This document shows, one piece after another, positions 1 to 64,000 of a DNA stretch of 64,000 nucleotides. This DNA is from Fictibacillus terranigra (lineage in GTDB: Bacteria; Bacillota; Bacilli; Bacillales; Fictibacillaceae): assembly GCF_030412265.1 (NCBI RefSeq), contig NZ_JAUHLN010000002.1:1054001-1118000 (forward strand). Reading direction: 5' to 3'. The notes under the pieces are model-generated. The model saw nothing but the letters and a program-made list of their open reading frames with translations. It was not told the origin of the DNA and ran no database searches. Position numbers and translations under genes: made by a program. The first letter of the stretch is position 1, and each line of letters begins with the position of its first letter.

Positions 1-116
1 CCTTCCGCTTCCTCAATGGCGATCGGAATTCTGCGGGGATACGACCTGGCATTCGACTCCCGATGTTCCTGTTGTTTAAGAAAAATATCATTTTTGGACA
101 GTTGCTTCGTTGCCAT
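1..116 (-). CDS. N-terminus of class III aminotransferase, diaminobutyrate--2-oxoglutarate type (partial)
   Basis: Only the first 38 codons are inside the window; the gene runs off the left edge. The start ATG at 116 follows an AAAGGGAG ribosome binding site with 9-base spacing. The N-terminal stretch ESNARSYPRRIPIAI is typical of PLP-dependent diaminobutyrate aminotransferases, which make 2,4-diaminobutyrate for hydroxamate siderophores of the rhizobactin/schizokinen kind (or for ectoine). The strong Fur-box match just upstream favours the siderophore role over ectoine. The catalytic part is not visible, so the family call rests on the N-terminus and the promoter. Confidence 0.6.
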   Translation of the reverse strand, partial: MATKQLSKNDIFLKQQEHRESNARSYPRRIPIAIEEAE

Positions 117-138
117 CTATAAAAACTCCCTTTCCTAA

Positions 139-160
139 TTGATAATGATTTTCATTATTG
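139..160. promoter_or_regulatory. Fur box upstream of the aminotransferase
   Basis: Two overlapping 7-1-7 dyads are seen. The one at 140-154, TGATAATGATTTTCA, matches the Bacillus Fur consensus TGATAATNATTATCA at all but one position. It lies 24 to 45 bases upstream of the start codon at 116, where bound iron-loaded Fur would block transcription of the minus-strand gene. Confidence 0.75.
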
Positions 161-206
161 TTTACAGGTCTAACTCTAAATGAAAACTGTTCTCATCGTC
201 AATCAT

Positions 207-238
207 ACTTGAGAACCATTCTCAGTTGGTTCTCAAGT
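207..238. promoter_or_regulatory. Perfect inverted repeat, possible second operator
   Basis: ACTTGAGAACC (207-217) and GGTTCTCAAGT (228-238) are perfect 11-base arms around a 10-base centre. The left part also contains TGAGAACCATTCTCA (210-224), itself Fur-like in layout, and a weaker TGAAAACTGTTCTCA lies at 181-195. Either this is an extended Fur array or the site of another dimeric regulator for the siderophore gene. Confidence 0.5.
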
Positions 239-421
239 ACAGCTGTCCATAGAAAATCTATGCTTTAAAGACTAGTAAACGCTGGCATGCCAGTATTTTT
301 ATAGTGAATATCTCTTTTTATATAGGACGTCTATGAAAATTAATCGCCTGGACTTAAGTGATTCTTTTGGCCTATTTCAAATGATTATGTCGAATCTTGT
401 TGTATGATGTCGTGCATCAAT

Positions 422-525
422 GTTTTGTACATAAATCAGTAGTTTTTGAACATAAATCCGTTTTTTTGAACCTACATCCGAAGTTTTGAACAATAAGACT
501 GTAAATTTGAACATAAAGATTTCGG
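422..525. repeat. Five degenerate ~21-bp direct repeats
   Basis: Units of the form TTTTTGAACATAAATCCG recur about every 20-22 bases (near 422, 442, 462, 483 and 505). The second and third units are the best preserved. No coding sequence is seen here. The period of two helical turns would suit a protein-binding array; the function is unknown. The stretch 239-421 shows no other gene or clear signal. Confidence 0.55.
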
Positions 526-544
526 TGAATGTTCTCAAATAAAA

Positions 545-588
545 AAGAGGGCCTTTCTCATCGAATACGATAAGGATTCCCTCTCTAA
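545..588 (-). terminator. Rho-independent terminator of thrZ
   Basis: On the minus strand an AGAGGG...CCCTCT stem with internal pairing ends in TTTTTTATT, just past the thrZ stop codon. Confidence 0.75.
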
Positions 589-593
589 CTTTG

Positions 594-2513
594 TTATTTT
601 CTGTTTTCAATTTCGTCATGCAGCTGATCGATCAGCTCTTCTAATGCCATTAAACCGGAAGATTCCATACCAAATTTCCTTACATTGACTCCCTGCTGTT
701 TTACTTCTTCATCTCCTACCACGAAGATGTAGGGAGATTTCTGCATCTGCGCTTCTCTGATTTTATAGCCCAGCTTTTCTTCCCTCAGATCCGCTTCCAC
801 TCTTATTCCCCCAGACTTCAGTCTCTGTACCACTTCTTCTGCATAGGATTGGTGATGGATTAATGACACAGGGATTACTTTCACCTGAACGGGTGACAGC
901 CATAATGGAAAGGCCCCGGCATAATGCTCAATCAGAATTCCTAAAAAACGGTCAATCGAACCAAGAACTGCCCGGTGGATAACGACTGGACGCTGTTTTT
1001 CATTCTTTTCATCCACATAGTGCAGATCAAACTTTTCAGGCATCTGAAAATCAAGCTGTACTGTCGCACACTGATGGCTTCGGTTAATGGCATCCCTGAT
1101 ATGGAAATCGATTTTTGGGCCGTAGAATGCACCGTCACCCTCATTAATTCGATAATTTAGCCCGGCTTTCTTCAGCACATTTTCAAGGGCATTCTCTGCC
1201 TTTACCCATAGGTGCTCCTCTCCCATCGAATCTTCCGGACGAGTGGATAGCTCTACCTCGAATTGAAACCCGAATGTGCGGTACACTGCACCGATAACTT
1301 CAAGTACAGCCTCTAATTCACTTTCAATCTGATCTGGGGCTGCAAAGATATGGGCGTCGTCCTGGCAGAATGTTCTTACACGCAGCAGCCCGTTCAGCGC
1401 TCCGCTGTATTCATGCCGGTGTACCTGGCCGAACTCGGCCAGCCTTAAAGGAAGGTCACGATACGATCGGCGTTTGTTTTTATAGATGAGCATGTGCCCC
1501 GGACAGTTCATCGGCTTTAGAGCAAAACCAGCCTGGTCCACCTGTGAGAAATACATATTTTCCTTGTAATGATCCCAATGTCCAGACTGCTCCCACAGCC
1601 TCTGGTTCATCATAAGTGGTGTTCTTACTTCTTCGAACGAATGGCTCAGCTGAAACTCTCTTAAAAATCGTTCCAGTTCATTTCTCATCACCTGGCCTTT
1701 TGGAAGAAAGAACGGCATTCCTGGAGCCTCTTCAGAAAACATAAACAGCTCAAGCTCTTTTCCTAGCTTGCGATGGTTCCGCTTTGCTGCTTCTTCCAAA
1801 AAGTGAAGATGTTCTTCAAGTTCTTTCTGTGAGGAAAAAGCTACACCATAGATTCGCTGCAGCATTTGGTTCTCTGAATCACCCCGCCAATAGGCTCCTG
1901 AAACAGACGTTAATTTAAATGCTCGGACCAAGCCTGTTGATGGCAGATGCGGCCCTCTGCACAGGTCCATAAACTCCCCCTGTCTATAAAATGAAACCTC
2001 TTCCTCCTTTGGAATATCATTAAGCAATTCCAGCTTTAGATGGTCTCCTCTTTCGCGCCAATATCGCTCTGCCTCCTTCCTTGAAACCTCAAGCCGCTCA
2101 ATCTTATGATTTTCCTGAACAATTTTATTCATTTCCGCTTCAATGGATGGCAGATCTTCCAGTGTGATCGAAACCGGCACATCCATGTCATAATAAAAGC
2201 CATTTTCGATCACAGGGCCCATGCCCGATTTTACATTTTCGTACAGACGATGAACCGCCTGCGCCAGGACGTGAGCTGCGCTATGTCTCATGATACGGAT
2301 TCCCTCATCGGAATCAAGAGTAATAATTTCAACCTCTGCATCCTTTTGTATAGAAAAACTAAGGTCGTAAAGTCCGCCATCCATTCTTCCGGCTGCTGCT
2401 TTCCTTTTTAGACCCGGGCTGATGGAAGCTGCAATTTCTCCCATTGTTACTGCGTGTGGAAATTCCTTTAGGGAGCCATCTGGGAATTGAATGTTGATTT
2501 GATGTTCTTTCAT
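594..2513 (-). CDS. thrZ: Threonyl-tRNA synthetase, ThrZ type
   Basis: Charges tRNA-Thr with threonine in the cytoplasm. At 639 residues it has the full family length: TGS domain (about 1-62), editing domain with HSAAH at 77-81 and the later CRGPH motif, class II catalytic core (NCPGHM, RTFCQDDAHIF, the long histidine/cysteine zinc-binding region) and the anticodon-binding domain. It resembles Bacillus ThrZ more than ThrS, for example in LFMFSEEAPGMPF and HVLAQAVHRLY. The start is ATG 2513 behind GGAGGATTTAAA; an upstream in-frame extension to 2552 has no ribosome binding site. Two tandem T-boxes lie upstream, which is how B. subtilis thrZ (three T-boxes) is controlled by uncharged tRNA-Thr. 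Confidence 0.96.
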   Translation of the reverse strand: MKEHQINIQFPDGSLKEFPHAVTMGEIAASISPGLKRKAAAGRMDGGLYDLSFSIQKDAEVEIITLDSDEGIRIMRHSAAHVLAQAVHRLYENVKSGMGPVIENGFYYDMDVPVSITLEDLPSIEAEMNKIVQENHKIERLEVSRKEAERYWRERGDHLKLELLNDIPKEEEVSFYRQGEFMDLCRGPHLPSTGLVRAFKLTSVSGAYWRGDSENQMLQRIYGVAFSSQKELEEHLHFLEEAAKRNHRKLGKELELFMFSEEAPGMPFFLPKGQVMRNELERFLREFQLSHSFEEVRTPLMMNQRLWEQSGHWDHYKENMYFSQVDQAGFALKPMNCPGHMLIYKNKRRSYRDLPLRLAEFGQVHRHEYSGALNGLLRVRTFCQDDAHIFAAPDQIESELEAVLEVIGAVYRTFGFQFEVELSTRPEDSMGEEHLWVKAENALENVLKKAGLNYRINEGDGAFYGPKIDFHIRDAINRSHQCATVQLDFQMPEKFDLHYVDEKNEKQRPVVIHRAVLGSIDRFLGILIEHYAGAFPLWLSPVQVKVIPVSLIHHQSYAEEVVQRLKSGGIRVEADLREEKLGYKIREAQMQKSPYIFVVGDEEVKQQGVNVRKFGMESSGLMALEELIDQLHDEIENRK

Positions 2514-2534
2514 TTTAAATCCTCCTTTTTGGAT

Positions 2535-2790
2535 AACAAAAAGCACACCCATCCCTGATCAAGGGACGAGTGTGCTTTTACCCGTGGTTCCACCCTGGTT
2601 CCCGCCACAATTTTCAGTGGACGGCTCCATTTCGCTGTAACGCAGCGCATGCGGAATAGACTACTAAAGATGCGCTTCATCCATTCAGCTCCCAGGCGGT
2701 AAATCACTCTCCTGCGTCAGGAAGTTCTCAGCATTCCTTCCCTCTCTGTAAGACCGGTCCCGAGTCATTCATGTCCTGTTCACAGCTTTT
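2535..2790 (-). promoter_or_regulatory. T-box riboswitch 1 (proximal), threonine
   Basis: On the minus strand the T-box core AGGGTGGAACCACGGG is followed by a strong terminator hairpin with a T-run (2535-2580). The upstream part has the expected stem I features, including GAGAACTTCC. An ACC threonine codon at 2698-2700, inside TTTACCG, sits where the specifier codon should be. The exact 5' limit is estimated. Confidence 0.88.
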
Positions 2791-2804
2791 ATCTTTAGAG
2801 GGAA

Positions 2805-3060
2805 AGGAAAAGAAAAAACGCACCCATCCCCGGCAATAGGGACGAGTGCGTTTTACCCGTGGTTCCACCCAGATTCCCATCAAAAGGTTTCTGCAACGAA
2901 TTGATGGCTCCAGCGCTTTAACGCAGCGGCTGCGGTATTGGCTACTCTGGTTCACCAATACAGCTCATGGATGGTAAGTGAATCTCCTGCGTTGGGAAGT
3001 TCTCAGCACCCTTCCTCTCTGTGCAACCGGCCAGACCACTCATGTTCCTTTCAAAGCTTT
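2805..3060 (-). promoter_or_regulatory. T-box riboswitch 2 (distal), threonine
   Basis: This is a second full T-box with the same order of parts: stem I, an ACC at 2973-2975 as probable specifier, GGGTGGAACCACGGG, and a terminator hairpin ending in TTTTTTCTTTT near 2810. It is clearly a duplicate of the proximal element and the two stand in series between one promoter and thrZ. Confidence 0.88.
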
Positions 3061-3087
3061 TGATCACATTCAGTTTTATTAAAATAG

Positions 3088-3116
3088 AATATACAGGATT
3101 ATCCACTCTGATGCAA
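3088..3116 (-). promoter_or_regulatory. SigA promoter for the thrZ T-box leader
   Basis: Minus strand: -35 TTGCAT (3111-3116), 17-base spacer, -10 TATATT (3088-3093). Transcription would start near 3081, just ahead of the distal T-box. Confidence 0.7.
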
Positions 3117-3134
3117 CGGTTTTTCAAAATTTTT

Positions 3135-3803
3135 TTATTTTCGGTGCACAACTGTCGGACCTTCCGGCTCTCCCACAATCAGCAGGTCGGCCATATTCAA
3201 AAACAATCCGTGTTCAATGACACCTGTCAGCCCATCAAGCCATGAGGCTGTTTTTTGGGGATCTTCCATGCGTGGCACTTTCAGATCAATGATAGTATGG
3301 CCGCTGTCTGTTATAAAAAGTGCCTCACCTTTTTTACGGAAGGCAGGTTGAAGGCCTTCCTTTTCGAAGATACGAAAAAGATATCGAGACCCGAACGGCA
3401 GGACTTCAACCGGCAGAGGAAATCTGCCGAGTGAATCGACCCGTTTAGCCGAATCAACGATCCATATGACCTTGGAAGACATGCTTGCTACTACCTTCTC
3501 ATAAAGAAGGGCTCCGCCTCCCCCCTTTATTCCGTTCAACTCACCATCTACTTCATCCGCTCCATCGATGGTCAGGTCGATTCCGTCGATATCGTTGATT
3601 GAACATAGGGGAATATTGAGCGACTTTGCCAGATTTGTTGTCGCTTTCGAAGTGGAAACCCCATGAATATTCAGTCCTCCTTGTACCCTTTTCCCCAGCT
3701 CTTGAAGCATATAATAGACTGTGGACCCTGTTCCCAGGCCGAGTATCATACCGTCCTCTATAAATTCAGCTGCTTTTTCGCCTGCCATCTGTTTTTCGTT
3801 CAT
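3135..3803 (-). CDS. rpiA: Ribose-5-phosphate isomerase A
   Basis: Interconverts ribose 5-phosphate and ribulose 5-phosphate in the non-oxidative pentose phosphate pathway. The 222-residue length fits RpiA. The phosphate-binding GLGTGSTVYYML near the N-terminus and DGADEV followed by KGGGGALLYEK carry the family's substrate and catalytic residues. ATG 3803 is preceded by AAAGGAGAAATCGGTA. It lies upstream of thrZ on the same strand but thrZ has its own promoter directly after the rpiA stop. It is divergent from kimA. Confidence 0.95.
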   Translation of the reverse strand: MNEKQMAGEKAAEFIEDGMILGLGTGSTVYYMLQELGKRVQGGLNIHGVSTSKATTNLAKSLNIPLCSINDIDGIDLTIDGADEVDGELNGIKGGGGALLYEKVVASMSSKVIWIVDSAKRVDSLGRFPLPVEVLPFGSRYLFRIFEKEGLQPAFRKKGEALFITDSGHTIIDLKVPRMEDPQKTASWLDGLTGVIEHGLFLNMADLLIVGEPEGPTVVHRK

Positions 3804-3936
3804 TACCGATTTCTCCTTTATTGCGTTGGGTATTTTCTTTCATGCTCCCCTTTTTGTTATCTTCTTACCCTAAATGGGACTAGAAACTGACCAAATTGGG
3901 AAATTTAACGATTAATCCTAAATTGGCGGTGAATGT

Positions 3937-5760
3937 ATGTTAACTTCTTTAAAACGATTTCTAATCGGACGCCCTCTAAAATCTGCCGAGGCTGGGGAAC
4001 ACAAATTAAATAAACTGAAAGCGCTCGCTATCCTTTCATCTGATGCACTCTCCTCGGTTGCTTACGGAACCGAGCAAATCCTTCTAGTGCTTGTGACGGT
4101 AGGGGCAACAGCTTTCTGGTACTCTCTGCCGATCGCTGTAGGCGTCCTTATTTTATTGCTTGCACTAATATTGTCCTACAGACAGATCATTTTTTCCTAT
4201 CCGCATGGCGGGGGAGCCTATGTGGTCTCCAAAGAAAACCTGGGTGTCAATTACGGTCTTGTAGCAGGAGGATCTTTGCTCGTCGATTATATTTTAACCG
4301 TGGCAGTAAGTATTTCAGCAGGAACAGACGCCATTACTTCCGCTTTTCCTGCCCTTCACACCCATAACGTCAGCATTGCGGTCGTCCTTGTGATCCTGAT
4401 CACCATTTTAAATTTAAGAGGGCTAACAGAGTCAGCGTCCATTCTTGCTTATCCGGTGTATCTCTTTGTTGTCGCTCTCCTGATCATGATCGGCGTGGGC
4501 CTCTACCATATTGCCACCGGTCATGTCCCTGCATCAGCCCACACACCAGTCGGTACTCCTGTTGCTGGGCTGACCCTGTTCCTGCTGCTTAGGGCTTTTG
4601 CTTCTGGATGCTCAGCCTTGACAGGGGTTGAAGCGATTTCAAATGCCATACCCAACTTTAAGGAACCCCGCCCGAATAATGCAGCAAAAACCTTGATCAT
4701 GATGGGTTTACTGCTTGCTGTTTTATTTACCGGGGTGACATTTCTTGCCTACTGGTATGGCATTGCACCAAAAGGGGAGGAAACCGTGGTTTCACAGATT
4801 GCTGCTGAAACGTTCGGACGCAATTACATTTATTATTTTATCCAGGGAACAACCGCTTTAATTCTTGTACTTGCAGCGAACACGGGCTATTCTGCGTTCC
4901 CTCTGCTCGCTTATAACCTGGCGGCCGATAAATTTATGCCGAGAATGTACACGATGAGAGGTGACCGCCTGGGCTATTCCAATGGCATCATTACACTGGG
5001 AATCGGATCCATCATCCTCATCGTAGCGTTCAAAGGGAAGACAGAGAACCTAATACCATTGTATGCCGTTGGGGTATTCATACCTTTCACCCTGTCACAG
5101 TCCGGTATGATCTTAAAATGGCTTCGAGAAAAACCAAAAGGCTGGATTTCAAAGCTGACGGCCAATTTAATCGGCGCCCTCATCACCCTGACAGTCCTGA
5201 TGATCTTTTTTGTAACGAAATTTATTCAAGTCTGGTCCATTTTGATTTTCCTGCCATTGATCATCATAATGTTCCATCGAATCCATCGCCATTACATGGA
5301 CGTGAGTGACCAGCTTCGTCTGGAGTCAGAACAACGCCCTGTCCCCATCGAAGGCAACGCTATTATCGTTCCGGTTGCCGGGATGACTCGCGTGGTTGAG
5401 AACTCACTGAATTACGCCAGAACCCTCTCTGACCAAGTCATTGCCGTCCATGTAGCCTTTGACCGCCGGTCGGAAAAACGTTTTGAAGAAGAATGGGTGA
5501 AGTGGCAGCCGGACATCCGTCTGGTCACATTGCACTCACAATACCGAAGCATAGTACAACCGCTCACTAAATTTATAGACACCGCTCAGCACAAAGCTAG
5601 AGAATCAAATTACTGGGTCACAGTACTGATTCCGCAATTCATAACCAAAAAAAACTGGCATAACATTCTTCACAACCAGTCAAGCCTGCTCATCAGGGCT
5701 TACCTTCTGTATAAAAGAAACGTCGTAGTAACCACCGTTCCCTATCGATTTAAGAAATAA
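3937..5760 (+). CDS. kimA: High-affinity potassium importer KimA (YdaO), KUP/APC superfamily
   Basis: Membrane potassium:proton symporter. The 607 residues match the length of B. subtilis KimA, with a near-identical N-terminus (RFLIGRPLKSAEAGEHKL; LSSDALSSVAYGTEQILL), about twelve membrane spans to residue ~460 and a cytoplasmic C-terminal domain (VIVPVAGMTRVVENS onward). In B. subtilis the protein and its mRNA are both held in check by cyclic di-AMP, the mRNA through a ydaO-type riboswitch. Only 133 bases separate it from divergent rpiA and I find no such riboswitch there. The start codon follows GGCGGTGA. Confidence 0.93.
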   Translation: MLTSLKRFLIGRPLKSAEAGEHKLNKLKALAILSSDALSSVAYGTEQILLVLVTVGATAFWYSLPIAVGVLILLLALILSYRQIIFSYPHGGGAYVVSKENLGVNYGLVAGGSLLVDYILTVAVSISAGTDAITSAFPALHTHNVSIAVVLVILITILNLRGLTESASILAYPVYLFVVALLIMIGVGLYHIATGHVPASAHTPVGTPVAGLTLFLLLRAFASGCSALTGVEAISNAIPNFKEPRPNNAAKTLIMMGLLLAVLFTGVTFLAYWYGIAPKGEETVVSQIAAETFGRNYIYYFIQGTTALILVLAANTGYSAFPLLAYNLAADKFMPRMYTMRGDRLGYSNGIITLGIGSIILIVAFKGKTENLIPLYAVGVFIPFTLSQSGMILKWLREKPKGWISKLTANLIGALITLTVLMIFFVTKFIQVWSILIFLPLIIIMFHRIHRHYMDVSDQLRLESEQRPVPIEGNAIIVPVAGMTRVVENSLNYARTLSDQVIAVHVAFDRRSEKRFEEEWVKWQPDIRLVTLHSQYRSIVQPLTKFIDTAQHKARESNYWVTVLIPQFITKKNWHNILHNQSSLLIRAYLLYKRNVVVTTVPYRFKK

Positions 5761-5761
5761 C

Positions 5762-5797
5762 AAAAGGATGATCGGCAGCAAGCCGGTCATCCTTTTT
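5762..5797. terminator. Bidirectional terminator between kimA and topB
   Basis: AAAAGGATGATCGG pairs with CCGGTCATCCTTTT across a 7-base loop, with A and T runs on both sides. It serves the convergent genes kimA and topB. Confidence 0.85.
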
Positions 5798-5804
5798 TGG
5801 CGAG

Positions 5805-7958
5805 TTACATCTTGAACTCGATCTTCCCCGTTTCTCTATTAAGGGTAAGAGCAGCGGCAAACGGTTTTCCCTGCTTGCTTTTAAAGCCTTTCAGCTTTGC
5901 CGTCTCTCCTTTTTCAAGCAGACGTTTTACCTGTGCTGCAGAGAGCTTTTTCCTGGCAATCTTGCCGGAGATGGAAAACTTGCATCCGTCTTTATAACCG
6001 CTGCAGCCATAGAAGTCATTCCTCTTAATATATAGGATCTCTTTCCCGCAGGCCGGGCATTTCCCAAGAGGGTCCGCCGCTGCTTTAGATAATGGAACAT
6101 TCTCGACCTTCCAGCTTGCTGCCCCTGCAATGGCGTCATTGATCACTTTTTCCGTCATTTTTCGCGTCAGCTCCATAAATTGCTTCGCATCTGCTTTTCC
6201 CTTTCCGATCTCACGGAGCCGCTGTTCCCATACCGCCGTTGTTTCCGCGGACGTCAGAATGGATTCATCACCGATTGCTGCAATCAGCGCCTTTGCTTTT
6301 TCTGTTGCAAACACCTGGTTTTTCTGTACCTTGATGTAATCGAGTTCCTCAATTTTTTTAATAATGCTGCTCCGCGTAGCCTCCGTCCCCAGACCTTGTA
6401 CTTGATCGAGCACCTTGCTCAGCTCTTCATCCTCGATCGTTTTTCCGGCTGTTTTCATAAGAGTGACAAGGCTTCCAAGTGTATAGCGTTTAGGCGGCTG
6501 TGTTTTTCCTTCACGAACCGTGATGCTCTCAACTCTTCCCTGGTCAGATTCAGCTACATCCGGGAGAAGCGTGTTGTCATCATCCTCTTTTTTATCTTCT
6601 TTTTTCTTGTTTTCAAAAAGAACCTTGCGCCATCCTTCTTGTATAACAAGTTTCCCCTTTGACACAAACTCGTCCCGATCATTGACTTGTGTAACGATCG
6701 TTGTCGTGTCCATGATCGCCTTGTCATAATGTGCGGCAATTACGCTTCTCACAATCAAATCGTAAATGTTTCGCTCGTCTCTGTTCAGCTTTGCGGGATT
6801 CACTACGTTTTCCGTTGGGATGATGGCATAGTGGTCCGATACTTTCGCTGGATTAACAAAGCGTGCATTCCCAATGATGGATCGCTTCGGTGATGGAAGC
6901 AGATGTTTATACTCTTCAAGGCCACCCAGCTTGTCCAATATGCCCGGCATCATTTTTGCCTCTTCTTCAGTAATATATGGACTGTCCGACCGTGGGTAGC
7001 TGACAATCTTTTTCAGGTAAAGATCACTCGTAATGTTCAGTGTTCTTTCCGGCGAGTATTTGTACACTTGGTTTGCTTTAGCCTGTAGAGCTGAAAGGTT
7101 GAACAGCATCGGTGGTTGGTATTCCTTTCTCTCCTTTTTAATAACCGTTACCGTGCAAGACTTGCTTTCTGTCCTCAGCTTTATGGCTTCGGCCTCTTCT
7201 CTCGTTTTGAGGCGGCTGCTGTCTTTGTCATGCCATTTGCCGCTATACTTCTTGCCGTTAACATCAAATGAACCGATCACATCAAAAAATGGTTCTGGTT
7301 TAAACTTCTCGATCTCATCCTCGCGCTTTACGACCAGCGCTACTGTCGGTGTCATCACTCTTCCCGTTGGAAACGTCTCTCTGATTCCTTTTTTCTGCAT
7401 CAAGAGCGTGTAAGCCCTTGTGGTGTTCAGACCGACAAGCCAATCCGCACACGCTCTTGAGTATGCTTCAAAAAAGACCGGAAGTGTTTCCTTGCCATCT
7501 TTCAGGTTGTTAAATCCATCCTTGACGGCCTTTTTCGTTAACGAGGAAATCCATAATCGTTTGACCGGCTTCCTGCAGTTCATATTGAGGAGGAGCGATT
7601 TGTAGATGAGCTCCCCTTCACGCCCCGCATCGGTAGCACCTATGATCTCGGTGACTCCCGGATCAAATGCGAGCTTTTTTATAATTTGAAATTGATCCCA
7701 TTTTGAGGAAGAGACTTTATATTTGAAACGGTCAGGCATCATCGGGAGAGTTTCAAGTTTCCATTTTTCCCATTTCGGTTTATAGTCCTTTGGCGGCACG
7801 AGTTCCAGCAGATGCCCAACACACCACGTTAAATATGCCCCTTTAGGAAAGATTTCCTGAGGCGGAATCTCATAGTAGCCCTTTTGTTTTTTAACCTTAG
7901 AAAAAGGCCCTGCAAGTGCTTGGGCCTGGGATGGTTTTTCAGCAATAATAAGTTTCAT
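5805..7958 (-). CDS. topB: DNA topoisomerase III
   Basis: Type IA topoisomerase that relaxes and decatenates DNA, usually with a RecQ helicase. The 717-residue protein has the Toprim domain at the N-terminus (MKLIIAEKPSQA; TDAGREGELIY at about 109-119), the catalytic tyrosine at about residue 321 in SYPRSDSPYI, and a C-terminal zinc-finger-like segment (CPACGKEI...YGCSGYKDGCKF). The start ATG at 7958 follows a GGAGTGAACC context. It stands alone, convergent with kimA. Confidence 0.95.
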   Translation of the reverse strand: MKLIIAEKPSQAQALAGPFSKVKKQKGYYEIPPQEIFPKGAYLTWCVGHLLELVPPKDYKPKWEKWKLETLPMMPDRFKYKVSSSKWDQFQIIKKLAFDPGVTEIIGATDAGREGELIYKSLLLNMNCRKPVKRLWISSLTKKAVKDGFNNLKDGKETLPVFFEAYSRACADWLVGLNTTRAYTLLMQKKGIRETFPTGRVMTPTVALVVKREDEIEKFKPEPFFDVIGSFDVNGKKYSGKWHDKDSSRLKTREEAEAIKLRTESKSCTVTVIKKERKEYQPPMLFNLSALQAKANQVYKYSPERTLNITSDLYLKKIVSYPRSDSPYITEEEAKMMPGILDKLGGLEEYKHLLPSPKRSIIGNARFVNPAKVSDHYAIIPTENVVNPAKLNRDERNIYDLIVRSVIAAHYDKAIMDTTTIVTQVNDRDEFVSKGKLVIQEGWRKVLFENKKKEDKKEDDDNTLLPDVAESDQGRVESITVREGKTQPPKRYTLGSLVTLMKTAGKTIEDEELSKVLDQVQGLGTEATRSSIIKKIEELDYIKVQKNQVFATEKAKALIAAIGDESILTSAETTAVWEQRLREIGKGKADAKQFMELTRKMTEKVINDAIAGAASWKVENVPLSKAAADPLGKCPACGKEILYIKRNDFYGCSGYKDGCKFSISGKIARKKLSAAQVKRLLEKGETAKLKGFKSKQGKPFAAALTLNRETGKIEFKM

Positions 7959-8037
7959 GGTTCACTCCTTGAAGCAGGGATTCGAACATTTGTACTCCTT
8001 TTCATTATACCATTCCCTTCAAGGAATAGATATGGTC

Positions 8038-8577
8038 TTATACGTTCGTTTCCCCGCTTCGTGCAAAAAGCTTCTGTTCTTCATACAGGTAAAAAATGTA
8101 ATCGGTAGATGCGCCTGCCTCTCCCATCTGTCTGAGCATCGCCGTCAGGTTCCCTCTATGATAGGTTCCATGGTTAACAACATGCAAAATAAAATCCTGC
8201 AGAGGCGCTTTTGCTTCTCCAAATTTCGGATGAGAAATCGTGACCATCTGAAGAGGATCCTCTATCCCGTTTAAATAGCGTTTATAATCACTGGATATTT
8301 CCATAAATAACTTTTCAATCTCAATTAACGTTACACCTTCCAGCTTTTCATTCCATTCATTGAGCGAATGAATCGTTTCCTCGTACGTTCGTCCGGTAAT
8401 TGTCCAAAGCCAGATCAGATCGGTTTTCAGCATATGGACCAATGTATCCATCAAGCTAGGAAATACACTTTTAATTTCTTGCTTTACCTTTTCTTCTGGA
8501 AGCATTTTCAAATGCTCAAACCATTTCTTATTCGCCCAGAGATGATAATCCATCCATTTCAATGCTTGATTTTCCAT
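8038..8577 (-). CDS. DinB-family putative metal-dependent protein
   Basis: This 179-residue protein has the four-helix DinB/YfiT fold signature: a mid-protein LVHMLKTDLIWLW and the later HVVNHGTYHRGN, which supply three histidines for a divalent metal. DinB proteins are often damage- or stress-induced; some act as thiol transferases or hydrolases, and the substrate here is unknown. ATG 8577 has an AAAGGAGACTCG ribosome binding site; the longer reading frame to 8661 has none and starts in AT-rich leader DNA. Confidence 0.85.
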   Translation of the reverse strand: MENQALKWMDYHLWANKKWFEHLKMLPEEKVKQEIKSVFPSLMDTLVHMLKTDLIWLWTITGRTYEETIHSLNEWNEKLEGVTLIEIEKLFMEISSDYKRYLNGIEDPLQMVTISHPKFGEAKAPLQDFILHVVNHGTYHRGNLTAMLRQMGEAGASTDYIFYLYEEQKLFARSGETNV

Positions 8578-8741
8578 ATATCGAGTCTCCTTTTTTTGTT
8601 GGTTTATGTTTATAGTAGACCTTCGATAAAGTGCGGGGATCTTCCTGCATGGATTGACCATTCATCTTACAAAACAAGGAAAATCTGTTATGGAGGAAGA
8701 ATAACCTTAATGCACGTCACTTAACATTGGAGGAAAGCTGT

Positions 8742-9290
8742 ATGACGGAAAAACAAACCTATCAGAGAATCCGATTACGCGAATTAAGAAAAACCGACTG
8801 GCAGGATGTCCATTCCTATGCTTCCCAGGAGATCACATGCCGTTTTCAGCCTTGGGGGCCAAATACTGAGGAAGAAACGCTTGAATTCATAAGCCAGGTC
8901 ATCAAAGATACGAAACTCAATCCCCGAACCCGCTTTGCTTTTGCTGTCATTGAAGAAAAAGATGAGTTATTAATTGGGGTAGCGGAGCTGAACATCAGGG
9001 ATTTCACCAACAAAATCGGAGAGATCGGCTATGTTATTCACCCCGCTTACTGGGGCCGGGGCTATGCCACAGAGGCAGGAAGGCATCTGCTCCATTTAGG
9101 CTATACCGTTCTCAATCTGCACCGGATCTATGCTACATGCCACCCTGACAATGAAGGATCTGTACAGGTACTCCAAAAATTAGGAATGACAAAAGAGGGA
9201 GTGCTCAGAGAAGATCTTAAAATGCAAAACGGTTGGAGAAACTCTCTGCTCTTCAGCATTTTAGAACACGAATGGACAGACAATCAATAA
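8742..9290 (+). CDS. GNAT N-acetyltransferase, RimJ/RimL type
   Basis: This 182-residue protein probably transfers an acetyl group from acetyl-CoA to a protein N-terminus or a small amine. The acetyl-CoA loop is seen in GYVIHPAYWGRGYATEA, followed by NLHRIYATCHPDNEGSVQVL, typical of RimJ/RimL. The ATG at 8742 sits 8 bases after GGAGG; the TTG at 8727 overlaps that ribosome binding site and is rejected as start. Confidence 0.88.
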   Translation: MTEKQTYQRIRLRELRKTDWQDVHSYASQEITCRFQPWGPNTEEETLEFISQVIKDTKLNPRTRFAFAVIEEKDELLIGVAELNIRDFTNKIGEIGYVIHPAYWGRGYATEAGRHLLHLGYTVLNLHRIYATCHPDNEGSVQVLQKLGMTKEGVLREDLKMQNGWRNSLLFSILEHEWTDNQ

Positions 9291-9300
9291 CAACGCGCAA

Positions 9301-9334
9301 AAAAACCAGAATGCATTCCTTTGCATTCTGGTTT
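9301..9334. terminator. Bidirectional terminator
   Basis: AAAACCAGAATGCA and TGCATTCTGGTTTT form a perfect 14-base stem with a 6-base loop between the convergent acetyltransferase and OsmC genes. Confidence 0.85.
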
Positions 9335-9337
9335 TGG

Positions 9338-9784
9338 TTATGCTTTTGTGACGCTCGCTTCCAATTCCACCATAACATTTCCTTGTATGGCCCTTGTGAT
9401 CATGCAGGAGGTTTCCGCTTTTTCGGCCAGCTTTTTAGCAAGCTGTTTGTCCGCCTCTGTCGCATCGCTTTTTAAGGCTATAACAGGGCGATGGATAATT
9501 TTCTTGTAGGTAATCACACCTTTTGTAACGTCTACGATGCCTTCGGATTCCATTGTAAGGTTTTCTTTCTGCAGCTTGCTTCTCTCCATCATGGCAGCCA
9601 GCGTAATAATATAACAGGTAGCCGCTGCTCCTAGCAGCAGCTCATCAGGGTTTGTCCCCACTCCCGGTCCATCCATTTCAGGAGGGATCGAGATCTTCGT
9701 TTTCAGGTTTCCTGTTTCCATTTCACCTACATCATTTCGCAAACCCGGCCAGCTTGCTTTCAAATGAAAAGAATGCAGTGCCAT
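9338..9784 (-). CDS. OsmC/Ohr-family peroxiredoxin-like protein
   Basis: A 148-residue OsmC-fold protein. The two redox cysteines expected of the family are at about 57 (GAAATCYIITLA) and 127 (ETSCMITRAI). OsmC/Ohr proteins reduce organic hydroperoxides with thiols. The sequence looks closer to the SACOL1771/YmaD subgroup than to OhrA. The ribosome binding site is GAGAGGAGCTGATC before ATG 9784. A monocistronic gene, convergent with its left neighbour and divergent from rsbY. Confidence 0.85.
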   Translation of the reverse strand: MALHSFHLKASWPGLRNDVGEMETGNLKTKISIPPEMDGPGVGTNPDELLLGAAATCYIITLAAMMERSKLQKENLTMESEGIVDVTKGVITYKKIIHRPVIALKSDATEADKQLAKKLAEKAETSCMITRAIQGNVMVELEASVTKA

Positions 9785-9955
9785 ATGATCAGCTCCTCTC
9801 GAATTCTCTTTTTTATTGTAACCATTCTTGGCTGGTCCCTCACTTATTATGCACAGGTGGGTATTATAGTCATTAAATTATACCTTCCCAGCCCGTTTTC
9901 AGTATAATGATAGAATAGTATATTTCACATACCCAGTTGAAGGAGAAAAGAATAC

Positions 9956-11116
9956 ATGTCTATTCTTATGGTAGATGATAATTCCGTAAATCTATTTGTT
10001 ATTGAAAAAATATTAAAAGGTGCCGGTTATGAGAGTACGGTCTCCCTTTCATCCGCCAGCGAATTGTTCGATTACCTTGAAATGGGGAATCCGCAGCCGA
10101 AAAAAAGTGATGTTGACTTGATTCTTTTGGACATCATGATGCCTGAAATCGATGGAATTGAAGCTTGCAGACGTATTCAAAAGGTTGAGCGGCTAAAAGA
10201 TATTCCGATCATTTTCATCACCGCCCTTGAGGATACGAACAAACTTGCCGAAGCACTTGATGTAGGCGGGATGGACTATATTACAAAACCGATAAATAAA
10301 GTTGAACTGCTTGCCCGTATACGTGTAGCGCTGCGGTTGAAATATGAAAAAGACTGGCATATGGAGCAAGAAAAAAAAATCAGGGATGAGCTCGACCTTG
10401 CCATGCAGGTTCAGCGAAGCCTTTTAAATCCCCCTCTTCAGCAAGAAAATATCCAGATTAATGTCTCACATCTTCCCTCCTTTAAACTTGCCGGGGACAT
10501 GTACTACTGGCACCGCTTTAACGATCACCGGTATGGTGTTATTCTGCTTGATATGATGGGCCACGGGCTTTCCTCATCCCTTGTTTGCATGTACATATCT
10601 TCTGTCATGAGAGATGCCATCAAGATACTCGAAGATCCTGAACGGGTAATAAAAGAACTCAACCGGTATATGGCCCTCTTATACAATCAGAAAAACTTTT
10701 ACAATTATTACTTTACCTGCATTTATTTGATCATTGATACCCAAAGGAAAACCGTTGAATATGTGAATGCGGGTCATCCACCTGGCTTCGTGCTGGTAGA
10801 TGGGGAAGAACAATGCTTATTGGAACGCGGCAGCTGTGCCGTAGGTTTTTTTGATCAAATGGAAGTTAAAAAATCTACGATTCATTTTGAAAAAGATATT
10901 CAGCTTCTTCTTTTTACTGACGGTGTCATTGAAGCGAACGAGGACGAGAACATCCTGCTCGATAAACTGCAGTTCATCGCTTCGCAAAAATGGAATCAAA
11001 CCATCACATCGCCGATCCATTTGGTCATCCCTGAAGAGGAACTTGGAAATCAGCAGGACGACATGTGTATTCTTATGATCCAGGCAGAAGGAACCAAAGT
11101 GCCCTCTGCCATATAA
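9956..11116 (+). CDS. rsbY: RsbY-type response regulator with PP2C phosphatase domain
   Basis: Likely activates the general stress sigma factor by dephosphorylating the anti-anti-sigma factor RsbV. Residues 1-125 form a receiver domain with phospho-acceptor Asp at about 59 (LILLDIMMPEIDG) and KP near 105. After a helical linker comes an RsbU/SpoIIE-type phosphatase with metal-binding motifs GDMYYW, LLDMMGHG, NAGHPPG and FTDGVIEAN. This exact order is that of B. cereus RsbY. RsbM and RsbK lie next door on the other strand, convergent with it. The ribosome binding site is GAAGGAGAAAAG. Confidence 0.88.
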   Translation: MSILMVDDNSVNLFVIEKILKGAGYESTVSLSSASELFDYLEMGNPQPKKSDVDLILLDIMMPEIDGIEACRRIQKVERLKDIPIIFITALEDTNKLAEALDVGGMDYITKPINKVELLARIRVALRLKYEKDWHMEQEKKIRDELDLAMQVQRSLLNPPLQQENIQINVSHLPSFKLAGDMYYWHRFNDHRYGVILLDMMGHGLSSSLVCMYISSVMRDAIKILEDPERVIKELNRYMALLYNQKNFYNYYFTCIYLIIDTQRKTVEYVNAGHPPGFVLVDGEEQCLLERGSCAVGFFDQMEVKKSTIHFEKDIQLLLFTDGVIEANEDENILLDKLQFIASQKWNQTITSPIHLVIPEEELGNQQDDMCILMIQAEGTKVPSAI

Positions 11117-11130
11117 TTGGATATAAAGCT

Positions 11131-11165
11131 AAAAGACGGGCGAAAGGATCGCCCGTCTTTTTTAT
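11131..11165. terminator. Bidirectional terminator between rsbY and rsbM
   Basis: AAAAGACGGGCG pairs with CGCCCGTCTTTT over a short loop. The rsbM stop codon lies inside the T-run. Confidence 0.85.
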
Positions 11166-12016
11166 CGTTTTCTATAAATTTTATCAGCAGCAGCAAATTC
11201 GTTATAGTAAGGGGTCTTTTCGGAAAAACGAAGAGATTCTTTATTACCGAGGCCAAGGAATCCTCTCGGACAAAGGCTCTCGTAAAACAATCCCTGAACC
11301 TGATTTTGTAGTTCTGCCGTAAAGTAAATCAGCACGTTCCTGCAAATGATGACATGGAACTCATTGAAGGAAGAATCGGTGACCAGATTATGCTGAGCAA
11401 AACTAATATTCCGTAAAAGCGAAGGATGAAAATAGGCAAAATGCTCATCCGCGCTATAATATTCCGAAAACGCCTCTTTGCCGCCAGCCTGAATATAGTT
11501 CCTTGTGTAAGTCTGCATCTTCATTAAAGAAAAAGTTCCTTGTTTGGCCTTCTCCAATACTTTTTCGTTCATGTCAGTAGCATAGATTGTGGTTTTTTCT
11601 GATAATCCTTCTTCCTCAAGCAAGATGGCCATCGAATAGACTTCTTCCCCTGTCGCACAGCCTGCATGCCATACCCGGATCTCCGGAAGCTTCCTAAGCT
11701 CGGGAACGACATGTTGGCGGAAAGCTTTAAAGAATTCTGGATCCCGAAACATCTCGGTCACGTTGATCGAAAAGTCATTGAGCATTTTTTCAAGAAAACC
11801 TTTCTCATGAACCACTTTCTCATGAAGCCTTGTTATCGTTGGAATGCGTTCCAGCCGCATTCTATTCTGAATCCGGCGGATAATCGAGGCCCTCATGTAT
11901 TTTCTGAAATCAAAACCGGATAGCCGAAAGATGGCTTCCAATAAAAGGTCTGCTTCCAGATTTTCCACATATCCAATTTCAAGTTCGTCATCCGTTACAA
12001 TCATTTGATTATTCAT
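11162..12016 (-). CDS. rsbM: RsbM-type CheR methyltransferase
   Basis: S-adenosylmethionine-dependent glutamate methyltransferase of the CheR family (284 residues). The AdoMet-binding site is seen in VWHAGCATGEEVYSMAI, with TDMNEKVL and ICRNVLIYF further on. No chemoreceptor is near; the adjacent hybrid kinase is the expected substrate, as in B. cereus, where RsbM methylates RsbK and lowers its activity. ATG 12016 lies 11 bases after the kinase stop and is preceded by TAAGGAAGAATAAT; a TTG at 12046 inside the kinase gene is a weaker alternative. Translationally close to rsbK, so one operon. Confidence 0.86.
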   Translation of the reverse strand: MNNQMIVTDDELEIGYVENLEADLLLEAIFRLSGFDFRKYMRASIIRRIQNRMRLERIPTITRLHEKVVHEKGFLEKMLNDFSINVTEMFRDPEFFKAFRQHVVPELRKLPEIRVWHAGCATGEEVYSMAILLEEEGLSEKTTIYATDMNEKVLEKAKQGTFSLMKMQTYTRNYIQAGGKEAFSEYYSADEHFAYFHPSLLRNISFAQHNLVTDSSFNEFHVIICRNVLIYFTAELQNQVQGLFYESLCPRGFLGLGNKESLRFSEKTPYYNEFAAADKIYRKR

Positions 12017-12027
12017 ATTATTCTTCC

Positions 12028-14793
12028 TTACTTGTTCGTAATCCAAACCCTCATCACCGAAAACAGCTGCTCAATTTTTAAAGGTTTACTGATATAATCG
12101 GTTGCCCCTGCCTCGAGACACTTTTCTCTGTCGCTTTTCATTGCTTTTGCAGTGAGTGCGATAATCGGAATTCTGGAGTTCTCCTCGTTCTCTCGGATTC
12201 TCCTCATCGTTTCATACCCATCCATAACCGGCATCATGATGTCCATCAGGATCATATCGATGTTTTGTTCCTTCTGCAGCAGTTCAAGACATTCATTGCC
12301 GTTCGAAGCTGTGATGACATTCATTTTTTCATTTTCCAGTGCTGTTTTTAAAGCAAAGATGTTACGATAGTCGTCATCTACAATCAGTACGGTTTTTCCT
12401 TGAAAGGAACTGATATCGGCTCTAGCCTGTTCATGGACCGGCAGGTTATTGCCGCCAGGCTCCTCCATCATTTGATTTTCGTCCTTAATATAGGGTGATA
12501 GGGCTGCTGCAGCCTCACTTACTGCTTCATCCATCTCCTGGACAGGGACAATACCGTTCGGAAGGCTTGGAATATATAAAGTAAATGTGCTTCCTTCTCC
12601 TTCTTCACTCTCCAGTTCCAGTCGTCCGCCCAGCAATTTAACAAATTCAAGAGAAATGGACAGCCCTAGCCCTGTACCGCCATACTTGCGGACGGTCGCT
12701 CCATCCCCTTGCTGGAAGGCCTCAAAAATGAGATCATGTTTATTTTTGGGGATCCCTATTCCCGTATCTTTAACAGTGATTTTAAGCCAGTGATCCGCTC
12801 CGTCAACAAGCGGAACACCAGATTCCTTTTCAATATGCAGAACAACCTTTCCTTCTTCTGTGAATTTGAAGGCGTTGGAAAGAAGATTTTTGATGATCTG
12901 CTGGAATCTCTTCTCATCCGTATAGAAGATATCCGGGACATCACGTTCTTTAATGATCTCAAATTTAAGTTTCTTCTGATCAGCGATGTGTCCAAAGTTG
13001 CGCTCAAGCTGTGATGGAAGCTCGCTCATGTTCATCTCGCTGAAATGCATTTCAAGCTTACCGGCTTCCACCTTGGATAGATCAAGAATATCATTAATCA
13101 GGTTTAGAAGGTCCTGTCCCGAGGAGTGAATCACGTTTGCAAACTCCTCGTCTTCAGAAGAAAGCCCCTTGGAAGAATTCTCAGCAAGCATCTCCGAAAG
13201 GATGAGGATGCTGTTCAGAGGCGTTCTCAGCTCATGTGACATGTTTGCAAGGAATTCTGATTTGTAACGGGAACTCAAGGTCAGCTGCTTGGCTTTTTCT
13301 TCAAGCTGGATTTTTGCGTTCTGAAGTTCTGCTGATCGATCTTCTGCTTCTAAGGTGCGCTGTTCAAGCTGTTCATTAATCATTCGAAGTTCTTCTGACT
13401 GCATCTGAAGCTCTTCCGATTGTGTTTGAAGCTCTTCCGATTGCGCTTGAAGTTCTTCCGTCATCGCCTGGGATTCTTTCAGAAGGCGAACAATTTCCAT
13501 TCGTCCAAGAACACTGTCGATGGTGAGGCCAAATGTTTTGGTTACGTTTTCTATCAATTCAATATGCTGTTCGGTGAATGCTTCAAGTGAAGCCAGTTCT
13601 AGAACGGCAATCACTTCCTGCTCGTTAGAAACCGGAGCAATCAGCAAGCTTCTCGGCCGTACCTCTCCTAGCCCCGTTCCGATGACTTGATAATTTTCTG
13701 GCAGTTTTTCCACTACGAGAATACGTTTTTCAAATACACATTGCCCCACAAGGCCTTCCCCCGGCTTGAACGTCTCGCGTCCTGCTTCTCCCATAGGTTC
13801 TGAAAATGATCCTTTTTTTGAGAAAACCGATTTCTCCCCGTTTCCTTCCCGGACATAGAGAGCGCCCATGGAAGCTCCAGTTAAATGGGCAACACCAGTA
13901 ACAAATTTCTCTCCCAGCACTTTAATGGTCGAAGTCCCCTGATATCGTTCGACCACCTGGTTTGTGCTGGACTGCAGCCATTCTCTCCGCTCTATTTTAT
14001 TTAGAAGTTCGTTCGTTGCTTCTGCAAGCTCCCATATTTCATCTCTCGTTTTCACGTGAATGCGCTGGGAAAGGTCACCGTCTGAAGACATCGCTGTCAA
14101 CGAACGCACGACTGCTTTAATCGTATTCAAAATTGAGCCAGAAACAAAGAATGCAATGAAAGCCGACACTGCTACGACGATCACCAACAGAGAATAAAGC
14201 CCCGTTTTCAAAAACTTGTTCTGTTCGTCAAGCTTGTCCGCCCTTTCTTTTGTAAGGCCTTTTTCAGTCGTCCGGAACGTGTCAAACTGGCTCCGGATCT
14301 GTTCGACGCTCTTGCTGCCAGCGTCTTCTTTAAGGAAGGATACAACTTCTTTATCTTTGTTTTCCCTCTTCAATTGAATGGACGGTTCTCCTGTATATTG
14401 AATCCAGTTCTGAATAGAAGTTTTAATATCTGCTAGTCTTTTTTGCTGTGTTGGTTTATCGGATATCAGTTCACTTAACCGGTTATAATGGCTTTCCCAG
14501 TTATCTGCAGCACGGTCATACGGTTTAAGATAACTCTCATCCCCAGTAAGGATAAAGCCACGCTGGCCGTTTTCCATGTCGAGGACCTGCTTTTCAATTT
14601 CGTTTGTCAGTGAATGCACTTCAATGTCATGGTTAATAATAAAATTCCGCTCTTTTTGCATCGAGGCAATCTGATTATTGACTGATAATATTGAAACGAC
14701 CAGACAAAGAATAATCACTAGATACCCCGCAAATATTTTAGCGCGGATTCCGAATCTGTTTCTTCCTATCATTCTATCATCCTGCCCTTTCAT
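12028..14793 (-). CDS. rsbK: RsbK-type hybrid sensor histidine kinase
   Basis: A 921-residue membrane sensor that should phosphorylate RsbY. In order: membrane span (about 18-40), extracellular CHASE3 domain (about 42-190), second span (about 198-220), HAMP (about 222-270), GAF (about 285-430), a coiled coil with repeated QSEELQ heptads (about 443-505), HisKA with His520 (NMSHELRTP), HATPase (N-box near 640, GTGLGLS near 707) and a C-terminal receiver with Asp851. The architecture matches B. cereus RsbK. The SEEL repeats resemble chemoreceptor methylation sites and are the likely RsbM target. ATG 14793 has a weak ribosome binding site; ATG 14772 is an alternative. Confidence 0.87.
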   Translation of the reverse strand: MKGQDDRMIGRNRFGIRAKIFAGYLVIILCLVVSILSVNNQIASMQKERNFIINHDIEVHSLTNEIEKQVLDMENGQRGFILTGDESYLKPYDRAADNWESHYNRLSELISDKPTQQKRLADIKTSIQNWIQYTGEPSIQLKRENKDKEVVSFLKEDAGSKSVEQIRSQFDTFRTTEKGLTKERADKLDEQNKFLKTGLYSLLVIVVAVSAFIAFFVSGSILNTIKAVVRSLTAMSSDGDLSQRIHVKTRDEIWELAEATNELLNKIERREWLQSSTNQVVERYQGTSTIKVLGEKFVTGVAHLTGASMGALYVREGNGEKSVFSKKGSFSEPMGEAGRETFKPGEGLVGQCVFEKRILVVEKLPENYQVIGTGLGEVRPRSLLIAPVSNEQEVIAVLELASLEAFTEQHIELIENVTKTFGLTIDSVLGRMEIVRLLKESQAMTEELQAQSEELQTQSEELQMQSEELRMINEQLEQRTLEAEDRSAELQNAKIQLEEKAKQLTLSSRYKSEFLANMSHELRTPLNSILILSEMLAENSSKGLSSEDEEFANVIHSSGQDLLNLINDILDLSKVEAGKLEMHFSEMNMSELPSQLERNFGHIADQKKLKFEIIKERDVPDIFYTDEKRFQQIIKNLLSNAFKFTEEGKVVLHIEKESGVPLVDGADHWLKITVKDTGIGIPKNKHDLIFEAFQQGDGATVRKYGGTGLGLSISLEFVKLLGGRLELESEEGEGSTFTLYIPSLPNGIVPVQEMDEAVSEAAAALSPYIKDENQMMEEPGGNNLPVHEQARADISSFQGKTVLIVDDDYRNIFALKTALENEKMNVITASNGNECLELLQKEQNIDMILMDIMMPVMDGYETMRRIRENEENSRIPIIALTAKAMKSDREKCLEAGATDYISKPLKIEQLFSVMRVWITNK

Positions 14794-14917
14794 TTTTCAT
14801 AGTTATCCCTCATCTATTATAAACAACTGCACCCCGTAAGGACAGCTAAAGTATTTCCTCCTTCTTAAAGATTTTGACATCTGTTTTTACTTTTTTATAA
14901 AAAAACGGAATTTTCTG

Positions 14918-14946
14918 TTTTCAAAATCATATTCTTTTGCTATCAT
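14918..14946 (+). promoter_or_regulatory. Possible SigA promoter for the 14980 gene
   Basis: TTTTCA (14918-14923), 17-base spacer, TATCAT (14941-14946) preceded by TGC. A competing TTGACA lies at 14874. Confidence 0.4.
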
Positions 14947-14979
14947 TGTCTTTAAAACTTTAAAGGGAGGACGCGTTGA

Positions 14980-15348
14980 ATGGTCAACTATAATGGTCGG
15001 CGTTTTGTATCCGTGAAAAGTTCAGAGAATGGTGCGGCTTCAAAAACGTATTTTACGTATAAGCAGGACGATGACATCTTAAGTGCTACATATTCAGGAG
15101 GAGATGTGATAAAGGGAAATATGATCGGCATTGTTAAAAGTGACGGCAGCATTGATTTTACTTACAGCCATATCAATCAGAAACATGAAATTAAAACCGG
15201 TAAATGCACCTCCACCCCTAAAACCCTTCCAGACGGCAGGATTCAGCTCTTTGAAAAATGGAATGGATTTGACTCACAAAGCAGTGAGGATTCCATCGTG
15301 GAGGAAGTTTCAGATCTGGTATATACACCCCAAATTATATTTAATTAG
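14980..15348 (+). CDS. Conserved hypothetical protein
   Basis: A 122-residue soluble protein of a family I know from Bacilli, often misnamed n-acetylglutamate synthase in databases; no catalytic motif of that enzyme is present. The N-terminus VNYNGRRFVSVKSSENG and the repeated beta-strand pattern (TYSGGDVIKGNMIGIVKSDGS, with GRIQLFEKW later) suggest a small beta-barrel. The ribosome binding site AAAGGGAGG is strong. It is divergent from rsbK and no operon partner is evident. Function unknown. Confidence 0.75.
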   Translation: MVNYNGRRFVSVKSSENGAASKTYFTYKQDDDILSATYSGGDVIKGNMIGIVKSDGSIDFTYSHINQKHEIKTGKCTSTPKTLPDGRIQLFEKWNGFDSQSSEDSIVEEVSDLVYTPQIIFN

Positions 15349-15368
15349 AAAACGAGACAGCCATATGC

Positions 15369-15414
15369 AAAAAAAGCAGACAGGGGTGAGCATTCTTACT
15401 CCCGTCTGCTTTTT
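15369..15414. terminator. Bidirectional terminator
   Basis: AAAAGCAGAC...GTCTGCTTTT with further pairing toward the loop, between the hypothetical gene and tcyP, which converge. Confidence 0.8.
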
Positions 15415-15452
15415 CTGCTGTTCTCTTCAAACCTCCAATCGGCCTTAAAGCT

Positions 15453-16841
15453 TTAAACCTCTGCTTTAAGTTCTTTAATCGGTGCGTTGTACAACTCCGT
15501 ATCGAGCTCTTTTCTCGCCTTACTCGTCAGGATTCCAGCGGTCATTGAGCCGCTCACATTCAGTGCAGTTCTTCCCATATCAATCAGCGGTTCAACAGAG
15601 ATGAGCAGACCCGCCAATGCGACAGGAAGGTTCATGGAAGAAAGAACGAGGAGTGCTGCAAAAGTTGCGCCGCCTCCTACGCCGGCAATTCCAAATGAAC
15701 TGATTACGACGATAACAATCAGGCTTATTATGAAAGAGGGTGTCAGCGGATCAATACCCGCCGAGGGCGCAATCATTACGGCGAGCATGGCCGGGTAGAT
15801 ACCTGCGCAACCATTCTGCCCGATCGTAAGACCGAACGAACCTGCAAAGTTGGCGATTCCTTCAGGCACACCAAGGCTCTTTTGTGTGCTGATATTAAGT
15901 GGAAGTGCACCTGCACTCGTTCTTGAAGTAAAGGCAAACGAAAGAACAGGAATGGACTTGCGGATATACGTGAGAGGACTTAATCCCGAGAATGAAATAA
16001 ACAGCAAGTGAATGATAAACATGAGCGCAAGGGCGACATAGGAGGCGATTACAAATTTTCCAAGTTTAGCGATGGCATCCAAATCACTTAGAGCTACCGT
16101 CTTGGTCATCAGTGCCAGAACTCCATAAGGTGTTAATCGGAGAATCAATGTCACAACTCGCATGACAACAGCATGAACGGCTTCCACGATATTTTCAAAT
16201 AAAGCTGCCTGTTCTGCTTGTTTTCGTTTGACCCCTAGATAGGCAATCCCTACGAAGGCAGCAAATATCACGATTGCGATGGTGGAAGTCGGCCTGGCTC
16301 CTGTAAAATCAAGGAACGGATTGGCAGGAAGGAGGTCAAGCACCTGCTGAGGCAATGTCTTGTCTTTGATTCCTTCAAACGTCGTCTGAAGCTCTGTTGC
16401 ACGTGCGAGCTCAGGAGCGCCTTTCGTGATCTGGACCGCATCGAGATGAAATGACAATGCTGCTGCAATGCCGATCGCAGCAGCGATGGCTGTGGTTCCG
16501 AGCAAAATGCCTATGACCGAGCCGCTGATTTTTCCGACGTTGTTCGTGAGCTTCAATTTAGTAAACGCCGACAGGATGGAAACAAAAACGAGCGGCATGA
16601 CGGCCATCTGAAGGAACTTTACATACCCGCCTCCGATGATGGAATACCAGTCGGCGGAGCTGGCCAACACCTTGGAAGAAGGTTCATAAATAAAATGAAG
16701 GATAAGACCAAACACGATACCCGCAGCTAAAGCCGCAAAAACACGTTTTGAAAAGGATACGTGCCTTCGCTGAAGGCAATACAACCCGCCAGCAAGCAGC
16801 AATAGCACTGCAATGTTCACAATGATTAAAAAGACAGTCAT
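15453..16841 (-). CDS. tcyP: L-cystine:cation symporter TcyP
   Basis: Sodium/proton-coupled importer of the DAACS family, 462 residues against 463 in B. subtilis TcyP. The N-terminus (LLLAGGLYCLQRRHVSFSKR), the SFGLTIGQNGCAGIYPAMLA segment and GVGGGATFAALLVLS are those of TcyP. It brings in cystine as a sulfur source. A GGAGGGAAGAAAG ribosome binding site precedes ATG 16841. In Bacillus it is repressed by CymR when sulfur is plentiful; here a terminator-like hairpin and a dyad precede the gene, so control may also be exerted in the leader. Confidence 0.93.
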   Translation of the reverse strand: MTVFLIIVNIAVLLLLAGGLYCLQRRHVSFSKRVFAALAAGIVFGLILHFIYEPSSKVLASSADWYSIIGGGYVKFLQMAVMPLVFVSILSAFTKLKLTNNVGKISGSVIGILLGTTAIAAAIGIAAALSFHLDAVQITKGAPELARATELQTTFEGIKDKTLPQQVLDLLPANPFLDFTGARPTSTIAIVIFAAFVGIAYLGVKRKQAEQAALFENIVEAVHAVVMRVVTLILRLTPYGVLALMTKTVALSDLDAIAKLGKFVIASYVALALMFIIHLLFISFSGLSPLTYIRKSIPVLSFAFTSRTSAGALPLNISTQKSLGVPEGIANFAGSFGLTIGQNGCAGIYPAMLAVMIAPSAGIDPLTPSFIISLIVIVVISSFGIAGVGGGATFAALLVLSSMNLPVALAGLLISVEPLIDMGRTALNVSGSMTAGILTSKARKELDTELYNAPIKELKAEV

Positions 16842-16876
16842 CTTTCTTCCCTCCTTTAGAATTCCCTCTGGTTTTC

Positions 16877-16921
16877 AAAAAAATAAAAAAGGCTCACTTC
16901 TTTTGGAATAAAGAGTGGGCC
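16877..16921 (-). terminator. Terminator hairpin in front of tcyP
   Basis: On the minus strand GGCCCACT...AGTGAGCC is followed by TTTTTTATTTTTTT. It lies 36 bases upstream of the tcyP start. It may simply end the upstream acetyltransferase transcript, but too little room is left for a tcyP promoter downstream of it, so an attenuator is plausible. Confidence 0.7.
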
Positions 16922-16945
16922 TTCAGCATGTCTGATCAGCAGAGG

Positions 16946-16975
16946 TATAGTGATGTATTCACTTGATACACTATA
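16946..16975. promoter_or_regulatory. Dyad between acetyltransferase and tcyP
   Basis: TATAGTG (16946-16952) and CACTATA (16969-16975) are perfect inverted arms. The site lies upstream of the leader hairpin in the likely tcyP promoter region and could be an operator. Confidence 0.4.
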
Positions 16976-17009
16976 TTCTGGCTTGTTTTATCCTATTCTT
17001 AAAATTCTT

Positions 17010-17450
17010 TTACGTTAACATTTTAAACATCACGATATGGGGACCGATCCGCGGGAGGTCAAAAACATCACCGCATTCACGCAGACCGAGCTTCTTATAA
17101 TAACCGGCAACACCCTCTCTTGCATTGCACCACCAGGAATCAGCATTCTGCTTTCTCAGCCTGTCTTCGGCTCGCAACAGAAGACTGCTTCCCGCCTTTT
17201 CTTTCCTGTAATCTTCAAGGGTGGCCATTCCGCGCAGGCGGTACTGCACACTGCCTGTAATATCCGGATGACTCTCTCGATAAAAAGAGGCGATTGAAAT
17301 AAGTTTATCCCCCTGATATGCCCCAAGATGGAACGTCCCCTGATCATTGTCACCCGGAAACTGGCATTCATCCAGCGTTTGATTGGGACGAAGCACTTTA
17401 TGTCTAATCTCATACGTTTGTTCAGCGGAGATCTCTTTAATGTCAAGCAT
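17010..17450 (-). CDS. GNAT N-acetyltransferase
   Basis: A 146-residue acetyltransferase with the fold's core motif in RGMATLEDYRKEKAGSSLL and a C-terminal NAREGVAGYYKKLGLRECG. The family acts on small molecules or proteins; the substrate is unknown. The ATG at 17450 has GGGGAG 6 bases upstream and overlaps the end of the nucleoside hydrolase gene by 8 bases, so the two are translationally coupled. The longer frame to 17525 lies inside the upstream gene and is rejected. Confidence 0.82.
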   Translation of the reverse strand: MLDIKEISAEQTYEIRHKVLRPNQTLDECQFPGDNDQGTFHLGAYQGDKLISIASFYRESHPDITGSVQYRLRGMATLEDYRKEKAGSSLLLRAEDRLRKQNADSWWCNAREGVAGYYKKLGLRECGDVFDLPRIGPHIVMFKMLT

Positions 17451-18387
17451 GATGACTCCCCTTTTTTTCGGCAGGAAGGATGCGATTGAGGAAGTGTGCC
17501 CTGAATCGCTCTGCATCGACTTCAAGACCTACAGAGATTCCTTTATCTGCTGCCACACCTATACTCTGCCCCAGGTTCTCCGGTTCTTTTGAAATTCGGA
17601 CGCCCATTGATGTTGTTTTAATAAAAGAGGGATCGACTGCGACCCCAACAGCTAATGGATCATGAAGAGCACATCCGCCGAGCCCCGGATTCTTGCTTTC
17701 ATAAAAATCCATATAAAAGCTGCACATTTCAGCAAAGATTTCACCCGTTTTCAATCCGCAGCTTCCCCAATCTGCCAAAGTCCGTCTCTGTAAAAGAGTC
17801 TTCATCGTCACATCAAGACCGACAAGTGTAATCGGAAGCCCTGATTGAAGCACAAAATCCGCCCCTTCTGCGTCCGCATAAAAATTCGCTTCTGCAGCAG
17901 GTGTAACATTTCCCGGGACGGTGACTGCGCCGCCCATGATAATGACTTCCTTCACCAAATCTATAATGAAAGGCTCTTTTTCCAGAGCAAGAGCCAGGTT
18001 GGTCTGAGTACCTACCGTAATAAGAGTGATCTCATGAGGATATTTTTTCACCATCGAAATGATAAAATCACTGGCATGCAGCCCTGATGATAAGAGTTCA
18101 GGCGGCGGCAGCTGAATGTTCCCCAAACCATCCTGCCCATGCACATCGTACGCTCTGTGACGGGTGCTTTCTCTGCGAAACGGCCGTTCTGCACCTCGAT
18201 AAACAGGAATATCTGCTCTATTTAATAATTGAAGAACCTGGAGTGTATTCCTTGTTGCTTCCTCAGCAGATACATTCCCAAAACCCGTTGTAATACCGAG
18301 GATGTTTAATTCCGGAGAATGGATCGCATAAGCGATCGCCAACGCATCATCAATTCCCGTATCTACATCAAGAATGACAGATTTCAT
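17443..18387 (-). CDS. Inosine-uridine preferring nucleoside hydrolase
   Basis: Cleaves ribonucleosides to base and ribose for salvage. The 314-residue protein opens with the calcium-binding DVDTGIDDA cluster (Asp7, Asp9, Asp13, Asp14) that defines the family, with VGTQTNLALAL and the C-terminal HDPLAV, which carries the catalytic histidine and another metal-binding aspartate. ATG 18387 follows GAGAGGGAAAAAC; the upstream in-frame region to 18465 has no ribosome binding site and is not protein-like. Probable operon with the downstream acetyltransferase. No signal peptide, so cytoplasmic. Confidence 0.9.
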   Translation of the reverse strand: MKSVILDVDTGIDDALAIAYAIHSPELNILGITTGFGNVSAEEATRNTLQVLQLLNRADIPVYRGAERPFRRESTRHRAYDVHGQDGLGNIQLPPPELLSSGLHASDFIISMVKKYPHEITLITVGTQTNLALALEKEPFIIDLVKEVIIMGGAVTVPGNVTPAAEANFYADAEGADFVLQSGLPITLVGLDVTMKTLLQRRTLADWGSCGLKTGEIFAEMCSFYMDFYESKNPGLGGCALHDPLAVGVAVDPSFIKTTSMGVRISKEPENLGQSIGVAADKGISVGLEVDAERFRAHFLNRILPAEKKGSHHA

Positions 18388-18425
18388 GTTTTTCCCTCTC
18401 TTCATTTTTTCATCTTCTGTTACGA

Positions 18426-18644
18426 TTAACGATTCCCGATATAAATGCCTAAACCGATGATACAACAGATAATTAAAACAACGTAAATGGCCGTCAGCCT
18501 GCTGAGATTATTTTTCGTTGAGGACCCGTATTTTTCATCCTTTTGAAGACCAATAGCAACGGTAAGCCCTGTTACGATCAAACCTGCAATAACGGCTGTC
18601 ACAATATATCCCAAAGTCATCCCTCTTTCCATACTCCTATTCAT
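18426..18644 (-). CDS. Small two-span membrane protein
   Basis: A 72-residue frame with two hydrophobic helices (GYIVTAVIAGLIVTGLTVAI and YVVLIICCIIGLGIYIG) separated by a charged loop. I do not recognise the family. The start is uncertain: the ATG codons at the 5' end lie too close to AGGAG or GAGGG, while a TTG giving LGYIVTAV has GAGGG at good distance. It lies 38 bases upstream of the nucleoside hydrolase and may be co-transcribed. Confidence 0.6.
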   Translation of the reverse strand: MNRSMERGMTLGYIVTAVIAGLIVTGLTVAIGLQKDEKYGSSTKNNLSRLTAIYVVLIICCIIGLGIYIGNR

Positions 18645-18832
18645 AACTAATGGTAATTGACGGAGAGGAAATTGCCAAGTAACCGGAGGCTATAGTTCAC
18701 AAAAAGTTACAATAAAAGCAAAAACCGTCTCCATTATTTGTAAAAATAGTAAAAAGTTCTTATGCAATTTTTTCTTTTCTCCTTTAGGATACAGATGGGT
18801 ATGAAAGAATATTGACTAATGGGGGACGCTGT

Positions 18833-19153
18833 ATGGCGCATGAAACTCTTCCTGATTGGCTCTGGCTGCTATTTTACTCATTTATAGGGCTGACTTTATT
18901 GGCAACCATCATAAATCTTCTGAAAAAAGTACATATAAAAGCTACTATTATTAATCTTGCATTTGTTATCGCAACTCCTGTAGTCAGTTTTATGTTTGCC
19001 CTGGGCCGTCCTAAAGGCAACACGGAATGGAATCATCTGATCACTGGCATTGTGAGCGGTTCTCCATGGGCCGCCATTATTCTAATTGGCTACTCATTTA
19101 TGCTGTATTGGTGGTTTAGATTTTCATTCCTCTTCGTCCGTTTTAACTCCTAA
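18833..19153 (+). CDS. Hypothetical three-span membrane protein
   Basis: 106 residues with three hydrophobic segments (LWLLFYSFIGLTLLATIIN; INLAFVIATPVVSFMFAL; AAIILIGYSFMLYWWF). No family recognised. The ATG at 18833 is preceded by GGGGGACGCTGT. It is flanked by a good terminator, so it is its own transcription unit. The 188 bases upstream show no further gene. Confidence 0.65.
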   Translation: MAHETLPDWLWLLFYSFIGLTLLATIINLLKKVHIKATIINLAFVIATPVVSFMFALGRPKGNTEWNHLITGIVSGSPWAAIILIGYSFMLYWWFRFSFLFVRFNS

Positions 19154-19156
19154 ATA

Positions 19157-19189
19157 GCAGGAAGGCACCTAAGCCTTCCTGCATTTTTT
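19157..19189 (+). terminator. Terminator after the 18833 gene
   Basis: GCAGGAAGGC / GCCTTCCTGC stem, 6-base loop, then ATTTTTTG. Confidence 0.85.
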
Positions 19190-19284
19190 GTTTCGTAGAA
19201 AAGGAGATATGTTCGGCGGCCTGATATTGTCGTTTTAAGACCTGCCAATATAGGGAACAATAAGGTATTAAGGAGGCGGTGAGA

Positions 19285-19392
19285 TTGGCATTTGATTATG
19301 ATTTAGATTTCAGACAATCGATTTTTGCAAGCAACCAGATCGATACCGCGCCACGCGAGGGGAATGTGCGTTCTTTTAGTAGAAAGGAATAA
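19285..19392 (+). CDS. Candidate 35-residue small protein
   Basis: A TTG start 7 bases after AGGAGGCGGTGAGA, one of the best ribosome binding sites in the window, opens a 35-codon frame beginning FDYDLDFRQSIFASNQ and ending in RKE. It is polar and has no membrane helix. It could be a real small protein or the truncated start of a lost longer gene. Not recognised. Confidence 0.45.
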   Translation: MAFDYDLDFRQSIFASNQIDTAPREGNVRSFSRKE

Positions 19393-19528
19393 TAGTGAGA
19401 TTTTGCGTCACTGGCGTGTAAAACTGCGGAAATCGGAAACGAGCCATCCAATAAAGAAATACGGTGCCAACGGCTAGGCCAGAGAAGATGAGAATATTTA
19501 AAACTAAAAAAATCATACTAGCTTTCAT
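19376..19528 (-). CDS. Candidate 50-residue single-span membrane protein
   Basis: An ATG at 19528 opens a frame whose N-terminus is one hydrophobic helix (IFLVLNILIFSGLAVGTVF) followed by an aromatic, basic tail. The ribosome binding site is poor, and it overlaps the 3' end of the 19285 frame on the other strand. Listed because composition is protein-like; weak evidence. Confidence 0.28.
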   Translation of the reverse strand: MKASMIFLVLNILIFSGLAVGTVFLYWMARFRFPQFYTPVTQNLTIIPFY

Positions 19529-19558
19529 ACTGCAAACAATCCAATCTGAGGTGATGTT

Positions 19559-20668
19559 ATGCCAAACTCAAAAGCTTTTCGCATAGGCTATGCGATTGTC
19601 ATTATATTACTCATTGTTTTACTTTCATCCAAGGTGGATTTTATCTTTCGCCCCGTGGAAATCATTTTTACGACCTTATTCTTCCCGTTCTTGATCGGCG
19701 GCGTTATTTTTTATTTATTACGGCCGATCGTCTATTATTTAGATCGCCGAAAAATACCGAAAGTGCTGTCGATCCTGATCATCTATCTGCTTTTCATCGG
19801 GCTTGGGACGTTACTTGTCTTTCTCTTAGGGCCTCAGCTGCAGAGTCAGTTTAAAAGCTTGATCAACAATGCACCGCAAATTATTGACTCACTTAACGAT
19901 AAAGTGAATAGCCTGAAGCAGAATGAATGGTTCTCGCGTTTTCAGCAAAACGATTATATAACCATCGACAGCCTTACCTCAAAGGCAAGTGATTATGCCA
20001 AGGGTTTCGCAAGCAATATCGGAACGAAAATCGGCAGCCTGATCGGAGTCATTACAAGTGTTGCTACTGTTATAGTTACGGTTCCGTTTATCGTATTTTA
20101 TTTGCTGAAGGACAGCGAAGGATTTGGCAACAGAGTAGAAAACTTCCTTCCCTATTTAAAAGCAGCGGAAGCGAAGCGCATTTTAAAAGATATGGACGAA
20201 GCGCTGAGCTCCTATATTCAGGGTCAAGCGACCGCAGCCTTTTTAGTGGGTGTGATGATGTATATCGGATACAGTATTATCGGTCTCGATTATTCTTTAA
20301 TTCTTGCCATCGTCGCTATGATTACCAATATCATTCCATTTCTTGGTGCATTTATTGCCTTTATACCCGCTTTTATCATCGGCTTGATCATGTCACCGCT
20401 CATGGCCTTAAAAGTAGCCATTGTGGTCATCGTGGTCCAGCAAATTGACGGTAATGTGACTTCTCCGCTGATTATGGGCAGAAAGCTGGATGTTCATCCA
20501 TTAACGGTTATCCTGATTCTTCTTGTCGCCGGCAATATGGGCGGTTTCCTAGGGATGATCCTGGCTGTTCCGTTTTACGCCCTGCTTAAGGTCATCGTCA
20601 GCCATACGTACCGTTTATATCAATTGAACAAAGAAAAAGACCGAAATGGTATTCAGGTCATTGACTGA
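19559..20668 (+). CDS. AI-2E family transporter (YueF-like)
   Basis: A 369-residue membrane protein, the same length as B. subtilis YueF. It has the family layout: two N-terminal spans with a short connection (IFYLLRPIVYYLDRRKIP), a soluble helical insert (about 95-145), then five to six spans containing SYIQGQATAAFLVG and the late VTSPLIMGRKLDVHPL. Members export autoinducer-2 or act as sodium(lithium)/proton antiporters; which applies here is open. The ribosome binding site is GAGGTGATGTT. Confidence 0.85.
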   Translation: MPNSKAFRIGYAIVIILLIVLLSSKVDFIFRPVEIIFTTLFFPFLIGGVIFYLLRPIVYYLDRRKIPKVLSILIIYLLFIGLGTLLVFLLGPQLQSQFKSLINNAPQIIDSLNDKVNSLKQNEWFSRFQQNDYITIDSLTSKASDYAKGFASNIGTKIGSLIGVITSVATVIVTVPFIVFYLLKDSEGFGNRVENFLPYLKAAEAKRILKDMDEALSSYIQGQATAAFLVGVMMYIGYSIIGLDYSLILAIVAMITNIIPFLGAFIAFIPAFIIGLIMSPLMALKVAIVVIVVQQIDGNVTSPLIMGRKLDVHPLTVILILLVAGNMGGFLGMILAVPFYALLKVIVSHTYRLYQLNKEKDRNGIQVID

Positions 20669-20674
20669 CTCTAA

Positions 20675-20706
20675 CAGTAAGCCGGAGCCCGGCTTGCTGT
20701 TTTTAT
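20675..20706 (+). terminator. Terminator after the AI-2E transporter
   Basis: CAGTAAGCCGG / CCGGCTTGCTG stem followed by TTTTT. Confidence 0.85.
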
Positions 20707-20780
20707 GTCCAATCCTTTTGACTCCTGTTCGCATAAACTATGACAAGCTACGCTGTACAATTATTCTTTGAACAGGAGAA

Positions 20781-22133
20781 ATGTCTTTGAAAAAAGCAAA
20801 ACTTACAGGTCGGATTGTTACCCCAAATAACACGGCCTATGACAGTGCGAGAGAAAATTTAAATTTGAGCATCCAGAAGTATCCTTGCATCATTGTCTTT
20901 TGCCAGAACCGGGAAGATGTAAAGAATGCTCTGCGATGGGCCAGAGAAAAACAAGTCCCCTTTCGGGTAAGAAGCGGCAGGCACAGCTACGAAAACTTTT
21001 CCCTGGTCAATAGGGGGCTCATTATTGATGTGAGTGAGATGAAAGGGATTCACTACCGCCAAGACAAGCAAACAGCTATGATTCAAGCCGGTGCTGAACT
21101 TGGCTTGGTGTATGGGCAGCTTTGGGAAGATCGGGTGACCCTTCCAGCAGGCACCGTATACAATGTAGGATTAAGCGGACTTGCTCTCGGAGGAGGAATA
21201 GGCATGCTTACTCGACAATTTGGCTTAACCTGTGACAGCTTAGAAGAAGTAGAGATTGTCGTTCCTTCGGGCAAGTGCGGCGCAAAAATCATCTATGCCA
21301 ACAGGGTTGAAAACAGTGAACTGTTCTGGGCATGCCGCGGAGGAGGCGGGGGAAATTTCGGCATCGTTACCGCTTTCACTTTCAGAGTGCACCCGATTAA
21401 AAACGTCTCTATTTTTTCAATAACATGGGGGTGGGACGATTTCAAAGAAGCATATGATACATGGCAGCACTGGGCCCCTTTTACAGATAAGCGGCTTACC
21501 TCACAGATCGAACTCTCGGCAAAACAAAAAGGCATCATTACCGCATCCGGCCAATTCATTGGTACACCTAAAAAATTGGTAAAGCTCATCGAACCCCTTC
21601 TCCAAACAGGATCCCCGACAGATAGGCAGCTTGAGCGTGTTCCATTTATTGAAGCTGTGAGCTTTTTTAATTCCCCTCAAGGAAACCGTCCCCTTCCCTT
21701 TAAACGTTCCGGCTCTTTTGTGTACAAGCCCCTGCCGACTGAAGCCATAAAAACGATGAAACACTATTTGGAGAAGGCACCGAACAATAACACAACGATT
21801 TGGCAGCAGGCGCTTGGCGGAGCTGTGGACAACTATGAACCAGATGAAACTGCCTATTACCATCGGCACGCCATTATCGCCCAAGAATATAACACCTCCT
21901 GGGATCGCCGTGATGAAGAGCAAGAAAACCGTTGCTGGGTGAAGCACGTTCGAAAAGCTCTTTCTCCTTATACAAAGGGAGATTACGTGAACTGGCCGGA
22001 CCGAAACATTAAAAATTGGGAGCATGCCTACTATGGAAAGAACTACGAACGCTTAAGAGAAGTAAAAACCCATTATGACCCCTTTAACGTTTTTTGTTTT
22101 TCCCAGAGTATCCGGCCTTTCAAAACGCATTAA
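20781..22133 (+). CDS. FAD-linked oxidoreductase of the berberine-bridge-enzyme family
   Basis: A 450-residue flavoprotein. The FAD-binding domain (about 35-200) shows VRSGRHSYENFS, whose histidine is the usual covalent FAD attachment site, and LSGLALGGGIGMLTR. The second FAD-linking cysteine of bicovalent members is absent (LPAGTVYNVGLSG). The BBE C-terminal motif is YYGKNYERLREVKTHYDPFNVF. In Bacillus, relatives include the spore coat protein CotQ; substrates are sugars or other alcohols. ATG 20781 sits very close to AGGAG; TTG 20787 is better spaced and may be the true start. It overlaps the convergent VOC gene by 4 bases. Confidence 0.87.
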   Translation: MSLKKAKLTGRIVTPNNTAYDSARENLNLSIQKYPCIIVFCQNREDVKNALRWAREKQVPFRVRSGRHSYENFSLVNRGLIIDVSEMKGIHYRQDKQTAMIQAGAELGLVYGQLWEDRVTLPAGTVYNVGLSGLALGGGIGMLTRQFGLTCDSLEEVEIVVPSGKCGAKIIYANRVENSELFWACRGGGGGNFGIVTAFTFRVHPIKNVSIFSITWGWDDFKEAYDTWQHWAPFTDKRLTSQIELSAKQKGIITASGQFIGTPKKLVKLIEPLLQTGSPTDRQLERVPFIEAVSFFNSPQGNRPLPFKRSGSFVYKPLPTEAIKTMKHYLEKAPNNNTTIWQQALGGAVDNYEPDETAYYHRHAIIAQEYNTSWDRRDEEQENRCWVKHVRKALSPYTKGDYVNWPDRNIKNWEHAYYGKNYERLREVKTHYDPFNVFCFSQSIRPFKTH

Positions 22134-22543
22134 TCATTGCTTTTTATATAATCACATAACTCGATGATTGTACCCTGCGTGTGCACCGGATTAATGTAAA
22201 TCAGCCTCCTTCCATAAGGATTGATCCGATAGGTGTCTTTTAAAAAAGTGATTCCACGATCCTCATATTCTCTTATCGTTTCTTCAAGGTTGTCCACCTC
22301 ATAAGCAAGATGGTGGACACCTTTTCCTTTTTGGCGGATGAACCGTTCTATCGGGGAAGTTTTACCCGTGGGTTCTAAAAGTTCTATTATTTGATTGTCC
22401 ATTTCAATAACGGCGATATGTGTTTCTACTCCTGGTTTCTCGCTTGTATACTGTCGGACCAGCTTTCCACCAAGAATAGATGTGTATAAATCGATCGCTT
22501 CATTTATTCTTCGCACCGCAATTCCGGTATGATCCAATTTCAT
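22130..22543 (-). CDS. VOC-superfamily protein, methylmalonyl-CoA epimerase-like
   Basis: A 137-residue glyoxalase-fold protein made of two beta-alpha-beta3 modules. Metal ligands appear at His5 (LDHTGIAV), Glu in IIELLEP, His in GVHHLAYEV and Glu in TIIELCDY, the pattern of methylmalonyl-CoA epimerase. No mutase or propionyl-CoA gene is close, so the reaction is not certain. ATG 22543 follows AAGGAGTG. The stop overlaps the convergent flavoprotein gene. Confidence 0.75.
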   Translation of the reverse strand: MKLDHTGIAVRRINEAIDLYTSILGGKLVRQYTSEKPGVETHIAVIEMDNQIIELLEPTGKTSPIERFIRQKGKGVHHLAYEVDNLEETIREYEDRGITFLKDTYRINPYGRRLIYINPVHTQGTIIELCDYIKSND

Positions 22544-22675
22544 GTTTGGACACTCCTTCCTAGTGAACTAGTATACCTAAGAAAGACGCCTCGATACAAA
22601 ATATTATAAACTGTATGGTTCATAATACCACCTTATTCCTCACCTGTAGTAAAATCAAAGTATAGGAGGGATACG

Positions 22676-23911
22676 ATGAAAACGTTTGAAGAAAAGTTGG
22701 ATCAATACGCGGAACTGGTTGTTAAAGTGGGTCTGAATCTTCAAGAAGGGCAGCGGTTGCTTATTAATTCTAATATTGAAGCCGCTCCATTCACCCGCAA
22801 AGTAACGGAACATGCGTATAAGAACGGATGCAAGCGTGTCTTTGTCGAATGGACAGACACAGAAACGAGCCGAATACACTTAAACGGGGCTTCCGAAGAG
22901 GTGTTAAAGGATAATATTCCTCAATGGCAGCTCGGCATGTATGACAGCTTGCTCGAGAACAATGATTGCATGCTGATGGTTACCGGCAATGATCCAAATG
23001 CCTTTCAGGGAGTTCCGTCCGAGCGATTATTGCTTGTGCAAAAGAACGCAGGTGAACGGCTTGAAAAATTCACAAATGCAAGACTTGCAGGTGATGTTCC
23101 GTGGCTGATCGCTGGAGCTCCTACTGCTGGCTGGGCAAAGAGTGTTTTTCCGGATAAAGATGAAAACGATGCCATTGCAGCCCTTTGGGAAGCGATTTTC
23201 CAAACGGTTCGTGTTGATCAGCCAGACCCGGTGACAGCATGGAGAGAACATGGGGAAACGCTGCTGAGTAAGGTTAATTATTTGAATGAGCAGAAATTTA
23301 AAACACTGCACTATAAATCAGAAGGCACTGATCTCAGCATTGATCTCCATCCTGAACATGTATGGATCGGCGGGGGGCATCATTCAACCTTCAACACGTT
23401 TTACATACCAAATATGCCCACAGAAGAAGTATTTACCGCTCCGCTTAAAGAAGGAGTTAACGGAACCGTAGCAAGCAAGAAGCCGTTATCTGCCATGGGC
23501 AACATCATCGAGAACTTCAGCTTAACCTTTGAAAAAGGAAAAGTGGTGGATGTTAAGGCAGAAAAAGGCGAGGATACGCTCAAACAACTCCTCAACATCG
23601 ATGAAGGAATGAAGTATCTTGGTGAAGTTGCTCTTGTTCCGTTTGACTCCCCTATTTCTAACTCAGGAATTGTGTTCAACAACACCTTATTTGATGAAAA
23701 TGCATCCTGCCACCTCGCATTGGGCAACACGATCACTATGAATATCCCTGGAGCAGATCAGTTAAGCAAAGAAGAACTTGAAGCCAAAGGAGTCAATCAC
23801 AGCCATGGGCACACCGACTTTATGATTGGTTCTGCTGATCTTGAAATTGAAGCTGAATACCAGGATGGAAAACGTATCCCTTTGTTCACCAAAGGGAATT
23901 GGGCGATATAA
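22676..23911 (+). CDS. Aminopeptidase, M29 (thermophilic aminopeptidase) family
   Basis: A 411-residue cytoplasmic metalloaminopeptidase. It carries the family's hallmarks: KVGLNLQEGQRLLINS near the start, the metal-binding C-terminal half with NIPTEE-like PNMPTEEVFTAP (glutamates), HLALGN and HSHGHTDFMIGS. It would release N-terminal residues from peptides. The ribosome binding site AGGAGGGATACG is strong. It is a single-gene unit ending at a 30-base palindrome. Confidence 0.93.
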   Translation: MKTFEEKLDQYAELVVKVGLNLQEGQRLLINSNIEAAPFTRKVTEHAYKNGCKRVFVEWTDTETSRIHLNGASEEVLKDNIPQWQLGMYDSLLENNDCMLMVTGNDPNAFQGVPSERLLLVQKNAGERLEKFTNARLAGDVPWLIAGAPTAGWAKSVFPDKDENDAIAALWEAIFQTVRVDQPDPVTAWREHGETLLSKVNYLNEQKFKTLHYKSEGTDLSIDLHPEHVWIGGGHHSTFNTFYIPNMPTEEVFTAPLKEGVNGTVASKKPLSAMGNIIENFSLTFEKGKVVDVKAEKGEDTLKQLLNIDEGMKYLGEVALVPFDSPISNSGIVFNNTLFDENASCHLALGNTITMNIPGADQLSKEELEAKGVNHSHGHTDFMIGSADLEIEAEYQDGKRIPLFTKGNWAI

Positions 23912-23922
23912 TCGACAAATAC

Positions 23923-23952
23923 AACAACGAAGGGCAGCTGCCCTTCGTTGTT
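23923..23952. terminator. Perfect palindromic terminator
   Basis: Fifteen-base arms meet with no spacer (AACAACGAAGGGCAG and its complement). It separates the aminopeptidase gene from a convergent kinase remnant. Confidence 0.7.
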
Positions 23953-24297
23953 ATTTTGGAAACGTAACGATGAACGCCGTCCCTTTTCCCAGTTCACTCT
24001 CAACCCTGACCTTGCCGTTATGCTTTTCAAGGATCCATTGGGCTATAGATAGACCAAGTCCAAGCCCTTCTTCATCAGATCTTGCTTTATCACTCTGATA
24101 GAATCGGTCAAAGATTCGCTCTCTTTCACTTTCTGCGATTCCAGGTCCGTTATCCTCACCATCAGTTCGATTGATACGGCCGCTTCTTTTGCTGCTAACA
24201 GGATTTGATTTCCCTGGCCCGTATGTTTCATGGCATTATCCAGCAGTATAACGATCAGCTGATGAATTCGCTCTCTGTCTGCCAAAAAGGCGTGATC
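23951..24297 (-). pseudogene. Sensor histidine kinase remnant (ATPase domain only)
   Basis: The minus strand encodes the C-terminal ATPase region of a histidine kinase in two frames: DRERIHQLIVILLDNAMKHT (N-box) in one, then DNGPGIAESERERIF, LGLGLSIAQWILEKHNGKV and KGTAFIVTFPK in another. The frame break is near 24150-24170. No dimerisation or sensor domain precedes it; only a few broken codons are readable up to 24300. This is a truncated, frameshifted gene. From 24298 to 24465 I see no coherent gene. Confidence 0.8.
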
Positions 24298-24470
24298 GGA
24301 CCGGATGAGTTAAGCGAGATATTTTTTCGTTGGTATCATCACCGCTTCAATCCATGGATCCGCCATTGGAAGCCGGCACACCTGCTACTTTAAAGGATGT
24401 GGCATCTACTGCACAAATCTGCCAACAGGATTTCACTGATGTTCAGCTCCAGGAGCAGCGATAAAAAAAT

Positions 24471-24520
24471 GGTGCCAGGCACCACGATTACACACTTGTG
24501 TAATTGCGGTGCCTGGCACC
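24471..24520 (-). repeat. GGTGCCAGGCACC palindromic repeat, acting as terminator
   Basis: GGTGCCAGGCACC and its complement flank ATTACACA / TGTGTAAT, giving one hairpin of about 50 bases. On the minus strand it is followed by ATTTTTTTAT, 12 bases after the NlpC/P60 stop, so it can terminate that transcript. The same 13-mer recurs at 25582 and (as its complement) 63797. Confidence 0.75.
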
Positions 24521-24532
24521 GATCACAAAATA

Positions 24533-25180
24533 TTATCTATACCGCTTTGCGCCTTCGTATTTAGGAGCCCAGTAAGAGCTGTCCAATTCTGCTGTTGTTA
24601 CTCCCTTTGAAAATGAAGCATGCATGAATTTTCCATCCCCTACATAAACTCCGGCATGAGAAAGATTTCCGTCCCCTTCGATATCAAAGAAGACAATATC
24701 TCCAACATGAGGAGAATCTACCGAGGTTCCTTCTGTATGAATTTCTTTCACGGTACGTGGAAGATCTATATTTGCTGCTTTATCGAAGATGTAGTTTAAA
24801 TACCCGCTGCAATCAAATCCATCGGGCGTTTCTCCGCCCCACTCGTAGGGTGTTCCGCGGTATTTTTCTGCTTCATCCACAATCGCCTGCTTGCTGAATA
24901 CACCAAGAGCTTTATACACAGAATTTCCTGCGACTCCATCAACTTGGATTCCCTTATCTTTCTGAAGCTTCTTTACTGCTGACTCTGTGTATGGTCCATA
25001 GTAGTTCGTAGTTTCATGATATGTAAAATAACCTTTCTTTTTCAACAAAGCCTGGAGGTCCTGAACGTCTGAATCATGGGTTTCTGGTTTAAGCGTGTTG
25101 TCTCCAAGTGCTGCATGGCCTGCTACTGGATTCACGGCAAGTACACCTGCTACAATAATTCCCGAAACTAATTTTTTCAA
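24533..25180 (-). CDS. Secreted NlpC/P60 peptidoglycan endopeptidase with peptidoglycan-binding domain
   Basis: A 215-residue exported hydrolase of cell wall stem peptides. Signal peptide about 1-23 (cleavage after GHA), a PG_binding_1 domain about 35-92, and an NlpC/P60 domain about 97-215 with Cys124 (DGFDCSGYL), His175 (LSHAGVYVG) and His187 (KFMHASFS) as catalytic triad. The ribosome binding site is AACAGGAGGATG. A candidate SigB-type promoter lies 100 bases upstream. Monocistronic. Confidence 0.92.
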   Translation of the reverse strand: MKKLVSGIIVAGVLAVNPVAGHAALGDNTLKPETHDSDVQDLQALLKKKGYFTYHETTNYYGPYTESAVKKLQKDKGIQVDGVAGNSVYKALGVFSKQAIVDEAEKYRGTPYEWGGETPDGFDCSGYLNYIFDKAANIDLPRTVKEIHTEGTSVDSPHVGDIVFFDIEGDGNLSHAGVYVGDGKFMHASFSKGVTTAELDSSYWAPKYEGAKRYR

Positions 25181-25279
25181 AATAACATCCTCCTGTTTAA
25201 TGAATTCCTAGCCAATTCTAACAATACATTATGACATGAGGATTACAACGAGATAACAATTCATTTTCAACTAACAACA

Positions 25280-25305
25280 ATACCCTATTTTATTATTTCA
25301 AAAAC
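25280..25305 (-). promoter_or_regulatory. Candidate SigB-type promoter for the NlpC/P60 gene
   Basis: Minus strand GTTTTT (25300-25305), 14-base spacer, GGGTAT (25280-25285), against the consensus GTTTAA-N12-14-GGGTAT. The -35 box is not perfect. Confidence 0.4.
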
Positions 25306-25397
25306 ATATACAAAAAAAGTGGGTAATTGTCTTTAAAAATAGAGTAATATACTTCAAGTCAATGAGACTTAAAGAATGTCAGATGAGGAGTGTTTGC

Positions 25398-25927
25398 ATG
25401 CACATTCAACAAATGGCCGTTCCTTTATTGGTAATGTCATTTATTTATCGGCGAACGAAAAGAACCATTGGTTTTCAGCCTTACAAGCCAAAAAGGCTGT
25501 TATTCAGGATGATATCTTTGCTGTAATCATGATCGCCTTTCTGGCAAACGCGGCACTGCATCCTGCAACTCTCCTTTACGCGGTGCCAGGCACCCTGATC
25601 GGAGTTGTCTTTGTCGTGTATGCCGCCAGATACAGCACCTTTCAATGGCGGGAATCGCAATTGTTCTACCGGACCCACAAGTGGATTGAGGTGATCATCC
25701 TGATTCTTTTTTTGGCGCGTTTTTTGTACCGTTCCGTATTTCTCGCCTCTGCTGCTGGTGCCGAGTCATTGCAAGATGTGCAATATGGCCAGCATTTTAT
25801 AAGAGATCCGCTCACTGTTTTTGTATTCTTCATATTGGGAGCATATTACATTGGATTTAATGCGTTTGTTTTAAGAAAAGGGAAAGGGCTGAAACAAGAA
25901 GAGGCTGCCGTTCAATCTACTTTCTAG
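25398..25927 (+). pseudogene. CcdC-family membrane protein, frameshifted
   Basis: ATG 25398, behind GAGGAGTGTTTGC, reads MHIQQMAVPLLVMSFIYRR then RTIGFQPYKPKRLLFRMIS and stops. The continuation, FAVIMIAFLANAALHPATLL onward to 25927, is in another frame; one base is missing near 25508-25520. Joined, the two parts give a multi-span CcdC-like protein (cytochrome c biogenesis relative, DUF1453) of about 175 residues. The repeat 13-mer GGTGCCAGGCACC lies inside the second part and is translated as VPGT. Possibly a sequencing error. Confidence 0.75.
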
Positions 25928-25959
25928 GCCGGACAAACCAGCTGTAGCGGTGATGAATT

Positions 25960-26145
25960 ATGAAAAAGAATAGCTTGCTGGCGGTTATCCCCTTCCTTTT
26001 TGTTCTAGTCATTTACTCCGTTTACTCATTGACCTCCGAAAAAAAGCGGATCCCGCAGGATCCTGAAGAAAACGTGGTGATATTGAATGAAGAAAAAATT
26101 TCTTCTTTTAAGGATGGAGAGATTATTGGCATCCCTTTCCCGTAA
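25960..26145 (+). CDS. Small membrane-anchored protein
   Basis: 61 residues: an N-terminal hydrophobic helix (LLAVIPFLFVLVIYSVYSL) and a charged outer part. It starts at ATG 25960 with GCGGTGATGAATT upstream, 32 bases after the CcdC-like gene. Just past its stop a neighbouring frame reads protein-like (VTRGFTLTSVKKHCGEPEKV), so the gene may be a shortened version of a longer one. Family unknown. Confidence 0.5.
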   Translation: MKKNSLLAVIPFLFVLVIYSVYSLTSEKKRIPQDPEENVVILNEEKISSFKDGEIIGIPFP

Positions 26146-26236
26146 CTAGAGGCTTTACATTGACCAGTGTCAAGAAGCATTGTGGAGAGCCAGAAAAGGT
26201 GACGGAGAGAAATCAGCACCTCAAAATGGTTATCAC

Positions 26237-26275
26237 AAAAGACCTTGGCTGCCGCAGCAGCCAAGGTCTTTTTTT
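26237..26275. terminator. Bidirectional terminator
   Basis: AAAGACCTTGGCTGC / GCAGCCAAGGTCTTT with a 4-base loop and T-run, between the small membrane protein and the convergent desaturase. Confidence 0.85.
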
Positions 26276-26279
26276 GGAT

Positions 26280-27341
26280 TCATACCGTTTTTTTCATCAC
26301 TTCAGGATCAGGCTGTTTTGCCCCATCCAGGCCGTTGCCCAGTGTGCCGAACGTATTCTTCTTATGAGGATCAATCAATTCATTATCTTTATAATAGATT
26401 CTAGGTGTATTCCAAAGAGCTTTCATCGCATTGCTCATTTTCATTTCGTGATAACGCTCGGGCCACATCTTTTTAATATGCTGCTTAATAATTGGATAAT
26501 ATTTCGGGCTCATACTAGGAAATAAATGATGCTCAGTATGATACGAAAAATTGAAATGCAGCACATCCACCCATTTAGGAACCGTAACAGTCAAACTGTT
26601 AGCGAGCGGATCATTCACAGGGGTCAGCGGGTTCAGCCTGTGGTTGGTAGAAATATAGCTCATCACAATAAAATTGGCGATCAATAGCGGAAATAAGAAG
26701 GCAAACAACCACTTAACCGGCCCCATCCAAAACATAATCCCTATCCATGTCGCCCATGGCAAAACCGTCTGCAGCAAAACAGCCGGACGGTTTTTGGGGT
26801 TAAAGTCCTTGATGTACTCGATGAACATCTTTAAACCATGCATTGAAAATTGGACACTTAACGACAGAAAGCTAAAAAACGCTCGAACTCCAAACGGTAA
26901 ACGATAGATCGTACGAAGAAGCGAATTTTGTATCCATTTTTCATGATTCGGCCAGGCATCTGGATCCTTTTCATCATGCTGTGTATGGACATGATGGTTC
27001 ATATTATGCCATTTTCTCCACAATCTTGGCCCTGTACTCAGCGGCCAAAAGGCTACAGCCCCCAAAAAATTTCGAAGCCATGCCGTTTTCACCACTGTAC
27101 CATGGAGAATTTCATGGCCAAGAAAACCCATGGCTGCATAACTCGCACCGAGCACTCCTGCTATTACGATATTGATAATGATGTGCAGATCAAAAAGCCC
27201 AATGGCTAACAATCCAGCCACTACCACGAGCAGATAGGCAAATCCTCCCCAAAGTCGGGCAGGTACAGGTTTAAAAAAATCTTTCGAAAGATGCGGAGTA
27301 ATACGCGAAGCGTACCATCCAAAAGAATGAAGGTCTTTAAT
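26280..27341 (-). CDS. Membrane fatty acid desaturase (apparent AUU start)
   Basis: Introduces a double bond into acyl chains using a di-iron centre. All three histidine boxes are present: HEILHG, HNMNHHVHT and HTEHHLFP, set among four hydrophobic spans. The frame is open upstream of the first GTG (27227) as HSFGWYASRITPHLSK, which is clearly coding. The only position with a proper ribosome binding site (AAAGGGG, 7 bases before) is an ATT at 27339-27341, giving 353 residues and matching where relatives have ATG. So either AUU is used or the start codon is mutated. It ends at a shared terminator. Confidence 0.82.
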   Translation of the reverse strand: MKDLHSFGWYASRITPHLSKDFFKPVPARLWGGFAYLLVVVAGLLAIGLFDLHIIINIVIAGVLGASYAAMGFLGHEILHGTVVKTAWLRNFLGAVAFWPLSTGPRLWRKWHNMNHHVHTQHDEKDPDAWPNHEKWIQNSLLRTIYRLPFGVRAFFSFLSLSVQFSMHGLKMFIEYIKDFNPKNRPAVLLQTVLPWATWIGIMFWMGPVKWLFAFLFPLLIANFIVMSYISTNHRLNPLTPVNDPLANSLTVTVPKWVDVLHFNFSYHTEHHLFPSMSPKYYPIIKQHIKKMWPERYHEMKMSNAMKALWNTPRIYYKDNELIDPHKKNTFGTLGNGLDGAKQPDPEVMKKTV

Positions 27342-27557
27342 GGGAATTCCCCTTTCTTAACTTCAAGTTCCTATTAGCATAAAGGAGACAGCCGGGTTAT
27401 ACAAGATGTTCTTTAGTACAAATACTGAATTTTCCGTGATAAATCCATCTCTTCCCATCGCCCTGCAGAGTTATGGCCAAGTCTAAACTTATTAGGTAAA
27501 TATTACTAATACAAATTCTAAACCAAGGTATAATTCCTCATTTTTCCGTATAAGACA

Positions 27558-27590
27558 TTTATAACCTTTTTTACATGATATATTTACAAT
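27558..27590 (+). promoter_or_regulatory. Pho-box-like repeats before the secreted nuclease gene
   Basis: TTTATA (27558), TTTACA (27570) and TTTACA (27583) occur with 6- and 7-base spacings, loosely like PhoP sites (TT[ACT]ACA-N4-6). A TACAAT at 27585 could serve as -10. The rest of the 27342-27653 gap shows no gene. Confidence 0.3.
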
Positions 27591-27653
27591 AATCGCCCTC
27601 TTTTTCAATGGGGTGTAAAGTGCTTTTAAAATATGAAGCAAAGGGTGAACTTC

Positions 27654-30113
27654 ATGAAGACAAAAAGCCTGAATAAGGTGTTTAGCCTTTCCATGGTACT
27701 GCTCTTCATCGCCAGCATGCTTTCTCCAATAGTTTCCAGTAAAGCTATTGCTGCCGATGTGGTCACAGTAGCCGATGCCATTTCCCATAATACCGGATCC
27801 GATAAAACCGTTGAAGGATACATTGTAGGTACGGTAAAAGGAGGAAGCGGAGCATCGATTTCTTATCAGCATTCTTCTCCTTTCTCGCAAGACACAAATC
27901 TTGCAATCGCGGATTCTCCTTCTGAAACCGACAAAGCAAAAATCCTCCCTGTACAGCTGCCGGCCGGTGCGGTGAGAGATGGATTAAATCTTAAAGCACA
28001 CCCGGAAAACCTGGGCAAAAAAGTGCAGATTACGGGTGATTTAATGGCCTACTTCTCTGTTCCGGGCCATAAGAACGCCAAAAGCTTCTCTTTTCAAGGA
28101 AATACGCCATCAGAACCTCAAGCTGAGCCAGTTACTGCTTCACCTGATTCAGGTTTAGTGAAAAGCGGAACAAAAGCAGCATTATCCACAGCTACCGAAA
28201 ATGCTGCGATTTATTACACACTGGACGGAAGCAATCCGACTTCCAGCAGCAGCCGATACAGTGAACCACTTACCATAAATAAGGATACAACGGTAAAAGC
28301 GATCGCGATCAAAGAAGGGCTTAAAAATAGCGAGGTCTCTACTTTTAAATATACGGTTGCATTAACTGGACTTCGAATCCACGACATTCAAGGGGCTTCC
28401 CACCAGTCGCCATTTGCGAATCAATCGGCTGCAGATGTAGAGGGTGTTGTTACTCACATAGTTGATGCCAACAACTTCTATATGCAGGACACTGTCCCCG
28501 ACCTTGATGAGAAAACTTCTGAAGGCATCCTGGTTTATAAAAAGAACCATGGCTTAAAAAGCGGGGATCTTGTAAAAACGACGGGCCAGGTAAAAGAGTG
28601 GGTGCTTGACGGATATGCGGAGAAATTGAAAACCGACCTTGCCGTGACGGAAATAAACGCTGAAAACGGGGGCTCTGTTTCTATCATGCAAAATGGTCAT
28701 GCCCTTCCAGACCCTGTGGTCCTTGGAGATCACGGGAGGCATATCCCGACACACATCATCGATAATGACAATTTTGGACGTTTTGACCCTAAAGAAGACG
28801 GAATCGATTTCTATGAGAGTGTGGAAGGCATGCGAGTCGAAGTGGAAAAACCGAAAATCGTTGCTCCACAAAACTACGGGGAACTCGCAGTCGTGACCAA
28901 AAACAAAGGAAATACACCGTTTAATACATCAGGAGCGATTAATATTTCAGAAACAGACTACAACCCTGAACGAATCTTCGTGGACATTAACGACAGCAGC
29001 TTTGTTGCTAAGTCCGGCGATTACTTCAAAGGCAATATTACCGGAGTCATGAGCTACAGCTTCAGCAACTTTAAAGTACTGACGGACAAAGACCAGCTCC
29101 CTGCCCTTGTGGAAGGTAAAACAAAGCCTGAAACCACAAAATTGCATGGAAAGCATAAGAAATTAACGATCGCGAGCTTTAACGTAGAGAACTTCTCTGC
29201 CAATGAAGGTGGAAAAGACGGGACGAGCGATGAAAAAGCAGGACGGGTCGCCGGCTCCATCGTTCATAATCTGAATGCCCCAGACATTGTAGGTTTAATC
29301 GAAATGCAAGATGGAGACGGGCCAGTAGATGACGGCAGAACCGATGCAAAGGAAAGCGCAGAGCGTCTCATCGATGAAATTAAAGCAAAAGGCGGTCCTG
29401 CTTATCAATACACCGACATTGCTCCAATCGATGGCAAGGACGGAGGAATTCCCGGCGGAAATATCCGGGTTGCCTTTATTTATAATCCTGAGCGTGTATC
29501 CCTTGCCCCAGGAACGAAAGGGACACCGACTGAGGCTGTTCAATACAAGAATGGCAAGCTTTCACTCAACCCAGGGCGTATCGATCCGGCCAATCCTGCT
29601 TTTGAGAACAGCCGTAAGCCACTGGCTGCACAATTTATGTTTAATGGAGAAAAAGTAACCGTGATCGCCAATCATTTTAATTCAAAAGGCGGAGACCAGC
29701 CGCTGTTCGGCAAAAATCAGCCTCCTGTATTGAACAGTGAGCTCCAGCGTTTGCAGATTTCAGGCATCGTCAACAACTTCGTAAAAAGCATTAAAGCCGA
29801 TCATCCGAAAGCGAATGTCGTACTGCTTGGCGATTTTAATGACTTTCAATTTACACCTGCTCTGGAAAAACTAAAAGGAAAAGAACTTTCCGATATGATT
29901 CAGGAAGTTCCATACAAGGAACGCTACACTTATTCATACCAAGGCAATGCCCAAGTGCTTGACCACATCCTCGTGACCAACAACCTGAAAAAGGACACGA
30001 ATGTAGACATCGTCCACATCAACTCACAGTTCATGGAACAGCATGGCCGTGCGAGTGATCATGATCCTGTGGTTGTCCAAGTGAAGTTAAAAGAGGCTTG
30101 TGGCTGGGATTGA
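27654..30113 (+). CDS. Large secreted endonuclease/exonuclease/phosphatase-family nuclease (ExeM/NucH-like)
   Basis: An 819-residue exported enzyme likely to degrade extracellular DNA/RNA. Signal peptide about 1-34 (cleavage after AIA), a DUF6359-type OB domain (about 35-145), a chitobiase/FN3-like repeat (about 155-235, SPDSGLVKSGTKAAL; YYTLDGSNPTS), a second OB-like region, and a C-terminal EEP nuclease domain from about 500 (IASFNVENFS, LIEMQD, ANHFNSKGGD, LLGDFND, RASDHDPVVV). There is no LPXTG anchor. ATG 27654 has AAGGGTG upstream. Comparable to B. subtilis YhcR in part. Confidence 0.9.
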   Translation: MKTKSLNKVFSLSMVLLFIASMLSPIVSSKAIAADVVTVADAISHNTGSDKTVEGYIVGTVKGGSGASISYQHSSPFSQDTNLAIADSPSETDKAKILPVQLPAGAVRDGLNLKAHPENLGKKVQITGDLMAYFSVPGHKNAKSFSFQGNTPSEPQAEPVTASPDSGLVKSGTKAALSTATENAAIYYTLDGSNPTSSSSRYSEPLTINKDTTVKAIAIKEGLKNSEVSTFKYTVALTGLRIHDIQGASHQSPFANQSAADVEGVVTHIVDANNFYMQDTVPDLDEKTSEGILVYKKNHGLKSGDLVKTTGQVKEWVLDGYAEKLKTDLAVTEINAENGGSVSIMQNGHALPDPVVLGDHGRHIPTHIIDNDNFGRFDPKEDGIDFYESVEGMRVEVEKPKIVAPQNYGELAVVTKNKGNTPFNTSGAINISETDYNPERIFVDINDSSFVAKSGDYFKGNITGVMSYSFSNFKVLTDKDQLPALVEGKTKPETTKLHGKHKKLTIASFNVENFSANEGGKDGTSDEKAGRVAGSIVHNLNAPDIVGLIEMQDGDGPVDDGRTDAKESAERLIDEIKAKGGPAYQYTDIAPIDGKDGGIPGGNIRVAFIYNPERVSLAPGTKGTPTEAVQYKNGKLSLNPGRIDPANPAFENSRKPLAAQFMFNGEKVTVIANHFNSKGGDQPLFGKNQPPVLNSELQRLQISGIVNNFVKSIKADHPKANVVLLGDFNDFQFTPALEKLKGKELSDMIQEVPYKERYTYSYQGNAQVLDHILVTNNLKKDTNVDIVHINSQFMEQHGRASDHDPVVVQVKLKEACGWD

Positions 30114-30134
30114 CAAGAAAGCAAGCTAAACGAT

Positions 30135-30174
30135 AAAAACAGGTGCCGTATACATTACGAGCATCTGTTTTTTA
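30135..30174 (+). terminator. Terminator after the nuclease gene
   Basis: AAAACAGGTGC / GCATCTGTTTT stem (one G-T pair) with T-run. Confidence 0.7.
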
Positions 30175-30250
30175 TACTTAAAAAATATTTTTTATACGAA
30201 CGATATTTCTACTTTAAACGTCAAACTTATAAAAGGAGGTTTTTCAAACT

Positions 30251-30607
30251 ATGAGCAAATATATTGAGTATTTGAACGATAAACTCATTATCCATTTTAC
30301 AGGCATGACGGCTGCGGCATCGTTGAAAAAAGAAATTAAGGTTCCCCTCTCAGCCATCCAAAGTGTAAAAATAGATGAATTTAAGATCAATCCGCTAGCC
30401 TTTCGTGTGGGGACGTCCGGTATCGGCAAAAACGTAAAGCACGGCCGTTTCCTATATGACAATGAATGGGTGTTTCTTTCCTATTCAAACCACAAAAATG
30501 TTCTGATCTTAGATCTAGAAGGCTTTGAGTTCAAGAAAATCGTACTGGAAATAGAAGCACCTGAGGAAGCAAAAGCGAAGATTGAAGGATTACTTTCCCG
30601 GATTTAA
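30251..30607 (+). CDS. PH-like-fold hypothetical protein
   Basis: A 118-residue protein rich in predicted beta strands with one final helix (EAPEEAKAKIEGLLSRI), consistent with the bacterial PH-like domain; segments such as VPLSAIQSVKID and FEFKKIVLEIEAP fit. Role unknown. AAAGGAGG lies 12 bases before the ATG, and it has its own terminator. Confidence 0.65.
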   Translation: MSKYIEYLNDKLIIHFTGMTAAASLKKEIKVPLSAIQSVKIDEFKINPLAFRVGTSGIGKNVKHGRFLYDNEWVFLSYSNHKNVLILDLEGFEFKKIVLEIEAPEEAKAKIEGLLSRI

Positions 30608-30617
30608 TCCATTCCAT

Positions 30618-30658
30618 CAAAAAAAGCAACCCAAGTTTTAATTCGGGTCGCTTTTTTA
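30618..30658 (+). terminator. Terminator after the PH-like gene
   Basis: AAAAAGCAACCC / GGGTCGCTTTTT, one mismatch, T-run. Confidence 0.7.
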
Positions 30659-30697
30659 TATCCAGCCTTTATCTTCAGCGTTGCCTCAATCCGATTT

Positions 30698-30861
30698 TCA
30701 CTTGAAGCTTGAAGTATCGCTCCTGACTTCTCTCTTTCCGTTTTTTTCCCTCGGGTCCCTATTAAAAAGCTGCACTACACCGCTTTCCGTTTCCATCAAT
30801 CCAAGCATCATGCAAATGGTTGTCGTTTCCCTGCGCCGTTCGGACCAAGGATGGCAACGAT
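30698..30861 (-). pseudogene. ABC transporter ATPase fragment
   Basis: The minus strand holds a Walker A site, AILGPNGAGK in one frame then TTTICMMLGLMETESGVVQL in the next; one A is missing in the AAA of the lysine codon (near 30830). Only about 50 residues remain and no downstream ABC motifs follow. A decayed fragment of a transporter ATPase. Confidence 0.75.
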
Positions 30862-30918
30862 TTAATAATAACTCTTCAAAGAGTGTCTTATACCCGGAGA
30901 AGATTTTTAGCGGGTTTT

Positions 30919-31827
30919 TTATACGAGGTCCCGCAGCGCTTCTTCCAGATCGGTATATGTAAATTGAAAACCATTTTCCTGCAGCCTTCTCGGCACGCAA
31001 TTCCGGCCGGTTAATGCAAGGCTTGGTTCGGTTCGCATAACCGTATAAGCGCCCAACCAGACAAAAGGTGACGGTGCTGGAGGAGCCCAGCCTTTTCCCA
31101 TGGCTTTCCTCAACGTTTTCATGAACGCCTTGTTCGTGACCGGATGGGGGCCGGTTGCATTATAGATTCCTGAATAACGATCCGATTCCATCGCTTCTAA
31201 AAACATGGCGTTCAAATCATCCACATGCAGCCAGCTGATATATTGCTTTCCCGAACCCACGGTACCGCCCAGGTTTAAAGACACAAGCTTCTGAAGCGGT
31301 TCGAGTGCCCCCCCGTTTTTTCCTAAGGCAAATCCAATCCTCAGCAGTACCTGCCTTGTTCCATCCATCGGTTCTTTAAAGAATTCAGCTTCCCACTGCT
31401 CACAGACTCCAACTGAGAATCCTGCTCCATACGGCGAGTCTTCATCACATAAGAGTGCTGTGTCGCCAAAGATGGCAAGTGATCCTGCTTGAATAAGAAC
31501 TTGGGGAGGAGAGCCTCACTGCTTAACCGCTTCCCGAAGCACCTTTACCGAATCCAAACGAGACGAAACGATTTCTTGCCTGTTTTTCTTCGTATAAATG
31601 CAATTCACGCTTTTCCCGGTGAAATTGATCACCGCGTAGGATCCATCCATTTCTGCAGACCATTCCCCAATCTGCTGGCCGTCCCATTGAACATAACGAA
31701 GCCCATTTTCAGACCGGGTTGGTTTTCTAGATAAAATAATTACCTTATAGCTCTTTTTCAGTAAAAACCGAGCTAAAGATTCACCCAGAAACCCTGAGCC
31801 TCCTGCCAAAATCACTTTTTTGGACAT
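30919..31827 (-). pseudogene. TIGR01777-family NAD-dependent epimerase with in-frame stop
   Basis: Full-length frame of 302 residues broken by a single TGA at 31516-31518. N-terminal half: VILAGGSGFLGESLARFLL (Rossmann site), INFTGKSV. Second half continues in the same frame: GSPPQVLIQAGSLAIFGD, LLRIGFALGKNGG, YISWLHVDDL, YNATGPHPV. ATG 31827 has AGGGGATGATAGG upstream. The stop falls where I would expect a Cys codon, so TGC or TGT to TGA is the likely change. Function unknown even in intact relatives (YfhF-like). Confidence 0.85.
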
Positions 31828-31852
31828 CCTATCATCCCCTTCCGGAATGGAT

Positions 31853-32116
31853 TCAGTTTGATTTCCATCTTTCCAATTGATGAAGCTTTCTTGTAAAGAA
31901 CTTTGCCATAAAACGAGGGGCACCAAACTCCACAATCTTCCCCTGTACCCTCTGTTTCATCTCTTCGGCAGTAAGATCAGGGTTTACAAAACTTCCATTC
32001 TCGTAACAATGACTGCAATACATTCTGCTTTTTTCACCGTTTCGTTCTGTCCCTCCTCCTTTTTCATCTCTTGTGAAAGGCATTCCACAGCTTTGGCAAT
32101 GTTTAAATGTTCTCAT
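31853..32116 (-). CDS. Zinc-ribbon protein
   Basis: An 87-residue protein with CQSCGMPF and CSHC knuckles in its first half, forming the putative zinc-ribbon domain common in small Bacillus proteins, and a helical C-terminus (LTAEEMKQRVQGKIVEFG). The role is not known. ATG 32116 is preceded by AAAGGA at longish spacing. It sits 25 bases upstream of the broken epimerase gene and may share its transcript. Confidence 0.75.
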   Translation of the reverse strand: MRTFKHCQSCGMPFTRDEKGGGTERNGEKSRMYCSHCYENGSFVNPDLTAEEMKQRVQGKIVEFGAPRFMAKFFTRKLHQLERWKSN

Positions 32117-32317
32117 TTTATGGCCATTCCTTTTTCGGTTAGTATTTATTCCCATTCTATCATAGAATGGATTCCTGGAAATTTTGTAACCGTTTACTCT
32201 TGACCGATCACGAGGGGTAAAGTACTTTAAATATATAAGAAATCGCCAGTTTTGCTTTGTGAAAATGAATGAGACTTCATTCATTTATTTCAGCTAATGA
32301 AAGAGAGGGGAATATCA

Positions 32318-33307
32318 ATGTCCGCGAAATTACCGGAACATTTCGTCAATCAGCTTGAACTGCCAGTCATTTCTGCCCCCATGTTTCTCGTTTCAAGCCC
32401 GGAACTCGTTATTGAAGGGTGCAAATCAGGCATCATCGGTTCTTTTCCGCTGCTCAATGCGCGAACGAATGAGATACTGGATGAATGGATGCTCCGCATC
32501 ACAGAAGAATTAAAGCAAGCAAAAGCCCAGGATCCAGAACGCAAGATTGCTCCATGGGCTGTAAACATCATCGTACATAAAACAAATAAGAGGTATAAGC
32601 AGGATTTACAGCTTATCCGGAAACATAAGCCTCCTGTTGTCATTACCTCTCTCGGTCATCCGGGTGAAGTGGTTGAGATCGTTCACGAATACGGAGGTCT
32701 GGTATTCTCGGATGTCATCCATCTGGTTCATGCGAAAAAAGCTGCCAAAACCGGTGTTGACGGGCTGATTCTGGTCTGCAACGGAGCCGGCGGACATGCG
32801 GGTACCATCAATCCCATCGCCTTTATCGGTGCGGTAAAAGAGTTTTGGGATGGAATCACCATCCTTGCCGGATGTATTAATAACGGGCAGGATATTCTGG
32901 CCGCCGAGGCACTCGGAGCCGATCTCGCATACATGGGTACCCGCTTTATTGCCGCCTCTGAAAGCTTTGCCAGCAATGAATATAAAGAAATGCTGATCGA
33001 AGCCTCCTTCGAGGATCTTATTTATACGGATGCGTTCAGCGGTGTAAACGCCAACTATCTCGTTTCGAGTATCCGTAATGCCGGACTCGATCCTGACCGG
33101 CTGAAGAAAAAAGAAGCCGTAGATGTGTCCCACCTGGATTCCTCTGATGCCAGGGCATGGAAAGATATTTGGTCGGCCGGACAAGGAGTCAACAGGGTTA
33201 AGGAAGTGGCCCCTGTTCAGCAGATCATCGATAGCCTTAAGCGCGAGTATGATCAGACTCTGCAATTTTTAGTGAAGAAAACAGAAAATATTGTTTCTAG
33301 CCAATAA
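32318..33307 (+). CDS. Nitronate monooxygenase-type flavoprotein
   Basis: A 329-residue FMN-dependent TIM barrel (2-nitropropane dioxygenase family) that may oxidise propionate-3-nitronate or act on another alpha-beta substrate. Motifs: PVISAPMFLVSSPELV at the N-terminus, CNGAGGHAGT with the catalytic histidine at about 157, and GADLAYMGTRFIAASES for FMN phosphate. ATG 32318 has GAGAGGGG 7 bases upstream; the ATG at 32297 overlaps that site and is rejected. Confidence 0.88.
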   Translation: MSAKLPEHFVNQLELPVISAPMFLVSSPELVIEGCKSGIIGSFPLLNARTNEILDEWMLRITEELKQAKAQDPERKIAPWAVNIIVHKTNKRYKQDLQLIRKHKPPVVITSLGHPGEVVEIVHEYGGLVFSDVIHLVHAKKAAKTGVDGLILVCNGAGGHAGTINPIAFIGAVKEFWDGITILAGCINNGQDILAAEALGADLAYMGTRFIAASESFASNEYKEMLIEASFEDLIYTDAFSGVNANYLVSSIRNAGLDPDRLKKKEAVDVSHLDSSDARAWKDIWSAGQGVNRVKEVAPVQQIIDSLKREYDQTLQFLVKKTENIVSSQ

Positions 33308-33330
33308 GCTTGTCGAATAGATAGACAAAG

Positions 33331-33363
33331 AGAGCCTTCCAGTACAAAGGAAGGCTTTTTTTA
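33331..33363 (+). terminator. Terminator after the nitronate monooxygenase gene
   Basis: AGCCTTCC / GGAAGGCT stem followed by TTTTTTT. Confidence 0.85.
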
Positions 33364-33444
33364 TAAAAGACGAAACGATTCAAAGCATCGGAGTGGAGAT
33401 TGCCCGAGATGGCGTTTAGAATTGAGGAAACAAGGAGGGATCAT

Positions 33445-34311
33445 ATGATTGGATTTATCGGATTGGGCATCATGGGCAGCCGTATGGCTGGCAACCTGCT
33501 GGCGAAAGGCCATGAGCTTACTGTGTATAATCGGACGAAGCAAAAAGCTGAGGATGTACTGGCCAGGGGCGCTCAATGGGGAGAAACACCGAAAGAAACG
33601 GCCAAGCATTCCGATGTTCTTATTACAATGCTCACCAACCCTCAAGCGGTGGAAAGCATGGCCCTGGGTGAAGATGGCTTTTTAAAGCATCTCCCCAAAG
33701 GATCCATCTGGGTAGATTGCAGCACGGTGAATCCCACGTTCTCGAGGCATATGGCAGAAGAAGCGAGCATGCATGACATCCGATTTCTGGATGCACCGGT
33801 TGCCGGCTCGTTAATTCCTGCTGAACGCGGAGAGCTCGTGTTTCATGTAGGCGGTAACGAGGAAGCTCTCGTTGAGGTCCGTCCGTATTTAGAAGCCATG
33901 GGGAAAGCCATTCACCATCAGGGCGGGCACGGCAGCGGGACGTCCATGAAGCTTGTTGTCAACTTGATGCTCGCACAGTCGATGGCTGTATTTGCAGAAG
34001 CCGTTAGCTTTGGAGAGGCTCTTGGACTCGAGAAAGAAGCCATACTGGAAACACTGATCGGCGGCCCCACCACAGGTGCTTTTCTAGCCGGCAAAAAGAA
34101 GAAGCTCCTAACGAATGAGTACACCGTGGAATTTCCATTGGAGCACATACAAAAGGACCTAAACCTGGTGACTGGTGAAGCGTATCAAAACCACAGTTCC
34201 CTTCCGATCGCCAACCTGACAAAAGAAATTTACAGCCTGGCAAACCAGTACGGCCTGGGAAAAGAAGACTTTTCCGCGATCTATGAATTTTTGCGCCCCC
34301 CTCAAAAATAG
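33445..34311 (+). CDS. NAD(P)-dependent beta-hydroxyacid dehydrogenase
   Basis: A 288-residue member of the 3-hydroxyisobutyrate dehydrogenase/glyoxylate reductase family. The Rossmann motif is GFIGLGIMGSRMAGNL, the substrate-binding DAPVAGS is near 120, and the catalytic lysine is in GSGTSMKLVVNLML (about 170). The actual hydroxyacid is unknown. ATG 33445 has AAGGAGGGATCAT; the upstream frame to 33400 lacks a ribosome binding site. Confidence 0.9.
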   Translation: MIGFIGLGIMGSRMAGNLLAKGHELTVYNRTKQKAEDVLARGAQWGETPKETAKHSDVLITMLTNPQAVESMALGEDGFLKHLPKGSIWVDCSTVNPTFSRHMAEEASMHDIRFLDAPVAGSLIPAERGELVFHVGGNEEALVEVRPYLEAMGKAIHHQGGHGSGTSMKLVVNLMLAQSMAVFAEAVSFGEALGLEKEAILETLIGGPTTGAFLAGKKKKLLTNEYTVEFPLEHIQKDLNLVTGEAYQNHSSLPIANLTKEIYSLANQYGLGKEDFSAIYEFLRPPQK

Positions 34312-34314
34312 TCA

Positions 34315-34362
34315 CAAAAAAGCTGGACATGGATATTGCTTCCACTGTCCAGCTCCTTTTTA
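34315..34362. terminator. Bidirectional terminator before alaT
   Basis: AGCTGGACA / TGTCCAGCT stem with an A-run on the left and TTTTT on the right, between convergent genes. Confidence 0.75.
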
Positions 34363-35532
34363 TAACGTCTTTAGAAACCGGTCGATTCGGCGCATCGCTT
34401 CCTCCAGTTTTTGTATGGAGGTTGCATACGAGCATCTCACATGGCCTTCTCCGCTCTCTCCAAACACACTTCCCGGCACGACAGCGACTTTCTCTTGCAT
34501 TAAGAGCTGTTCGGCAAATTCTTCAGAACTTAAGCCTGTTTTTTCAATGGATGGAAAGACGTAGAAAGCACCCCCGGGGATATGGCAGGAAAGGCCCATT
34601 TCCTCCAGGGCGTGAGTTACGAGACTGCGGCGCTGACGGTAGCTTTCCTTCATTTTGATCACGTCCTTCTGTCCGTTCACCAAGGCTTCCAGCGCAGCAT
34701 GCTGGGCCATCGTCGGCGCACACATCATCGTGTACTGATGAATTTTCAGCATGGCCTGGAGGATCTCTTTTGGACCGCAGGCAAAGCCAAGCCTCCACCC
34801 TGTCATCGCAAATGCTTTCGAAAAACCGGAAATCAGGATCGTACGGTCGCGCATACTCTCTATCGAAGAAAAACTTGTATACGGCTCATCATACGTCAAC
34901 TCGGCATAAATCTCATCGGAAATAACCAGCAGATCATACTTTTCAACCACTTCAGCAATTTTAACTAAGTCGTTCTTGGACAGAACGGTGCCTGTCGGAT
35001 TGTTCGGGCTGCACAAAAGAATCGCTTTTGTCCGTTCGGTGACCGCCGACTCAATGTGTTCAGGCTGCAGCTTGAACTCATCCTGGCTGTACGTATGAAC
35101 CGGAACCGGAACTCCGCCGGCGAGAGTGACCGTTGGCGCATACGAAACGAAGCTAGGTTCAACCACTATGACTTCCTCACCGGGATTAAGGATCGCACGG
35201 AGCGCTATATCGATCGCCTGTGAAGCGCCGACCGTAACAATCATTTCGTCCTCTGCCCGGTAGGATACCCCAAACCGTCTTCGCATATAGCGGGAAATCT
35301 CTTTTCTTAGTTCCGGGAGTCCTGCATTTGCAGTATATGCAGTGTATCCCAGTTCAAGAGAATGATAGCTTGCCTCAATCACGTTCCATGGGGTCACAAA
35401 ATCCGGTTCGCCAACCCCGAGTGATATAACGTTCTCCATGGATGACGCCAGGTCGAAAAAACGGCGGATGCCGGACGGCTTAATGGATTTTACCGTTTCA
35501 GAAAGGTATTTAGAACGTTGTTCTGTAATCAT
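34360..35532 (-). CDS. alaT: Alanine transaminase AlaT (class I/II aminotransferase)
   Basis: PLP enzyme of 390 residues converting pyruvate and glutamate to alanine. The PLP lysine is in SGFSKAFAMTGWRLG, with LLCSPNNPTGTVL and the final ARG-binding VRCSYATS. Its start codon ATG overlaps the TGA of the upstream regulator gene (ATGA), and the pair matches B. subtilis alaR-alaT (yugG-yugH) in order and sequence. PatA-type specificity cannot be excluded from sequence alone. Confidence 0.9.
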   Translation of the reverse strand: MITEQRSKYLSETVKSIKPSGIRRFFDLASSMENVISLGVGEPDFVTPWNVIEASYHSLELGYTAYTANAGLPELRKEISRYMRRRFGVSYRAEDEMIVTVGASQAIDIALRAILNPGEEVIVVEPSFVSYAPTVTLAGGVPVPVHTYSQDEFKLQPEHIESAVTERTKAILLCSPNNPTGTVLSKNDLVKIAEVVEKYDLLVISDEIYAELTYDEPYTSFSSIESMRDRTILISGFSKAFAMTGWRLGFACGPKEILQAMLKIHQYTMMCAPTMAQHAALEALVNGQKDVIKMKESYRQRRSLVTHALEEMGLSCHIPGGAFYVFPSIEKTGLSSEEFAEQLLMQEKVAVVPGSVFGESGEGHVRCSYATSIQKLEEAMRRIDRFLKTL

Positions 35533-36023
35533 GGCGACACCACAATTCGTTTATCTTCCTCATCTTCACTGAAAACAAGACCGTCATGCTTGTATTTTTT
35601 CAGTATAAAATGAGTGGTGGTCGAGATGACAGAATCAATGGTTGATAGTTTCTCAGAAACAAAACGCCCCACTTCAGCCATCGATTTCCCTTCAATCGAT
35701 ACGGATAAGTCATAGACACCTGACATGAGGTAGACCGCTTTCACTTCAGGGAAACGATAAATGCGCTCAGCTACTTTATCAAATCCGACTCCTCGCTTCG
35801 GTGTAACCTTGACATCGATCATGGCCGTTACTGCGCCTTCATCTGTCCCTTTTGTCCAGTTGATAATGGCTGAGTAGCCTAGTATAACCTTTTCATGTTC
35901 AAGCTTTTCAATCATTTGTATGGTTTCTTCTTCTGAAATGCCCATCAGCCTGGCGACCGTCGCTGTTTCCAGCCGGCCATTTTTTTCAATGAGCTGCAGC
36001 AGTTCTCGTTCTTTCGCATCCAT
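35529..36023 (-). CDS. alaR: Lrp/AsnC-family regulator AlaR
   Basis: A 164-residue transcription factor: N-terminal winged helix (about 3-60, LLQLIEKNGRLETATVARLM) and C-terminal amino-acid-binding RAM domain (VTAMIDVKVTPKRGVGFDKV; STTTHFILKKYKHDG). It is very like B. subtilis AlaR, which activates alaT for alanine synthesis. The start is put at ATG 36023; GTG 36032 in frame is an alternative, and neither has a strong ribosome binding site. No alaR-type operator could be picked out. Confidence 0.88.
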   Translation of the reverse strand: MDAKERELLQLIEKNGRLETATVARLMGISEEETIQMIEKLEHEKVILGYSAIINWTKGTDEGAVTAMIDVKVTPKRGVGFDKVAERIYRFPEVKAVYLMSGVYDLSVSIEGKSMAEVGRFVSEKLSTIDSVISTTTHFILKKYKHDGLVFSEDEEDKRIVVSP

Positions 36024-36135
36024 TCCAATCACTCGCTTTACTTATTATATGTTGAACATTATAACAAATCAAAAGACACTCGCCATCCGGATTTTTTAAT
36101 TTAATGCTTTGGAATTTTTTGTTTCTTCTAGTAAA

Positions 36136-36296
36136 CTTTTAACTATATATCACTTAAGGAACTGCAAAGCTTTTTCAGCCTTTCCATCGCAGGTCAGGTC
36201 GCTGTCGTGCTAGCAGGCTTCCTGACGGCCCAACTCATCTATTTTTTTATGATCAGACATCGCTATTTGCGAAATTTGAGGAAATCATTAATTTAA
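36136..36296 (+). pseudogene. C-terminal remnant of a membrane protein
   Basis: An open stretch without start codon ends SLSIAGQVAVVLAGFLTAQL then IYFFMIRHRYLRNLRKSLI before TAA at 36294. It is one membrane helix plus a basic tail, as at the end of a multi-span protein. Nothing upstream continues it. The original family is not recognisable. Confidence 0.5.
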
Positions 36297-36397
36297 AGCA
36301 CTATACTTAAATATGAATCAATATACACTAAGGGTCTGTATCTTCGGTTACCAAGCAATCGTCGATCCGGACTCATTTACATTGTTCTTTCAAATAT

Positions 36398-36426
36398 AAA
36401 AAGACATCTAGTCAGATGCCTTTTTT
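36398..36426. terminator. Orphan bidirectional hairpin
   Basis: AAAAAGACATCT / AGATGCCTTTTT (one mismatch) with A and T runs. No intact gene ends here; it may be left over from the lost genes on either side. The interval 36297-36397 shows nothing else. Confidence 0.5.
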
Positions 36427-36459
36427 AACCAATTTTAGCTCAATAAGAGAATATCCTCC

Positions 36460-36662
36460 TTACAAAGCAGCGCTTAGATCAGCGTTGCTTTTGAATAATA
36501 CACCGTTTATTTGAAAACCTTTTAGAAATGCGAAAACAGCCTCTTTATGATCTATGCTCTAGTAATTCTTCCTAGAGATCCACTTTAACGGCAAACACTT
36601 CAGCCGCATCTGTATCATTGCATTACTACCTCAACTTTGTACTGCTCCTCTGGTTCCTGCAT
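36460..36662 (-). pseudogene. Decayed small gene
   Basis: Minus-strand pieces in different frames read MQEPEEQYKVEVVMQ, then DTDAAEVFAVKVDL with a TAG, EELLEH, and finally EAVFAFLKGFQINGVLFKSN ending DLSAAL at 36460. They suggest a protein of about 65 residues with at least two indels and a stop. Family not recognised. Confidence 0.5.
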
Positions 36663-36699
36663 AATACACCAGCGGCCATTAAAATTTATTTTTATAGAT

Positions 36700-36735
36700 A
36701 AAAAAAGATAGCAGGAATAATCAATCCTACTATCT
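36700..36735 (-). terminator. Terminator of the GntP-family gene
   Basis: Minus strand AGATAGTAGGA / TCCTGCTATCT followed by TTTTTTTATC. Confidence 0.8.
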
Positions 36736-36742
36736 AGTCATC

Positions 36743-38068
36743 CTATACAAATAAATTGAGCAGCAGTGCCCCGCCAAAAGCGACGAAAGAAAGGATGGTT
36801 TCAAGCACGGTCCATGTTTTGAATGTCTCGTTCACCGTTAATCCAAGATATTCTTTCACCATCCAGAACCCTGCGTCATTGACGTGAGAGAACATGAGTG
36901 AGCCTGCACCTGTCGCGATAACCAGCAGTTCAAGGTTAACTCCTGACATGTGTTCAATAATTGGAGAAACGATCCCCGCAGCTGTCGTAAGCGCTACAGT
37001 CGCTGATCCGGTAGCAATCCTGATCAAACCTGCAATCAGGAAGGCCAAGACTAGCGGAGAAAGCGAAAGGTTCTCAGACATTTGCCCAATGGTGCTGCCT
37101 ACACCGCTGTCAATGAGGATCTGTTTGAAACCGCCGCCGGCTCCGATGATTAAGATGATCGATCCGACCGGAAGCAAACTTTCTTCCGAGAATTTCTTAA
37201 GCATGTTCCTGTCCATTCCCTGACGGATGCCCAGGAAATAAAACGCAGCGAAAACCGCGATCAGCAAGGCGATGATCGGGCTTCCGATAAACGCCATAAT
37301 CTTTTCTGCACTTTTGGATATTGACAGGTAAGGTGCGATTGCAGCTAATACCATCAATAGGACTGGCAACAAAATAATGAAGAATGAAAGTCCTGTACTA
37401 GGAAGCTTTTTATAATTTGTATTGAATCGGATCAGTTCAGCTTCGCCCTGTGGGACCACGCGTTTATGGATCCATTTTGCAAAAAGCGGCCCTGCAATAA
37501 TTGCCGCAGGAATCGCAATAATCAAGGAATAGATCAAAACTGTACCAAGATTTGCTTTGTAAATGCTAATGGCTGTTAACGCACCCGGATGCGGAGGAAC
37601 AAGCCCGTGAACAATGGATAGACCTGCGATAACAGGCAGCGCGATCAATAAGATATTTTGCTTTGTTGTCTTATGGATGGAGATGACGAGCGGCAATACA
37701 ATTAGAATTCCAACTTCAAAGAACACCGGTATCCCGATGATAAAGCCAGAGAAAAGCATGGCCCATGGAAGTTTCTTCACTCCGAACTTGCGCACAAAGA
37801 AATCTGCGACCTGCATTCCCGCACCTGATTCGGCCATCATTTTACCTAAAATTGTACCTAGAGCCAGGATACCGACCAAATGCCCTAACACACCGCCTAC
37901 CCCGGTCTCGTAGGCGCTTACAATCTTGTCCAGAGACAACCCTGTCGCAATAGCCAGGAACAAACTGGCCACGAGTAAACTGATAAATGCATGCCACCGT
38001 AACCAGGATACACCAAGAATAACGATTATAATGGCGAGTAACGTTACGAGAAGTAAATAAGCGTCCAA
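36743..38068 (-). CDS. GntP-family gluconate/hydroxyacid:proton symporter
   Basis: A 441-residue membrane transporter with about twelve spans. GntP signatures: HGLVPPHPGALTAI, IPVFFEVGILIVLPL, IRIATGSATVALTTAAG and SHVNDAGFWMVKEYLG. The family takes up gluconate or related sugar acids; no gluconate kinase or GntR lies nearby, so the substrate is open. The start is taken as TTG 38068, 7 bases after AAAGGTGG; ATG 38101 would place that site inside the gene. Confidence 0.88.
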   Translation of the reverse strand: MDAYLLLVTLLAIIIVILGVSWLRWHAFISLLVASLFLAIATGLSLDKIVSAYETGVGGVLGHLVGILALGTILGKMMAESGAGMQVADFFVRKFGVKKLPWAMLFSGFIIGIPVFFEVGILIVLPLVISIHKTTKQNILLIALPVIAGLSIVHGLVPPHPGALTAISIYKANLGTVLIYSLIIAIPAAIIAGPLFAKWIHKRVVPQGEAELIRFNTNYKKLPSTGLSFFIILLPVLLMVLAAIAPYLSISKSAEKIMAFIGSPIIALLIAVFAAFYFLGIRQGMDRNMLKKFSEESLLPVGSIILIIGAGGGFKQILIDSGVGSTIGQMSENLSLSPLVLAFLIAGLIRIATGSATVALTTAAGIVSPIIEHMSGVNLELLVIATGAGSLMFSHVNDAGFWMVKEYLGLTVNETFKTWTVLETILSFVAFGGALLLNLFV

Positions 38069-38214
38069 AACGGTTCCACCTTTCTTAGAAAACCCTTTCA
38101 TTTACGTAAGGCTTCTGTTGCTTGATTTAAAAATTAACACGCTTAATCTTATCAAAAAATTGCACAGTTTGCACGACTATTTGCTTATGGGCTTTTTTAC
38201 CAGGCAATGCTCGT

Positions 38215-38778
38215 TCACTCCTGCTTAGCATTCCTAAAATAAACGAGATGATCGGTCCATTCCCCAAACTCAAAAATAAAAGCTCTCCTTACGCATTCGA
38301 ATTCCATACCTGCTGATTCAGCTAATTTGATGGAGGCTGTATTATCCATGTTGATGTGTGCTTCAATCCGGTGATAACCAAGCTGGGTAAAAGCCATGTC
38401 TAGAACGGCTTTGACTGCTTCTTTTCCATAGCCCTGCTGCCAGTATGTATTTAAAATAGTATAACCTATTCTTCCCCACTGAAATTCATTTCTCATCAAG
38501 GTAGAGACATCTATTACGCCTACATGGGCACCATCTTCGATTTTGAACACACCGAGAATATAGGCTTCGTCTTTATTCATAAAGTGCAGGTGCTTTTTAA
38601 CCATTTCATCAAACCAGACTTCGGTATAATCAGACAAGTCGATCTTGCCTTCATCAAACTTATTGAGCGCTGCATAACAATGGGCATATTGATGATACCA
38701 ATTGCTATAATCAACCGTTTTATAAGGTCTGATCACTAATCGTTCTGTCGTTGCCTCCAGATTTCCTATACGAACCAT
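38215..38778 (-). CDS. GNAT N-acetyltransferase, RimJ/RimL type
   Basis: 187 residues. ERLVIRPYKTVDYSNW at the start and GRIGYTILNTYWQQGYGKEA, the acetyl-CoA loop, followed by YHRIEAHINMDNTASIKLAE are typical. The substrate is unknown. ATG 38778 lies after GGAGCTGAAGACA; further upstream codons to 38856 lack a ribosome binding site. Confidence 0.87.
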   Translation of the reverse strand: MVRIGNLEATTERLVIRPYKTVDYSNWYHQYAHCYAALNKFDEGKIDLSDYTEVWFDEMVKKHLHFMNKDEAYILGVFKIEDGAHVGVIDVSTLMRNEFQWGRIGYTILNTYWQQGYGKEAVKAVLDMAFTQLGYHRIEAHINMDNTASIKLAESAGMEFECVRRAFIFEFGEWTDHLVYFRNAKQE

Positions 38779-38929
38779 TGTCTTCAGCTCCAACCGTTTC
38801 ATTTGCAAACTCTTCCAATTATAGTAACAAACGTTAATGGAATCGAAAAGAGACAAGAGACCTTTCCTTTTTTAGTCATTTGCATTACGATAATTAAGTT
38901 GAAACCCTAATGAGAAAGAAGGAAAATAC

Positions 38930-39829
38930 ATGATTCGATTATATGGAGCACTTGCAGGCTTAAGCCTCATTTGGGGATTATCTTTCGTTTTTATGAAATG
39001 GCTGCTTGAGCCTGCAGGTGTATGGGGAATCGTTTTTTTACGTACACTGGCGGGGGCGGTGATTCTTCTCCCAATAGTATGGAGCAAGAGAAAAGAGATA
39101 CAGAGTAACCTTCCTCTCAAATGGCTTGTTATCATCGGAATCTTCAACTGCGGTCTCGCCTGGGGACTCATTTCGTTAAGTGAGACGGTCATTCAGTCCA
39201 ATACCGCTTCCATCTTAAATGCGACCACTCCGATCTGGACGGGTTTAATTGGTTTCTTTTTGTTCTCCTACCGGTTAAACAAACAGCAGTGGATTGGCAT
39301 TCTCATCGGCTTTTTCGGAATATTGGTCCTTATGGACTTTCAATTTGGCCATCTTTTCGGAACTCAGTTTGTCGGGATCGGCACGATGCTGCTTGCCGCC
39401 ATCTGTTATGGCCTATCCGGCCAGCTCACCAAAAGATATTTGTCAGGAGTCGGTGTTACGGTTATTACTTTTTTCACGTTATTGACCGGAGCTGCGGTCG
39501 GCCTGATCGGCGTTGTTTTTACAGAACCGGTGCATTTCCAGCAGCTTCTTCATCTTAAGCCTTTGTTTGCCCTGATCGGCCTCGGCTGTTTTGGATCCGG
39601 CCTTGGACAGCTCATTTATTTTTACTTGAACAAGAATGGCAGTCCAGAATTTGCTGCTACTGTGACCTATCTTATCCCGGCAAGCGCCATGATCTGGGGA
39701 TATGTACTGTTGAGAGAACCGGTAACTCCCAATTTAATTATCGGCCTCCTTATCATTTTTGCCGGAGTCTACCTTTCATCGAAGAAACCGAAGGCCCGCA
39801 GTGCGGCCGAACTAAAGAAATCTTCATAA
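38930..39829 (+). CDS. EamA/DMT-superfamily transporter
   Basis: A 299-residue inner membrane protein with ten hydrophobic spans made of two EamA repeats; LSLIWGLSFVFMKW opens the first and CYGLSGQLTKRYL the second. Such proteins usually export metabolites or amino acids. The ribosome binding site is GAAGGAAAATAC. It is a single gene divergent from the acetyltransferase. Confidence 0.87.
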   Translation: MIRLYGALAGLSLIWGLSFVFMKWLLEPAGVWGIVFLRTLAGAVILLPIVWSKRKEIQSNLPLKWLVIIGIFNCGLAWGLISLSETVIQSNTASILNATTPIWTGLIGFFLFSYRLNKQQWIGILIGFFGILVLMDFQFGHLFGTQFVGIGTMLLAAICYGLSGQLTKRYLSGVGVTVITFFTLLTGAAVGLIGVVFTEPVHFQQLLHLKPLFALIGLGCFGSGLGQLIYFYLNKNGSPEFAATVTYLIPASAMIWGYVLLREPVTPNLIIGLLIIFAGVYLSSKKPKARSAAELKKSS

Positions 39830-39860
39830 CCATAGCAGAAAATGCGCGCTCATGCTGGTT

Positions 39861-39889
39861 TACGCGCCGATTCACGCTAAATACGCGCC
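39861..39889. repeat. Direct repeat of TACGCGCC
   Basis: TACGCGCC occurs at 39861-39868 and 39882-39889, 21 bases apart, flanked on the outside by TGGTT and AAACCA, which are inverted. It lies between two genes in an otherwise featureless 107-base gap. Confidence 0.4.
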
Positions 39890-39936
39890 AAACCATACTT
39901 GGCAGCCTTCCACGTATCTAAGGAGATGGTGAAAAT

Positions 39937-40470
39937 ATGAGAAGTAAACCAAAAACTAATGAATATGATTCCTATTATGAGAGATACATAGCAACGCTGC
40001 CTAACCAGGAGATCGTGACTATTCTAGAAGAACAGGCTGAACAAACACAGCAAATGGTTCAAGGGCTTTCTGAGAAACAAGCACTTTTCAAGTATGGTCC
40101 AGATAAATGGAGCATAAAGGAAGTCATCGGCCATATGACGGATACAGAGCGAATCATGTCGTATCGTCTTCTTTCCATCGCACGCGGCGATAAAGGATTG
40201 CTTCCCGGTTTTGATGAAAACGCCTATGTGGAGCAGGCCTCCTTTAACCGAAAGCCTCTTTCTGATTTATTGCAACAGTATCAGATCGTCCGACAGTCCA
40301 CGATCCTGCTGATTAAAAGTATTGAGGAAGAAGCCTGGACACGAAGCGGAAACGCAAATGGTTCAGAGGTTACCGTCAGAGCCATAGCTTCTATCATCGC
40401 CGGCCATGAGAAACATCACCTCGTCATTTTAAAGGAGCGTTATTTTGGAAGTAAGGCTTTTCCAGGGTAA
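39937..40470 (+). CDS. DinB-family protein
   Basis: 177 residues with the DinB metal site: IGHMTDTERIM (about 67) and AGHEKHHLVIL (about 153-158). The N-terminal KWSIKEVIGHM is typical of the larger DinB group (DUF1572/YfiT-like). Likely metal-dependent thiol transferase or hydrolase; substrate unknown. AAGGAG is 11 bases upstream of the ATG. It is only distantly similar to the DinB protein at 8038. Confidence 0.85.
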   Translation: MRSKPKTNEYDSYYERYIATLPNQEIVTILEEQAEQTQQMVQGLSEKQALFKYGPDKWSIKEVIGHMTDTERIMSYRLLSIARGDKGLLPGFDENAYVEQASFNRKPLSDLLQQYQIVRQSTILLIKSIEEEAWTRSGNANGSEVTVRAIASIIAGHEKHHLVILKERYFGSKAFPG

Positions 40471-40471
40471 T

Positions 40472-40503
40472 AAAAAAACTGGCTCTCATCACATGAGAGC
40501 CAG
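40472..40503 (-). terminator. Terminator of the 40519 acetyltransferase
   Basis: CTGGCTCTCAT / ATGAGAGCCAG with a short loop. The T-run is on the minus strand (TTTTTTTATT). Confidence 0.75.
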
Positions 40504-40518
40504 CATGCCTTACTGTAT

Positions 40519-41025
40519 TTACTTCAGAAACAATTCCATATGATCTTCATCGTAATAAACGCTTCCAACCTGCAACGCTCTTGTTTCAGTTCCGTATGAT
40601 ACAAAACCCAAGCTGCTGTATAGCCTTTTTGCGCTTTCGTTGCTTGAAACAACGGTCAGGTTGACCTTCTCGATCTCTTTCATGTCCTTTGCTTTTTGTA
40701 TGGCAGCCTCCATTAACACTTTGCCTGTTCCTTTTCCTCGGCTGCGGGAGGTCACATACATGGCAAAAATGTTCGCTTTATGGCTCATTTTTTTATGCCT
40801 TTCCTGCATTAGAGTAACCATACCGACCATGACTCCGTCGAGAAAGGCACCGAACGTATGGCTCCCATCAGCGCTGAAATTTCCTTTCACTTGCTCTATC
40901 GGATTCTTTCGCTTTACGGCTTCCTCATAGCTCGTTGCGAATGCCTCCGGAGAAAGCATCAATGCCTCCAATCTCAGTGTCCAATATTCCTCTGCGTCAT
41001 CAGCTGCCAGTTCTCTTACTATCAT
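40519..41025 (-). CDS. GNAT N-acetyltransferase
   Basis: 168 residues with the standard fold: VRELAADDAEEYWTLRLEAL, FAMYVTSRSRGKGTGKVLME (acetyl-CoA loop) and NLTVVSSNESAKRLYSSLGF. Substrate unknown. AGGAGGGGACAA precedes ATG 41025. A decayed second acetyltransferase gene lies immediately upstream on the same strand. Confidence 0.87.
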   Translation of the reverse strand: MIVRELAADDAEEYWTLRLEALMLSPEAFATSYEEAVKRKNPIEQVKGNFSADGSHTFGAFLDGVMVGMVTLMQERHKKMSHKANIFAMYVTSRSRGKGTGKVLMEAAIQKAKDMKEIEKVNLTVVSSNESAKRLYSSLGFVSYGTETRALQVGSVYYDEDHMELFLK

Positions 41026-41050
41026 TTGTCCCCTCCTGCTTTTTCAACTC

Positions 41051-41277
41051 TTATATAGAAAGCCAGCTTAAGGATCCCCTCTGGGCGTGCGCCCATACAT
41101 CTGCCTGTTCAAGCACCTGCTGACCGGCCTTTTGATTGCGGAATTCTCAAGGCGATAATTCGCATGTAAGATTCGTCTTCTTCATAAGAAAGCACTCTAA
41201 ACATTGCGGGCATCAAAAAGCTCTCCGTCTTATCTGCAGTTCAAGAATATCCATCACTCTGCTTCTCTTACTGCCAT
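41051..41277 (-). pseudogene. Decayed GNAT acetyltransferase
   Basis: ATG 41277 sits behind GGAGGGGAAATAC but reads only MAVREAE before TGA. Later pieces in shifted frames are clearly acetyltransferase: FRVLSYEEDESYMRIIALR and GQQVLEQADVWAHAQ. Several indels separate them and the end is truncated. Confidence 0.6.
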
Positions 41278-41290
41278 GTATTTCCCCTCC

Positions 41291-41830
41291 TCATTGTTGG
41301 TCAATGGCCTTTCCCATCGTAGCCATCTTATTCACCGTGTTCCAATTTCTCATCGTTCCAGGGATTTTTAATTTCTGAACAGGAAACTTAATGTCCCTCA
41401 TGCTTTTTCGGTATAGCAGGTAGAGTTCCCGGTTCATCACTTCATAATCGAGATCCTCGTTCTTATAGGGAACGAGCACGTCAACCGCAGCATCAGCAGG
41501 CTTTTCTGACAGGAAAACGATATGAAGTGTCTCTCCATCCTTCAGTTCATCAGCCTTAAATGGAGCCTCTTGAATGGCATCCTCCAATTCCTGCTGAGTT
41601 CTCAGCATAACGGTTACTTCAAAACCGAATTCCTCAATAATTTTAGATTCTATTCTTTTCTGAAGCCGAGTCTCCTCTTCAGCTGACTGAAAGATTACAT
41701 TCCCGCTCTGAATATAGGTTTTAACGTTTTGAAGCCCTAATGATTCCAAAAGCGCACGCAGTGTCTCCATCTTTATCTTTTTATGACCCCCGACATTAAT
41801 TCCCCTGAGCCACGCTATATAGGTTTTCAT
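41291..41830 (-). CDS. DUF1697 family protein
   Basis: A 179-residue protein of the DUF1697 family, recognised by YIAWLRGINVGGHKKIKMETLR... at the N-terminus (about 3-25), TYIQSGNVIF near 45 and the C-terminal KLKIPGTMRNWNTV. These proteins are common in Bacilli and have no assigned biochemical role. AAAGGAGGAGAAATAT precedes ATG 41830. Confidence 0.88.
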   Translation of the reverse strand: MKTYIAWLRGINVGGHKKIKMETLRALLESLGLQNVKTYIQSGNVIFQSAEEETRLQKRIESKIIEEFGFEVTVMLRTQQELEDAIQEAPFKADELKDGETLHIVFLSEKPADAAVDVLVPYKNEDLDYEVMNRELYLLYRKSMRDIKFPVQKLKIPGTMRNWNTVNKMATMGKAIDQQ

Positions 41831-42024
41831 ATATTTCTCCTCCTTTTGCTTTATGGATAAAAACAAGTTTCCCAGGACAGCTTTCCTAATTTTTTATGAG
41901 GAACAACGTCAATTCTACATTTGGCCTATCTACCGATAAAATCCCTTAACATTCCATTAAACCTAATTTAATGTTATAGACCTACAATTTAGGAGTAAGA
42001 GGACATAAATCCATTTGGAGGGTG

Positions 42025-42483
42025 ATGAAAAAATTTTTTCTGCAAGGGAAGAAAATGAAAGCCTTATTGTTCAGCGTGGCAGCTGCAGCAGGTATACTGA
42101 CTGGAGTAGATCATCTATCGTCCCAAAAGGAAACTCAAACGGTTCAAGCTGCTGCCGCTTACGACAAAACCCTTTATTTCCCATTATCACGTTACCCTGA
42201 AACCGGTGACCACATTCGTGATGCCATTGAAGCAGGACATTCTGCCATATGTACGATAGACCGTGACGGGGCAGACCAGCGACGGGAAGAATCCCTTGCC
42301 GGTTATCCTGCAAAAACAGGGTATGACCGTGATGAGTGGCCGATGGCGATGTGTGAGGAAGGCGGCTACGGGGCTGACATCCGTTACATATCCCCATCCG
42401 ATAATCGAGGTGCAGGCGCCTGGGTGGGCAATCAGGCCGAAAATGATCCCGACGGAACCAGGGTTTTATTTATCGTTCAATAA
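42025..42483 (+). CDS. nucA: DNA-entry nuclease NucA (ComI)
   Basis: A membrane-tethered or secreted DNase that cuts bound DNA during transformation. After an N-terminal hydrophobic segment ([16 protein letters not shown]) the 152-residue protein has the NucA/NucB fold: [35 protein letters not shown] (catalytic Asp/Glu), [16 protein letters not shown] and [15 protein letters not shown]. The downstream nin gene makes NucA likelier than the sporulation nuclease NucB. The start may be GTG 42022, ATG 42025 or ATG 42055. Upstream, CATTAAA/TTTAATG form a small hairpin near 41953-41972; no clear ComK box is seen. Confidence 0.88.
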
Positions 42484-42529
42484 GGTAAACATAAAGAGCG
42501 ATTAACGAGCTTAAAGGAGGTACGCCGAT

Positions 42530-42925
42530 TTGATCAGTAAGCTAACTGTTTCCTATTCCCAATTGATTGTATACAACAAAGGAATCATGAAACCCTTTTT
42601 AGACTGGACAGATGCTGATATTAAACGGGGATATATACTGGGTGAAGGGGTCATTTCATTCGAGGCGGTTTCCGATTACAAATGTGAGATTGCTGTCTCC
42701 TCACCCATGCATTATGACGAAAACGTAAATTCCACCCGAACATTTTCTCTCCCATTTATGGTTGAATCAGAAGGGATTATGGTCTCAAGCGTTGGGGCGA
42801 ACAGCCTGGAGTTTACCATTGAACCTGGTGAATACACACTATATGTTGATACTATTCCACTTGAGCAGCCAAAAGCGAACGGTCTCTATAAAGTGCGTTA
42901 TGAACTTCAGTTTGTGCCAAACTAA
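42530..42925 (+). CDS. nin: Nuclease inhibitor Nin (ComJ)
   Basis: A 131-residue protein matching B. subtilis Nin/ComJ, which binds and restrains NucA. Shared features: FLDWTDADIKRGYILGEG, ISFEAVSDY and the acidic GEYTLYVDTIPLEQ region. The start is a TTG 9 bases after AAAGGAGG. It follows nucA by 46 bases and is followed by a terminator, so the two form an operon as in B. subtilis. Confidence 0.87.
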   Translation: MISKLTVSYSQLIVYNKGIMKPFLDWTDADIKRGYILGEGVISFEAVSDYKCEIAVSSPMHYDENVNSTRTFSLPFMVESEGIMVSSVGANSLEFTIEPGEYTLYVDTIPLEQPKANGLYKVRYELQFVPN

Positions 42926-42933
42926 ACCGAGTC

Positions 42934-42967
42934 AAAAAGGCAGTGCACTCACAGCACTGCCTTTTTG
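42934..42967 (+). terminator. Terminator of nucA-nin
   Basis: AAAAAGGCAGTGC / GCACTGCCTTTTT, 7-base loop. Confidence 0.88.
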
Positions 42968-42999
42968 TATGGTCCGAATAAGACCCAAAAACTCTCTTT

Positions 43000-43311
43000 T
43001 TATAGTTCCCCTCGTTTTGCATTTCGGGGATCATGTACGAGAGTCCGGCTGTGAAATTTGTTGTTCATCGCGTTTTTCCGCCATGCTTTAGTAGAATCAT
43101 AGTATTCCTGGTTCAGGTCAACGGTAGAGATCAAGATCCCTGCTCTATTCTTTGCAAGTCTTCCTGTTGTAGCCCCATCCGGCCTTATGAAGAAACTCCC
43201 CCAGCAGCTGATCCATGCATAGTTGTTTGCAGCATAACTGACATTGTGGCCGGCATCGTAATTTCCGGTAAACTTCTTCCATGATTGTAGGCCTTCACAC
43301 CGAAATTTCAA
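43000..43311 (-). pseudogene. C-terminal fragment of a nitrilase-superfamily hydrolase
   Basis: About 100 residues resemble only the last third of a carbon-nitrogen hydrolase: HNVSYAANNYAWISCWGSF, NRAGILISTVDLNQEYYDST and AWRKNAMNNKFHSRTLVHDP. The Glu-Lys-Cys catalytic part is gone. It ends close to the nin terminator. A 5'-truncated remnant. Confidence 0.65.
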
Positions 43312-43330
43312 TTGACGCCTCTTTTAGATT

Positions 43331-44293
43331 CTATTTCAATCGATTTACTTCCTCCAGCATGTCCTCGGTCCAGCGCCAGTCACTGATCTTAACCGCGTCA
43401 GTGACATGATGAACCTTGCTGGCTCCAACAATGGCAGAGGTGACCGCAGGCTGGTTTAACACCCAAGACAGTGCGAATTGTGAAAGACTTACCTCGTTTC
43501 TTTCAGCCATTTCACGATACTCTCTAACGAGTTCAAAATTGCGGGGAGTGAAATAATTTTGTATGAGCCGTTCTCCCTTCGCCGCACGGCTTTCTGCTGG
43601 AACATCTCCGGCAATATAATATTTTCCGGATAACATCCCCCTGCCTAATGGGCTGTATACCATCACACCAACCCCTTCAGACTCACAAAACGGCAGCAGC
43701 TCCTGTTCAATCTCCCGTGACAGAAGGTTATATTGCGGCTGTACGGAAGCATACTTCTCAAGATTCATCCTCTCACTGATCCCATGAGATTTCATGATCT
43801 GCCAAGCAGCATAGTTGGAACAGCCGATATACCTTACTTTACCGCTGCGGACAAGATCATCCAGCGTCCGAAGGGTTTCTTCCAAAGGTGTGGTGTGGTC
43901 AAACAAATGAACCTGGTACAAATCAATGTAATCCGTTTGCAGCCGGTTTAGAGATTTTTCAACTTCCTTCATAATGTGAGCTCTGGAAAGACCAGACTCA
44001 TTCTTTCCGGAGCCCATACGAATACCTACTTTTGTTGCCAGCACGACGCGATCTCTTCTACCTTTTAATGCCCGGCCGATAATTTCTTCAGACTCGCCTG
44101 TTCCGTATGGAATCTCAGTGTCCTGGCCTTTTCCATAATAATTGGCCGTATCGATAAAGTTAATCCCTTGTTCCATTGCACTGTCCAAGATGGAAAGCGA
44201 TGCCTTTTCGTCAATCCACCGGCCAAACGCCATCGTTCCTAAACAAATCGTTGAAACATCCAATCCTGTACTGCCCAGTTTTTTATATTGCAT
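43331..44293 (-). CDS. Aldo/keto reductase
   Basis: A 320-residue NADPH-dependent TIM-barrel oxidoreductase. The catalytic tetrad is visible: Asp and Tyr in FIDTANYYG, Lys in LATKVG, His in YQVHLFD. Other marks are the N-terminal LGSTGLDVSTICLGTM and the cofactor-binding AIVGASKVHHV. It resembles YrpG/voltage-gated-channel-beta-like reductases; substrate unknown. ATG 44293 has AGAGGTGAAAGG upstream. Possible operon with the pentapeptide-repeat gene 17 bases upstream. Confidence 0.9.
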   Translation of the reverse strand: MQYKKLGSTGLDVSTICLGTMAFGRWIDEKASLSILDSAMEQGINFIDTANYYGKGQDTEIPYGTGESEEIIGRALKGRRDRVVLATKVGIRMGSGKNESGLSRAHIMKEVEKSLNRLQTDYIDLYQVHLFDHTTPLEETLRTLDDLVRSGKVRYIGCSNYAAWQIMKSHGISERMNLEKYASVQPQYNLLSREIEQELLPFCESEGVGVMVYSPLGRGMLSGKYYIAGDVPAESRAAKGERLIQNYFTPRNFELVREYREMAERNEVSLSQFALSWVLNQPAVTSAIVGASKVHHVTDAVKISDWRWTEDMLEEVNRLK

Positions 44294-44310
44294 CCTTTCA
44301 CCTCTTCCTT

Positions 44311-45171
44311 CTATTCCCAATGGCTCGGCGTTTGAAGCATGGACGGAAGCTTCGTCCGGCTGTTTCCCCTCGCCGCATTCACTTGAGCCTGTGTGAGAAA
44401 AAGACTGCTTGTCAGATCCGCTCCTCTTAAATCGGAGTCTCGAAAATCTGCCCCGATCAAATCACAATCCCTTAAATCCGCTTCCCTTAGATCAGCAGCA
44501 ATAAAAAAAGCACCTCGGAAATCAGCTCCTCGGAAATCAGCCTTTCTCAGAGCCGCTCCCATAAAGTCCAGCCCCCGGCCAAAGGCTTTCCTTCGCACAG
44601 CATGTTTTGGGGTGGATGCAAGCTGACGGCGGTGCCGTTCACTTGCCTTTAGAAGAAGCTCATTGACCACTGCCCGGTGTGCAGGTATATCCAGTTCTAT
44701 TAAATCTTTTGGTGCAAGCCGTGTCAGTCTCTCTGTCTCTTCAAGAACCGATCCCAAATCACCAAGGATGGGAAAGGATGTTTTTAATGACCTAGCCTCC
44801 TCCAGGTACCAGAGCATTTCTTGCAGCTGCTGCATTTTAGGAAAAACAGAGAACATCATGCGGGCACGTTCCGGATTCGTTTTCCAGTCCTTTCCTTCGA
44901 ACGTCATTTGCGAAACCATTTGTCCTGCGCCAAAACAATCAAAGACCGAACAGCCCTTAAACCCTTCTCGCCTTAATTTTTGGTGAATCGAACATTTAAA
45001 ATCTTCCGTTAAATTTGAACACGGAACGCCTCCATCTTTATTGACGGGGAAATCGGCTGATTTAGCAAAAGACAGTGCGGTACAGCAGAGCCCGAAGCAA
45101 TTTTCACAATCAGCACGAAGTTCCTTCCGTTTTGCACGAACCTCGTTCGTACTTTGAATCATCTTAGACAA
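44311..45171 (-). CDS. Pentapeptide-repeat protein with N-terminal cysteine cluster
   Basis: 286 residues. The N-terminus has a cysteine-rich motif (CENCFGLCC, then further Cys at about 50, 60, 75 and 79), as in iron-sulfur or zinc-binding YkgJ-like domains. The C-terminal third has about nine A(D/F)LxX pentapeptides (ADFRGADFRGAFFIAADLRE and on), which form a right-handed beta helix. Some such proteins protect gyrase; others are structural. The start is TTG 45171, 7 bases after GAGGGGG; ATG 45162 is possible. Confidence 0.82.
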   Translation of the reverse strand: MSKMIQSTNEVRAKRKELRADCENCFGLCCTALSFAKSADFPVNKDGGVPCSNLTEDFKCSIHQKLRREGFKGCSVFDCFGAGQMVSQMTFEGKDWKTNPERARMMFSVFPKMQQLQEMLWYLEEARSLKTSFPILGDLGSVLEETERLTRLAPKDLIELDIPAHRAVVNELLLKASERHRRQLASTPKHAVRRKAFGRGLDFMGAALRKADFRGADFRGAFFIAADLREADLRDCDLIGADFRDSDLRGADLTSSLFLTQAQVNAARGNSRTKLPSMLQTPSHWE

Positions 45172-45223
45172 CGGTATCCCCCTCTCTAATAAGTATAAAA
45201 GAAACCCATTGTGTTTGTAGAGT

Positions 45224-46099
45224 TTAATACATCTTTTCCGCATCGAAAGGAAGGTGCCGGACGTGTCTCAAATATGCCGTAACGTGATGATCCTCATCTT
45301 CCGCATAGCGAAACCCTAAACGTCCCGCAAGGTCTTGCGACGTTCTCCGGAACAGCCTTCCCATCTCAAAAAGGGCCTCCCAGATATTTTCATACTGTCC
45401 ATCTGAATAGGTTTGCAGCAACTGTCCATACATCTCGGGCTCAAGGTAAGATTTAAAATACTTTCCGTGCTTTCCGGAATCCACCGAGAAATCATGCCTC
45501 AATCCAATCTGCCATTTCAGCATGAGTATAAGCATATTACGGACTGGACCGTCAAACATTGCCTTGGCATAAGGCAGCTCTTTTCTCCATAGTCCTTTGG
45601 CAATATAAGTGCTGACCCACCAGAACTCGTTGCAGCAATCCAGGAATTCCCTTTCTGACGGACACTTCGTTATGTAGTCCTGATCACTTGGTTCAGGAAG
45701 TTCAGGCAATATGCCGTCTTTGTCCAGGATCACCTTACTCAAGCTGTCATGGACCAAATCCTGAACCTTTCCAGCTGGGTAAAATGTAAGATCGATGCGC
45801 ATACCATCCATAAATTGCATCAGATATGTATACTTCCCGCTGATTTCCCCCAGCTCTGCGGTACCCATTGCCATTGCATCAGGTGTCTGCATGATCATGA
45901 TTTCACCGAATGGTCGTATCCAGTTCCGGTTTTCAATATAATACGCCACATCCTCTGTAATAAAAACAACATCATAATCCTGAAAAATATCTTTTGGTGC
46001 GTTGGGGTTCACACGAGAGCCATTTAAGATCACAGCTCGAATCCGTTTTTCTTTGTTAGCGAACTTTATTATTTTTGCAAGCATGTTTTGTTTCACCAC
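45224..46099 (-). CDS. Aminoglycoside 6-adenylyltransferase family protein (AadK-like)
   Basis: A 291-residue nucleotidyltransferase related to chromosomal AadK of B. subtilis, which adenylates streptomycin. The nucleotide/metal site is VILNGSRVNPN...DIFQDYDVV, the third acid in GMRIDLTF, and CCNEFWWVSTYIAKGL is highly typical. Likely an intrinsic resistance or housekeeping transferase. The start is GTG 46099 or 46096, close to GGGGGAG. It follows a small membrane protein gene by 10 bases. Confidence 0.87.
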   Translation of the reverse strand: MVKQNMLAKIIKFANKEKRIRAVILNGSRVNPNAPKDIFQDYDVVFITEDVAYYIENRNWIRPFGEIMIMQTPDAMAMGTAELGEISGKYTYLMQFMDGMRIDLTFYPAGKVQDLVHDSLSKVILDKDGILPELPEPSDQDYITKCPSEREFLDCCNEFWWVSTYIAKGLWRKELPYAKAMFDGPVRNMLILMLKWQIGLRHDFSVDSGKHGKYFKSYLEPEMYGQLLQTYSDGQYENIWEALFEMGRLFRRTSQDLAGRLGFRYAEDEDHHVTAYLRHVRHLPFDAEKMY

Positions 46100-46109
46100 T
46101 CCCCCGCTG

Positions 46110-46364
46110 CTACATTCCTTTTCTTCGGCCTTTTTTCTTTTTTAATTCGTGGATACTGGTTACATTGTCCTTATGTTTATTGGAAGAATCTTTGGATCCC
46201 GGGTACATTGCTGCGGCTGCGATCATGCTGAACAGCAGCAGCACAGACCATAGGGCTTTTTTAACCCAGGCAATATCAATCCAGACGGTCAGCAATCCAA
46301 TGAAAATGGTCAACACGAACAACGCGATCCACACTTTATATAAAGAGTCGCCCTTTTGCTTCAT
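46110..46364 (-). CDS. Small two-span membrane protein
   Basis: 84 residues: two hydrophobic helices (VWIALFVLTIFIGLLTVWI and ALWSVLLLFSMIAAAAMY) and a very basic tail (ELKKKKGRRKGM). AAGGAGTGAGGAT precedes the ATG. It is the first gene of an operon with the adenylyltransferase. Family not recognised. Confidence 0.68.
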   Translation of the reverse strand: MKQKGDSLYKVWIALFVLTIFIGLLTVWIDIAWVKKALWSVLLLFSMIAAAAMYPGSKDSSNKHKDNVTSIHELKKKKGRRKGM

Positions 46365-46402
46365 ATCCTCACTCCTTCAAACACGGCTTCCTTCTAAGAT
46401 AT

Positions 46403-46434
46403 GAAAAAAACGCCCGGTTCTATAACCAGGCGTT
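46403..46434 (-). terminator. Terminator of the MFS gene
   Basis: Minus strand AACGCCTGGTT / AACCGGGCGTT followed by TTTTTT. Confidence 0.8.
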
Positions 46435-46442
46435 CATCCCTT

Positions 46443-47693
46443 CTATATTTCTCCTCTGATTTCCTGCTTTACCTCACGCTTTTTCATAAGAGGCAGCAAG
46501 GTGGCTACTCCTACAAAAAGAAGGAGAGCAGCTACTTGATAGATCAGAATGATCGATACGTGCGTCTTCATCCAGCCGGCAACTGACATCGTGATGACCA
46601 TCGCTCCCATGAAAAGCGGATTTAGGATGCCATTTACACGCCCGATAAATGCTTCTTCAGTATTTTGCAGAATCATCGTGTTAATTCCGATATGGATGCA
46701 TGGCATGAAGAGTCCGGAAAAGAATTGAGCGGCAAGTGTCAGCCAGAGGACTTTCGACATGCCCATTCCGATAAAGCCAATGGCGCTCGCCGCAAGCCCC
46801 ATCGCAAGCAGCACTTGAGGCATGATTTTCTTCGACATCGAAATGGTAAGGCCGCCTCCAAGAATCATACCAATTCCAAAGGCTGCCATCAGCCATTGCA
46901 GCTGTTCTTTAGGAAGTCCAAGCCGTTCAGTAATCAAAAAGACACCGAGCGGCTGGGTTAAACCGATCGCAAGTCCGGCAGCTGCAAAACAGCCACCCAG
47001 CAAAGACAAAGGCTTGCTTCCCAACACATAGCGGAAACCGTCCTTCATCTCCTGCATTAATGTTGTTTTGACTTTTACTTCTTCAGCTTCACGGTCAGGC
47101 GGCAATAGTGAAAGGATACCTGCCGATAACAAGAACGCTACTCCCATCACTCCAATTGCAGCCATAATCCCGAAGTGCTGATAGATAAATGTTCCGATGA
47201 TCGGTCCGAGAATCATAAACAGAGCGAAAACCGTTTGATACATGGACATCCCCATCTGAACAAGCTCTGCCGGAACATGGAGCTTAAAGAGCTTCATGCC
47301 GGATGGCTGCGAGAACTGAGATAGGATGGAAGAGACAAGAGTCGCAAAGAAAATGACTTTCCAGCTTCCCAGCAGCAAGGTTAGAAGAACGGCAAATACC
47401 GATACAGCACTTAAAAGGTCGCACCATACCATCGTCCGCTTCGGTCTCCAGCGGTCAGCAAATGTCCCTCCAATGAAGGAAAACAGAAAGATCGGTGCAA
47501 ATTCCGCTACTGAGATGAGGGAAACCGCCACCGGATTTTCGTTCGTCTTTTCAATAACATACAGCAGGATGGAATAGTTCCTCACCCATATGCCGATCTG
47601 CAGAAAAAAGACAGACAGCAAGATCGTCCGGATAAACCGGTTCTGAAATAGGGCACCCATACCAACTTTTGGTGTAGCTGTTGTTTCGTTCAT
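46443..47693 (-). CDS. MFS efflux transporter
   Basis: A 416-residue twelve-span transporter of the MDR type. The loop 2-3 motif is GGTFADRWRPKRTM and the protein resembles macrolide/drug exporters (MefA/YfmO-like DHA3 group). Substrate unknown. ATG 47693 is 8 bases after AGGAGG, and that ribosome binding site is buried in a hairpin (47702-47731), which suggests drug- or ribosome-dependent control. In-frame codons upstream to 47795 are regarded as leader. Confidence 0.88.
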   Translation of the reverse strand: MNETTATPKVGMGALFQNRFIRTILLSVFFLQIGIWVRNYSILLYVIEKTNENPVAVSLISVAEFAPIFLFSFIGGTFADRWRPKRTMVWCDLLSAVSVFAVLLTLLLGSWKVIFFATLVSSILSQFSQPSGMKLFKLHVPAELVQMGMSMYQTVFALFMILGPIIGTFIYQHFGIMAAIGVMGVAFLLSAGILSLLPPDREAEEVKVKTTLMQEMKDGFRYVLGSKPLSLLGGCFAAAGLAIGLTQPLGVFLITERLGLPKEQLQWLMAAFGIGMILGGGLTISMSKKIMPQVLLAMGLAASAIGFIGMGMSKVLWLTLAAQFFSGLFMPCIHIGINTMILQNTEEAFIGRVNGILNPLFMGAMVITMSVAGWMKTHVSIILIYQVAALLLFVGVATLLPLMKKREVKQEIRGEI

Positions 47694-47731
47694 AAAAAAT
47701 ACCTCCTGATCCATCATTCTGGACAGGAGGC
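47694..47731 (-). promoter_or_regulatory. Hairpin that buries the MFS ribosome binding site
   Basis: Minus strand CCTCCTGTCC pairs with GGATCAGGAGG over an 8-base loop and is followed by TATTTTTT directly before ATG. The AGGAGG is the ribosome binding site, so the structure can act as a translational lock and also looks like a terminator. Confidence 0.6.
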
Positions 47732-48017
47732 TTTTTGAAACGCCGCAATAAGACAGAGAACATGCACACAAGCAGGGCACATATCTTTTGGGCACAAAAA
47801 GGCTGTACTAATCCTATCCAGAAAAATAATGATCGTAATTGTTTATACGAATGTTTTTTCAAGGAATAAGATTAGTTGTTCATCGCCCTTTGTTCACCCT
47901 TCCGATTTTTAATACTTTCATACTACTTCATTATAGACCGAAACTCAATAATTTTTCATAAATTTAGGCAGAATTTCCAAAAATAACACAGAAAGTTCAT
48001 CAAAGGAGGAAAACAGA

Positions 48018-48268
48018 ATGAAAAAACAGCTTTCAAAGATGTAACATGGACTCGAAGCTATATTGTCAGCGCGTTCGCCGGATTAGAGGTGAAACAAATG
48101 TTATACATTCATCTGAAATTTGTTAATGACCAGGCTGTCGCCCGTCTTAAAAAGGATTGGAGCGGGGACAATAGAGCATATGATCTGGGCGATGACCATA
48201 TCTTGAAGATGGCAGATATGTTAGCTGAAGGGATTGTGAAGCAGTTCCAAAACCACTTTCGACAATAG
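48018..48268 (+). pseudogene. Small conserved protein, frameshifted at a poly-A run
   Basis: ATG 48018 lies 7 bases after AAAGGAGG but stops after eight codons. Adding one A to the AAAAAA run restores an 83-residue frame: AFKDVTWTRSYIVSAFAGLE ... YDLGDDHILKMADMLAEGIV ... FQNHFRQ. Relatives of this pattern (DVTWTR..., GEDHILMMADMLS) are small Bacillus proteins of unknown role. Either a pseudogene, a phase-variable gene or an assembly error. Confidence 0.65.
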
Positions 48269-48270
48269 GA

Positions 48271-48307
48271 AAAGGAAGGCAGCCGGTTAACGGACGCCTT
48301 CCTTTTT
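48271..48307. terminator. Bidirectional terminator
   Basis: AAAGGAAGGC / GCCTTCCTTT around a 15-base loop with T-run, shared with the convergent lacI-family gene. Confidence 0.8.
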
Positions 48308-48326
48308 TTAAAACAATATGGCTCTC

Positions 48327-49289
48327 CTAGAGCCTGCCGACGGATTCACCCTCGACAAGCGTTACGCCGACTTTCTTTGCAGCTGCTGATTCTTTTCGAA
48401 TCAATTTAATCAGCTGCTCGGCGGCTGCTGATCCCCACTCCCGCTTCGAGTAATCGATGGTCGCTAAACGCGGATGAGTATAGTGGGCAACCTCAATATT
48501 ATCAAATCCGATAATATGAATATGTTCTCCTATCCGGTATTCAGTCTTGGATAAGTAATTATACATGCCGATCGCCATCTCATCGTTCAGACAAAAGACA
48601 GCAACGGGTCCGGAGAAGGATTCAGCGATTTCCCTCGCCGCTTTTTCTCCCGATGGCTTATTAAAGTCTCCGTTGATAACCGTATAATCAAGCCCGTTCT
48701 TTTGTGCTGTCACCACTGCCTGTTTCAAACGTTGATTGGAATCAAAGGAATCTTTCGGACCTGTCACGATGATGAGCTTTTTATGTCCCAGATCTAAGGC
48801 ATAATCAACCGCGAGCTTCGCTCCGGTTTTGTTGTCGAGCAACACTTGAGTGATATTATCATGTTCCAATTCACGGTCTAAAACGACGAGCTTATGTCCT
48901 CGGTCTGCGTAACTGATCAGTTCTTCACTTGAAAAGTTGGCATCCAGGATGATAGCGCCATCAATCATTCCTTCAGGAAGAAAACGATGGGATTCTTTTC
49001 CGCTGCAAACAATCAGCTCATACCCGTGGCAGGAAAGCTGATCGAGCATCCCCTGCTGCAGTTCCCCGTAAAAAGCCCCGCTGTAATTCGTTAAGAACAC
49101 ACCCGCAATTTTCGTTTCCCGTTTCTTGAGTGTTCGGGCGGCTGCATTGGGTATATAATTTAATTCCTTAGCGATCGCTAAAATCTTAGCCGAGGTTTCC
49201 TGAGTAACTTTCTGGCTTCCATTCAAGGCGTAAGATACCGTTGAAATGGAAACACCCGCTTTTTTTGCAATATCCTTAATACTAACCAC
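48327..49289 (-). CDS. LacI-family regulator of the beta-1,2-glucan locus
   Basis: A 320-residue repressor: N-terminal helix-turn-helix (IKDIAKKAGVSISTVSYALN) with the hinge NAAARTLKKRETK, then a periplasmic-binding-like ligand domain. The HTH and hinge are those of GalR/LacI proteins, which bind palindromes with a central CG, as in the GAAACGTTTC sites of this locus. The start is GTG 49289, 8 bases after GGAG; TTG 49304 overlaps that site. Its ligand is presumably sophorose or a longer beta-1,2-oligosaccharide. A cre-like site lies just upstream. Confidence 0.88.
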   Translation of the reverse strand: MVSIKDIAKKAGVSISTVSYALNGSQKVTQETSAKILAIAKELNYIPNAAARTLKKRETKIAGVFLTNYSGAFYGELQQGMLDQLSCHGYELIVCSGKESHRFLPEGMIDGAIILDANFSSEELISYADRGHKLVVLDRELEHDNITQVLLDNKTGAKLAVDYALDLGHKKLIIVTGPKDSFDSNQRLKQAVVTAQKNGLDYTVINGDFNKPSGEKAAREIAESFSGPVAVFCLNDEMAIGMYNYLSKTEYRIGEHIHIIGFDNIEVAHYTHPRLATIDYSKREWGSAAAEQLIKLIRKESAAAKKVGVTLVEGESVGRL

Positions 49290-49311
49290 CTGGGCACACT
49301 CCAATCTGTCA

Positions 49312-49326
49312 ATGAAAACGCTATCT
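49312..49326. promoter_or_regulatory. cre-like site upstream of the lacI-family gene
   Basis: ATGAAAACGCTATCT fits the CcpA consensus WTGNAANCGNWNNCW at almost all positions. It lies between the -10 box (49329-49334) and the start codon, so CcpA binding would block the transcript. Confidence 0.55.
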
Positions 49327-49328
49327 TC

Positions 49329-49359
49329 ATTATATAACGTTTTGTCATTATGATGGCAA
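49329..49359 (-). promoter_or_regulatory. Promoter of the lacI-family gene
   Basis: Minus strand TTGCCA (49354-49359) and TATAAT (49329-49334) with a long 19-base spacer, or TTATAT with 16 bases. An AAAACGTTAT, similar to the operator core, lies between them. Confidence 0.45.
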
Positions 49360-49377
49360 TTTCTGTTAGAGTTACGT

Positions 49378-52300
49378 CTACAGCCTTACGTCAATTATAT
49401 TTGTTTCCGCATCCGTTTTTAGGACAGCTTCAAGTTCGCTCAGCGGTATCGTAAAACCGCCTTTACGGTACCGGTTCGACAGGCGGACGGCCGATATCTG
49501 TTTACCATTGACGGATACACTGCTCTCCGCATTCCCATTGAGATGATAGCGGAATGAAACCGGCACACCGTTAACGTGGAAATGAAAGACAAGTCCATCC
49601 AGTCTTTTCGGAAGAACAGGATCGATTACAAGTGTATTTTCTTCTTTCCGGACCCCTAAACAACTTGAAATGAGCTGGTTCATAAAGATTCCTGGTCCGC
49701 TCGAATAAATGCGCCAGCCGCCTTTTACAGGAACTTTTCCTGCACGGAGTTCATTAAAGCGGTCCTGTGCTTCATAGCGCGTGTTAAATTTACCGTCCGA
49801 ACTGCTGAAGTACGCGTTGCTTTGTCTTCGTTCTGCGTTCGGCACTACGCTTTGAATCCCGATCGGGTTGATGAGAGACAGCCCATCCCATGCTTCTTCA
49901 GTTTTCCCGAGCTTGGCCATTGCCTCTACAAAGCGAATATGAGCATGAACATATTGAAGTCCCACTTCTCTTCCGAAGTTGGCTGCCTGTTCTGCACGTT
50001 TAAAATGAGTGCTTACACCTCCTGCATAATGGGCAGGGCGGTTCATGAGCCTTACACCATCCGGGCAGAACATGTGCTGTTTGATCAGTTCATAATGTTC
50101 CTCTGCTTTCTCCGGACTTAAAAGCTCACTGATCATACTGCGTGTCATAGGCAGAAGCCGATACTCGATGCCCGTCTTCCTATCCGTTGGGTGCAGCATC
50201 AGTTCTTCTTTTCCCGGCTCTTCCATGTATATGAAGCCAGGAATGACACCCGCTGAAAGAATGTATTGATTAAAATCAGACTCAATTCCTTTGGCCAGGG
50301 CCTTCAGCTCGTCCGCTTGCACTGGATCAAAATCTTCAAGCTGTTTGGAAAACTGCTTTATTACCTGGTAGGTTAATGATACAGTCCAACTGCTGACCAT
50401 ATATTGCTTGAGCTGTTGATTCGCTGGCTGGAGGGTATCATCCCAATCTCCATCTCCATAAGACGAGAGATGAGTACCATGCAAAAAGTTGTTCTTAATA
50501 TACTCAATCTGTTTTTTTACGTGGGCAATAAGAGATTGTTTTTCGCTGGTGAATTCGCCGCTATTTTTAGTGTAAGGGATGAGATCCTCAAGCACGCTGT
50601 AATCATTTGTCGCTTTTAAATAATCACTGAGCGTCTTCAATGGCCAAACGATAATATCCCCGTGGCTCTCCTGCTGCTGTATTTTGTAATAACGGTCAAA
50701 CATAAACCACTGCGGCCAATTGCCTGTACTTTCGTACTGGTGGGAGTAGACAGTTTTAATGATTTCACGGATAGCATCATAATTTTGCGTTGCTGTAAAA
50801 TATTCTGCCGGCCCCTGGCAAACGTCCCTCGTTCCCCACGCGGCGCCCCCATACTGTTCCAATCCGTGCGGAACAGAATAATGAACGAGCATGTTATGTG
50901 TATACCACCATGAGATCGCGTTTACCTTCTGCAGTTCTTCGTTGGACGCTCCATGGCGGCTTACATGAAAGCCGTTGTTCACCTTTCGATAGAATTCCCG
51001 GAATCGCTTTATTTCTCTTTCTGGATCTTTCTCAATAAACAGGGACTTTTCTCCAAAAAGCTGCCCCTGAACAGATAGCGACCAATGACTGGCTTCCTCC
51101 AGTTCAATCACGGCGAGTGAACCCGAACCTGGTTCAATGCTGTCTCCAAAAATCCGTTCGTCTCTTAACTTCATCCCAGTACCTGTTATCTTCATGTCAT
51201 AACGAAGCTTGGGATAAGCGGCTGCGCTATCAGATGATTTATCGGCAATGAACGAGAGAACGTTTCCATTTGTCTCCATATGATACGGAACATCATATTC
51301 ATTGTTGTTCATGGAGATCTGATTCGTTACGAGAAAACGGTAACGCTTCCCGCTCAACGAATGGACGTCCATGTGAATTTCAGGACAATCCACTGTGGTG
51401 TAACTAGTAATTCTCAGTGTATCATCAGCGGTTTTATAGAACCAGCGGGCATAATTAAATCCAATCTCGTAGGCCGAAGGCATCGTGAGTAAACGGTATT
51501 GCCCATCCATCTCCACATAGATGCGCTGCCCAGAGGTTTTCATCACATTCAGAGGATTCCTCGTGTTCGTGATCATTTTATTAAACGAGGTATTCCCTTT
51601 AACGATGTGAGAGTTGAAGACTCCATACATGTAGGAGGTGGACGTGATCACTTCTTCCGTTATTCCTACATTGTTTCCGGACACAATAATATGTCCGTGC
51701 GGCCGCTCTACAATCCGCTCTTTCGCCTTCAGCACCACATGCTCATAGGTACCGGTAAAAAAGGAGAGCAGTTCATCACCATCATATTCTTCCATCAGGC
51801 GTTCAGGATACAGATGTTGAACTTCCTTTTCTGTATAAGAGAGAGACGAAAGCGGATCCCCTAACAGGGACGATCGCTTCACTTTGCCTAAAGTTGTAAA
51901 TTCTTCTTGCTTTAGATTCTTAATCCCTTCCCATGCCATTTGAATTTCCTGTTGATAGTCTAGCTCTGCAACGGCCTCTGTATGATTTTCTTTATACAGC
52001 CCGTAAAAAACAAACTGTTCTTTTCCCGAAAGTGATACCTTGGACGACTGAAGAGCAATAAATCCAAATTCATATTGATAGATTTCATTTGCCAGTTCGT
52101 CTTTTTTCAAGATTTCTGGTTCATCATTGTCTTTATAGGAAAGACCGAAGAACTGAAATCCGTCCGTGGAAAAACCGGTGCTTTTCGTTAAAGAACCTTG
52201 CTGCAGATAAGGAAAGCCTACAGAGTTTGGCTGGTTTTGCCGCGAACATACAACATATCCTTTTTCTTCGTCTTCAAAAACCGAGTGATCTACATATTGA

Positions 52301-52725
52301 GAGACGAATGCCTCGTTTGTCCTCACAGCCCCTTGATCAGCAAGACCGATATCCTGTGCATAGATAATATCAATCGTCACACCGTTTCCTGCCGTTTCTA
52401 CCTCCCAGAACCATATCCCTTGTTCGGTCGGAGAAAAAGTAACCTTGTAATCTATTTCGGCGATCGCTCCTTCCCAAACTACTTGAGAGTCCGTATGGCT
52501 GATTTTGCTTCCCGAACGGCTGCCAAGCAACGGGTAAAATTGAATGCCTCCCTCACTGTGAATCCGGAGATACAGGTTATTCAGCGACCCATCAATAGGA
52601 TTGGACTGCACTTGATTTATCATGATCCCTTGATGAACGGCTTCAAACAGATCTCCGCTATTTAAAAATGTAAATCGGTAGTTTCCAGTCTGTATTTCGA
52701 ATGTGGAAGTTGTCTTGGTGGTCAT
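49378..52725 (-). CDS. 1,2-beta-oligoglucan phosphorylase (GH94)
   Basis: Very large GH94 protein, 1115 residues, close to the 1113 of Listeria innocua Lin1839, which reversibly phosphorolyses beta-1,2-glucooligosaccharides (sophorotriose and longer) to glucose 1-phosphate. The family's (alpha/alpha)6 catalytic barrel is in the C-terminal half, with YGDGDWDDTLQP near residue 760 carrying the general acid, plus QYGGAAWGTRDVCQGPAEY and YHAGGV-like PAHYAGGVSTHFK. No signal peptide, so it works inside the cell. ATG 52725 has GAGGGGAATCC; it follows the GH3 gene by 23 bases, so they form an operon. Cellobionate or chitobiose phosphorylase is less likely given size and context. Confidence 0.85.
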   Translation of the reverse strand: MTTKTTSTFEIQTGNYRFTFLNSGDLFEAVHQGIMINQVQSNPIDGSLNNLYLRIHSEGGIQFYPLLGSRSGSKISHTDSQVVWEGAIAEIDYKVTFSPTEQGIWFWEVETAGNGVTIDIIYAQDIGLADQGAVRTNEAFVSQYVDHSVFEDEEKGYVVCSRQNQPNSVGFPYLQQGSLTKSTGFSTDGFQFFGLSYKDNDEPEILKKDELANEIYQYEFGFIALQSSKVSLSGKEQFVFYGLYKENHTEAVAELDYQQEIQMAWEGIKNLKQEEFTTLGKVKRSSLLGDPLSSLSYTEKEVQHLYPERLMEEYDGDELLSFFTGTYEHVVLKAKERIVERPHGHIIVSGNNVGITEEVITSTSYMYGVFNSHIVKGNTSFNKMITNTRNPLNVMKTSGQRIYVEMDGQYRLLTMPSAYEIGFNYARWFYKTADDTLRITSYTTVDCPEIHMDVHSLSGKRYRFLVTNQISMNNNEYDVPYHMETNGNVLSFIADKSSDSAAAYPKLRYDMKITGTGMKLRDERIFGDSIEPGSGSLAVIELEEASHWSLSVQGQLFGEKSLFIEKDPEREIKRFREFYRKVNNGFHVSRHGASNEELQKVNAISWWYTHNMLVHYSVPHGLEQYGGAAWGTRDVCQGPAEYFTATQNYDAIREIIKTVYSHQYESTGNWPQWFMFDRYYKIQQQESHGDIIVWPLKTLSDYLKATNDYSVLEDLIPYTKNSGEFTSEKQSLIAHVKKQIEYIKNNFLHGTHLSSYGDGDWDDTLQPANQQLKQYMVSSWTVSLTYQVIKQFSKQLEDFDPVQADELKALAKGIESDFNQYILSAGVIPGFIYMEEPGKEELMLHPTDRKTGIEYRLLPMTRSMISELLSPEKAEEHYELIKQHMFCPDGVRLMNRPAHYAGGVSTHFKRAEQAANFGREVGLQYVHAHIRFVEAMAKLGKTEEAWDGLSLINPIGIQSVVPNAERRQSNAYFSSSDGKFNTRYEAQDRFNELRAGKVPVKGGWRIYSSGPGIFMNQLISSCLGVRKEENTLVIDPVLPKRLDGLVFHFHVNGVPVSFRYHLNGNAESSVSVNGKQISAVRLSNRYRKGGFTIPLSELEAVLKTDAETNIIDVRL

Positions 52726-52748
52726 GGATTCCCCTCAAATCTATCGGA

Positions 52749-54914
52749 TTATTTTACTAACTCAAATGTGGCTTCCTTTACGTTGACACTGTCTGGACCC
52801 ACGAAAACGGTAAAAGTCCCTGGATCGCTTGTAAACGTTAAATCGGAATGATAATATCTCAACTGATCTTCTTTAATGGAAAAAATGATCTTCTTTGTCT
52901 CCCCCGGAGCAAGTACTGCTTTTTCGAATGCTTTCAGCTCCTTCAACGGACGGACAACATCTCCTGCCATGTCCCTCACATAAAGCTGAACCGTCTCTTC
53001 TCCTTGCCGCTCTCCTGTGTTCGTGACCAGAACGGAAATCTTTATGGATTCCCCCGCCTTTAAGACAGGATTTGATAATACCGGTTCTCCAAAATGGAAT
53101 GTTGTGTAGCTTAAACCAAATCCGAACGGGTAAAGCGCCTCGTTCGGCACATCAAGGTACTGAGATACGTATCGTACTTGTGCATCTGGAGCTCCTTGAG
53201 GTCTTCCTGTATTGAAGCAATTATAATAAACCGGCACCTGTCCGACGGAATGCGGAAATGACATCGTCAGTTTTCCTGAAGGATTGACATCGCCTAAAAG
53301 AAGGTCGGCAACGGCATGCCCTCCTTCTGTTCCAGGGAACCAGGCTTCAATGATAGCGTCTGACTGCTCGGCAACATCACGAAGATCGAGAGGACGGCCG
53401 TTAAACAATACAGTAACAATGGGTTTCCCGATCCTTCTTATTGCAGCGATCAATTCGCGCTGAACCTCAGGCAGCCTGATGTCGCTCCGGCTGCCAGCTT
53501 CCCCGCTCATATCCGACTTCTCACCAAGTGCAAGAACAAGAACGTCCGCATGAGCCGCTATGTCGAGTGCCTCCTGCAGTTCCTCGTGTGTTCCGGTCTC
53601 AACGCCACAGCCTTTTGCAACGGATAACTTGTCTGATGTCATCCTGCCCTTTAGGCCGTCATACAGTTGAACCGCTACTTCTCTTGAACCCTTCCACGAC
53701 CATGGTCCAAGAATATCCCCGCTTTGTGCAAAAGGGCCGATAAGTGCAACCTTCTTGCCGGATTGAAGGGGCAGAACATTGTTATTTTTTAAAAGAACAC
53801 AAGACTTGGCTGCAAGCTTTTTCGCCACCGCTCTGTGCGGCTCACTCATAATTACTTCGTGCTCTCCATGTTCATCTGTTCCGCGATGTGGATTTTCAAA
53901 CAGTCCCAGTTTTTTCTTTAATGCGAGAATGCGGAGGACAGCTTCATCGAGAAGTTCTTCTGATACCTCATTGTTTACAATAAGCTCCTTTAAATGATTG
54001 ACATAGCATACGGTCATCATTTCAATATCCACGCCGGCAGCAAACGCCTTAGCCGCTGCCTCCCTTTCATCCGCAGCCACCCCATGAGGGATCAGTTCTT
54101 TCACCGCACCCCAGTCTGAAATCAAGATGCCGTCGAAACCCCATTCCGTTCTCAATAGTTCACGCATCAGCCTTTTATTTCCGGAGGCCGGAATACCCTC
54201 CACTGTGTTGAAAGCAGTCATAACCATCTCACAGCCCTCGTCTAACGCCGCTTTATAAGCCGGCAAGTACATTTCCCTCAGCTGACGCTCAGACATGTCC
54301 ACCGTATTGTAGTCACGACCTCCTTCTGCCGCTCCATATGCAGCAAAATGCTTTACACAAGCAGCCACCCTGTTGGTGTCAGAGGTTAAGTCTTTTCCTT
54401 GAAAACCGCGTACGAAGGCTCTTGCAAATTCACTGTTTAAGTAAGGATCTTCGCCGGTAGATTCCATTACTCTCCCCCACCGAGGGTCACGTACAAGGTC
54501 CACCATTGGAGCAAACGTGACATGAACACCTGAAACAGAGGCTTCATAGGCGGCAATCTCCGCACTTCTTTCTGCCAGTTTCAAATCCCATGAGCAGCCA
54601 ATAGCGAGCGGCACGGGAAAAATGGTCTTAAACCCGTGAACGATATCAGCCATGATCAACAGAGGAATGCCTAGCCGGTTTGATTTCAGATGCGCTTCCT
54701 GTATTGCCCGTACTTCTTTCGCACCGGATGCCCCAAGAACCGATCCGCAGTTTCTGACCGTATCCTTTGTCACGCCCATTTCTGCCATCGGTCCAGTAAT
54801 CTCCCCCTGTTCGTTTGATCCTTCAAAAAAAGGGGTAGCCAACTGCATGAGCTGGGCCACCTTCTCATCAAGTGTCATTTCCTTTAAAAGAGAATGCAGC
54901 GTCTGGTCTTGCAT
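52749..54914 (-). CDS. GH3 beta-glucosidase, likely sophoro-oligosaccharide-acting
   Basis: A 721-residue cytoplasmic beta-glucosidase: GH3 N-terminal barrel with nucleophile Asp at about 265 (GILISDWGAVKEL), KHFAAYGAAEGGRDYN, then the second alpha/beta domain and a fibronectin III-like C-terminus (GFGLSYTTFHFGEP onward). The corresponding gene in L. innocua (Lin1840) encodes an enzyme that prefers sophorose and short beta-1,2-glucans. It is first in the GH3-GH94 operon, with promoter TTGACG/TATAAT and operators on both sides of it. The ribosome binding site is GGAGGAGTTGAA. Confidence 0.9.
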   Translation of the reverse strand: MQDQTLHSLLKEMTLDEKVAQLMQLATPFFEGSNEQGEITGPMAEMGVTKDTVRNCGSVLGASGAKEVRAIQEAHLKSNRLGIPLLIMADIVHGFKTIFPVPLAIGCSWDLKLAERSAEIAAYEASVSGVHVTFAPMVDLVRDPRWGRVMESTGEDPYLNSEFARAFVRGFQGKDLTSDTNRVAACVKHFAAYGAAEGGRDYNTVDMSERQLREMYLPAYKAALDEGCEMVMTAFNTVEGIPASGNKRLMRELLRTEWGFDGILISDWGAVKELIPHGVAADEREAAAKAFAAGVDIEMMTVCYVNHLKELIVNNEVSEELLDEAVLRILALKKKLGLFENPHRGTDEHGEHEVIMSEPHRAVAKKLAAKSCVLLKNNNVLPLQSGKKVALIGPFAQSGDILGPWSWKGSREVAVQLYDGLKGRMTSDKLSVAKGCGVETGTHEELQEALDIAAHADVLVLALGEKSDMSGEAGSRSDIRLPEVQRELIAAIRRIGKPIVTVLFNGRPLDLRDVAEQSDAIIEAWFPGTEGGHAVADLLLGDVNPSGKLTMSFPHSVGQVPVYYNCFNTGRPQGAPDAQVRYVSQYLDVPNEALYPFGFGLSYTTFHFGEPVLSNPVLKAGESIKISVLVTNTGERQGEETVQLYVRDMAGDVVRPLKELKAFEKAVLAPGETKKIIFSIKEDQLRYYHSDLTFTSDPGTFTVFVGPDSVNVKEATFELVK

Positions 54915-54976
54915 TTCAACTCCTCCATTCGGTTCAAATAAACGTGCTAGTTTATTGGTTTCATAGCAATTACGTA

Positions 54977-54986
54977 GAAACGTTTC
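54977..54986. promoter_or_regulatory. Operator O1, GAAACGTTTC
   Basis: Palindrome about 10-20 bases downstream of the GH3 transcription start; a bound LacI-family repressor would block elongation. Confidence 0.75.
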
Positions 54987-55004
54987 GATTTATATTCAAG
55001 AAGC

Positions 55005-55034
55005 ATTATAAAGGGTGCCCGAACTCATCGTCAA
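55005..55034 (-). promoter_or_regulatory. Promoter of the GH3-GH94 operon
   Basis: Minus strand: TTGACG (55029-55034), 18-base spacer, TATAAT (55005-55010). Confidence 0.75.
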
Positions 55035-55044
55035 TGTTGGGATT

Positions 55045-55054
55045 GAAACGTTTC
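55045..55054. promoter_or_regulatory. Operator O2, GAAACGTTTC
   Basis: TGAAACGTTTCA palindrome just upstream of the GH3 -35 box. With O1 it brackets that promoter. Confidence 0.75.
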
Positions 55055-55151
55055 ACTTGTTGATTTTCCTGAATCCCTTGATGCTGAAGGGATCACCAGG
55101 CATCAATAGTTAGAAAATTTATTTTTTTATAAAAAGTTTTTGAAAATTGTG

Positions 55152-55180
55152 TTGTAAACGATTACACTATGAATTATAAT
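55152..55180 (+). promoter_or_regulatory. Promoter of the transporter operon with overlapping cre
   Basis: TTGTAA (55152-55157), 17-base spacer, TATAAT (55175-55180). TGTAAACGATTACA at 55153-55166 is a perfect match to the cre consensus TGWAANCGNTNWCA and covers the -35 box, so CcpA should repress when glucose is present. Confidence 0.8.
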
Positions 55181-55189
55181 AGCCCTGTC

Positions 55190-55199
55190 GAAACGTTTC
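55190..55199. promoter_or_regulatory. Operator O3, GAAACGTTTC
   Basis: Palindrome at about +3 of the transporter promoter, ten bases after the -10 box. Confidence 0.75.
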
Positions 55200-55246
55200 A
55201 ATAAATTTGCAAATTCGAATAACACTATATTTTTTTACAAGAAATA

Positions 55247-55256
55247 GAAACGTTTC
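55247..55256. promoter_or_regulatory. Operator O4, GAAACGTTTC
   Basis: Palindrome in the leader of the binding-protein mRNA, 57 bases after O3, allowing repression by looping or roadblock. Confidence 0.75.
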
Positions 55257-55348
55257 ACCAAAAAGTATGGTTTACTGGTAGATACCTGCAATACAGAAGT
55301 AAAATGAGGAAAGACAAAAAAATTGATCCATGTACAGGGGGAACGAAT

Positions 55349-56608
55349 ATGAAAAACTGGTTACCTAAACTTAACAAAAAACTAGTTGTAGGATCGTTGG
55401 CAGGAGCTTTGCTCGTATCAGGGGCACTCACAGGCTGTTCATCCGGTTCATCCAGCGGCGGTAATACGGTGATCAACGTATGGGGTATGGGAGAAGAAGC
55501 CAAATCCCTTCCGAAGATCGCAGAAGCATTCGAAAAAGAAAACCCGAAAATTGATGTAAAGGTACAGGCTATTCCTTGGGAAACGGCTCACGACAAATTG
55601 CTTACAGCTGTTGCTGCAAAAAAAGGTCCGGATGTTTTGCAAATGGGGACCACATGGATTCCTGAATTCGGCTCTGCAAAAGCCCTGATGGATTTAAAGC
55701 CCTATGTCAAAAAGTATCCTGAACTTGATTCATCCAATTATTACGAAGGATCTATTGAAACGACCAAATATAAAAACCAAACGGTCGGTGTTCCTTGGTA
55801 TATTGATACCCGTGTCCTCTTCTACCGAACGGATCTATTAAAGAAGGCCGGCTTCAGTGAAGCTCCAAAAACGTGGGAAGAGCTCAGTGCTGCTGCTAAA
55901 AAGCTGTCAGAGCGGGGCAAGAATAAGTATGGCATCAGCCTTGATGTGAAAGAACAGAGCTTAGGCTTTATGTTCGCCCGGCAAAACGGGGCACAATTGC
56001 TCGATGCCCAAGGGAAACCACATTTTAACGATCCGAAGTTCGTTGAAGCCGTCGATTACTTAAACAGCTTCTTTAAAAACGGTTCTGCGCCAAAAGATGC
56101 AGGGATTGATATCGTGCAAGGATTTCGTGGAGATGGGATTCTGCCGATGTTCATCAGCGGGCCTTGGATGGTTAAGCTTATAAATGATCAAGCTCCGGAT
56201 TTGAAAGGGAAATGGGCCACGGCCGTTCTTCCTAAAAAGGAGAACAATCTATCCGCACTCGGCGGCTCTAACCTTTCTGTCTTCCAATATACAAAACATA
56301 AAGATGCTTCTCTGAAGTTCTTGGCATTTATGAACAAGCCTGAAACCCAGCTGAAGTGGATGAAAATGACGAACTCCCTTCCTTCTGCCAAAAAAGCATG
56401 GGAAGACCCTTCATTAAAAGAAAACAAATTTTACACCACCTTTGGCGAGCAAATGAAGGGTTCTAAGCCAATGCCGGTTATCAAGCAATGGGAGCCGATC
56501 GCGCAAGAATACTTAAGCAGCTTCGAAAAAATTTATCGCGGGCAGACCACACCGAAAAAAGAAATGAACGTGTTCAATAAAAAAGCAGAAGATCTATTAA
56601 GTAAATAA
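55349..56608 (+). CDS. Sugar-binding lipoprotein of a CUT1 ABC importer
   Basis: A 419-residue extracellular solute-binding protein. The lipoprotein signal ends in ALTGC (Cys30), followed by a serine/glycine linker and the type 1 sugar-binding fold (NVWGMGEEAKSLPKIAEAFE; MGTTWIPEFGS; FISGPWMVKLIND; ALGGSNLSVF). Cluster order equals L. innocua lin1841, whose product binds beta-1,2-glucooligosaccharides. ATG 55349 follows GGGGGAACGAAT; the longer frame from 55304 lacks one. First gene of the binding protein-permease-permease operon. Confidence 0.9.
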   Translation: MKNWLPKLNKKLVVGSLAGALLVSGALTGCSSGSSSGGNTVINVWGMGEEAKSLPKIAEAFEKENPKIDVKVQAIPWETAHDKLLTAVAAKKGPDVLQMGTTWIPEFGSAKALMDLKPYVKKYPELDSSNYYEGSIETTKYKNQTVGVPWYIDTRVLFYRTDLLKKAGFSEAPKTWEELSAAAKKLSERGKNKYGISLDVKEQSLGFMFARQNGAQLLDAQGKPHFNDPKFVEAVDYLNSFFKNGSAPKDAGIDIVQGFRGDGILPMFISGPWMVKLINDQAPDLKGKWATAVLPKKENNLSALGGSNLSVFQYTKHKDASLKFLAFMNKPETQLKWMKMTNSLPSAKKAWEDPSLKENKFYTTFGEQMKGSKPMPVIKQWEPIAQEYLSSFEKIYRGQTTPKKEMNVFNKKAEDLLSK

Positions 56609-56619
56609 AGGAAAACGAT

Positions 56620-56649
56620 GATAACTAGCAGAGCATTCTGCTAGTTATC
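56620..56649 (+). other. Intercistronic stem-loop
   Basis: GATAACTAGCAGA and its exact complement with a GCAT loop lie between the binding-protein and permease genes. No T-run follows, so it probably protects the upstream mRNA or trims read-through, raising binding protein over permease. Confidence 0.7.
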
Positions 56650-56694
56650 CCTTTACTATTTAAATGAAATTGCTTGCGCAGAAAGGAGCGAAAC

Positions 56695-57579
56695 ATGAAA
56701 GCCATTAACACTAAAACACCTTACCTCTTTATCGCACCGGCTCTCCTTCTTTTAGGCCTCTTCTCACTGTTTCCAATCGTCGTTGCATTAGTCATCAGTT
56801 TTACGGATATCAGCCTGGAAGGTTTGGGCGACTGGTCGATGATTCACTTCGTTGGCTTGGATAATTACGCTCAAGTATTTAAAGATCCGATCTTTATGAA
56901 GTCCTTATTTAATACTATTTTTTATGTCGTCATCGGCGTTCCTTTGGTTATTGTGTGCTCCCTTGCCATTGCCTTGTTGATTAACTTCGGCAAGTCACGG
57001 ATATTCCGGGCATTCCGGGTAATCTTTTATATGCCATCCATCACCAACGTCGTCGCAGTAGCCGTCGTATGGAGCTACCTTTACAATCCGCAGCTTGGAC
57101 TCTTTAATTATGTTTTGAACTGGCTTCACCTTCCTTCCGTTCCATGGCTCACTGATCCGACGATGTCGAAAGTTTCGCTGATTGCCCTCGCGGTCTGGAG
57201 AGGGATCGGTGTAAACATGATCATCTTTTTAGCTGCGCTCCAAGGGATACCAAAAACGTATTATGAAGCGGCGCAGCTTGACGGAGCAACCAATTGGAAA
57301 CAGCTGACGAAGATTACATTGCCGCTCCTGCGCTATGCGATCTTTTTCGTTTCCATCACCACCATGATCGGCTGGCTCCAATTTTTTGAAGAGCCACTCG
57401 TCATGACAAAAGGCGGCCCACTGGACAGTACTACTTCCGTCGCTCTGTTTATTTACAAAAATGGCTTCCAGCTCAGTAACTTCGGATATGCCGCTGCCGG
57501 TTCGTTTGTTTTATTTATCACAATCATCATTATCACTCTGCTTCAATTCCGTTTGCAGAAAAAGGAGGTGGATTATTAG
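56695..57579 (+). CDS. ABC sugar permease (MalF type)
   Basis: 294 residues with six membrane spans. The EAA loop that docks the ATPase is YEAAQLDGATNWKQLTKITLPLL (about 193-215). CUT1-type permease, forming a heterodimer with the next gene product. ATG 56695 follows AAAGGAGCGAAAC; upstream codons to 56674 contain that site. Its stop codon is immediately followed by the start of the second permease. Confidence 0.92.
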   Translation: MKAINTKTPYLFIAPALLLLGLFSLFPIVVALVISFTDISLEGLGDWSMIHFVGLDNYAQVFKDPIFMKSLFNTIFYVVIGVPLVIVCSLAIALLINFGKSRIFRAFRVIFYMPSITNVVAVAVVWSYLYNPQLGLFNYVLNWLHLPSVPWLTDPTMSKVSLIALAVWRGIGVNMIIFLAALQGIPKTYYEAAQLDGATNWKQLTKITLPLLRYAIFFVSITTMIGWLQFFEEPLVMTKGGPLDSTTSVALFIYKNGFQLSNFGYAAAGSFVLFITIIIITLLQFRLQKKEVDY

Positions 57580-58461
57580 ATGGGGAACTTAGAGATGAAT
57601 TCGATAAAAGCTAAACCAAAAGTAAACGCGTCCGTCAAAGCACGAAAAACGGCAAGCCTGCAGCAATGGACCACGGGCATCATATTGGCTCTTGGTGGTT
57701 TTCTCGTCTCTATTCCATTTATTTGGATGATTCTATCCGCGTTCAAACCAGAAATGGAGGTCATGCAGATCCCACCTACCTTCATCCCCAATGAATTTAC
57801 GCTGGAAAATTTTACGAACCTTTTTGAAAACATGAACTTTACGGTATATTTGCGCAACACAATCATAGTGGTGCTCTGTTCATTTGTGGGCTTATTTCTT
57901 AACGCCATGGCTGGGTATGCGTTTGCGAAATACCAGTTCAAAGGACGGGAAAAATTGTTTTACCTTGTTCTCGCTACGATGATGATCCCAGGGCAAGTTA
58001 CGATGATTCCAGTGTACTTGATCTTGAACCAGCTTCATCTGACCAATACAATGGCAGGGATTGTTTTACCGGGGCTAGTTGGCGCTTTCAGCATTTTTTT
58101 GTTCCGACAGTTCATGTCTACCATTCCAGACGAACTACTTGAAGCCGCACGTTTGGACGGAGCGAGTGAATTTCGGGTATTCGCCCAGATCATCCTTCCA
58201 ATCTCAAAGCCTATCCTTGCTGTTCAGGGCATCCTGACGTTCATCGCAGGCTGGAACAGCTTCCTCTGGCCGTTGATTATCGCCAATGATGAGAAACTGT
58301 ATACCCTTTCCGTCGGTCTCTCACTGTTGAAGGGACAATACGGAGGGAACTTCGCCCTGCAGATGGCGGGCTCTACTTTTATGGTCGTGCCGATTGTGAT
58401 CATTTTCATGCTGTTCCAGAAGCACATTATTGAGGGTTATACCATTTCCGGGATGAAGTAG
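57580..58461 (+). CDS. ABC sugar permease (MalG type)
   Basis: 293 residues, six spans, EAA loop LEAARLDGASEFRVFAQIILP (read from about 185) and the terminal GYTISGMK typical of MalG-like permeases. ATG 57580 directly abuts the upstream stop; AAAGGAGG lies inside the upstream gene. No ATPase gene follows, so MsmX-like sharing is expected. Confidence 0.92.
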   Translation: MGNLEMNSIKAKPKVNASVKARKTASLQQWTTGIILALGGFLVSIPFIWMILSAFKPEMEVMQIPPTFIPNEFTLENFTNLFENMNFTVYLRNTIIVVLCSFVGLFLNAMAGYAFAKYQFKGREKLFYLVLATMMIPGQVTMIPVYLILNQLHLTNTMAGIVLPGLVGAFSIFLFRQFMSTIPDELLEAARLDGASEFRVFAQIILPISKPILAVQGILTFIAGWNSFLWPLIIANDEKLYTLSVGLSLLKGQYGGNFALQMAGSTFMVVPIVIIFMLFQKHIIEGYTISGMK

Positions 58462-58467
58462 ACCATG

Positions 58468-58499
58468 CACGCAGACTTTTCATCGTCTGTGTGTTTTTT
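58468..58499 (+). terminator. Terminator of the transporter operon
   Basis: CACGCAGAC / GTCTGTGTG stem followed by TTTTTT. Confidence 0.8.
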
Positions 58500-58507
58500 G
58501 TTGCTCT

Positions 58508-58546
58508 ATAAAAAAAGAACGGTATTCCCACCAAGGGAATCCGTTC
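58508..58546 (-). terminator. Terminator of the secreted glucanase gene
   Basis: Minus strand GAACGGATTCCC / GGGAATACCGTTC followed by TTTTTTTAT. Confidence 0.82.
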
Positions 58547-58559
58547 ATCATTCATTGAA

Positions 58560-59903
58560 TCATTGGATAGAAAACTTTTCGTTTCTCAGCAAGTCTACCG
58601 GTTTTTTCGCAATAGGATCGTGATGGAAGTAATTGCGGATGACATCTTTCTTCACATGGTTCGCAATCGATACGATAATCATCCCCTGATCCAGTGCAAG
58701 GTAAGCTTTGGTCACTTCCCCGCTCTTTACATTGACGGAATCAAAGAATCCATATTTCCCGTAAGCGTGCAATTTTCTCAACTCATCAAGATTTTTATGG
58801 ACGGCTGCAGGCGCATAGTCGAGTGCAAGAAATGAAGCATGAGCCGTTACCGTTCCATCATCTTTATATCCTGAAGTCCCAAGCGGTGTTGCCGCGAATT
58901 CACTATATCCTTCAGGAGTGGCAGCAGGAGAGAATCCCCACGCCGGATAACCCTTCTCCTTGGCGAAAGCCATTTGCATATGAACATGCCGTGCGTTATT
59001 TAGCCCGAGAGCATCTTTGCCGTATTTTTTCTCGTTCAGCACGAGGCCTGGCATGAGTCCCTCAAACATGCTTCCTCCCCAACTCGGTACATACTTCACA
59101 CTATTATACTCATAGTGACCTTCAAAAACAGAGACACCGTCATATACTTCTGTTGGGCCCATTGGAATTTGTGACTGCCAATCCCATTCCGAAGGCAATG
59201 TTCTGAACATTTTCCACCAGTGCTCTTTCGGTACATCTCCTTTTCCAATCGCGATATAGCTGCCCAGCCTTGGCTCGGTATAGAACATTCCATAATGGTG
59301 GTCTGTCAGTTTACCGGTTACGACGTCATAACCCCCGCGGAACTGTCCGACTTCCGGATCGTAAAGTGTAGTGTAATTCATGGCGTTCACGAGCTTGCTC
59401 GTTAGCGGATAAAGCTCATTGTACGCTTGGCCAGCCGTCATCAATCCTGCCGTCAGCCAGCCATTATCTACCTGTGAAATAAATTGGCCCCAATCGGTTT
59501 TAAGAGAACCGTCCGTATTGTACCAATTGTAAAATAATCCGTTCCACTTCTTTAAACCATCCAGTGTATGCAGGGTGGTCCGGATTCGCTGAACGGCTTC
59601 CTTTCGCGTAATAAACCCCAATTCCTGTGCTGAGATGGTACTTAAGAGATACATGGAAATATTGGTTGGTGAGGTATGCTTGGCTTCTTCTGCCTTACCG
59701 TCTGGAAACCGCATCGCATCACTCGTTAACCCTGTTTTTGGATCGGTATAATCCACAAAATAAGAGTAAGAACTTTTTGCGATCGCTTTCAAATCATTTT
59801 TGAATGCAGCCTGGTTAAGGGTAGACGCCTGTGCCGGTGCGGATATGCACACTGTAAAAAAAACGCAAATTACTGCCATCATTAATTTCATCAGCCCGTT
59901 CAT
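58560..59903 (-). CDS. Secreted PF10091-family glucanase, probable GH144 endo-beta-1,2-glucanase
   Basis: A 447-residue exported enzyme: signal peptide about 1-26 (cleavage after AQA), then an (alpha/alpha)6 domain of the Glycoamylase family PF10091 (COG5368): SYFVDYTDPKTGLTSDAMR, VDNGWLTAGLMTAG, LGSYIAIGKGDVPKEHWW, SWGGSMFEGLMPGLVL, WGFSPAATPEGYSEF. GH144 beta-1,2-glucanases and the hydrolytic domain of cyclic beta-1,2-glucan synthases belong to this fold. With the GH94, GH3 and importer next door, release of sophoro-oligosaccharides outside the cell is the likely job. ATG 59903 follows AAGGGAGAAAA. The promoter has its own operator. Confidence 0.82.
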   Translation of the reverse strand: MNGLMKLMMAVICVFFTVCISAPAQASTLNQAAFKNDLKAIAKSSYSYFVDYTDPKTGLTSDAMRFPDGKAEEAKHTSPTNISMYLLSTISAQELGFITRKEAVQRIRTTLHTLDGLKKWNGLFYNWYNTDGSLKTDWGQFISQVDNGWLTAGLMTAGQAYNELYPLTSKLVNAMNYTTLYDPEVGQFRGGYDVVTGKLTDHHYGMFYTEPRLGSYIAIGKGDVPKEHWWKMFRTLPSEWDWQSQIPMGPTEVYDGVSVFEGHYEYNSVKYVPSWGGSMFEGLMPGLVLNEKKYGKDALGLNNARHVHMQMAFAKEKGYPAWGFSPAATPEGYSEFAATPLGTSGYKDDGTVTAHASFLALDYAPAAVHKNLDELRKLHAYGKYGFFDSVNVKSGEVTKAYLALDQGMIIVSIANHVKKDVIRNYFHHDPIAKKPVDLLRNEKFSIQ

Positions 59904-59928
59904 TTTTTCTCCCTTCAATAATTTTATC

Positions 59929-59938
59929 GAAACGTTTC
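59929..59938. promoter_or_regulatory. Operator O5, GAAACGTTTC
   Basis: Same palindrome as O1-O4, right after the -10 box of the glucanase promoter, placing the secreted enzyme under the same regulator. Confidence 0.75.
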
Positions 59939-59944
59939 ACCAAC

Positions 59945-59973
59945 ATTTTACCATCCCGCATTTTTAAGGTAAA
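59945..59973 (-). promoter_or_regulatory. Promoter of the secreted glucanase gene
   Basis: Minus strand: TTTACC (59968-59973), 17-base spacer, TAAAAT (59945-59950) preceded by TGG as extended -10. Confidence 0.65.
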
Positions 59974-60151
59974 CCCGTTTTCTGAATCTTTCGTCTGTTC
60001 AGACAAAAACAGGTCCTTTGGCGCCTGACAAAGGTTCTACTGATAAGCGAATGAAAGGCTTGGACCATGTACAGGCCGAAATTGGCAACTTCATGTGATG
60101 AGAAGTACAATAGAGCTAAAAAAGTAATTACGGTTGGAAAGGACAGACACT

Positions 60152-60577
60152 ATGTACATAGCCACTGCAGAAATTCAGCTGACTTATGCTGACACTGATA
60201 TGATGGGCATCATCTACCATGGAAATTATGTTAAGTTTCTTGAACTGGGACGTTCTGCACTCATTGCAGAGGCTGGTTTTGATTATCTTGAAATGGAACA
60301 GCTCGGTTACTATGCCCCTGTGTATAACCTGGAGATTACGTATAAAAAACCCATTCGTTTTGGAGAAAGAGTATTCGTAAAGACTTGGATAGAAGAAAAT
60401 AAACGTTCTAGAACCGTTTATGGATTTGAAATTGTAAAAGGAATCGAGAACGTAGAAACATGTGCCATAGGGACAACCACCCATATCGTAGTTCACGGAA
60501 AAAACTTCAGACCCGTTCCCTTCAATAAAGCGTTTCCTGAATGGTTTCAAAAATACGAAGAAATCAAAAAGCGATAA
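60152..60577 (+). CDS. Acyl-CoA thioesterase, 4HBT/YbgC type
   Basis: A 141-residue hotdog-fold thioesterase. The catalytic signature Asp16-x-x-Gly-x-x-x-His23 is seen in DMMGIIYHGNYVKFLELGR, with APVYNLEITYKKPIRFGE and the later VETCAIGTTTHIVV. Similar to B. subtilis YneP. It releases free acids from acyl-CoA; chain preference unknown. ATG 60152 is about 9 bases after AAAGGA; TTG 60134 is inside that site. Confidence 0.9.
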   Translation: MYIATAEIQLTYADTDMMGIIYHGNYVKFLELGRSALIAEAGFDYLEMEQLGYYAPVYNLEITYKKPIRFGERVFVKTWIEENKRSRTVYGFEIVKGIENVETCAIGTTTHIVVHGKNFRPVPFNKAFPEWFQKYEEIKKR

Positions 60578-60589
60578 GACTAAAAACGT

Positions 60590-60620
60590 AACGGAAGGCC
60601 TTATAGGCCTTCCGTTTTTC
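60590..60620. terminator. Bidirectional terminator
   Basis: AACGGAAGGCC / GGCCTTCCGTT with a 5-base loop and TTTTT, between convergent genes. Confidence 0.85.
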
Positions 60621-60623
60621 TTC

Positions 60624-61022
60624 TTATTTAAGCTGCCACCATCGTTTTTTGGAAGCTTCAACAAGCTGTGCAATCGCCTCTTTTGCTTCAGAGATCTGTT
60701 CCTTAATCGAAACCAGTTCTTCCTTAAGCTCACTGTTTTGATGAGTGAGCTCTTGGAGCTGACGTGAAAGCCACTCCATCTCACTGTTTTGCTGATCATC
60801 ATCTGTGAGAGAATCGGCGGCTTGAGCAAATCCCAAATTTCCAAGCAGTCCATCCTCTTTTAATAAGTTTGCCGCCATCATCATCATGCTGTTAAGGTCA
60901 ATGGTATCATCATCCTTGGCCAGAATACTTCCAGCCAAATTCATAATGCCATTAACATCCAATGCTTCGCTGCTGCTAACCTCTTCACTCTCTTGTTCTT
61001 GAATGTCTTTTTTTTCAGTCAT
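60624..61022 (-). CDS. Hypothetical protein with C-terminal coiled coil
   Basis: 132 residues. An acidic N-terminus (DIQEQESEEVSSSEALD), a middle helical part rich in Met and Leu (NSMMMMAANLLKEDGLLGNL) and a C-terminal heptad coiled coil (ELTHQNSELKEELVSIKEQI...EAIAQLVEASKK). ATG 61022 is preceded by GGGGGAGCGAACG; the longer frame to 61223 has none. It follows the frameshifted 61105-61423 gene on the same strand. Function unknown. Confidence 0.68.
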   Translation of the reverse strand: MTEKKDIQEQESEEVSSSEALDVNGIMNLAGSILAKDDDTIDLNSMMMMAANLLKEDGLLGNLGFAQAADSLTDDDQQNSEMEWLSRQLQELTHQNSELKEELVSIKEQISEAKEAIAQLVEASKKRWWQLK

Positions 61023-61104
61023 GCCGTTCGCTCCCCCTGTTTGCATCTTAGGCAAATATCCATAAACATCGTATGCACCACAGAGGAAATTTGTTAAAAA
61101 AATA

Positions 61105-61423
61105 TCAATACTCTTGGATGGTGCCCCACCTGTTGTAAGAGAGGAGATGGAGTTGTACCATGCTGTATACCAAATCCATAAGCTCAGGAACGAAATGAAC
61201 ATCGCCTCGCTCCCACTGTTCATTCCATACTATCAGATTTTCCCGAATGTATTGAATTTGTTCCTGTTTTTTTTCGTGCAGCAAACTCAATGACATGCAA
61301 TAGGACATTAAAATGATTGACTGACAACAGATCGGTCCTGTAGCATTCCTTAATGGCATCTTCAGCCGCGTCTTTGCGGACGTGAGCAACGTCTGTTCGA
61401 TCGGGCTTATTGCATTTTTTCAA
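61105..61423 (-). pseudogene. Unknown gene frameshifted at an A8 run
   Basis: The first frame reads CNKPDRTDVAHVRKDAAEDA through NVLLHVIEFAARKK; after the run of eight A (plus-strand T 61267-61274) the protein-like frame is the next one: QEQIQYIRENLIVWNEQWER ... FVPELMDLVYSMVQLHLLSY. Losing one A joins them into about 105 residues. The start is unclear (TTG 61423, or an ATG 18 bases upstream that needs another A lost from a run). Homopolymer slippage or sequence error is likely. Family unknown. Confidence 0.55.
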
Positions 61424-61505
61424 AGTTTTCCGATTGCTTCATGGCATTTAAAAGAAAAGCATAGGGAAATGCGGCAGTATTTTTTTTAACGTACAGAAAT
61501 GCAAA

Positions 61506-61541
61506 TAAAAATCTCCGGACGCATGAGCTCCGGAGATTTTT
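61506..61541. terminator. Bidirectional terminator
   Basis: AAAAATCTCCGG / CCGGAGATTTTT, 11-base loop. On the minus strand it ends the small hydrophobic peptide gene. Confidence 0.85.
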
Positions 61542-61570
61542 AACATAAGGGGATCTAGTTTCTATGCTGA

Positions 61571-61702
61571 TTAAGCACCAAGAATGGCTGTGATCGCATC
61601 CCGGATAATTGCTTGCTGCTCTGGCGTACCGAGAAGTACCGCTACGAGCAATGCAACCAAAAGGAGTAATGCAAGCACGATGGCGACTAGATTAATAGAC
61701 AT
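61571..61702 (-). CDS. 43-residue hydrophobic peptide
   Basis: ATG 61702 lies directly behind AAAGGAGGTGAGGGA, a near-perfect ribosome binding site. The peptide is one long hydrophobic helix (NLVAIVLALLLLVALLVAVL) followed by an amphipathic tail (TPEQQAIIRDAITAILGA), with no cysteine or signal peptidase site. It has its own terminator. Not recognised; could be a small membrane regulator or toxin-like peptide. Confidence 0.65.
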   Translation of the reverse strand: MSINLVAIVLALLLLVALLVAVLLGTPEQQAIIRDAITAILGA

Positions 61703-61883
61703 TCCCTCACCTCCTTTAAAAAAAGGATATAAGGGGACCCTTATGAAACTAGTATATGCCCTTTCTAGTAAACCTTTTTGTGCAGCTGTCCCTATCAGCA
61801 AAAAGAGGCTGTCCGGCTTGACGAATTTCACAGTTAGGGCGAAGCTATAAGTATACTTATAGATGTTGTTGGAGGGATTAATT

Positions 61884-62336
61884 ATGGGAAAATCATCGCT
61901 TGAAGACGTCATTCAGCTATACCGGGAATTGATCGGAGCGTGGAACAAACGAAACAGCGACGGTATGTCGGAGCTCTTTTTAGACGGCGGCGAGATGATA
62001 GGCTACGACGGCAGCCAGATCAACGGCAAGAAAGAGATTTTTTCTCACCTTGAACCGATCTTCGCGAACCACCCCACCGCAGCTTATGTCTGCAAAGTGA
62101 AAAGCATCAAACTGTTAAGCAATGAGACGGCTCTTTTACGGGCGATCGCAGGAATGGTGCCGGACGGGAAAGACGAGCTGAATCCTTCCCTCAATGCTCA
62201 CCAGACCCTCCTTGCCGTTAAAACAAATGGAACGTGGAGAATAGAACTCTTTCAAAATACACCTGCCCAATTCCATGGCCGTCCGGATCTTGTTCAGCGA
62301 ATGACGGATGAATTGAGGAAGCAGCTATTTGAATGA
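61884..62336 (+). CDS. SnoaL-like (SgcJ/EcaC-type) protein
   Basis: A 150-residue protein of the NTF2-like cone fold: VIQLYRELIGAWNKRNSDGM at the N-terminus, FLDGGEMIGYDGSQINGKKE and SLNAHQTLLAVKTNGTWRIE. Members include SgcJ/EcaC and many stand-alone proteins in Bacilli with no known substrate. ATG 61884 follows TTGGAGGGATTAATT. It is a monocistronic gene with a terminator after it. Confidence 0.8.
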   Translation: MGKSSLEDVIQLYRELIGAWNKRNSDGMSELFLDGGEMIGYDGSQINGKKEIFSHLEPIFANHPTAAYVCKVKSIKLLSNETALLRAIAGMVPDGKDELNPSLNAHQTLLAVKTNGTWRIELFQNTPAQFHGRPDLVQRMTDELRKQLFE

Positions 62337-62403
62337 GCCGGCTTAAAACCCGCAGATGTGTCCTTGTTCCGATTGAACCGACACATTTTATAACCGAAAC
62401 AAC

Positions 62404-62436
62404 AAGGAGTACCATTCAAAAAGGGTACTCCTTTTA
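62404..62436. terminator. Bidirectional terminator
   Basis: AAGGAGTACC / GGTACTCCTT with T-run, between the SnoaL-like and SET genes. Confidence 0.82.
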
Positions 62437-62438
62437 CT

Positions 62439-62837
62439 TCATATGGGCTTAAACCAAAGCTCCCTGTCATCCTCAGGGTCTCCATTGTAATTAACAAGGA
62501 TTTCTTCGCCTTCCCGAATGTCTTTATAAGCATAAAAATCAATGTTTAATTCTTTTTTTTTGAGTTTATACCTGGCGTTTGGCGTATAAGAATGGTTAAA
62601 CAGTGATCCGTATCCAAGCGCTATCGCGTAACCATCATTCCAGTTAAAGACATAATCCGCCAATACCGTTTTTATCATATATTTGCACTCTTCCTTCGGG
62701 CTTGCTATAACAGGAGCACGATGAATCAGCTCTCCTTTTTTTATGTTCCGGGTGGCGAAAATCCCCCGGCCAAACCGTGATTTCCTCACTTCAAACAATG
62801 TAAACAAAACCTTTCCTTCATTGATTGTTTTGTTCAT
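62439..62837 (-). CDS. SET-domain protein-lysine methyltransferase
   Basis: A compact 132-residue SET domain: SRFGRGIFATRNIKKGELI (AdoMet site), GSLFNHSYTPNARY (the conserved NHS) and IREGEEILVNYNG (catalytic tyrosine). Such proteins methylate lysines; bacterial targets are mostly unknown. The start is uncertain: ATG 62837 has no good ribosome binding site, and a TTG 33 bases further in or the TTG at 62876 are alternatives. Confidence 0.85.
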   Translation of the reverse strand: MNKTINEGKVLFTLFEVRKSRFGRGIFATRNIKKGELIHRAPVIASPKEECKYMIKTVLADYVFNWNDGYAIALGYGSLFNHSYTPNARYKLKKKELNIDFYAYKDIREGEEILVNYNGDPEDDRELWFKPI

Positions 62838-62903
62838 TATATTCAAAGCGAAAAAGCCCGGTACGGGACAAAACAAAAAGGGCTGGATATATAAGATGGC
62901 TTT

Positions 62904-63700
62904 TCAGGAGGGACGGCGAAAAATCTTGAACGGCTCCAGCTCGGAATCAGCAGGAAAGAGCGGAGTGAACTTGGGATCATTTTGCATTAAGTCAGAAACG
63001 GTTACACATTTGAATCCCCTTTTCTTCAGCTCAGGCAGCACGATATTTAATGCATCAATGGTCTGCCTTCGATTACCGCCTGAATCATGCAGCAGGATAA
63101 TATCTCCATTATGGACATTCGAAAGGATATGGTTCGAAATGTAGCCGGCTCCCGGATTACGCCAGTCTTTTGGATCCTGATGCCACGACCAGAGAATGAT
63201 TTTATACCCATTTTTACTGGAATAGTTAATAATTCTTTTATTCAGTGTTCCGCCTGGTGGCCGAAACAGCTTCACTTCCGTATGCTGAACCTTTTGTATC
63301 ATCTGTTCCGTTTTGTTTACTTCTTTAGAAAACATTCGTTTAGAAGAAAAACAAAAATTATGGGGATGGGTATACGTGTGATCTCCCAATTCATGGCCTT
63401 CTTTAATTTCTCTTTTTATGATATCCGGGTTGTTTTTCATATGCCGCCCGACAAGAAAGTGGCTTTTGCATCATACTTTTTTAGAACATCCAAAATCTTC
63501 GGAGTGTATTTCGGATTCGGCCCATCATCAAATGTGATGGCTACTTCTTTTTTGGGCGTTGGAATGTCCCAGATGACCTGTCCCTTTTTCTCATAATATT
63601 TCCGTTCTACTTTATAGCCAAAGACAGGAGAAGACGGCTGCAGCAGTATAAATCCTGACATGATCCCCAATAGTACAGTCAACCATCTCTTTTGTATCAT
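62904..63700 (-). pseudogene. Secreted polysaccharide deacetylase, frameshifted
   Basis: N-terminal part from ATG 63700 (after GGGAGGGAAACGGGTG): signal-like helix, then [18 protein letters not shown] (motif 1) and KATF before a premature stop. In another frame follow [26 protein letters not shown] (motif 2), RPPGGT (motif 3), DWRNPG (motif 4) and LLHDSGGNRRQT (motif 5). One base is missing near 63451-63462. Intact, it would be a carbohydrate esterase 4 of about 264 residues acting on peptidoglycan or chitin-like polymers. Confidence 0.88.
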
Positions 63701-63774
63701 CACCCGTTTCCCTCCCGTCCAATTCCTGTTTATGATGAAGCAAAACGGAGAAAACAATCCGTATAAATGAAAAA

Positions 63775-63809
63775 GGCACCACCGTTTACATAAGGTGGTG
63801 CCTGGCACC
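63775..63809 (-). repeat. GGTGCC-type palindromic repeat / terminator
   Basis: GGCACCACC (63775-63783) pairs with GGTGGTGCC (63794-63802) and the right arm extends into GGTGCCTGGCACC (63797-63809), the same motif as at 24471 and 25582. On the minus strand a TTTTTC follows, 25 bases after the stop of the edge gene, so it can end that transcript. Confidence 0.7.
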
Positions 63810-63833
63810 CTTACAATTTCTTTTTTGGTTAAG

Positions 63834-64000
63834 TTAAGGCCGGAAAAACCTTTGAACAAAAGGTGTATTATTTTCATTGATCCGTAGTTCCAATATAAAA
63901 CGATAATGTGTGGCACGATGGATTTTAGCTTCAAGCGTACTTTTAACCTGGTTGACTGAAATGAAGGTATCATTTGAAAAGATGATGTCTGATGTGTCAG
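63834..64000 (-). CDS. C-terminus of an unknown protein (partial)
   Basis: The last 54 codons of a gene entering from the right edge: [20 protein letters not shown] ... [15 protein letters not shown] ... FVQRFFRP, stop TAA at 63834. The codon use is normal and the other two frames are broken or lack motifs. Family not recognised from this piece. Confidence 0.5.

Follow-up and report, generated by a model that had tools for sequence, protein, structure and literature searches.

The window, that is the whole stretch of 64,000 nucleotides of Fictibacillus terranigra DNA that was analysed, comes from a genome of about 5.0 Mb and carries a predicted β-1,2-glucan locus of seven genes. All seven genes were found as open frames in the ORF list of the window and the Pfam assignments fit 7/7 of the encoded proteins, in agreement with the families, positions and sizes given by an earlier sequence-only reading of this DNA. 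The genes and the sites around them are as follows.

48327..49304, minus strand: LacI-family repressor, 325 aa (Pfam LacI and Peripla_BP_3)
49313..49326, plus strand: cre-like site, just upstream of the lacI start
49378..52725, minus strand: 1,2-β-oligoglucan phosphorylase (SOGP), 1115 aa (SOGP_N, SOGP_2nd, SOGP_4th, Glyco_hydro_94; best solved relative LpSOGP, 5h3z)
52749..54914, minus strand: GH3 β-glucosidase, predicted to cleave sophorose, 721 aa (Glyco_hydro_3; best solved relative Lin1840)
54977..54986: putative operator GAAACGTTTC, copy 1
55045..55054: putative operator, copy 2
55201-55173, minus strand: promoter-like site TTGAAA-17-TATAAT
55190..55199: putative operator, copy 3, overlapping the first hexamer of the minus-strand promoter-like site
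55247..55256: putative operator, copy 4
55304..56608, plus strand: CUT1 solute-binding lipoprotein (SBP_bac_1; best solved relative Lin1841, 5ysb)
56620..56649, plus strand: 13-pair hairpin after the binding-protein gene and ahead of permease A (z -3.81 for 56600-56695)
56674..57579, plus strand: ABC permease A (BPD_transp_1)
57580..58461, plus strand: ABC permease B (BPD_transp_1)
58467..58494, plus strand: terminator-like hairpin 3' of permease B
58560..59918, minus strand: secreted SGL, predicted endo-β-1,2-glucanase, GH193-like (Glycoamylase PF10091 and DUF3131)
59929..59938: putative operator, copy 5, directly before the SGL gene

Ribosome-binding sites judged by eye led to corrected starts for three of these genes. 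The true start of SGL is most likely the ATG at 59903, with a signal peptide (also by eye) predicted to end in ...APAQA-S, while the binding protein likely starts at 55349, with a lipobox LTGC recognised by eye, and permease A likely at 56695. The hairpin at 56620-56649 is perfectly paired and has no T run on the coding strand, and it may raise the level of the binding protein over that of the permeases. An Rfam scan of 44000-64000 gave no match. The promoter scan found 20 sites where 20.2 were expected, so that a promoter-like site counts as weak evidence.

Five copies of the palindrome GAAACGTTTC stand in the window, where 0.07 would be expected, and all of them fall in promoter regions of the locus. 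The window has palindromic 10-mers of 66 kinds, and this one is the most frequent. CcpA was rejected as its owner because a cre site would be spaced differently. The cre-like pattern itself had one exact match in the window, and of 100 shuffled sequences 7 held one or more. We take this match, at 49313-49326, to fit the CcpA cre consensus, which suggests CcpA control of lacI.

To see how the palindrome is distributed, regions of 300 bp upstream of SGL genes were compared after removal of near-copies at 97% (n = 44). GAAACGTTTC was present at 32 of these 44 non-redundant loci, the window counted, and the next of the 1024 palindromes at 4; with non-redundancy at 85% the counts were 21/32 and 1/32. 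The 12 loci lacking it include two operon-internal ones (L010, L030) and three of archaeal (two) or actinobacterial (one) origin (L094-L096). Within 400 bp upstream, it was found before 14 of 17 binding-protein genes and 15 of 21 GH3 genes, with any other palindrome in at most one. Of 45 upstream regions of SOGP, 14 had it, a low share because in many loci GH3 precedes SOGP; CGTCCGGACG, a different palindrome, was in 10/45. Where an SGL locus has two copies (13 loci), they are spaced 107-117 bp apart in 12 and 172 bp in one.

In ten genomes SGL and SOGP are unlinked, on different contigs or about 2 Mb apart, and in seven of them (G107, G129, G140, G213, G249, G266, G359) the palindrome accompanies SGL as well as the SOGP unit. 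It was present at SGL only in G364, which has two G/C-flanked copies farther away, in L113, and none near SOGP, and at SOGP only in G033 and G096; G033 has a further SOGP locus, L116, where no copy precedes GH3. Since SGL keeps the palindrome where it is unlinked from SOGP, the operator appears to tie SGL to SOGP at a distance. Eight SOGP loci of further genomes, chosen by us out of 50, each had at least one copy, not all of them placed before a start.

The head of the window LacI, SISTVSYALNG, resembles those of LacI proteins adjoining SOGP or SGL in other genomes. In the loci examined there were 26 distinct head strings, of which, by our count, 21 adjoin these Bacillota genes. Tyr occupies one position in 20 of the 21 (L031 has Leu), and in the other five heads this position is Arg in four, including the Nonomuraea stretch L096, and Tyr in L115. 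We take the position to lie in the recognition helix and to be Arg in many LacI proteins. A palindrome that SGL shares with the divergent promoter region predicts that SGL and the divergent units form one LacI-controlled regulon, and the earlier proposal that the depolymerase belongs to the same regulon is supported to that extent. Among the matches listed in a full-text search of mostly open-access papers, no title links GAAACGTTTC with β-1,2-glucan, and no title among the matches listed in other literature searches of this scope reports such a regulon. The main text of a study of LacI regulons (PMC4052901) contains none of the terms glucan, sophor, Listeria, Paenibacillus or AACGTT.

The GAAACGTTTC core also serves other LacI regulators, and it might therefore be asked whether it is a general LacI-family site that does not tie SGL to the repressor of SOGP. 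Copies number 19 to 26 in eight Paenibacillus-type genomes, where the control has 3 to 7, a second LacI cluster of G395 (L115) has five copies, and sites of Cra in E. coli resemble the palindrome. Of 16 off-locus copies in G129, 11 are inside frames. In the genome of the window, one copy with CC/GG flanks lies in L105 (1501-1510), with another lacI on one side and a debranching-enzyme gene (GDE_N_bis) on the other, the start of the encoded domain having been used to place it relative to that gene. However, this is the only such copy among the 14 in that genome (the reversed control pattern has 13), five of which are in the promoter regions of the locus and eight inside frames. With the 7/10 unlinked genomes and the misfit to the cre pattern applied also against it, a general site without such a tie is considered unlikely, and control of SGL together with the divergent units by one LacI repressor remains the preferred reading.

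The enzymes and the importer of the locus were compared with solved relatives, and the types match those of the SOGP, GH3 and binding-protein genes of Listeria, as had been claimed, the order being taken from the gene numbers. The GH94 protein scored 1039 bits against LpSOGP (5h3z) over 9-1095 and 24 bits against cellobiose phosphorylases, the kinship that had been named as counter-evidence to its assignment as a 1,2-β-oligoglucan phosphorylase, which thus stands. It has the N-terminal SOGP domains together with the GH94 catalytic domain (Pfam), and 13 of the 14 LpSOGP ligand residues, the acid D760 and R907 among them, are kept, the exception being Y141, which is replaced by F. The 14 residues were taken from the part of PMC5309861 that was available; the LpSOGP chain is numbered one above the numbering of that paper, and 14/14 letters then match. 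The GH3 protein has Lin1840 as its best solved relative (777 bits) and keeps 9/9 of its catalytic and subsite residues (D270, E473, R572, W271, Y583 and the subsite -1 set), functional residues, Arg572 among them, being named in the accessible portion of PMC4757417. The binding protein scored 497 bits against Lin1841 and 260 bits against the next solved CUT1 protein. Lin1841 is described as binding Sop3-5 (PMC12369401, in the part consulted) and the end products of SkSGL are Sop4-8, so the sizes of product and uptake overlap.

No gene for an importer ATPase was found within the locus, and for this reason the term self-sufficient, which had been applied to the system, is too strong. The UgpC model had 102 matches in the genome, only one of which was above the curated cut-off, and it lies on another contig, where 13 kb around it held no relative of the seven proteins of the window, importer parts included. 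Being the lone match over the cut-off, with no locus relatives nearby, this UgpC/MsmX-type protein is a fair candidate for the shared ATPase of the importer.

Since SOGP, GH3 and the binding protein each have a characterised β-1,2-glucan protein as best solved relative, the seven genes very probably form an inducible catabolic locus for foreign β-1,2-glucan under LacI control through GAAACGTTTC, and in substance the earlier reading is supported. A different main substrate, such as another β-glucan or plant sophorosides with β-1,2-glucan as a side substrate, is highly improbable; the accessible part of PMC4757417 reports comparable activities of Lin1840 on laminaribiose and sophorose and the presence of sophorosides in plants, but the domain set and the ligand residues of SOGP speak against it. 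In the proposed catabolism of β-1,2-glucan, the secreted GH193-like endo-glucanase would cut the polymer into oligosaccharides, which the Lin1841-like lipoprotein and the two permeases would import with an ATPase encoded elsewhere. By kinship and conserved residues, SOGP would phosphorolyse chains of at least three units to glucose 1-phosphate and GH3 would hydrolyse the leftover sophorose. The repressor presumably binds the repeated site and so would repress the two divergent units as well as SGL, to be released by an oligosaccharide or a product as the putative inducer. The SGL is the one PF10091 protein of the genome, and no cyclic glucan synthase was seen there, so the substrate should be foreign.

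The family domain of the secreted PF10091 enzyme was confirmed, and its placement is corrected here to GH193-like instead of GH144. The closest solved relative of SGL is a GH189 cyclisation domain (8wy1, 177.8 bits), followed by GH192 (8xuj, 88.7 bits), with up to 51 bits to Bacteroides proteins labelled putative glucoamylases. GH144 membership was rejected, as CpSGL and XcSGL gave 42 and 22 bits against 177.8 for 8wy1. In the alignment, the Glu, Phe and Tyr of the SGL clan (E239, F286 and Y367 of XcSGL) correspond to E215, F285 and Y338 of SGL, which also has the (α/α)6-barrel fold of the clan. The candidate base Asp of GH193 (D160 of SkSGL) corresponds to D151, kept in 44/44 rows of its kind; over these 44 aligned rows outside GH189, GH192 and GH144, the acid Glu is present in 43, the Phe in 43 and the Tyr in 44. 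The column of the TiCGS nucleophile E1442 holds Glu in 9/9 GH189 rows, Ala in the single GH192-like and in the single GH144-like row, and Pro (P331 of SGL) in 44/44 rows of the window's kind. The extra helices that GH189 has between α4 and α5 (chain 143-311 of 8wy1, flanked by residues 142 and 312) are absent from SGL, between query residues 169 and 174. The loss of the nucleophile to Pro and of this insertion of roughly 165 residues leads to the prediction that SGL is an inverting hydrolase.

The profile score of SGL was 628 for a GH193-like pair and 475 for GH189, and in the tree GH189 forms a separate branch with support of 100/100. A root on the GH192-like and GH144-like rows was rejected, as these branches are 9 to 10 units long and their joins are flagged as long-branch. 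Its placing of the Nonomuraea L096 branch, whose protein with an 86-residue spacing stood in for SkSGL, leaves the order relative to the clade of the window unresolved. The base-acid spacing is 64 residues in SGL and 86 in both SkSGL and the Nonomuraea protein. Among SGL proteins whose origin is named, those of Fictibacillus are the closest (76-85% identity), and the tree places SGL with genomes of the same genus. That SGL is instead a GH189-type retaining transglycosylase, which cyclises or reshuffles β-1,2-glucan and does not hydrolyse it, is scarcely credible despite the shared fold, given the Pro column, the missing insertion, the profile scores and the separate GH189 branch. On these alignments GH193 fits best as the family of the putative hydrolase.

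Among 398 Bacilli genomes, 49 had an SGL match (by our count 24 standalone, one fragment in G275, and 24 of synthase size only) and 50 had SOGP. SOGP was present in 13 of the 24 genomes with a standalone SGL against 37 of the 374 others (Fisher p 3.8e-7, the species not being independent). A pattern scan of genome contigs gave 27 SGL loci, a set in which L026 is cut short and L032 incomplete. Nine have SOGP in the flanks, one (L027) has GH3, importer and LacI without SOGP, and 17 have neither SOGP, GH3 nor binding protein in the flanks examined, 15 of these 17 being named Paenibacillus; of all named Paenibacillus loci, 15/16 lack SOGP in the flanks. We hold it somewhat probable that a Bacilli-wide regulon exists, with one operator GAAACGTTTC and a LacI with the Tyr recognition helix, in which SGL bearers are primary degraders and the others scavenge oligosaccharides. 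Such a regulon, if true, would span from SOGP loci without glucanase to Paenibacillus-type genomes in which SGL is unlinked.

The closest known systems each share a part of the locus. In Listeria innocua, lin1839-lin1841 agree with the locus in gene types, in neighbourhood and in functional residues (PMC3960220, PMC4757417, as far as these were available); a secreted SGL is unmentioned in the parts seen, whereas in the window it adjoins the cluster with the same operator. In Streptomyces griseus, SGR_2422-2427 combine a GH193 SGL, a Lin1841-like importer and a glucosidase, as here, but the glucosidase is GH1 and SOGP is not mentioned in the part of PMC12369401 consulted, whereas the window has SOGP and GH3. 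SkSGL of GH193 is like SGL in its candidate acid and base, the lack of the GH189 nucleophile and insertion, and its Gram-positive distribution (PMC12102758, in part), and differs in the spacing noted above, with the clade of the window as a separate branch. The GH189 domain of TiCGS and NdvB shares the fold and the closest solved sequence, whereas SGL is a free secreted protein with Pro for the nucleophile and without the inserted helices.

The components of the locus are of known kinds, and what is added is a position near GH193 for the glucanase, together with the putative operator linking it to SOGP. The locus unites the SOGP, GH3 and importer half known from Listeria with the recently named GH193 glucanase half, and GAAACGTTTC may serve to find users of β-1,2-glucan and their unlinked glucanases. 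The locus points to Bacillota, and perhaps haloarchaea, as organisms that feed on β-1,2-glucans, cyclic or linear, of Gram-negative bacteria; rhizobia and E. coli are named as makers of such glucans in the portion of PMC4757417 seen.

Two haloarchaeal plasmids encode an SGL relative (46% and 43% identity), L094 at 12001-13251 and L095 at 12001-13323, adjoining bglX and a two-ATPase ABC importer in an arrangement unlike that of the window. PMC12102758 does not use the word archaea in its main text. Genes for sulfatase and sugar isomerase also surround these haloarchaeal genes.

In a genome of the same genus (G001), the stretch L007 has at about 1500-3105 a 36-residue tail of SGL followed by a piece of permease B abutting the tail of SOGP, with 276/325 residues of lacI kept up to the end of the stretch; a deletion seems to have removed the glucan system from this sister genome. 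Beside SOGP and GH3 in L112 (G359, 11715-18091) lie genes for a ThuA protein, two xylose-isomerase-like proteins and two oxidoreductases resembling inositol/levoglucosan dehydrogenases, the latter under the curated cut-offs. Genes like these are annotated near haloarchaeal SGL, and the neighbours in L112 and L115 are perhaps a linked oxidative sugar route. Among the matches listed there were also enterobacterial plasmids (for example H76 and H78 of Escherichia coli, H80-H83 of Klebsiella) with proteins labelled as members of the GH94 or glucoamylase family or as cyclic beta 1-2 glucan synthetase, and these are perhaps mobile cyclic glucan synthases.
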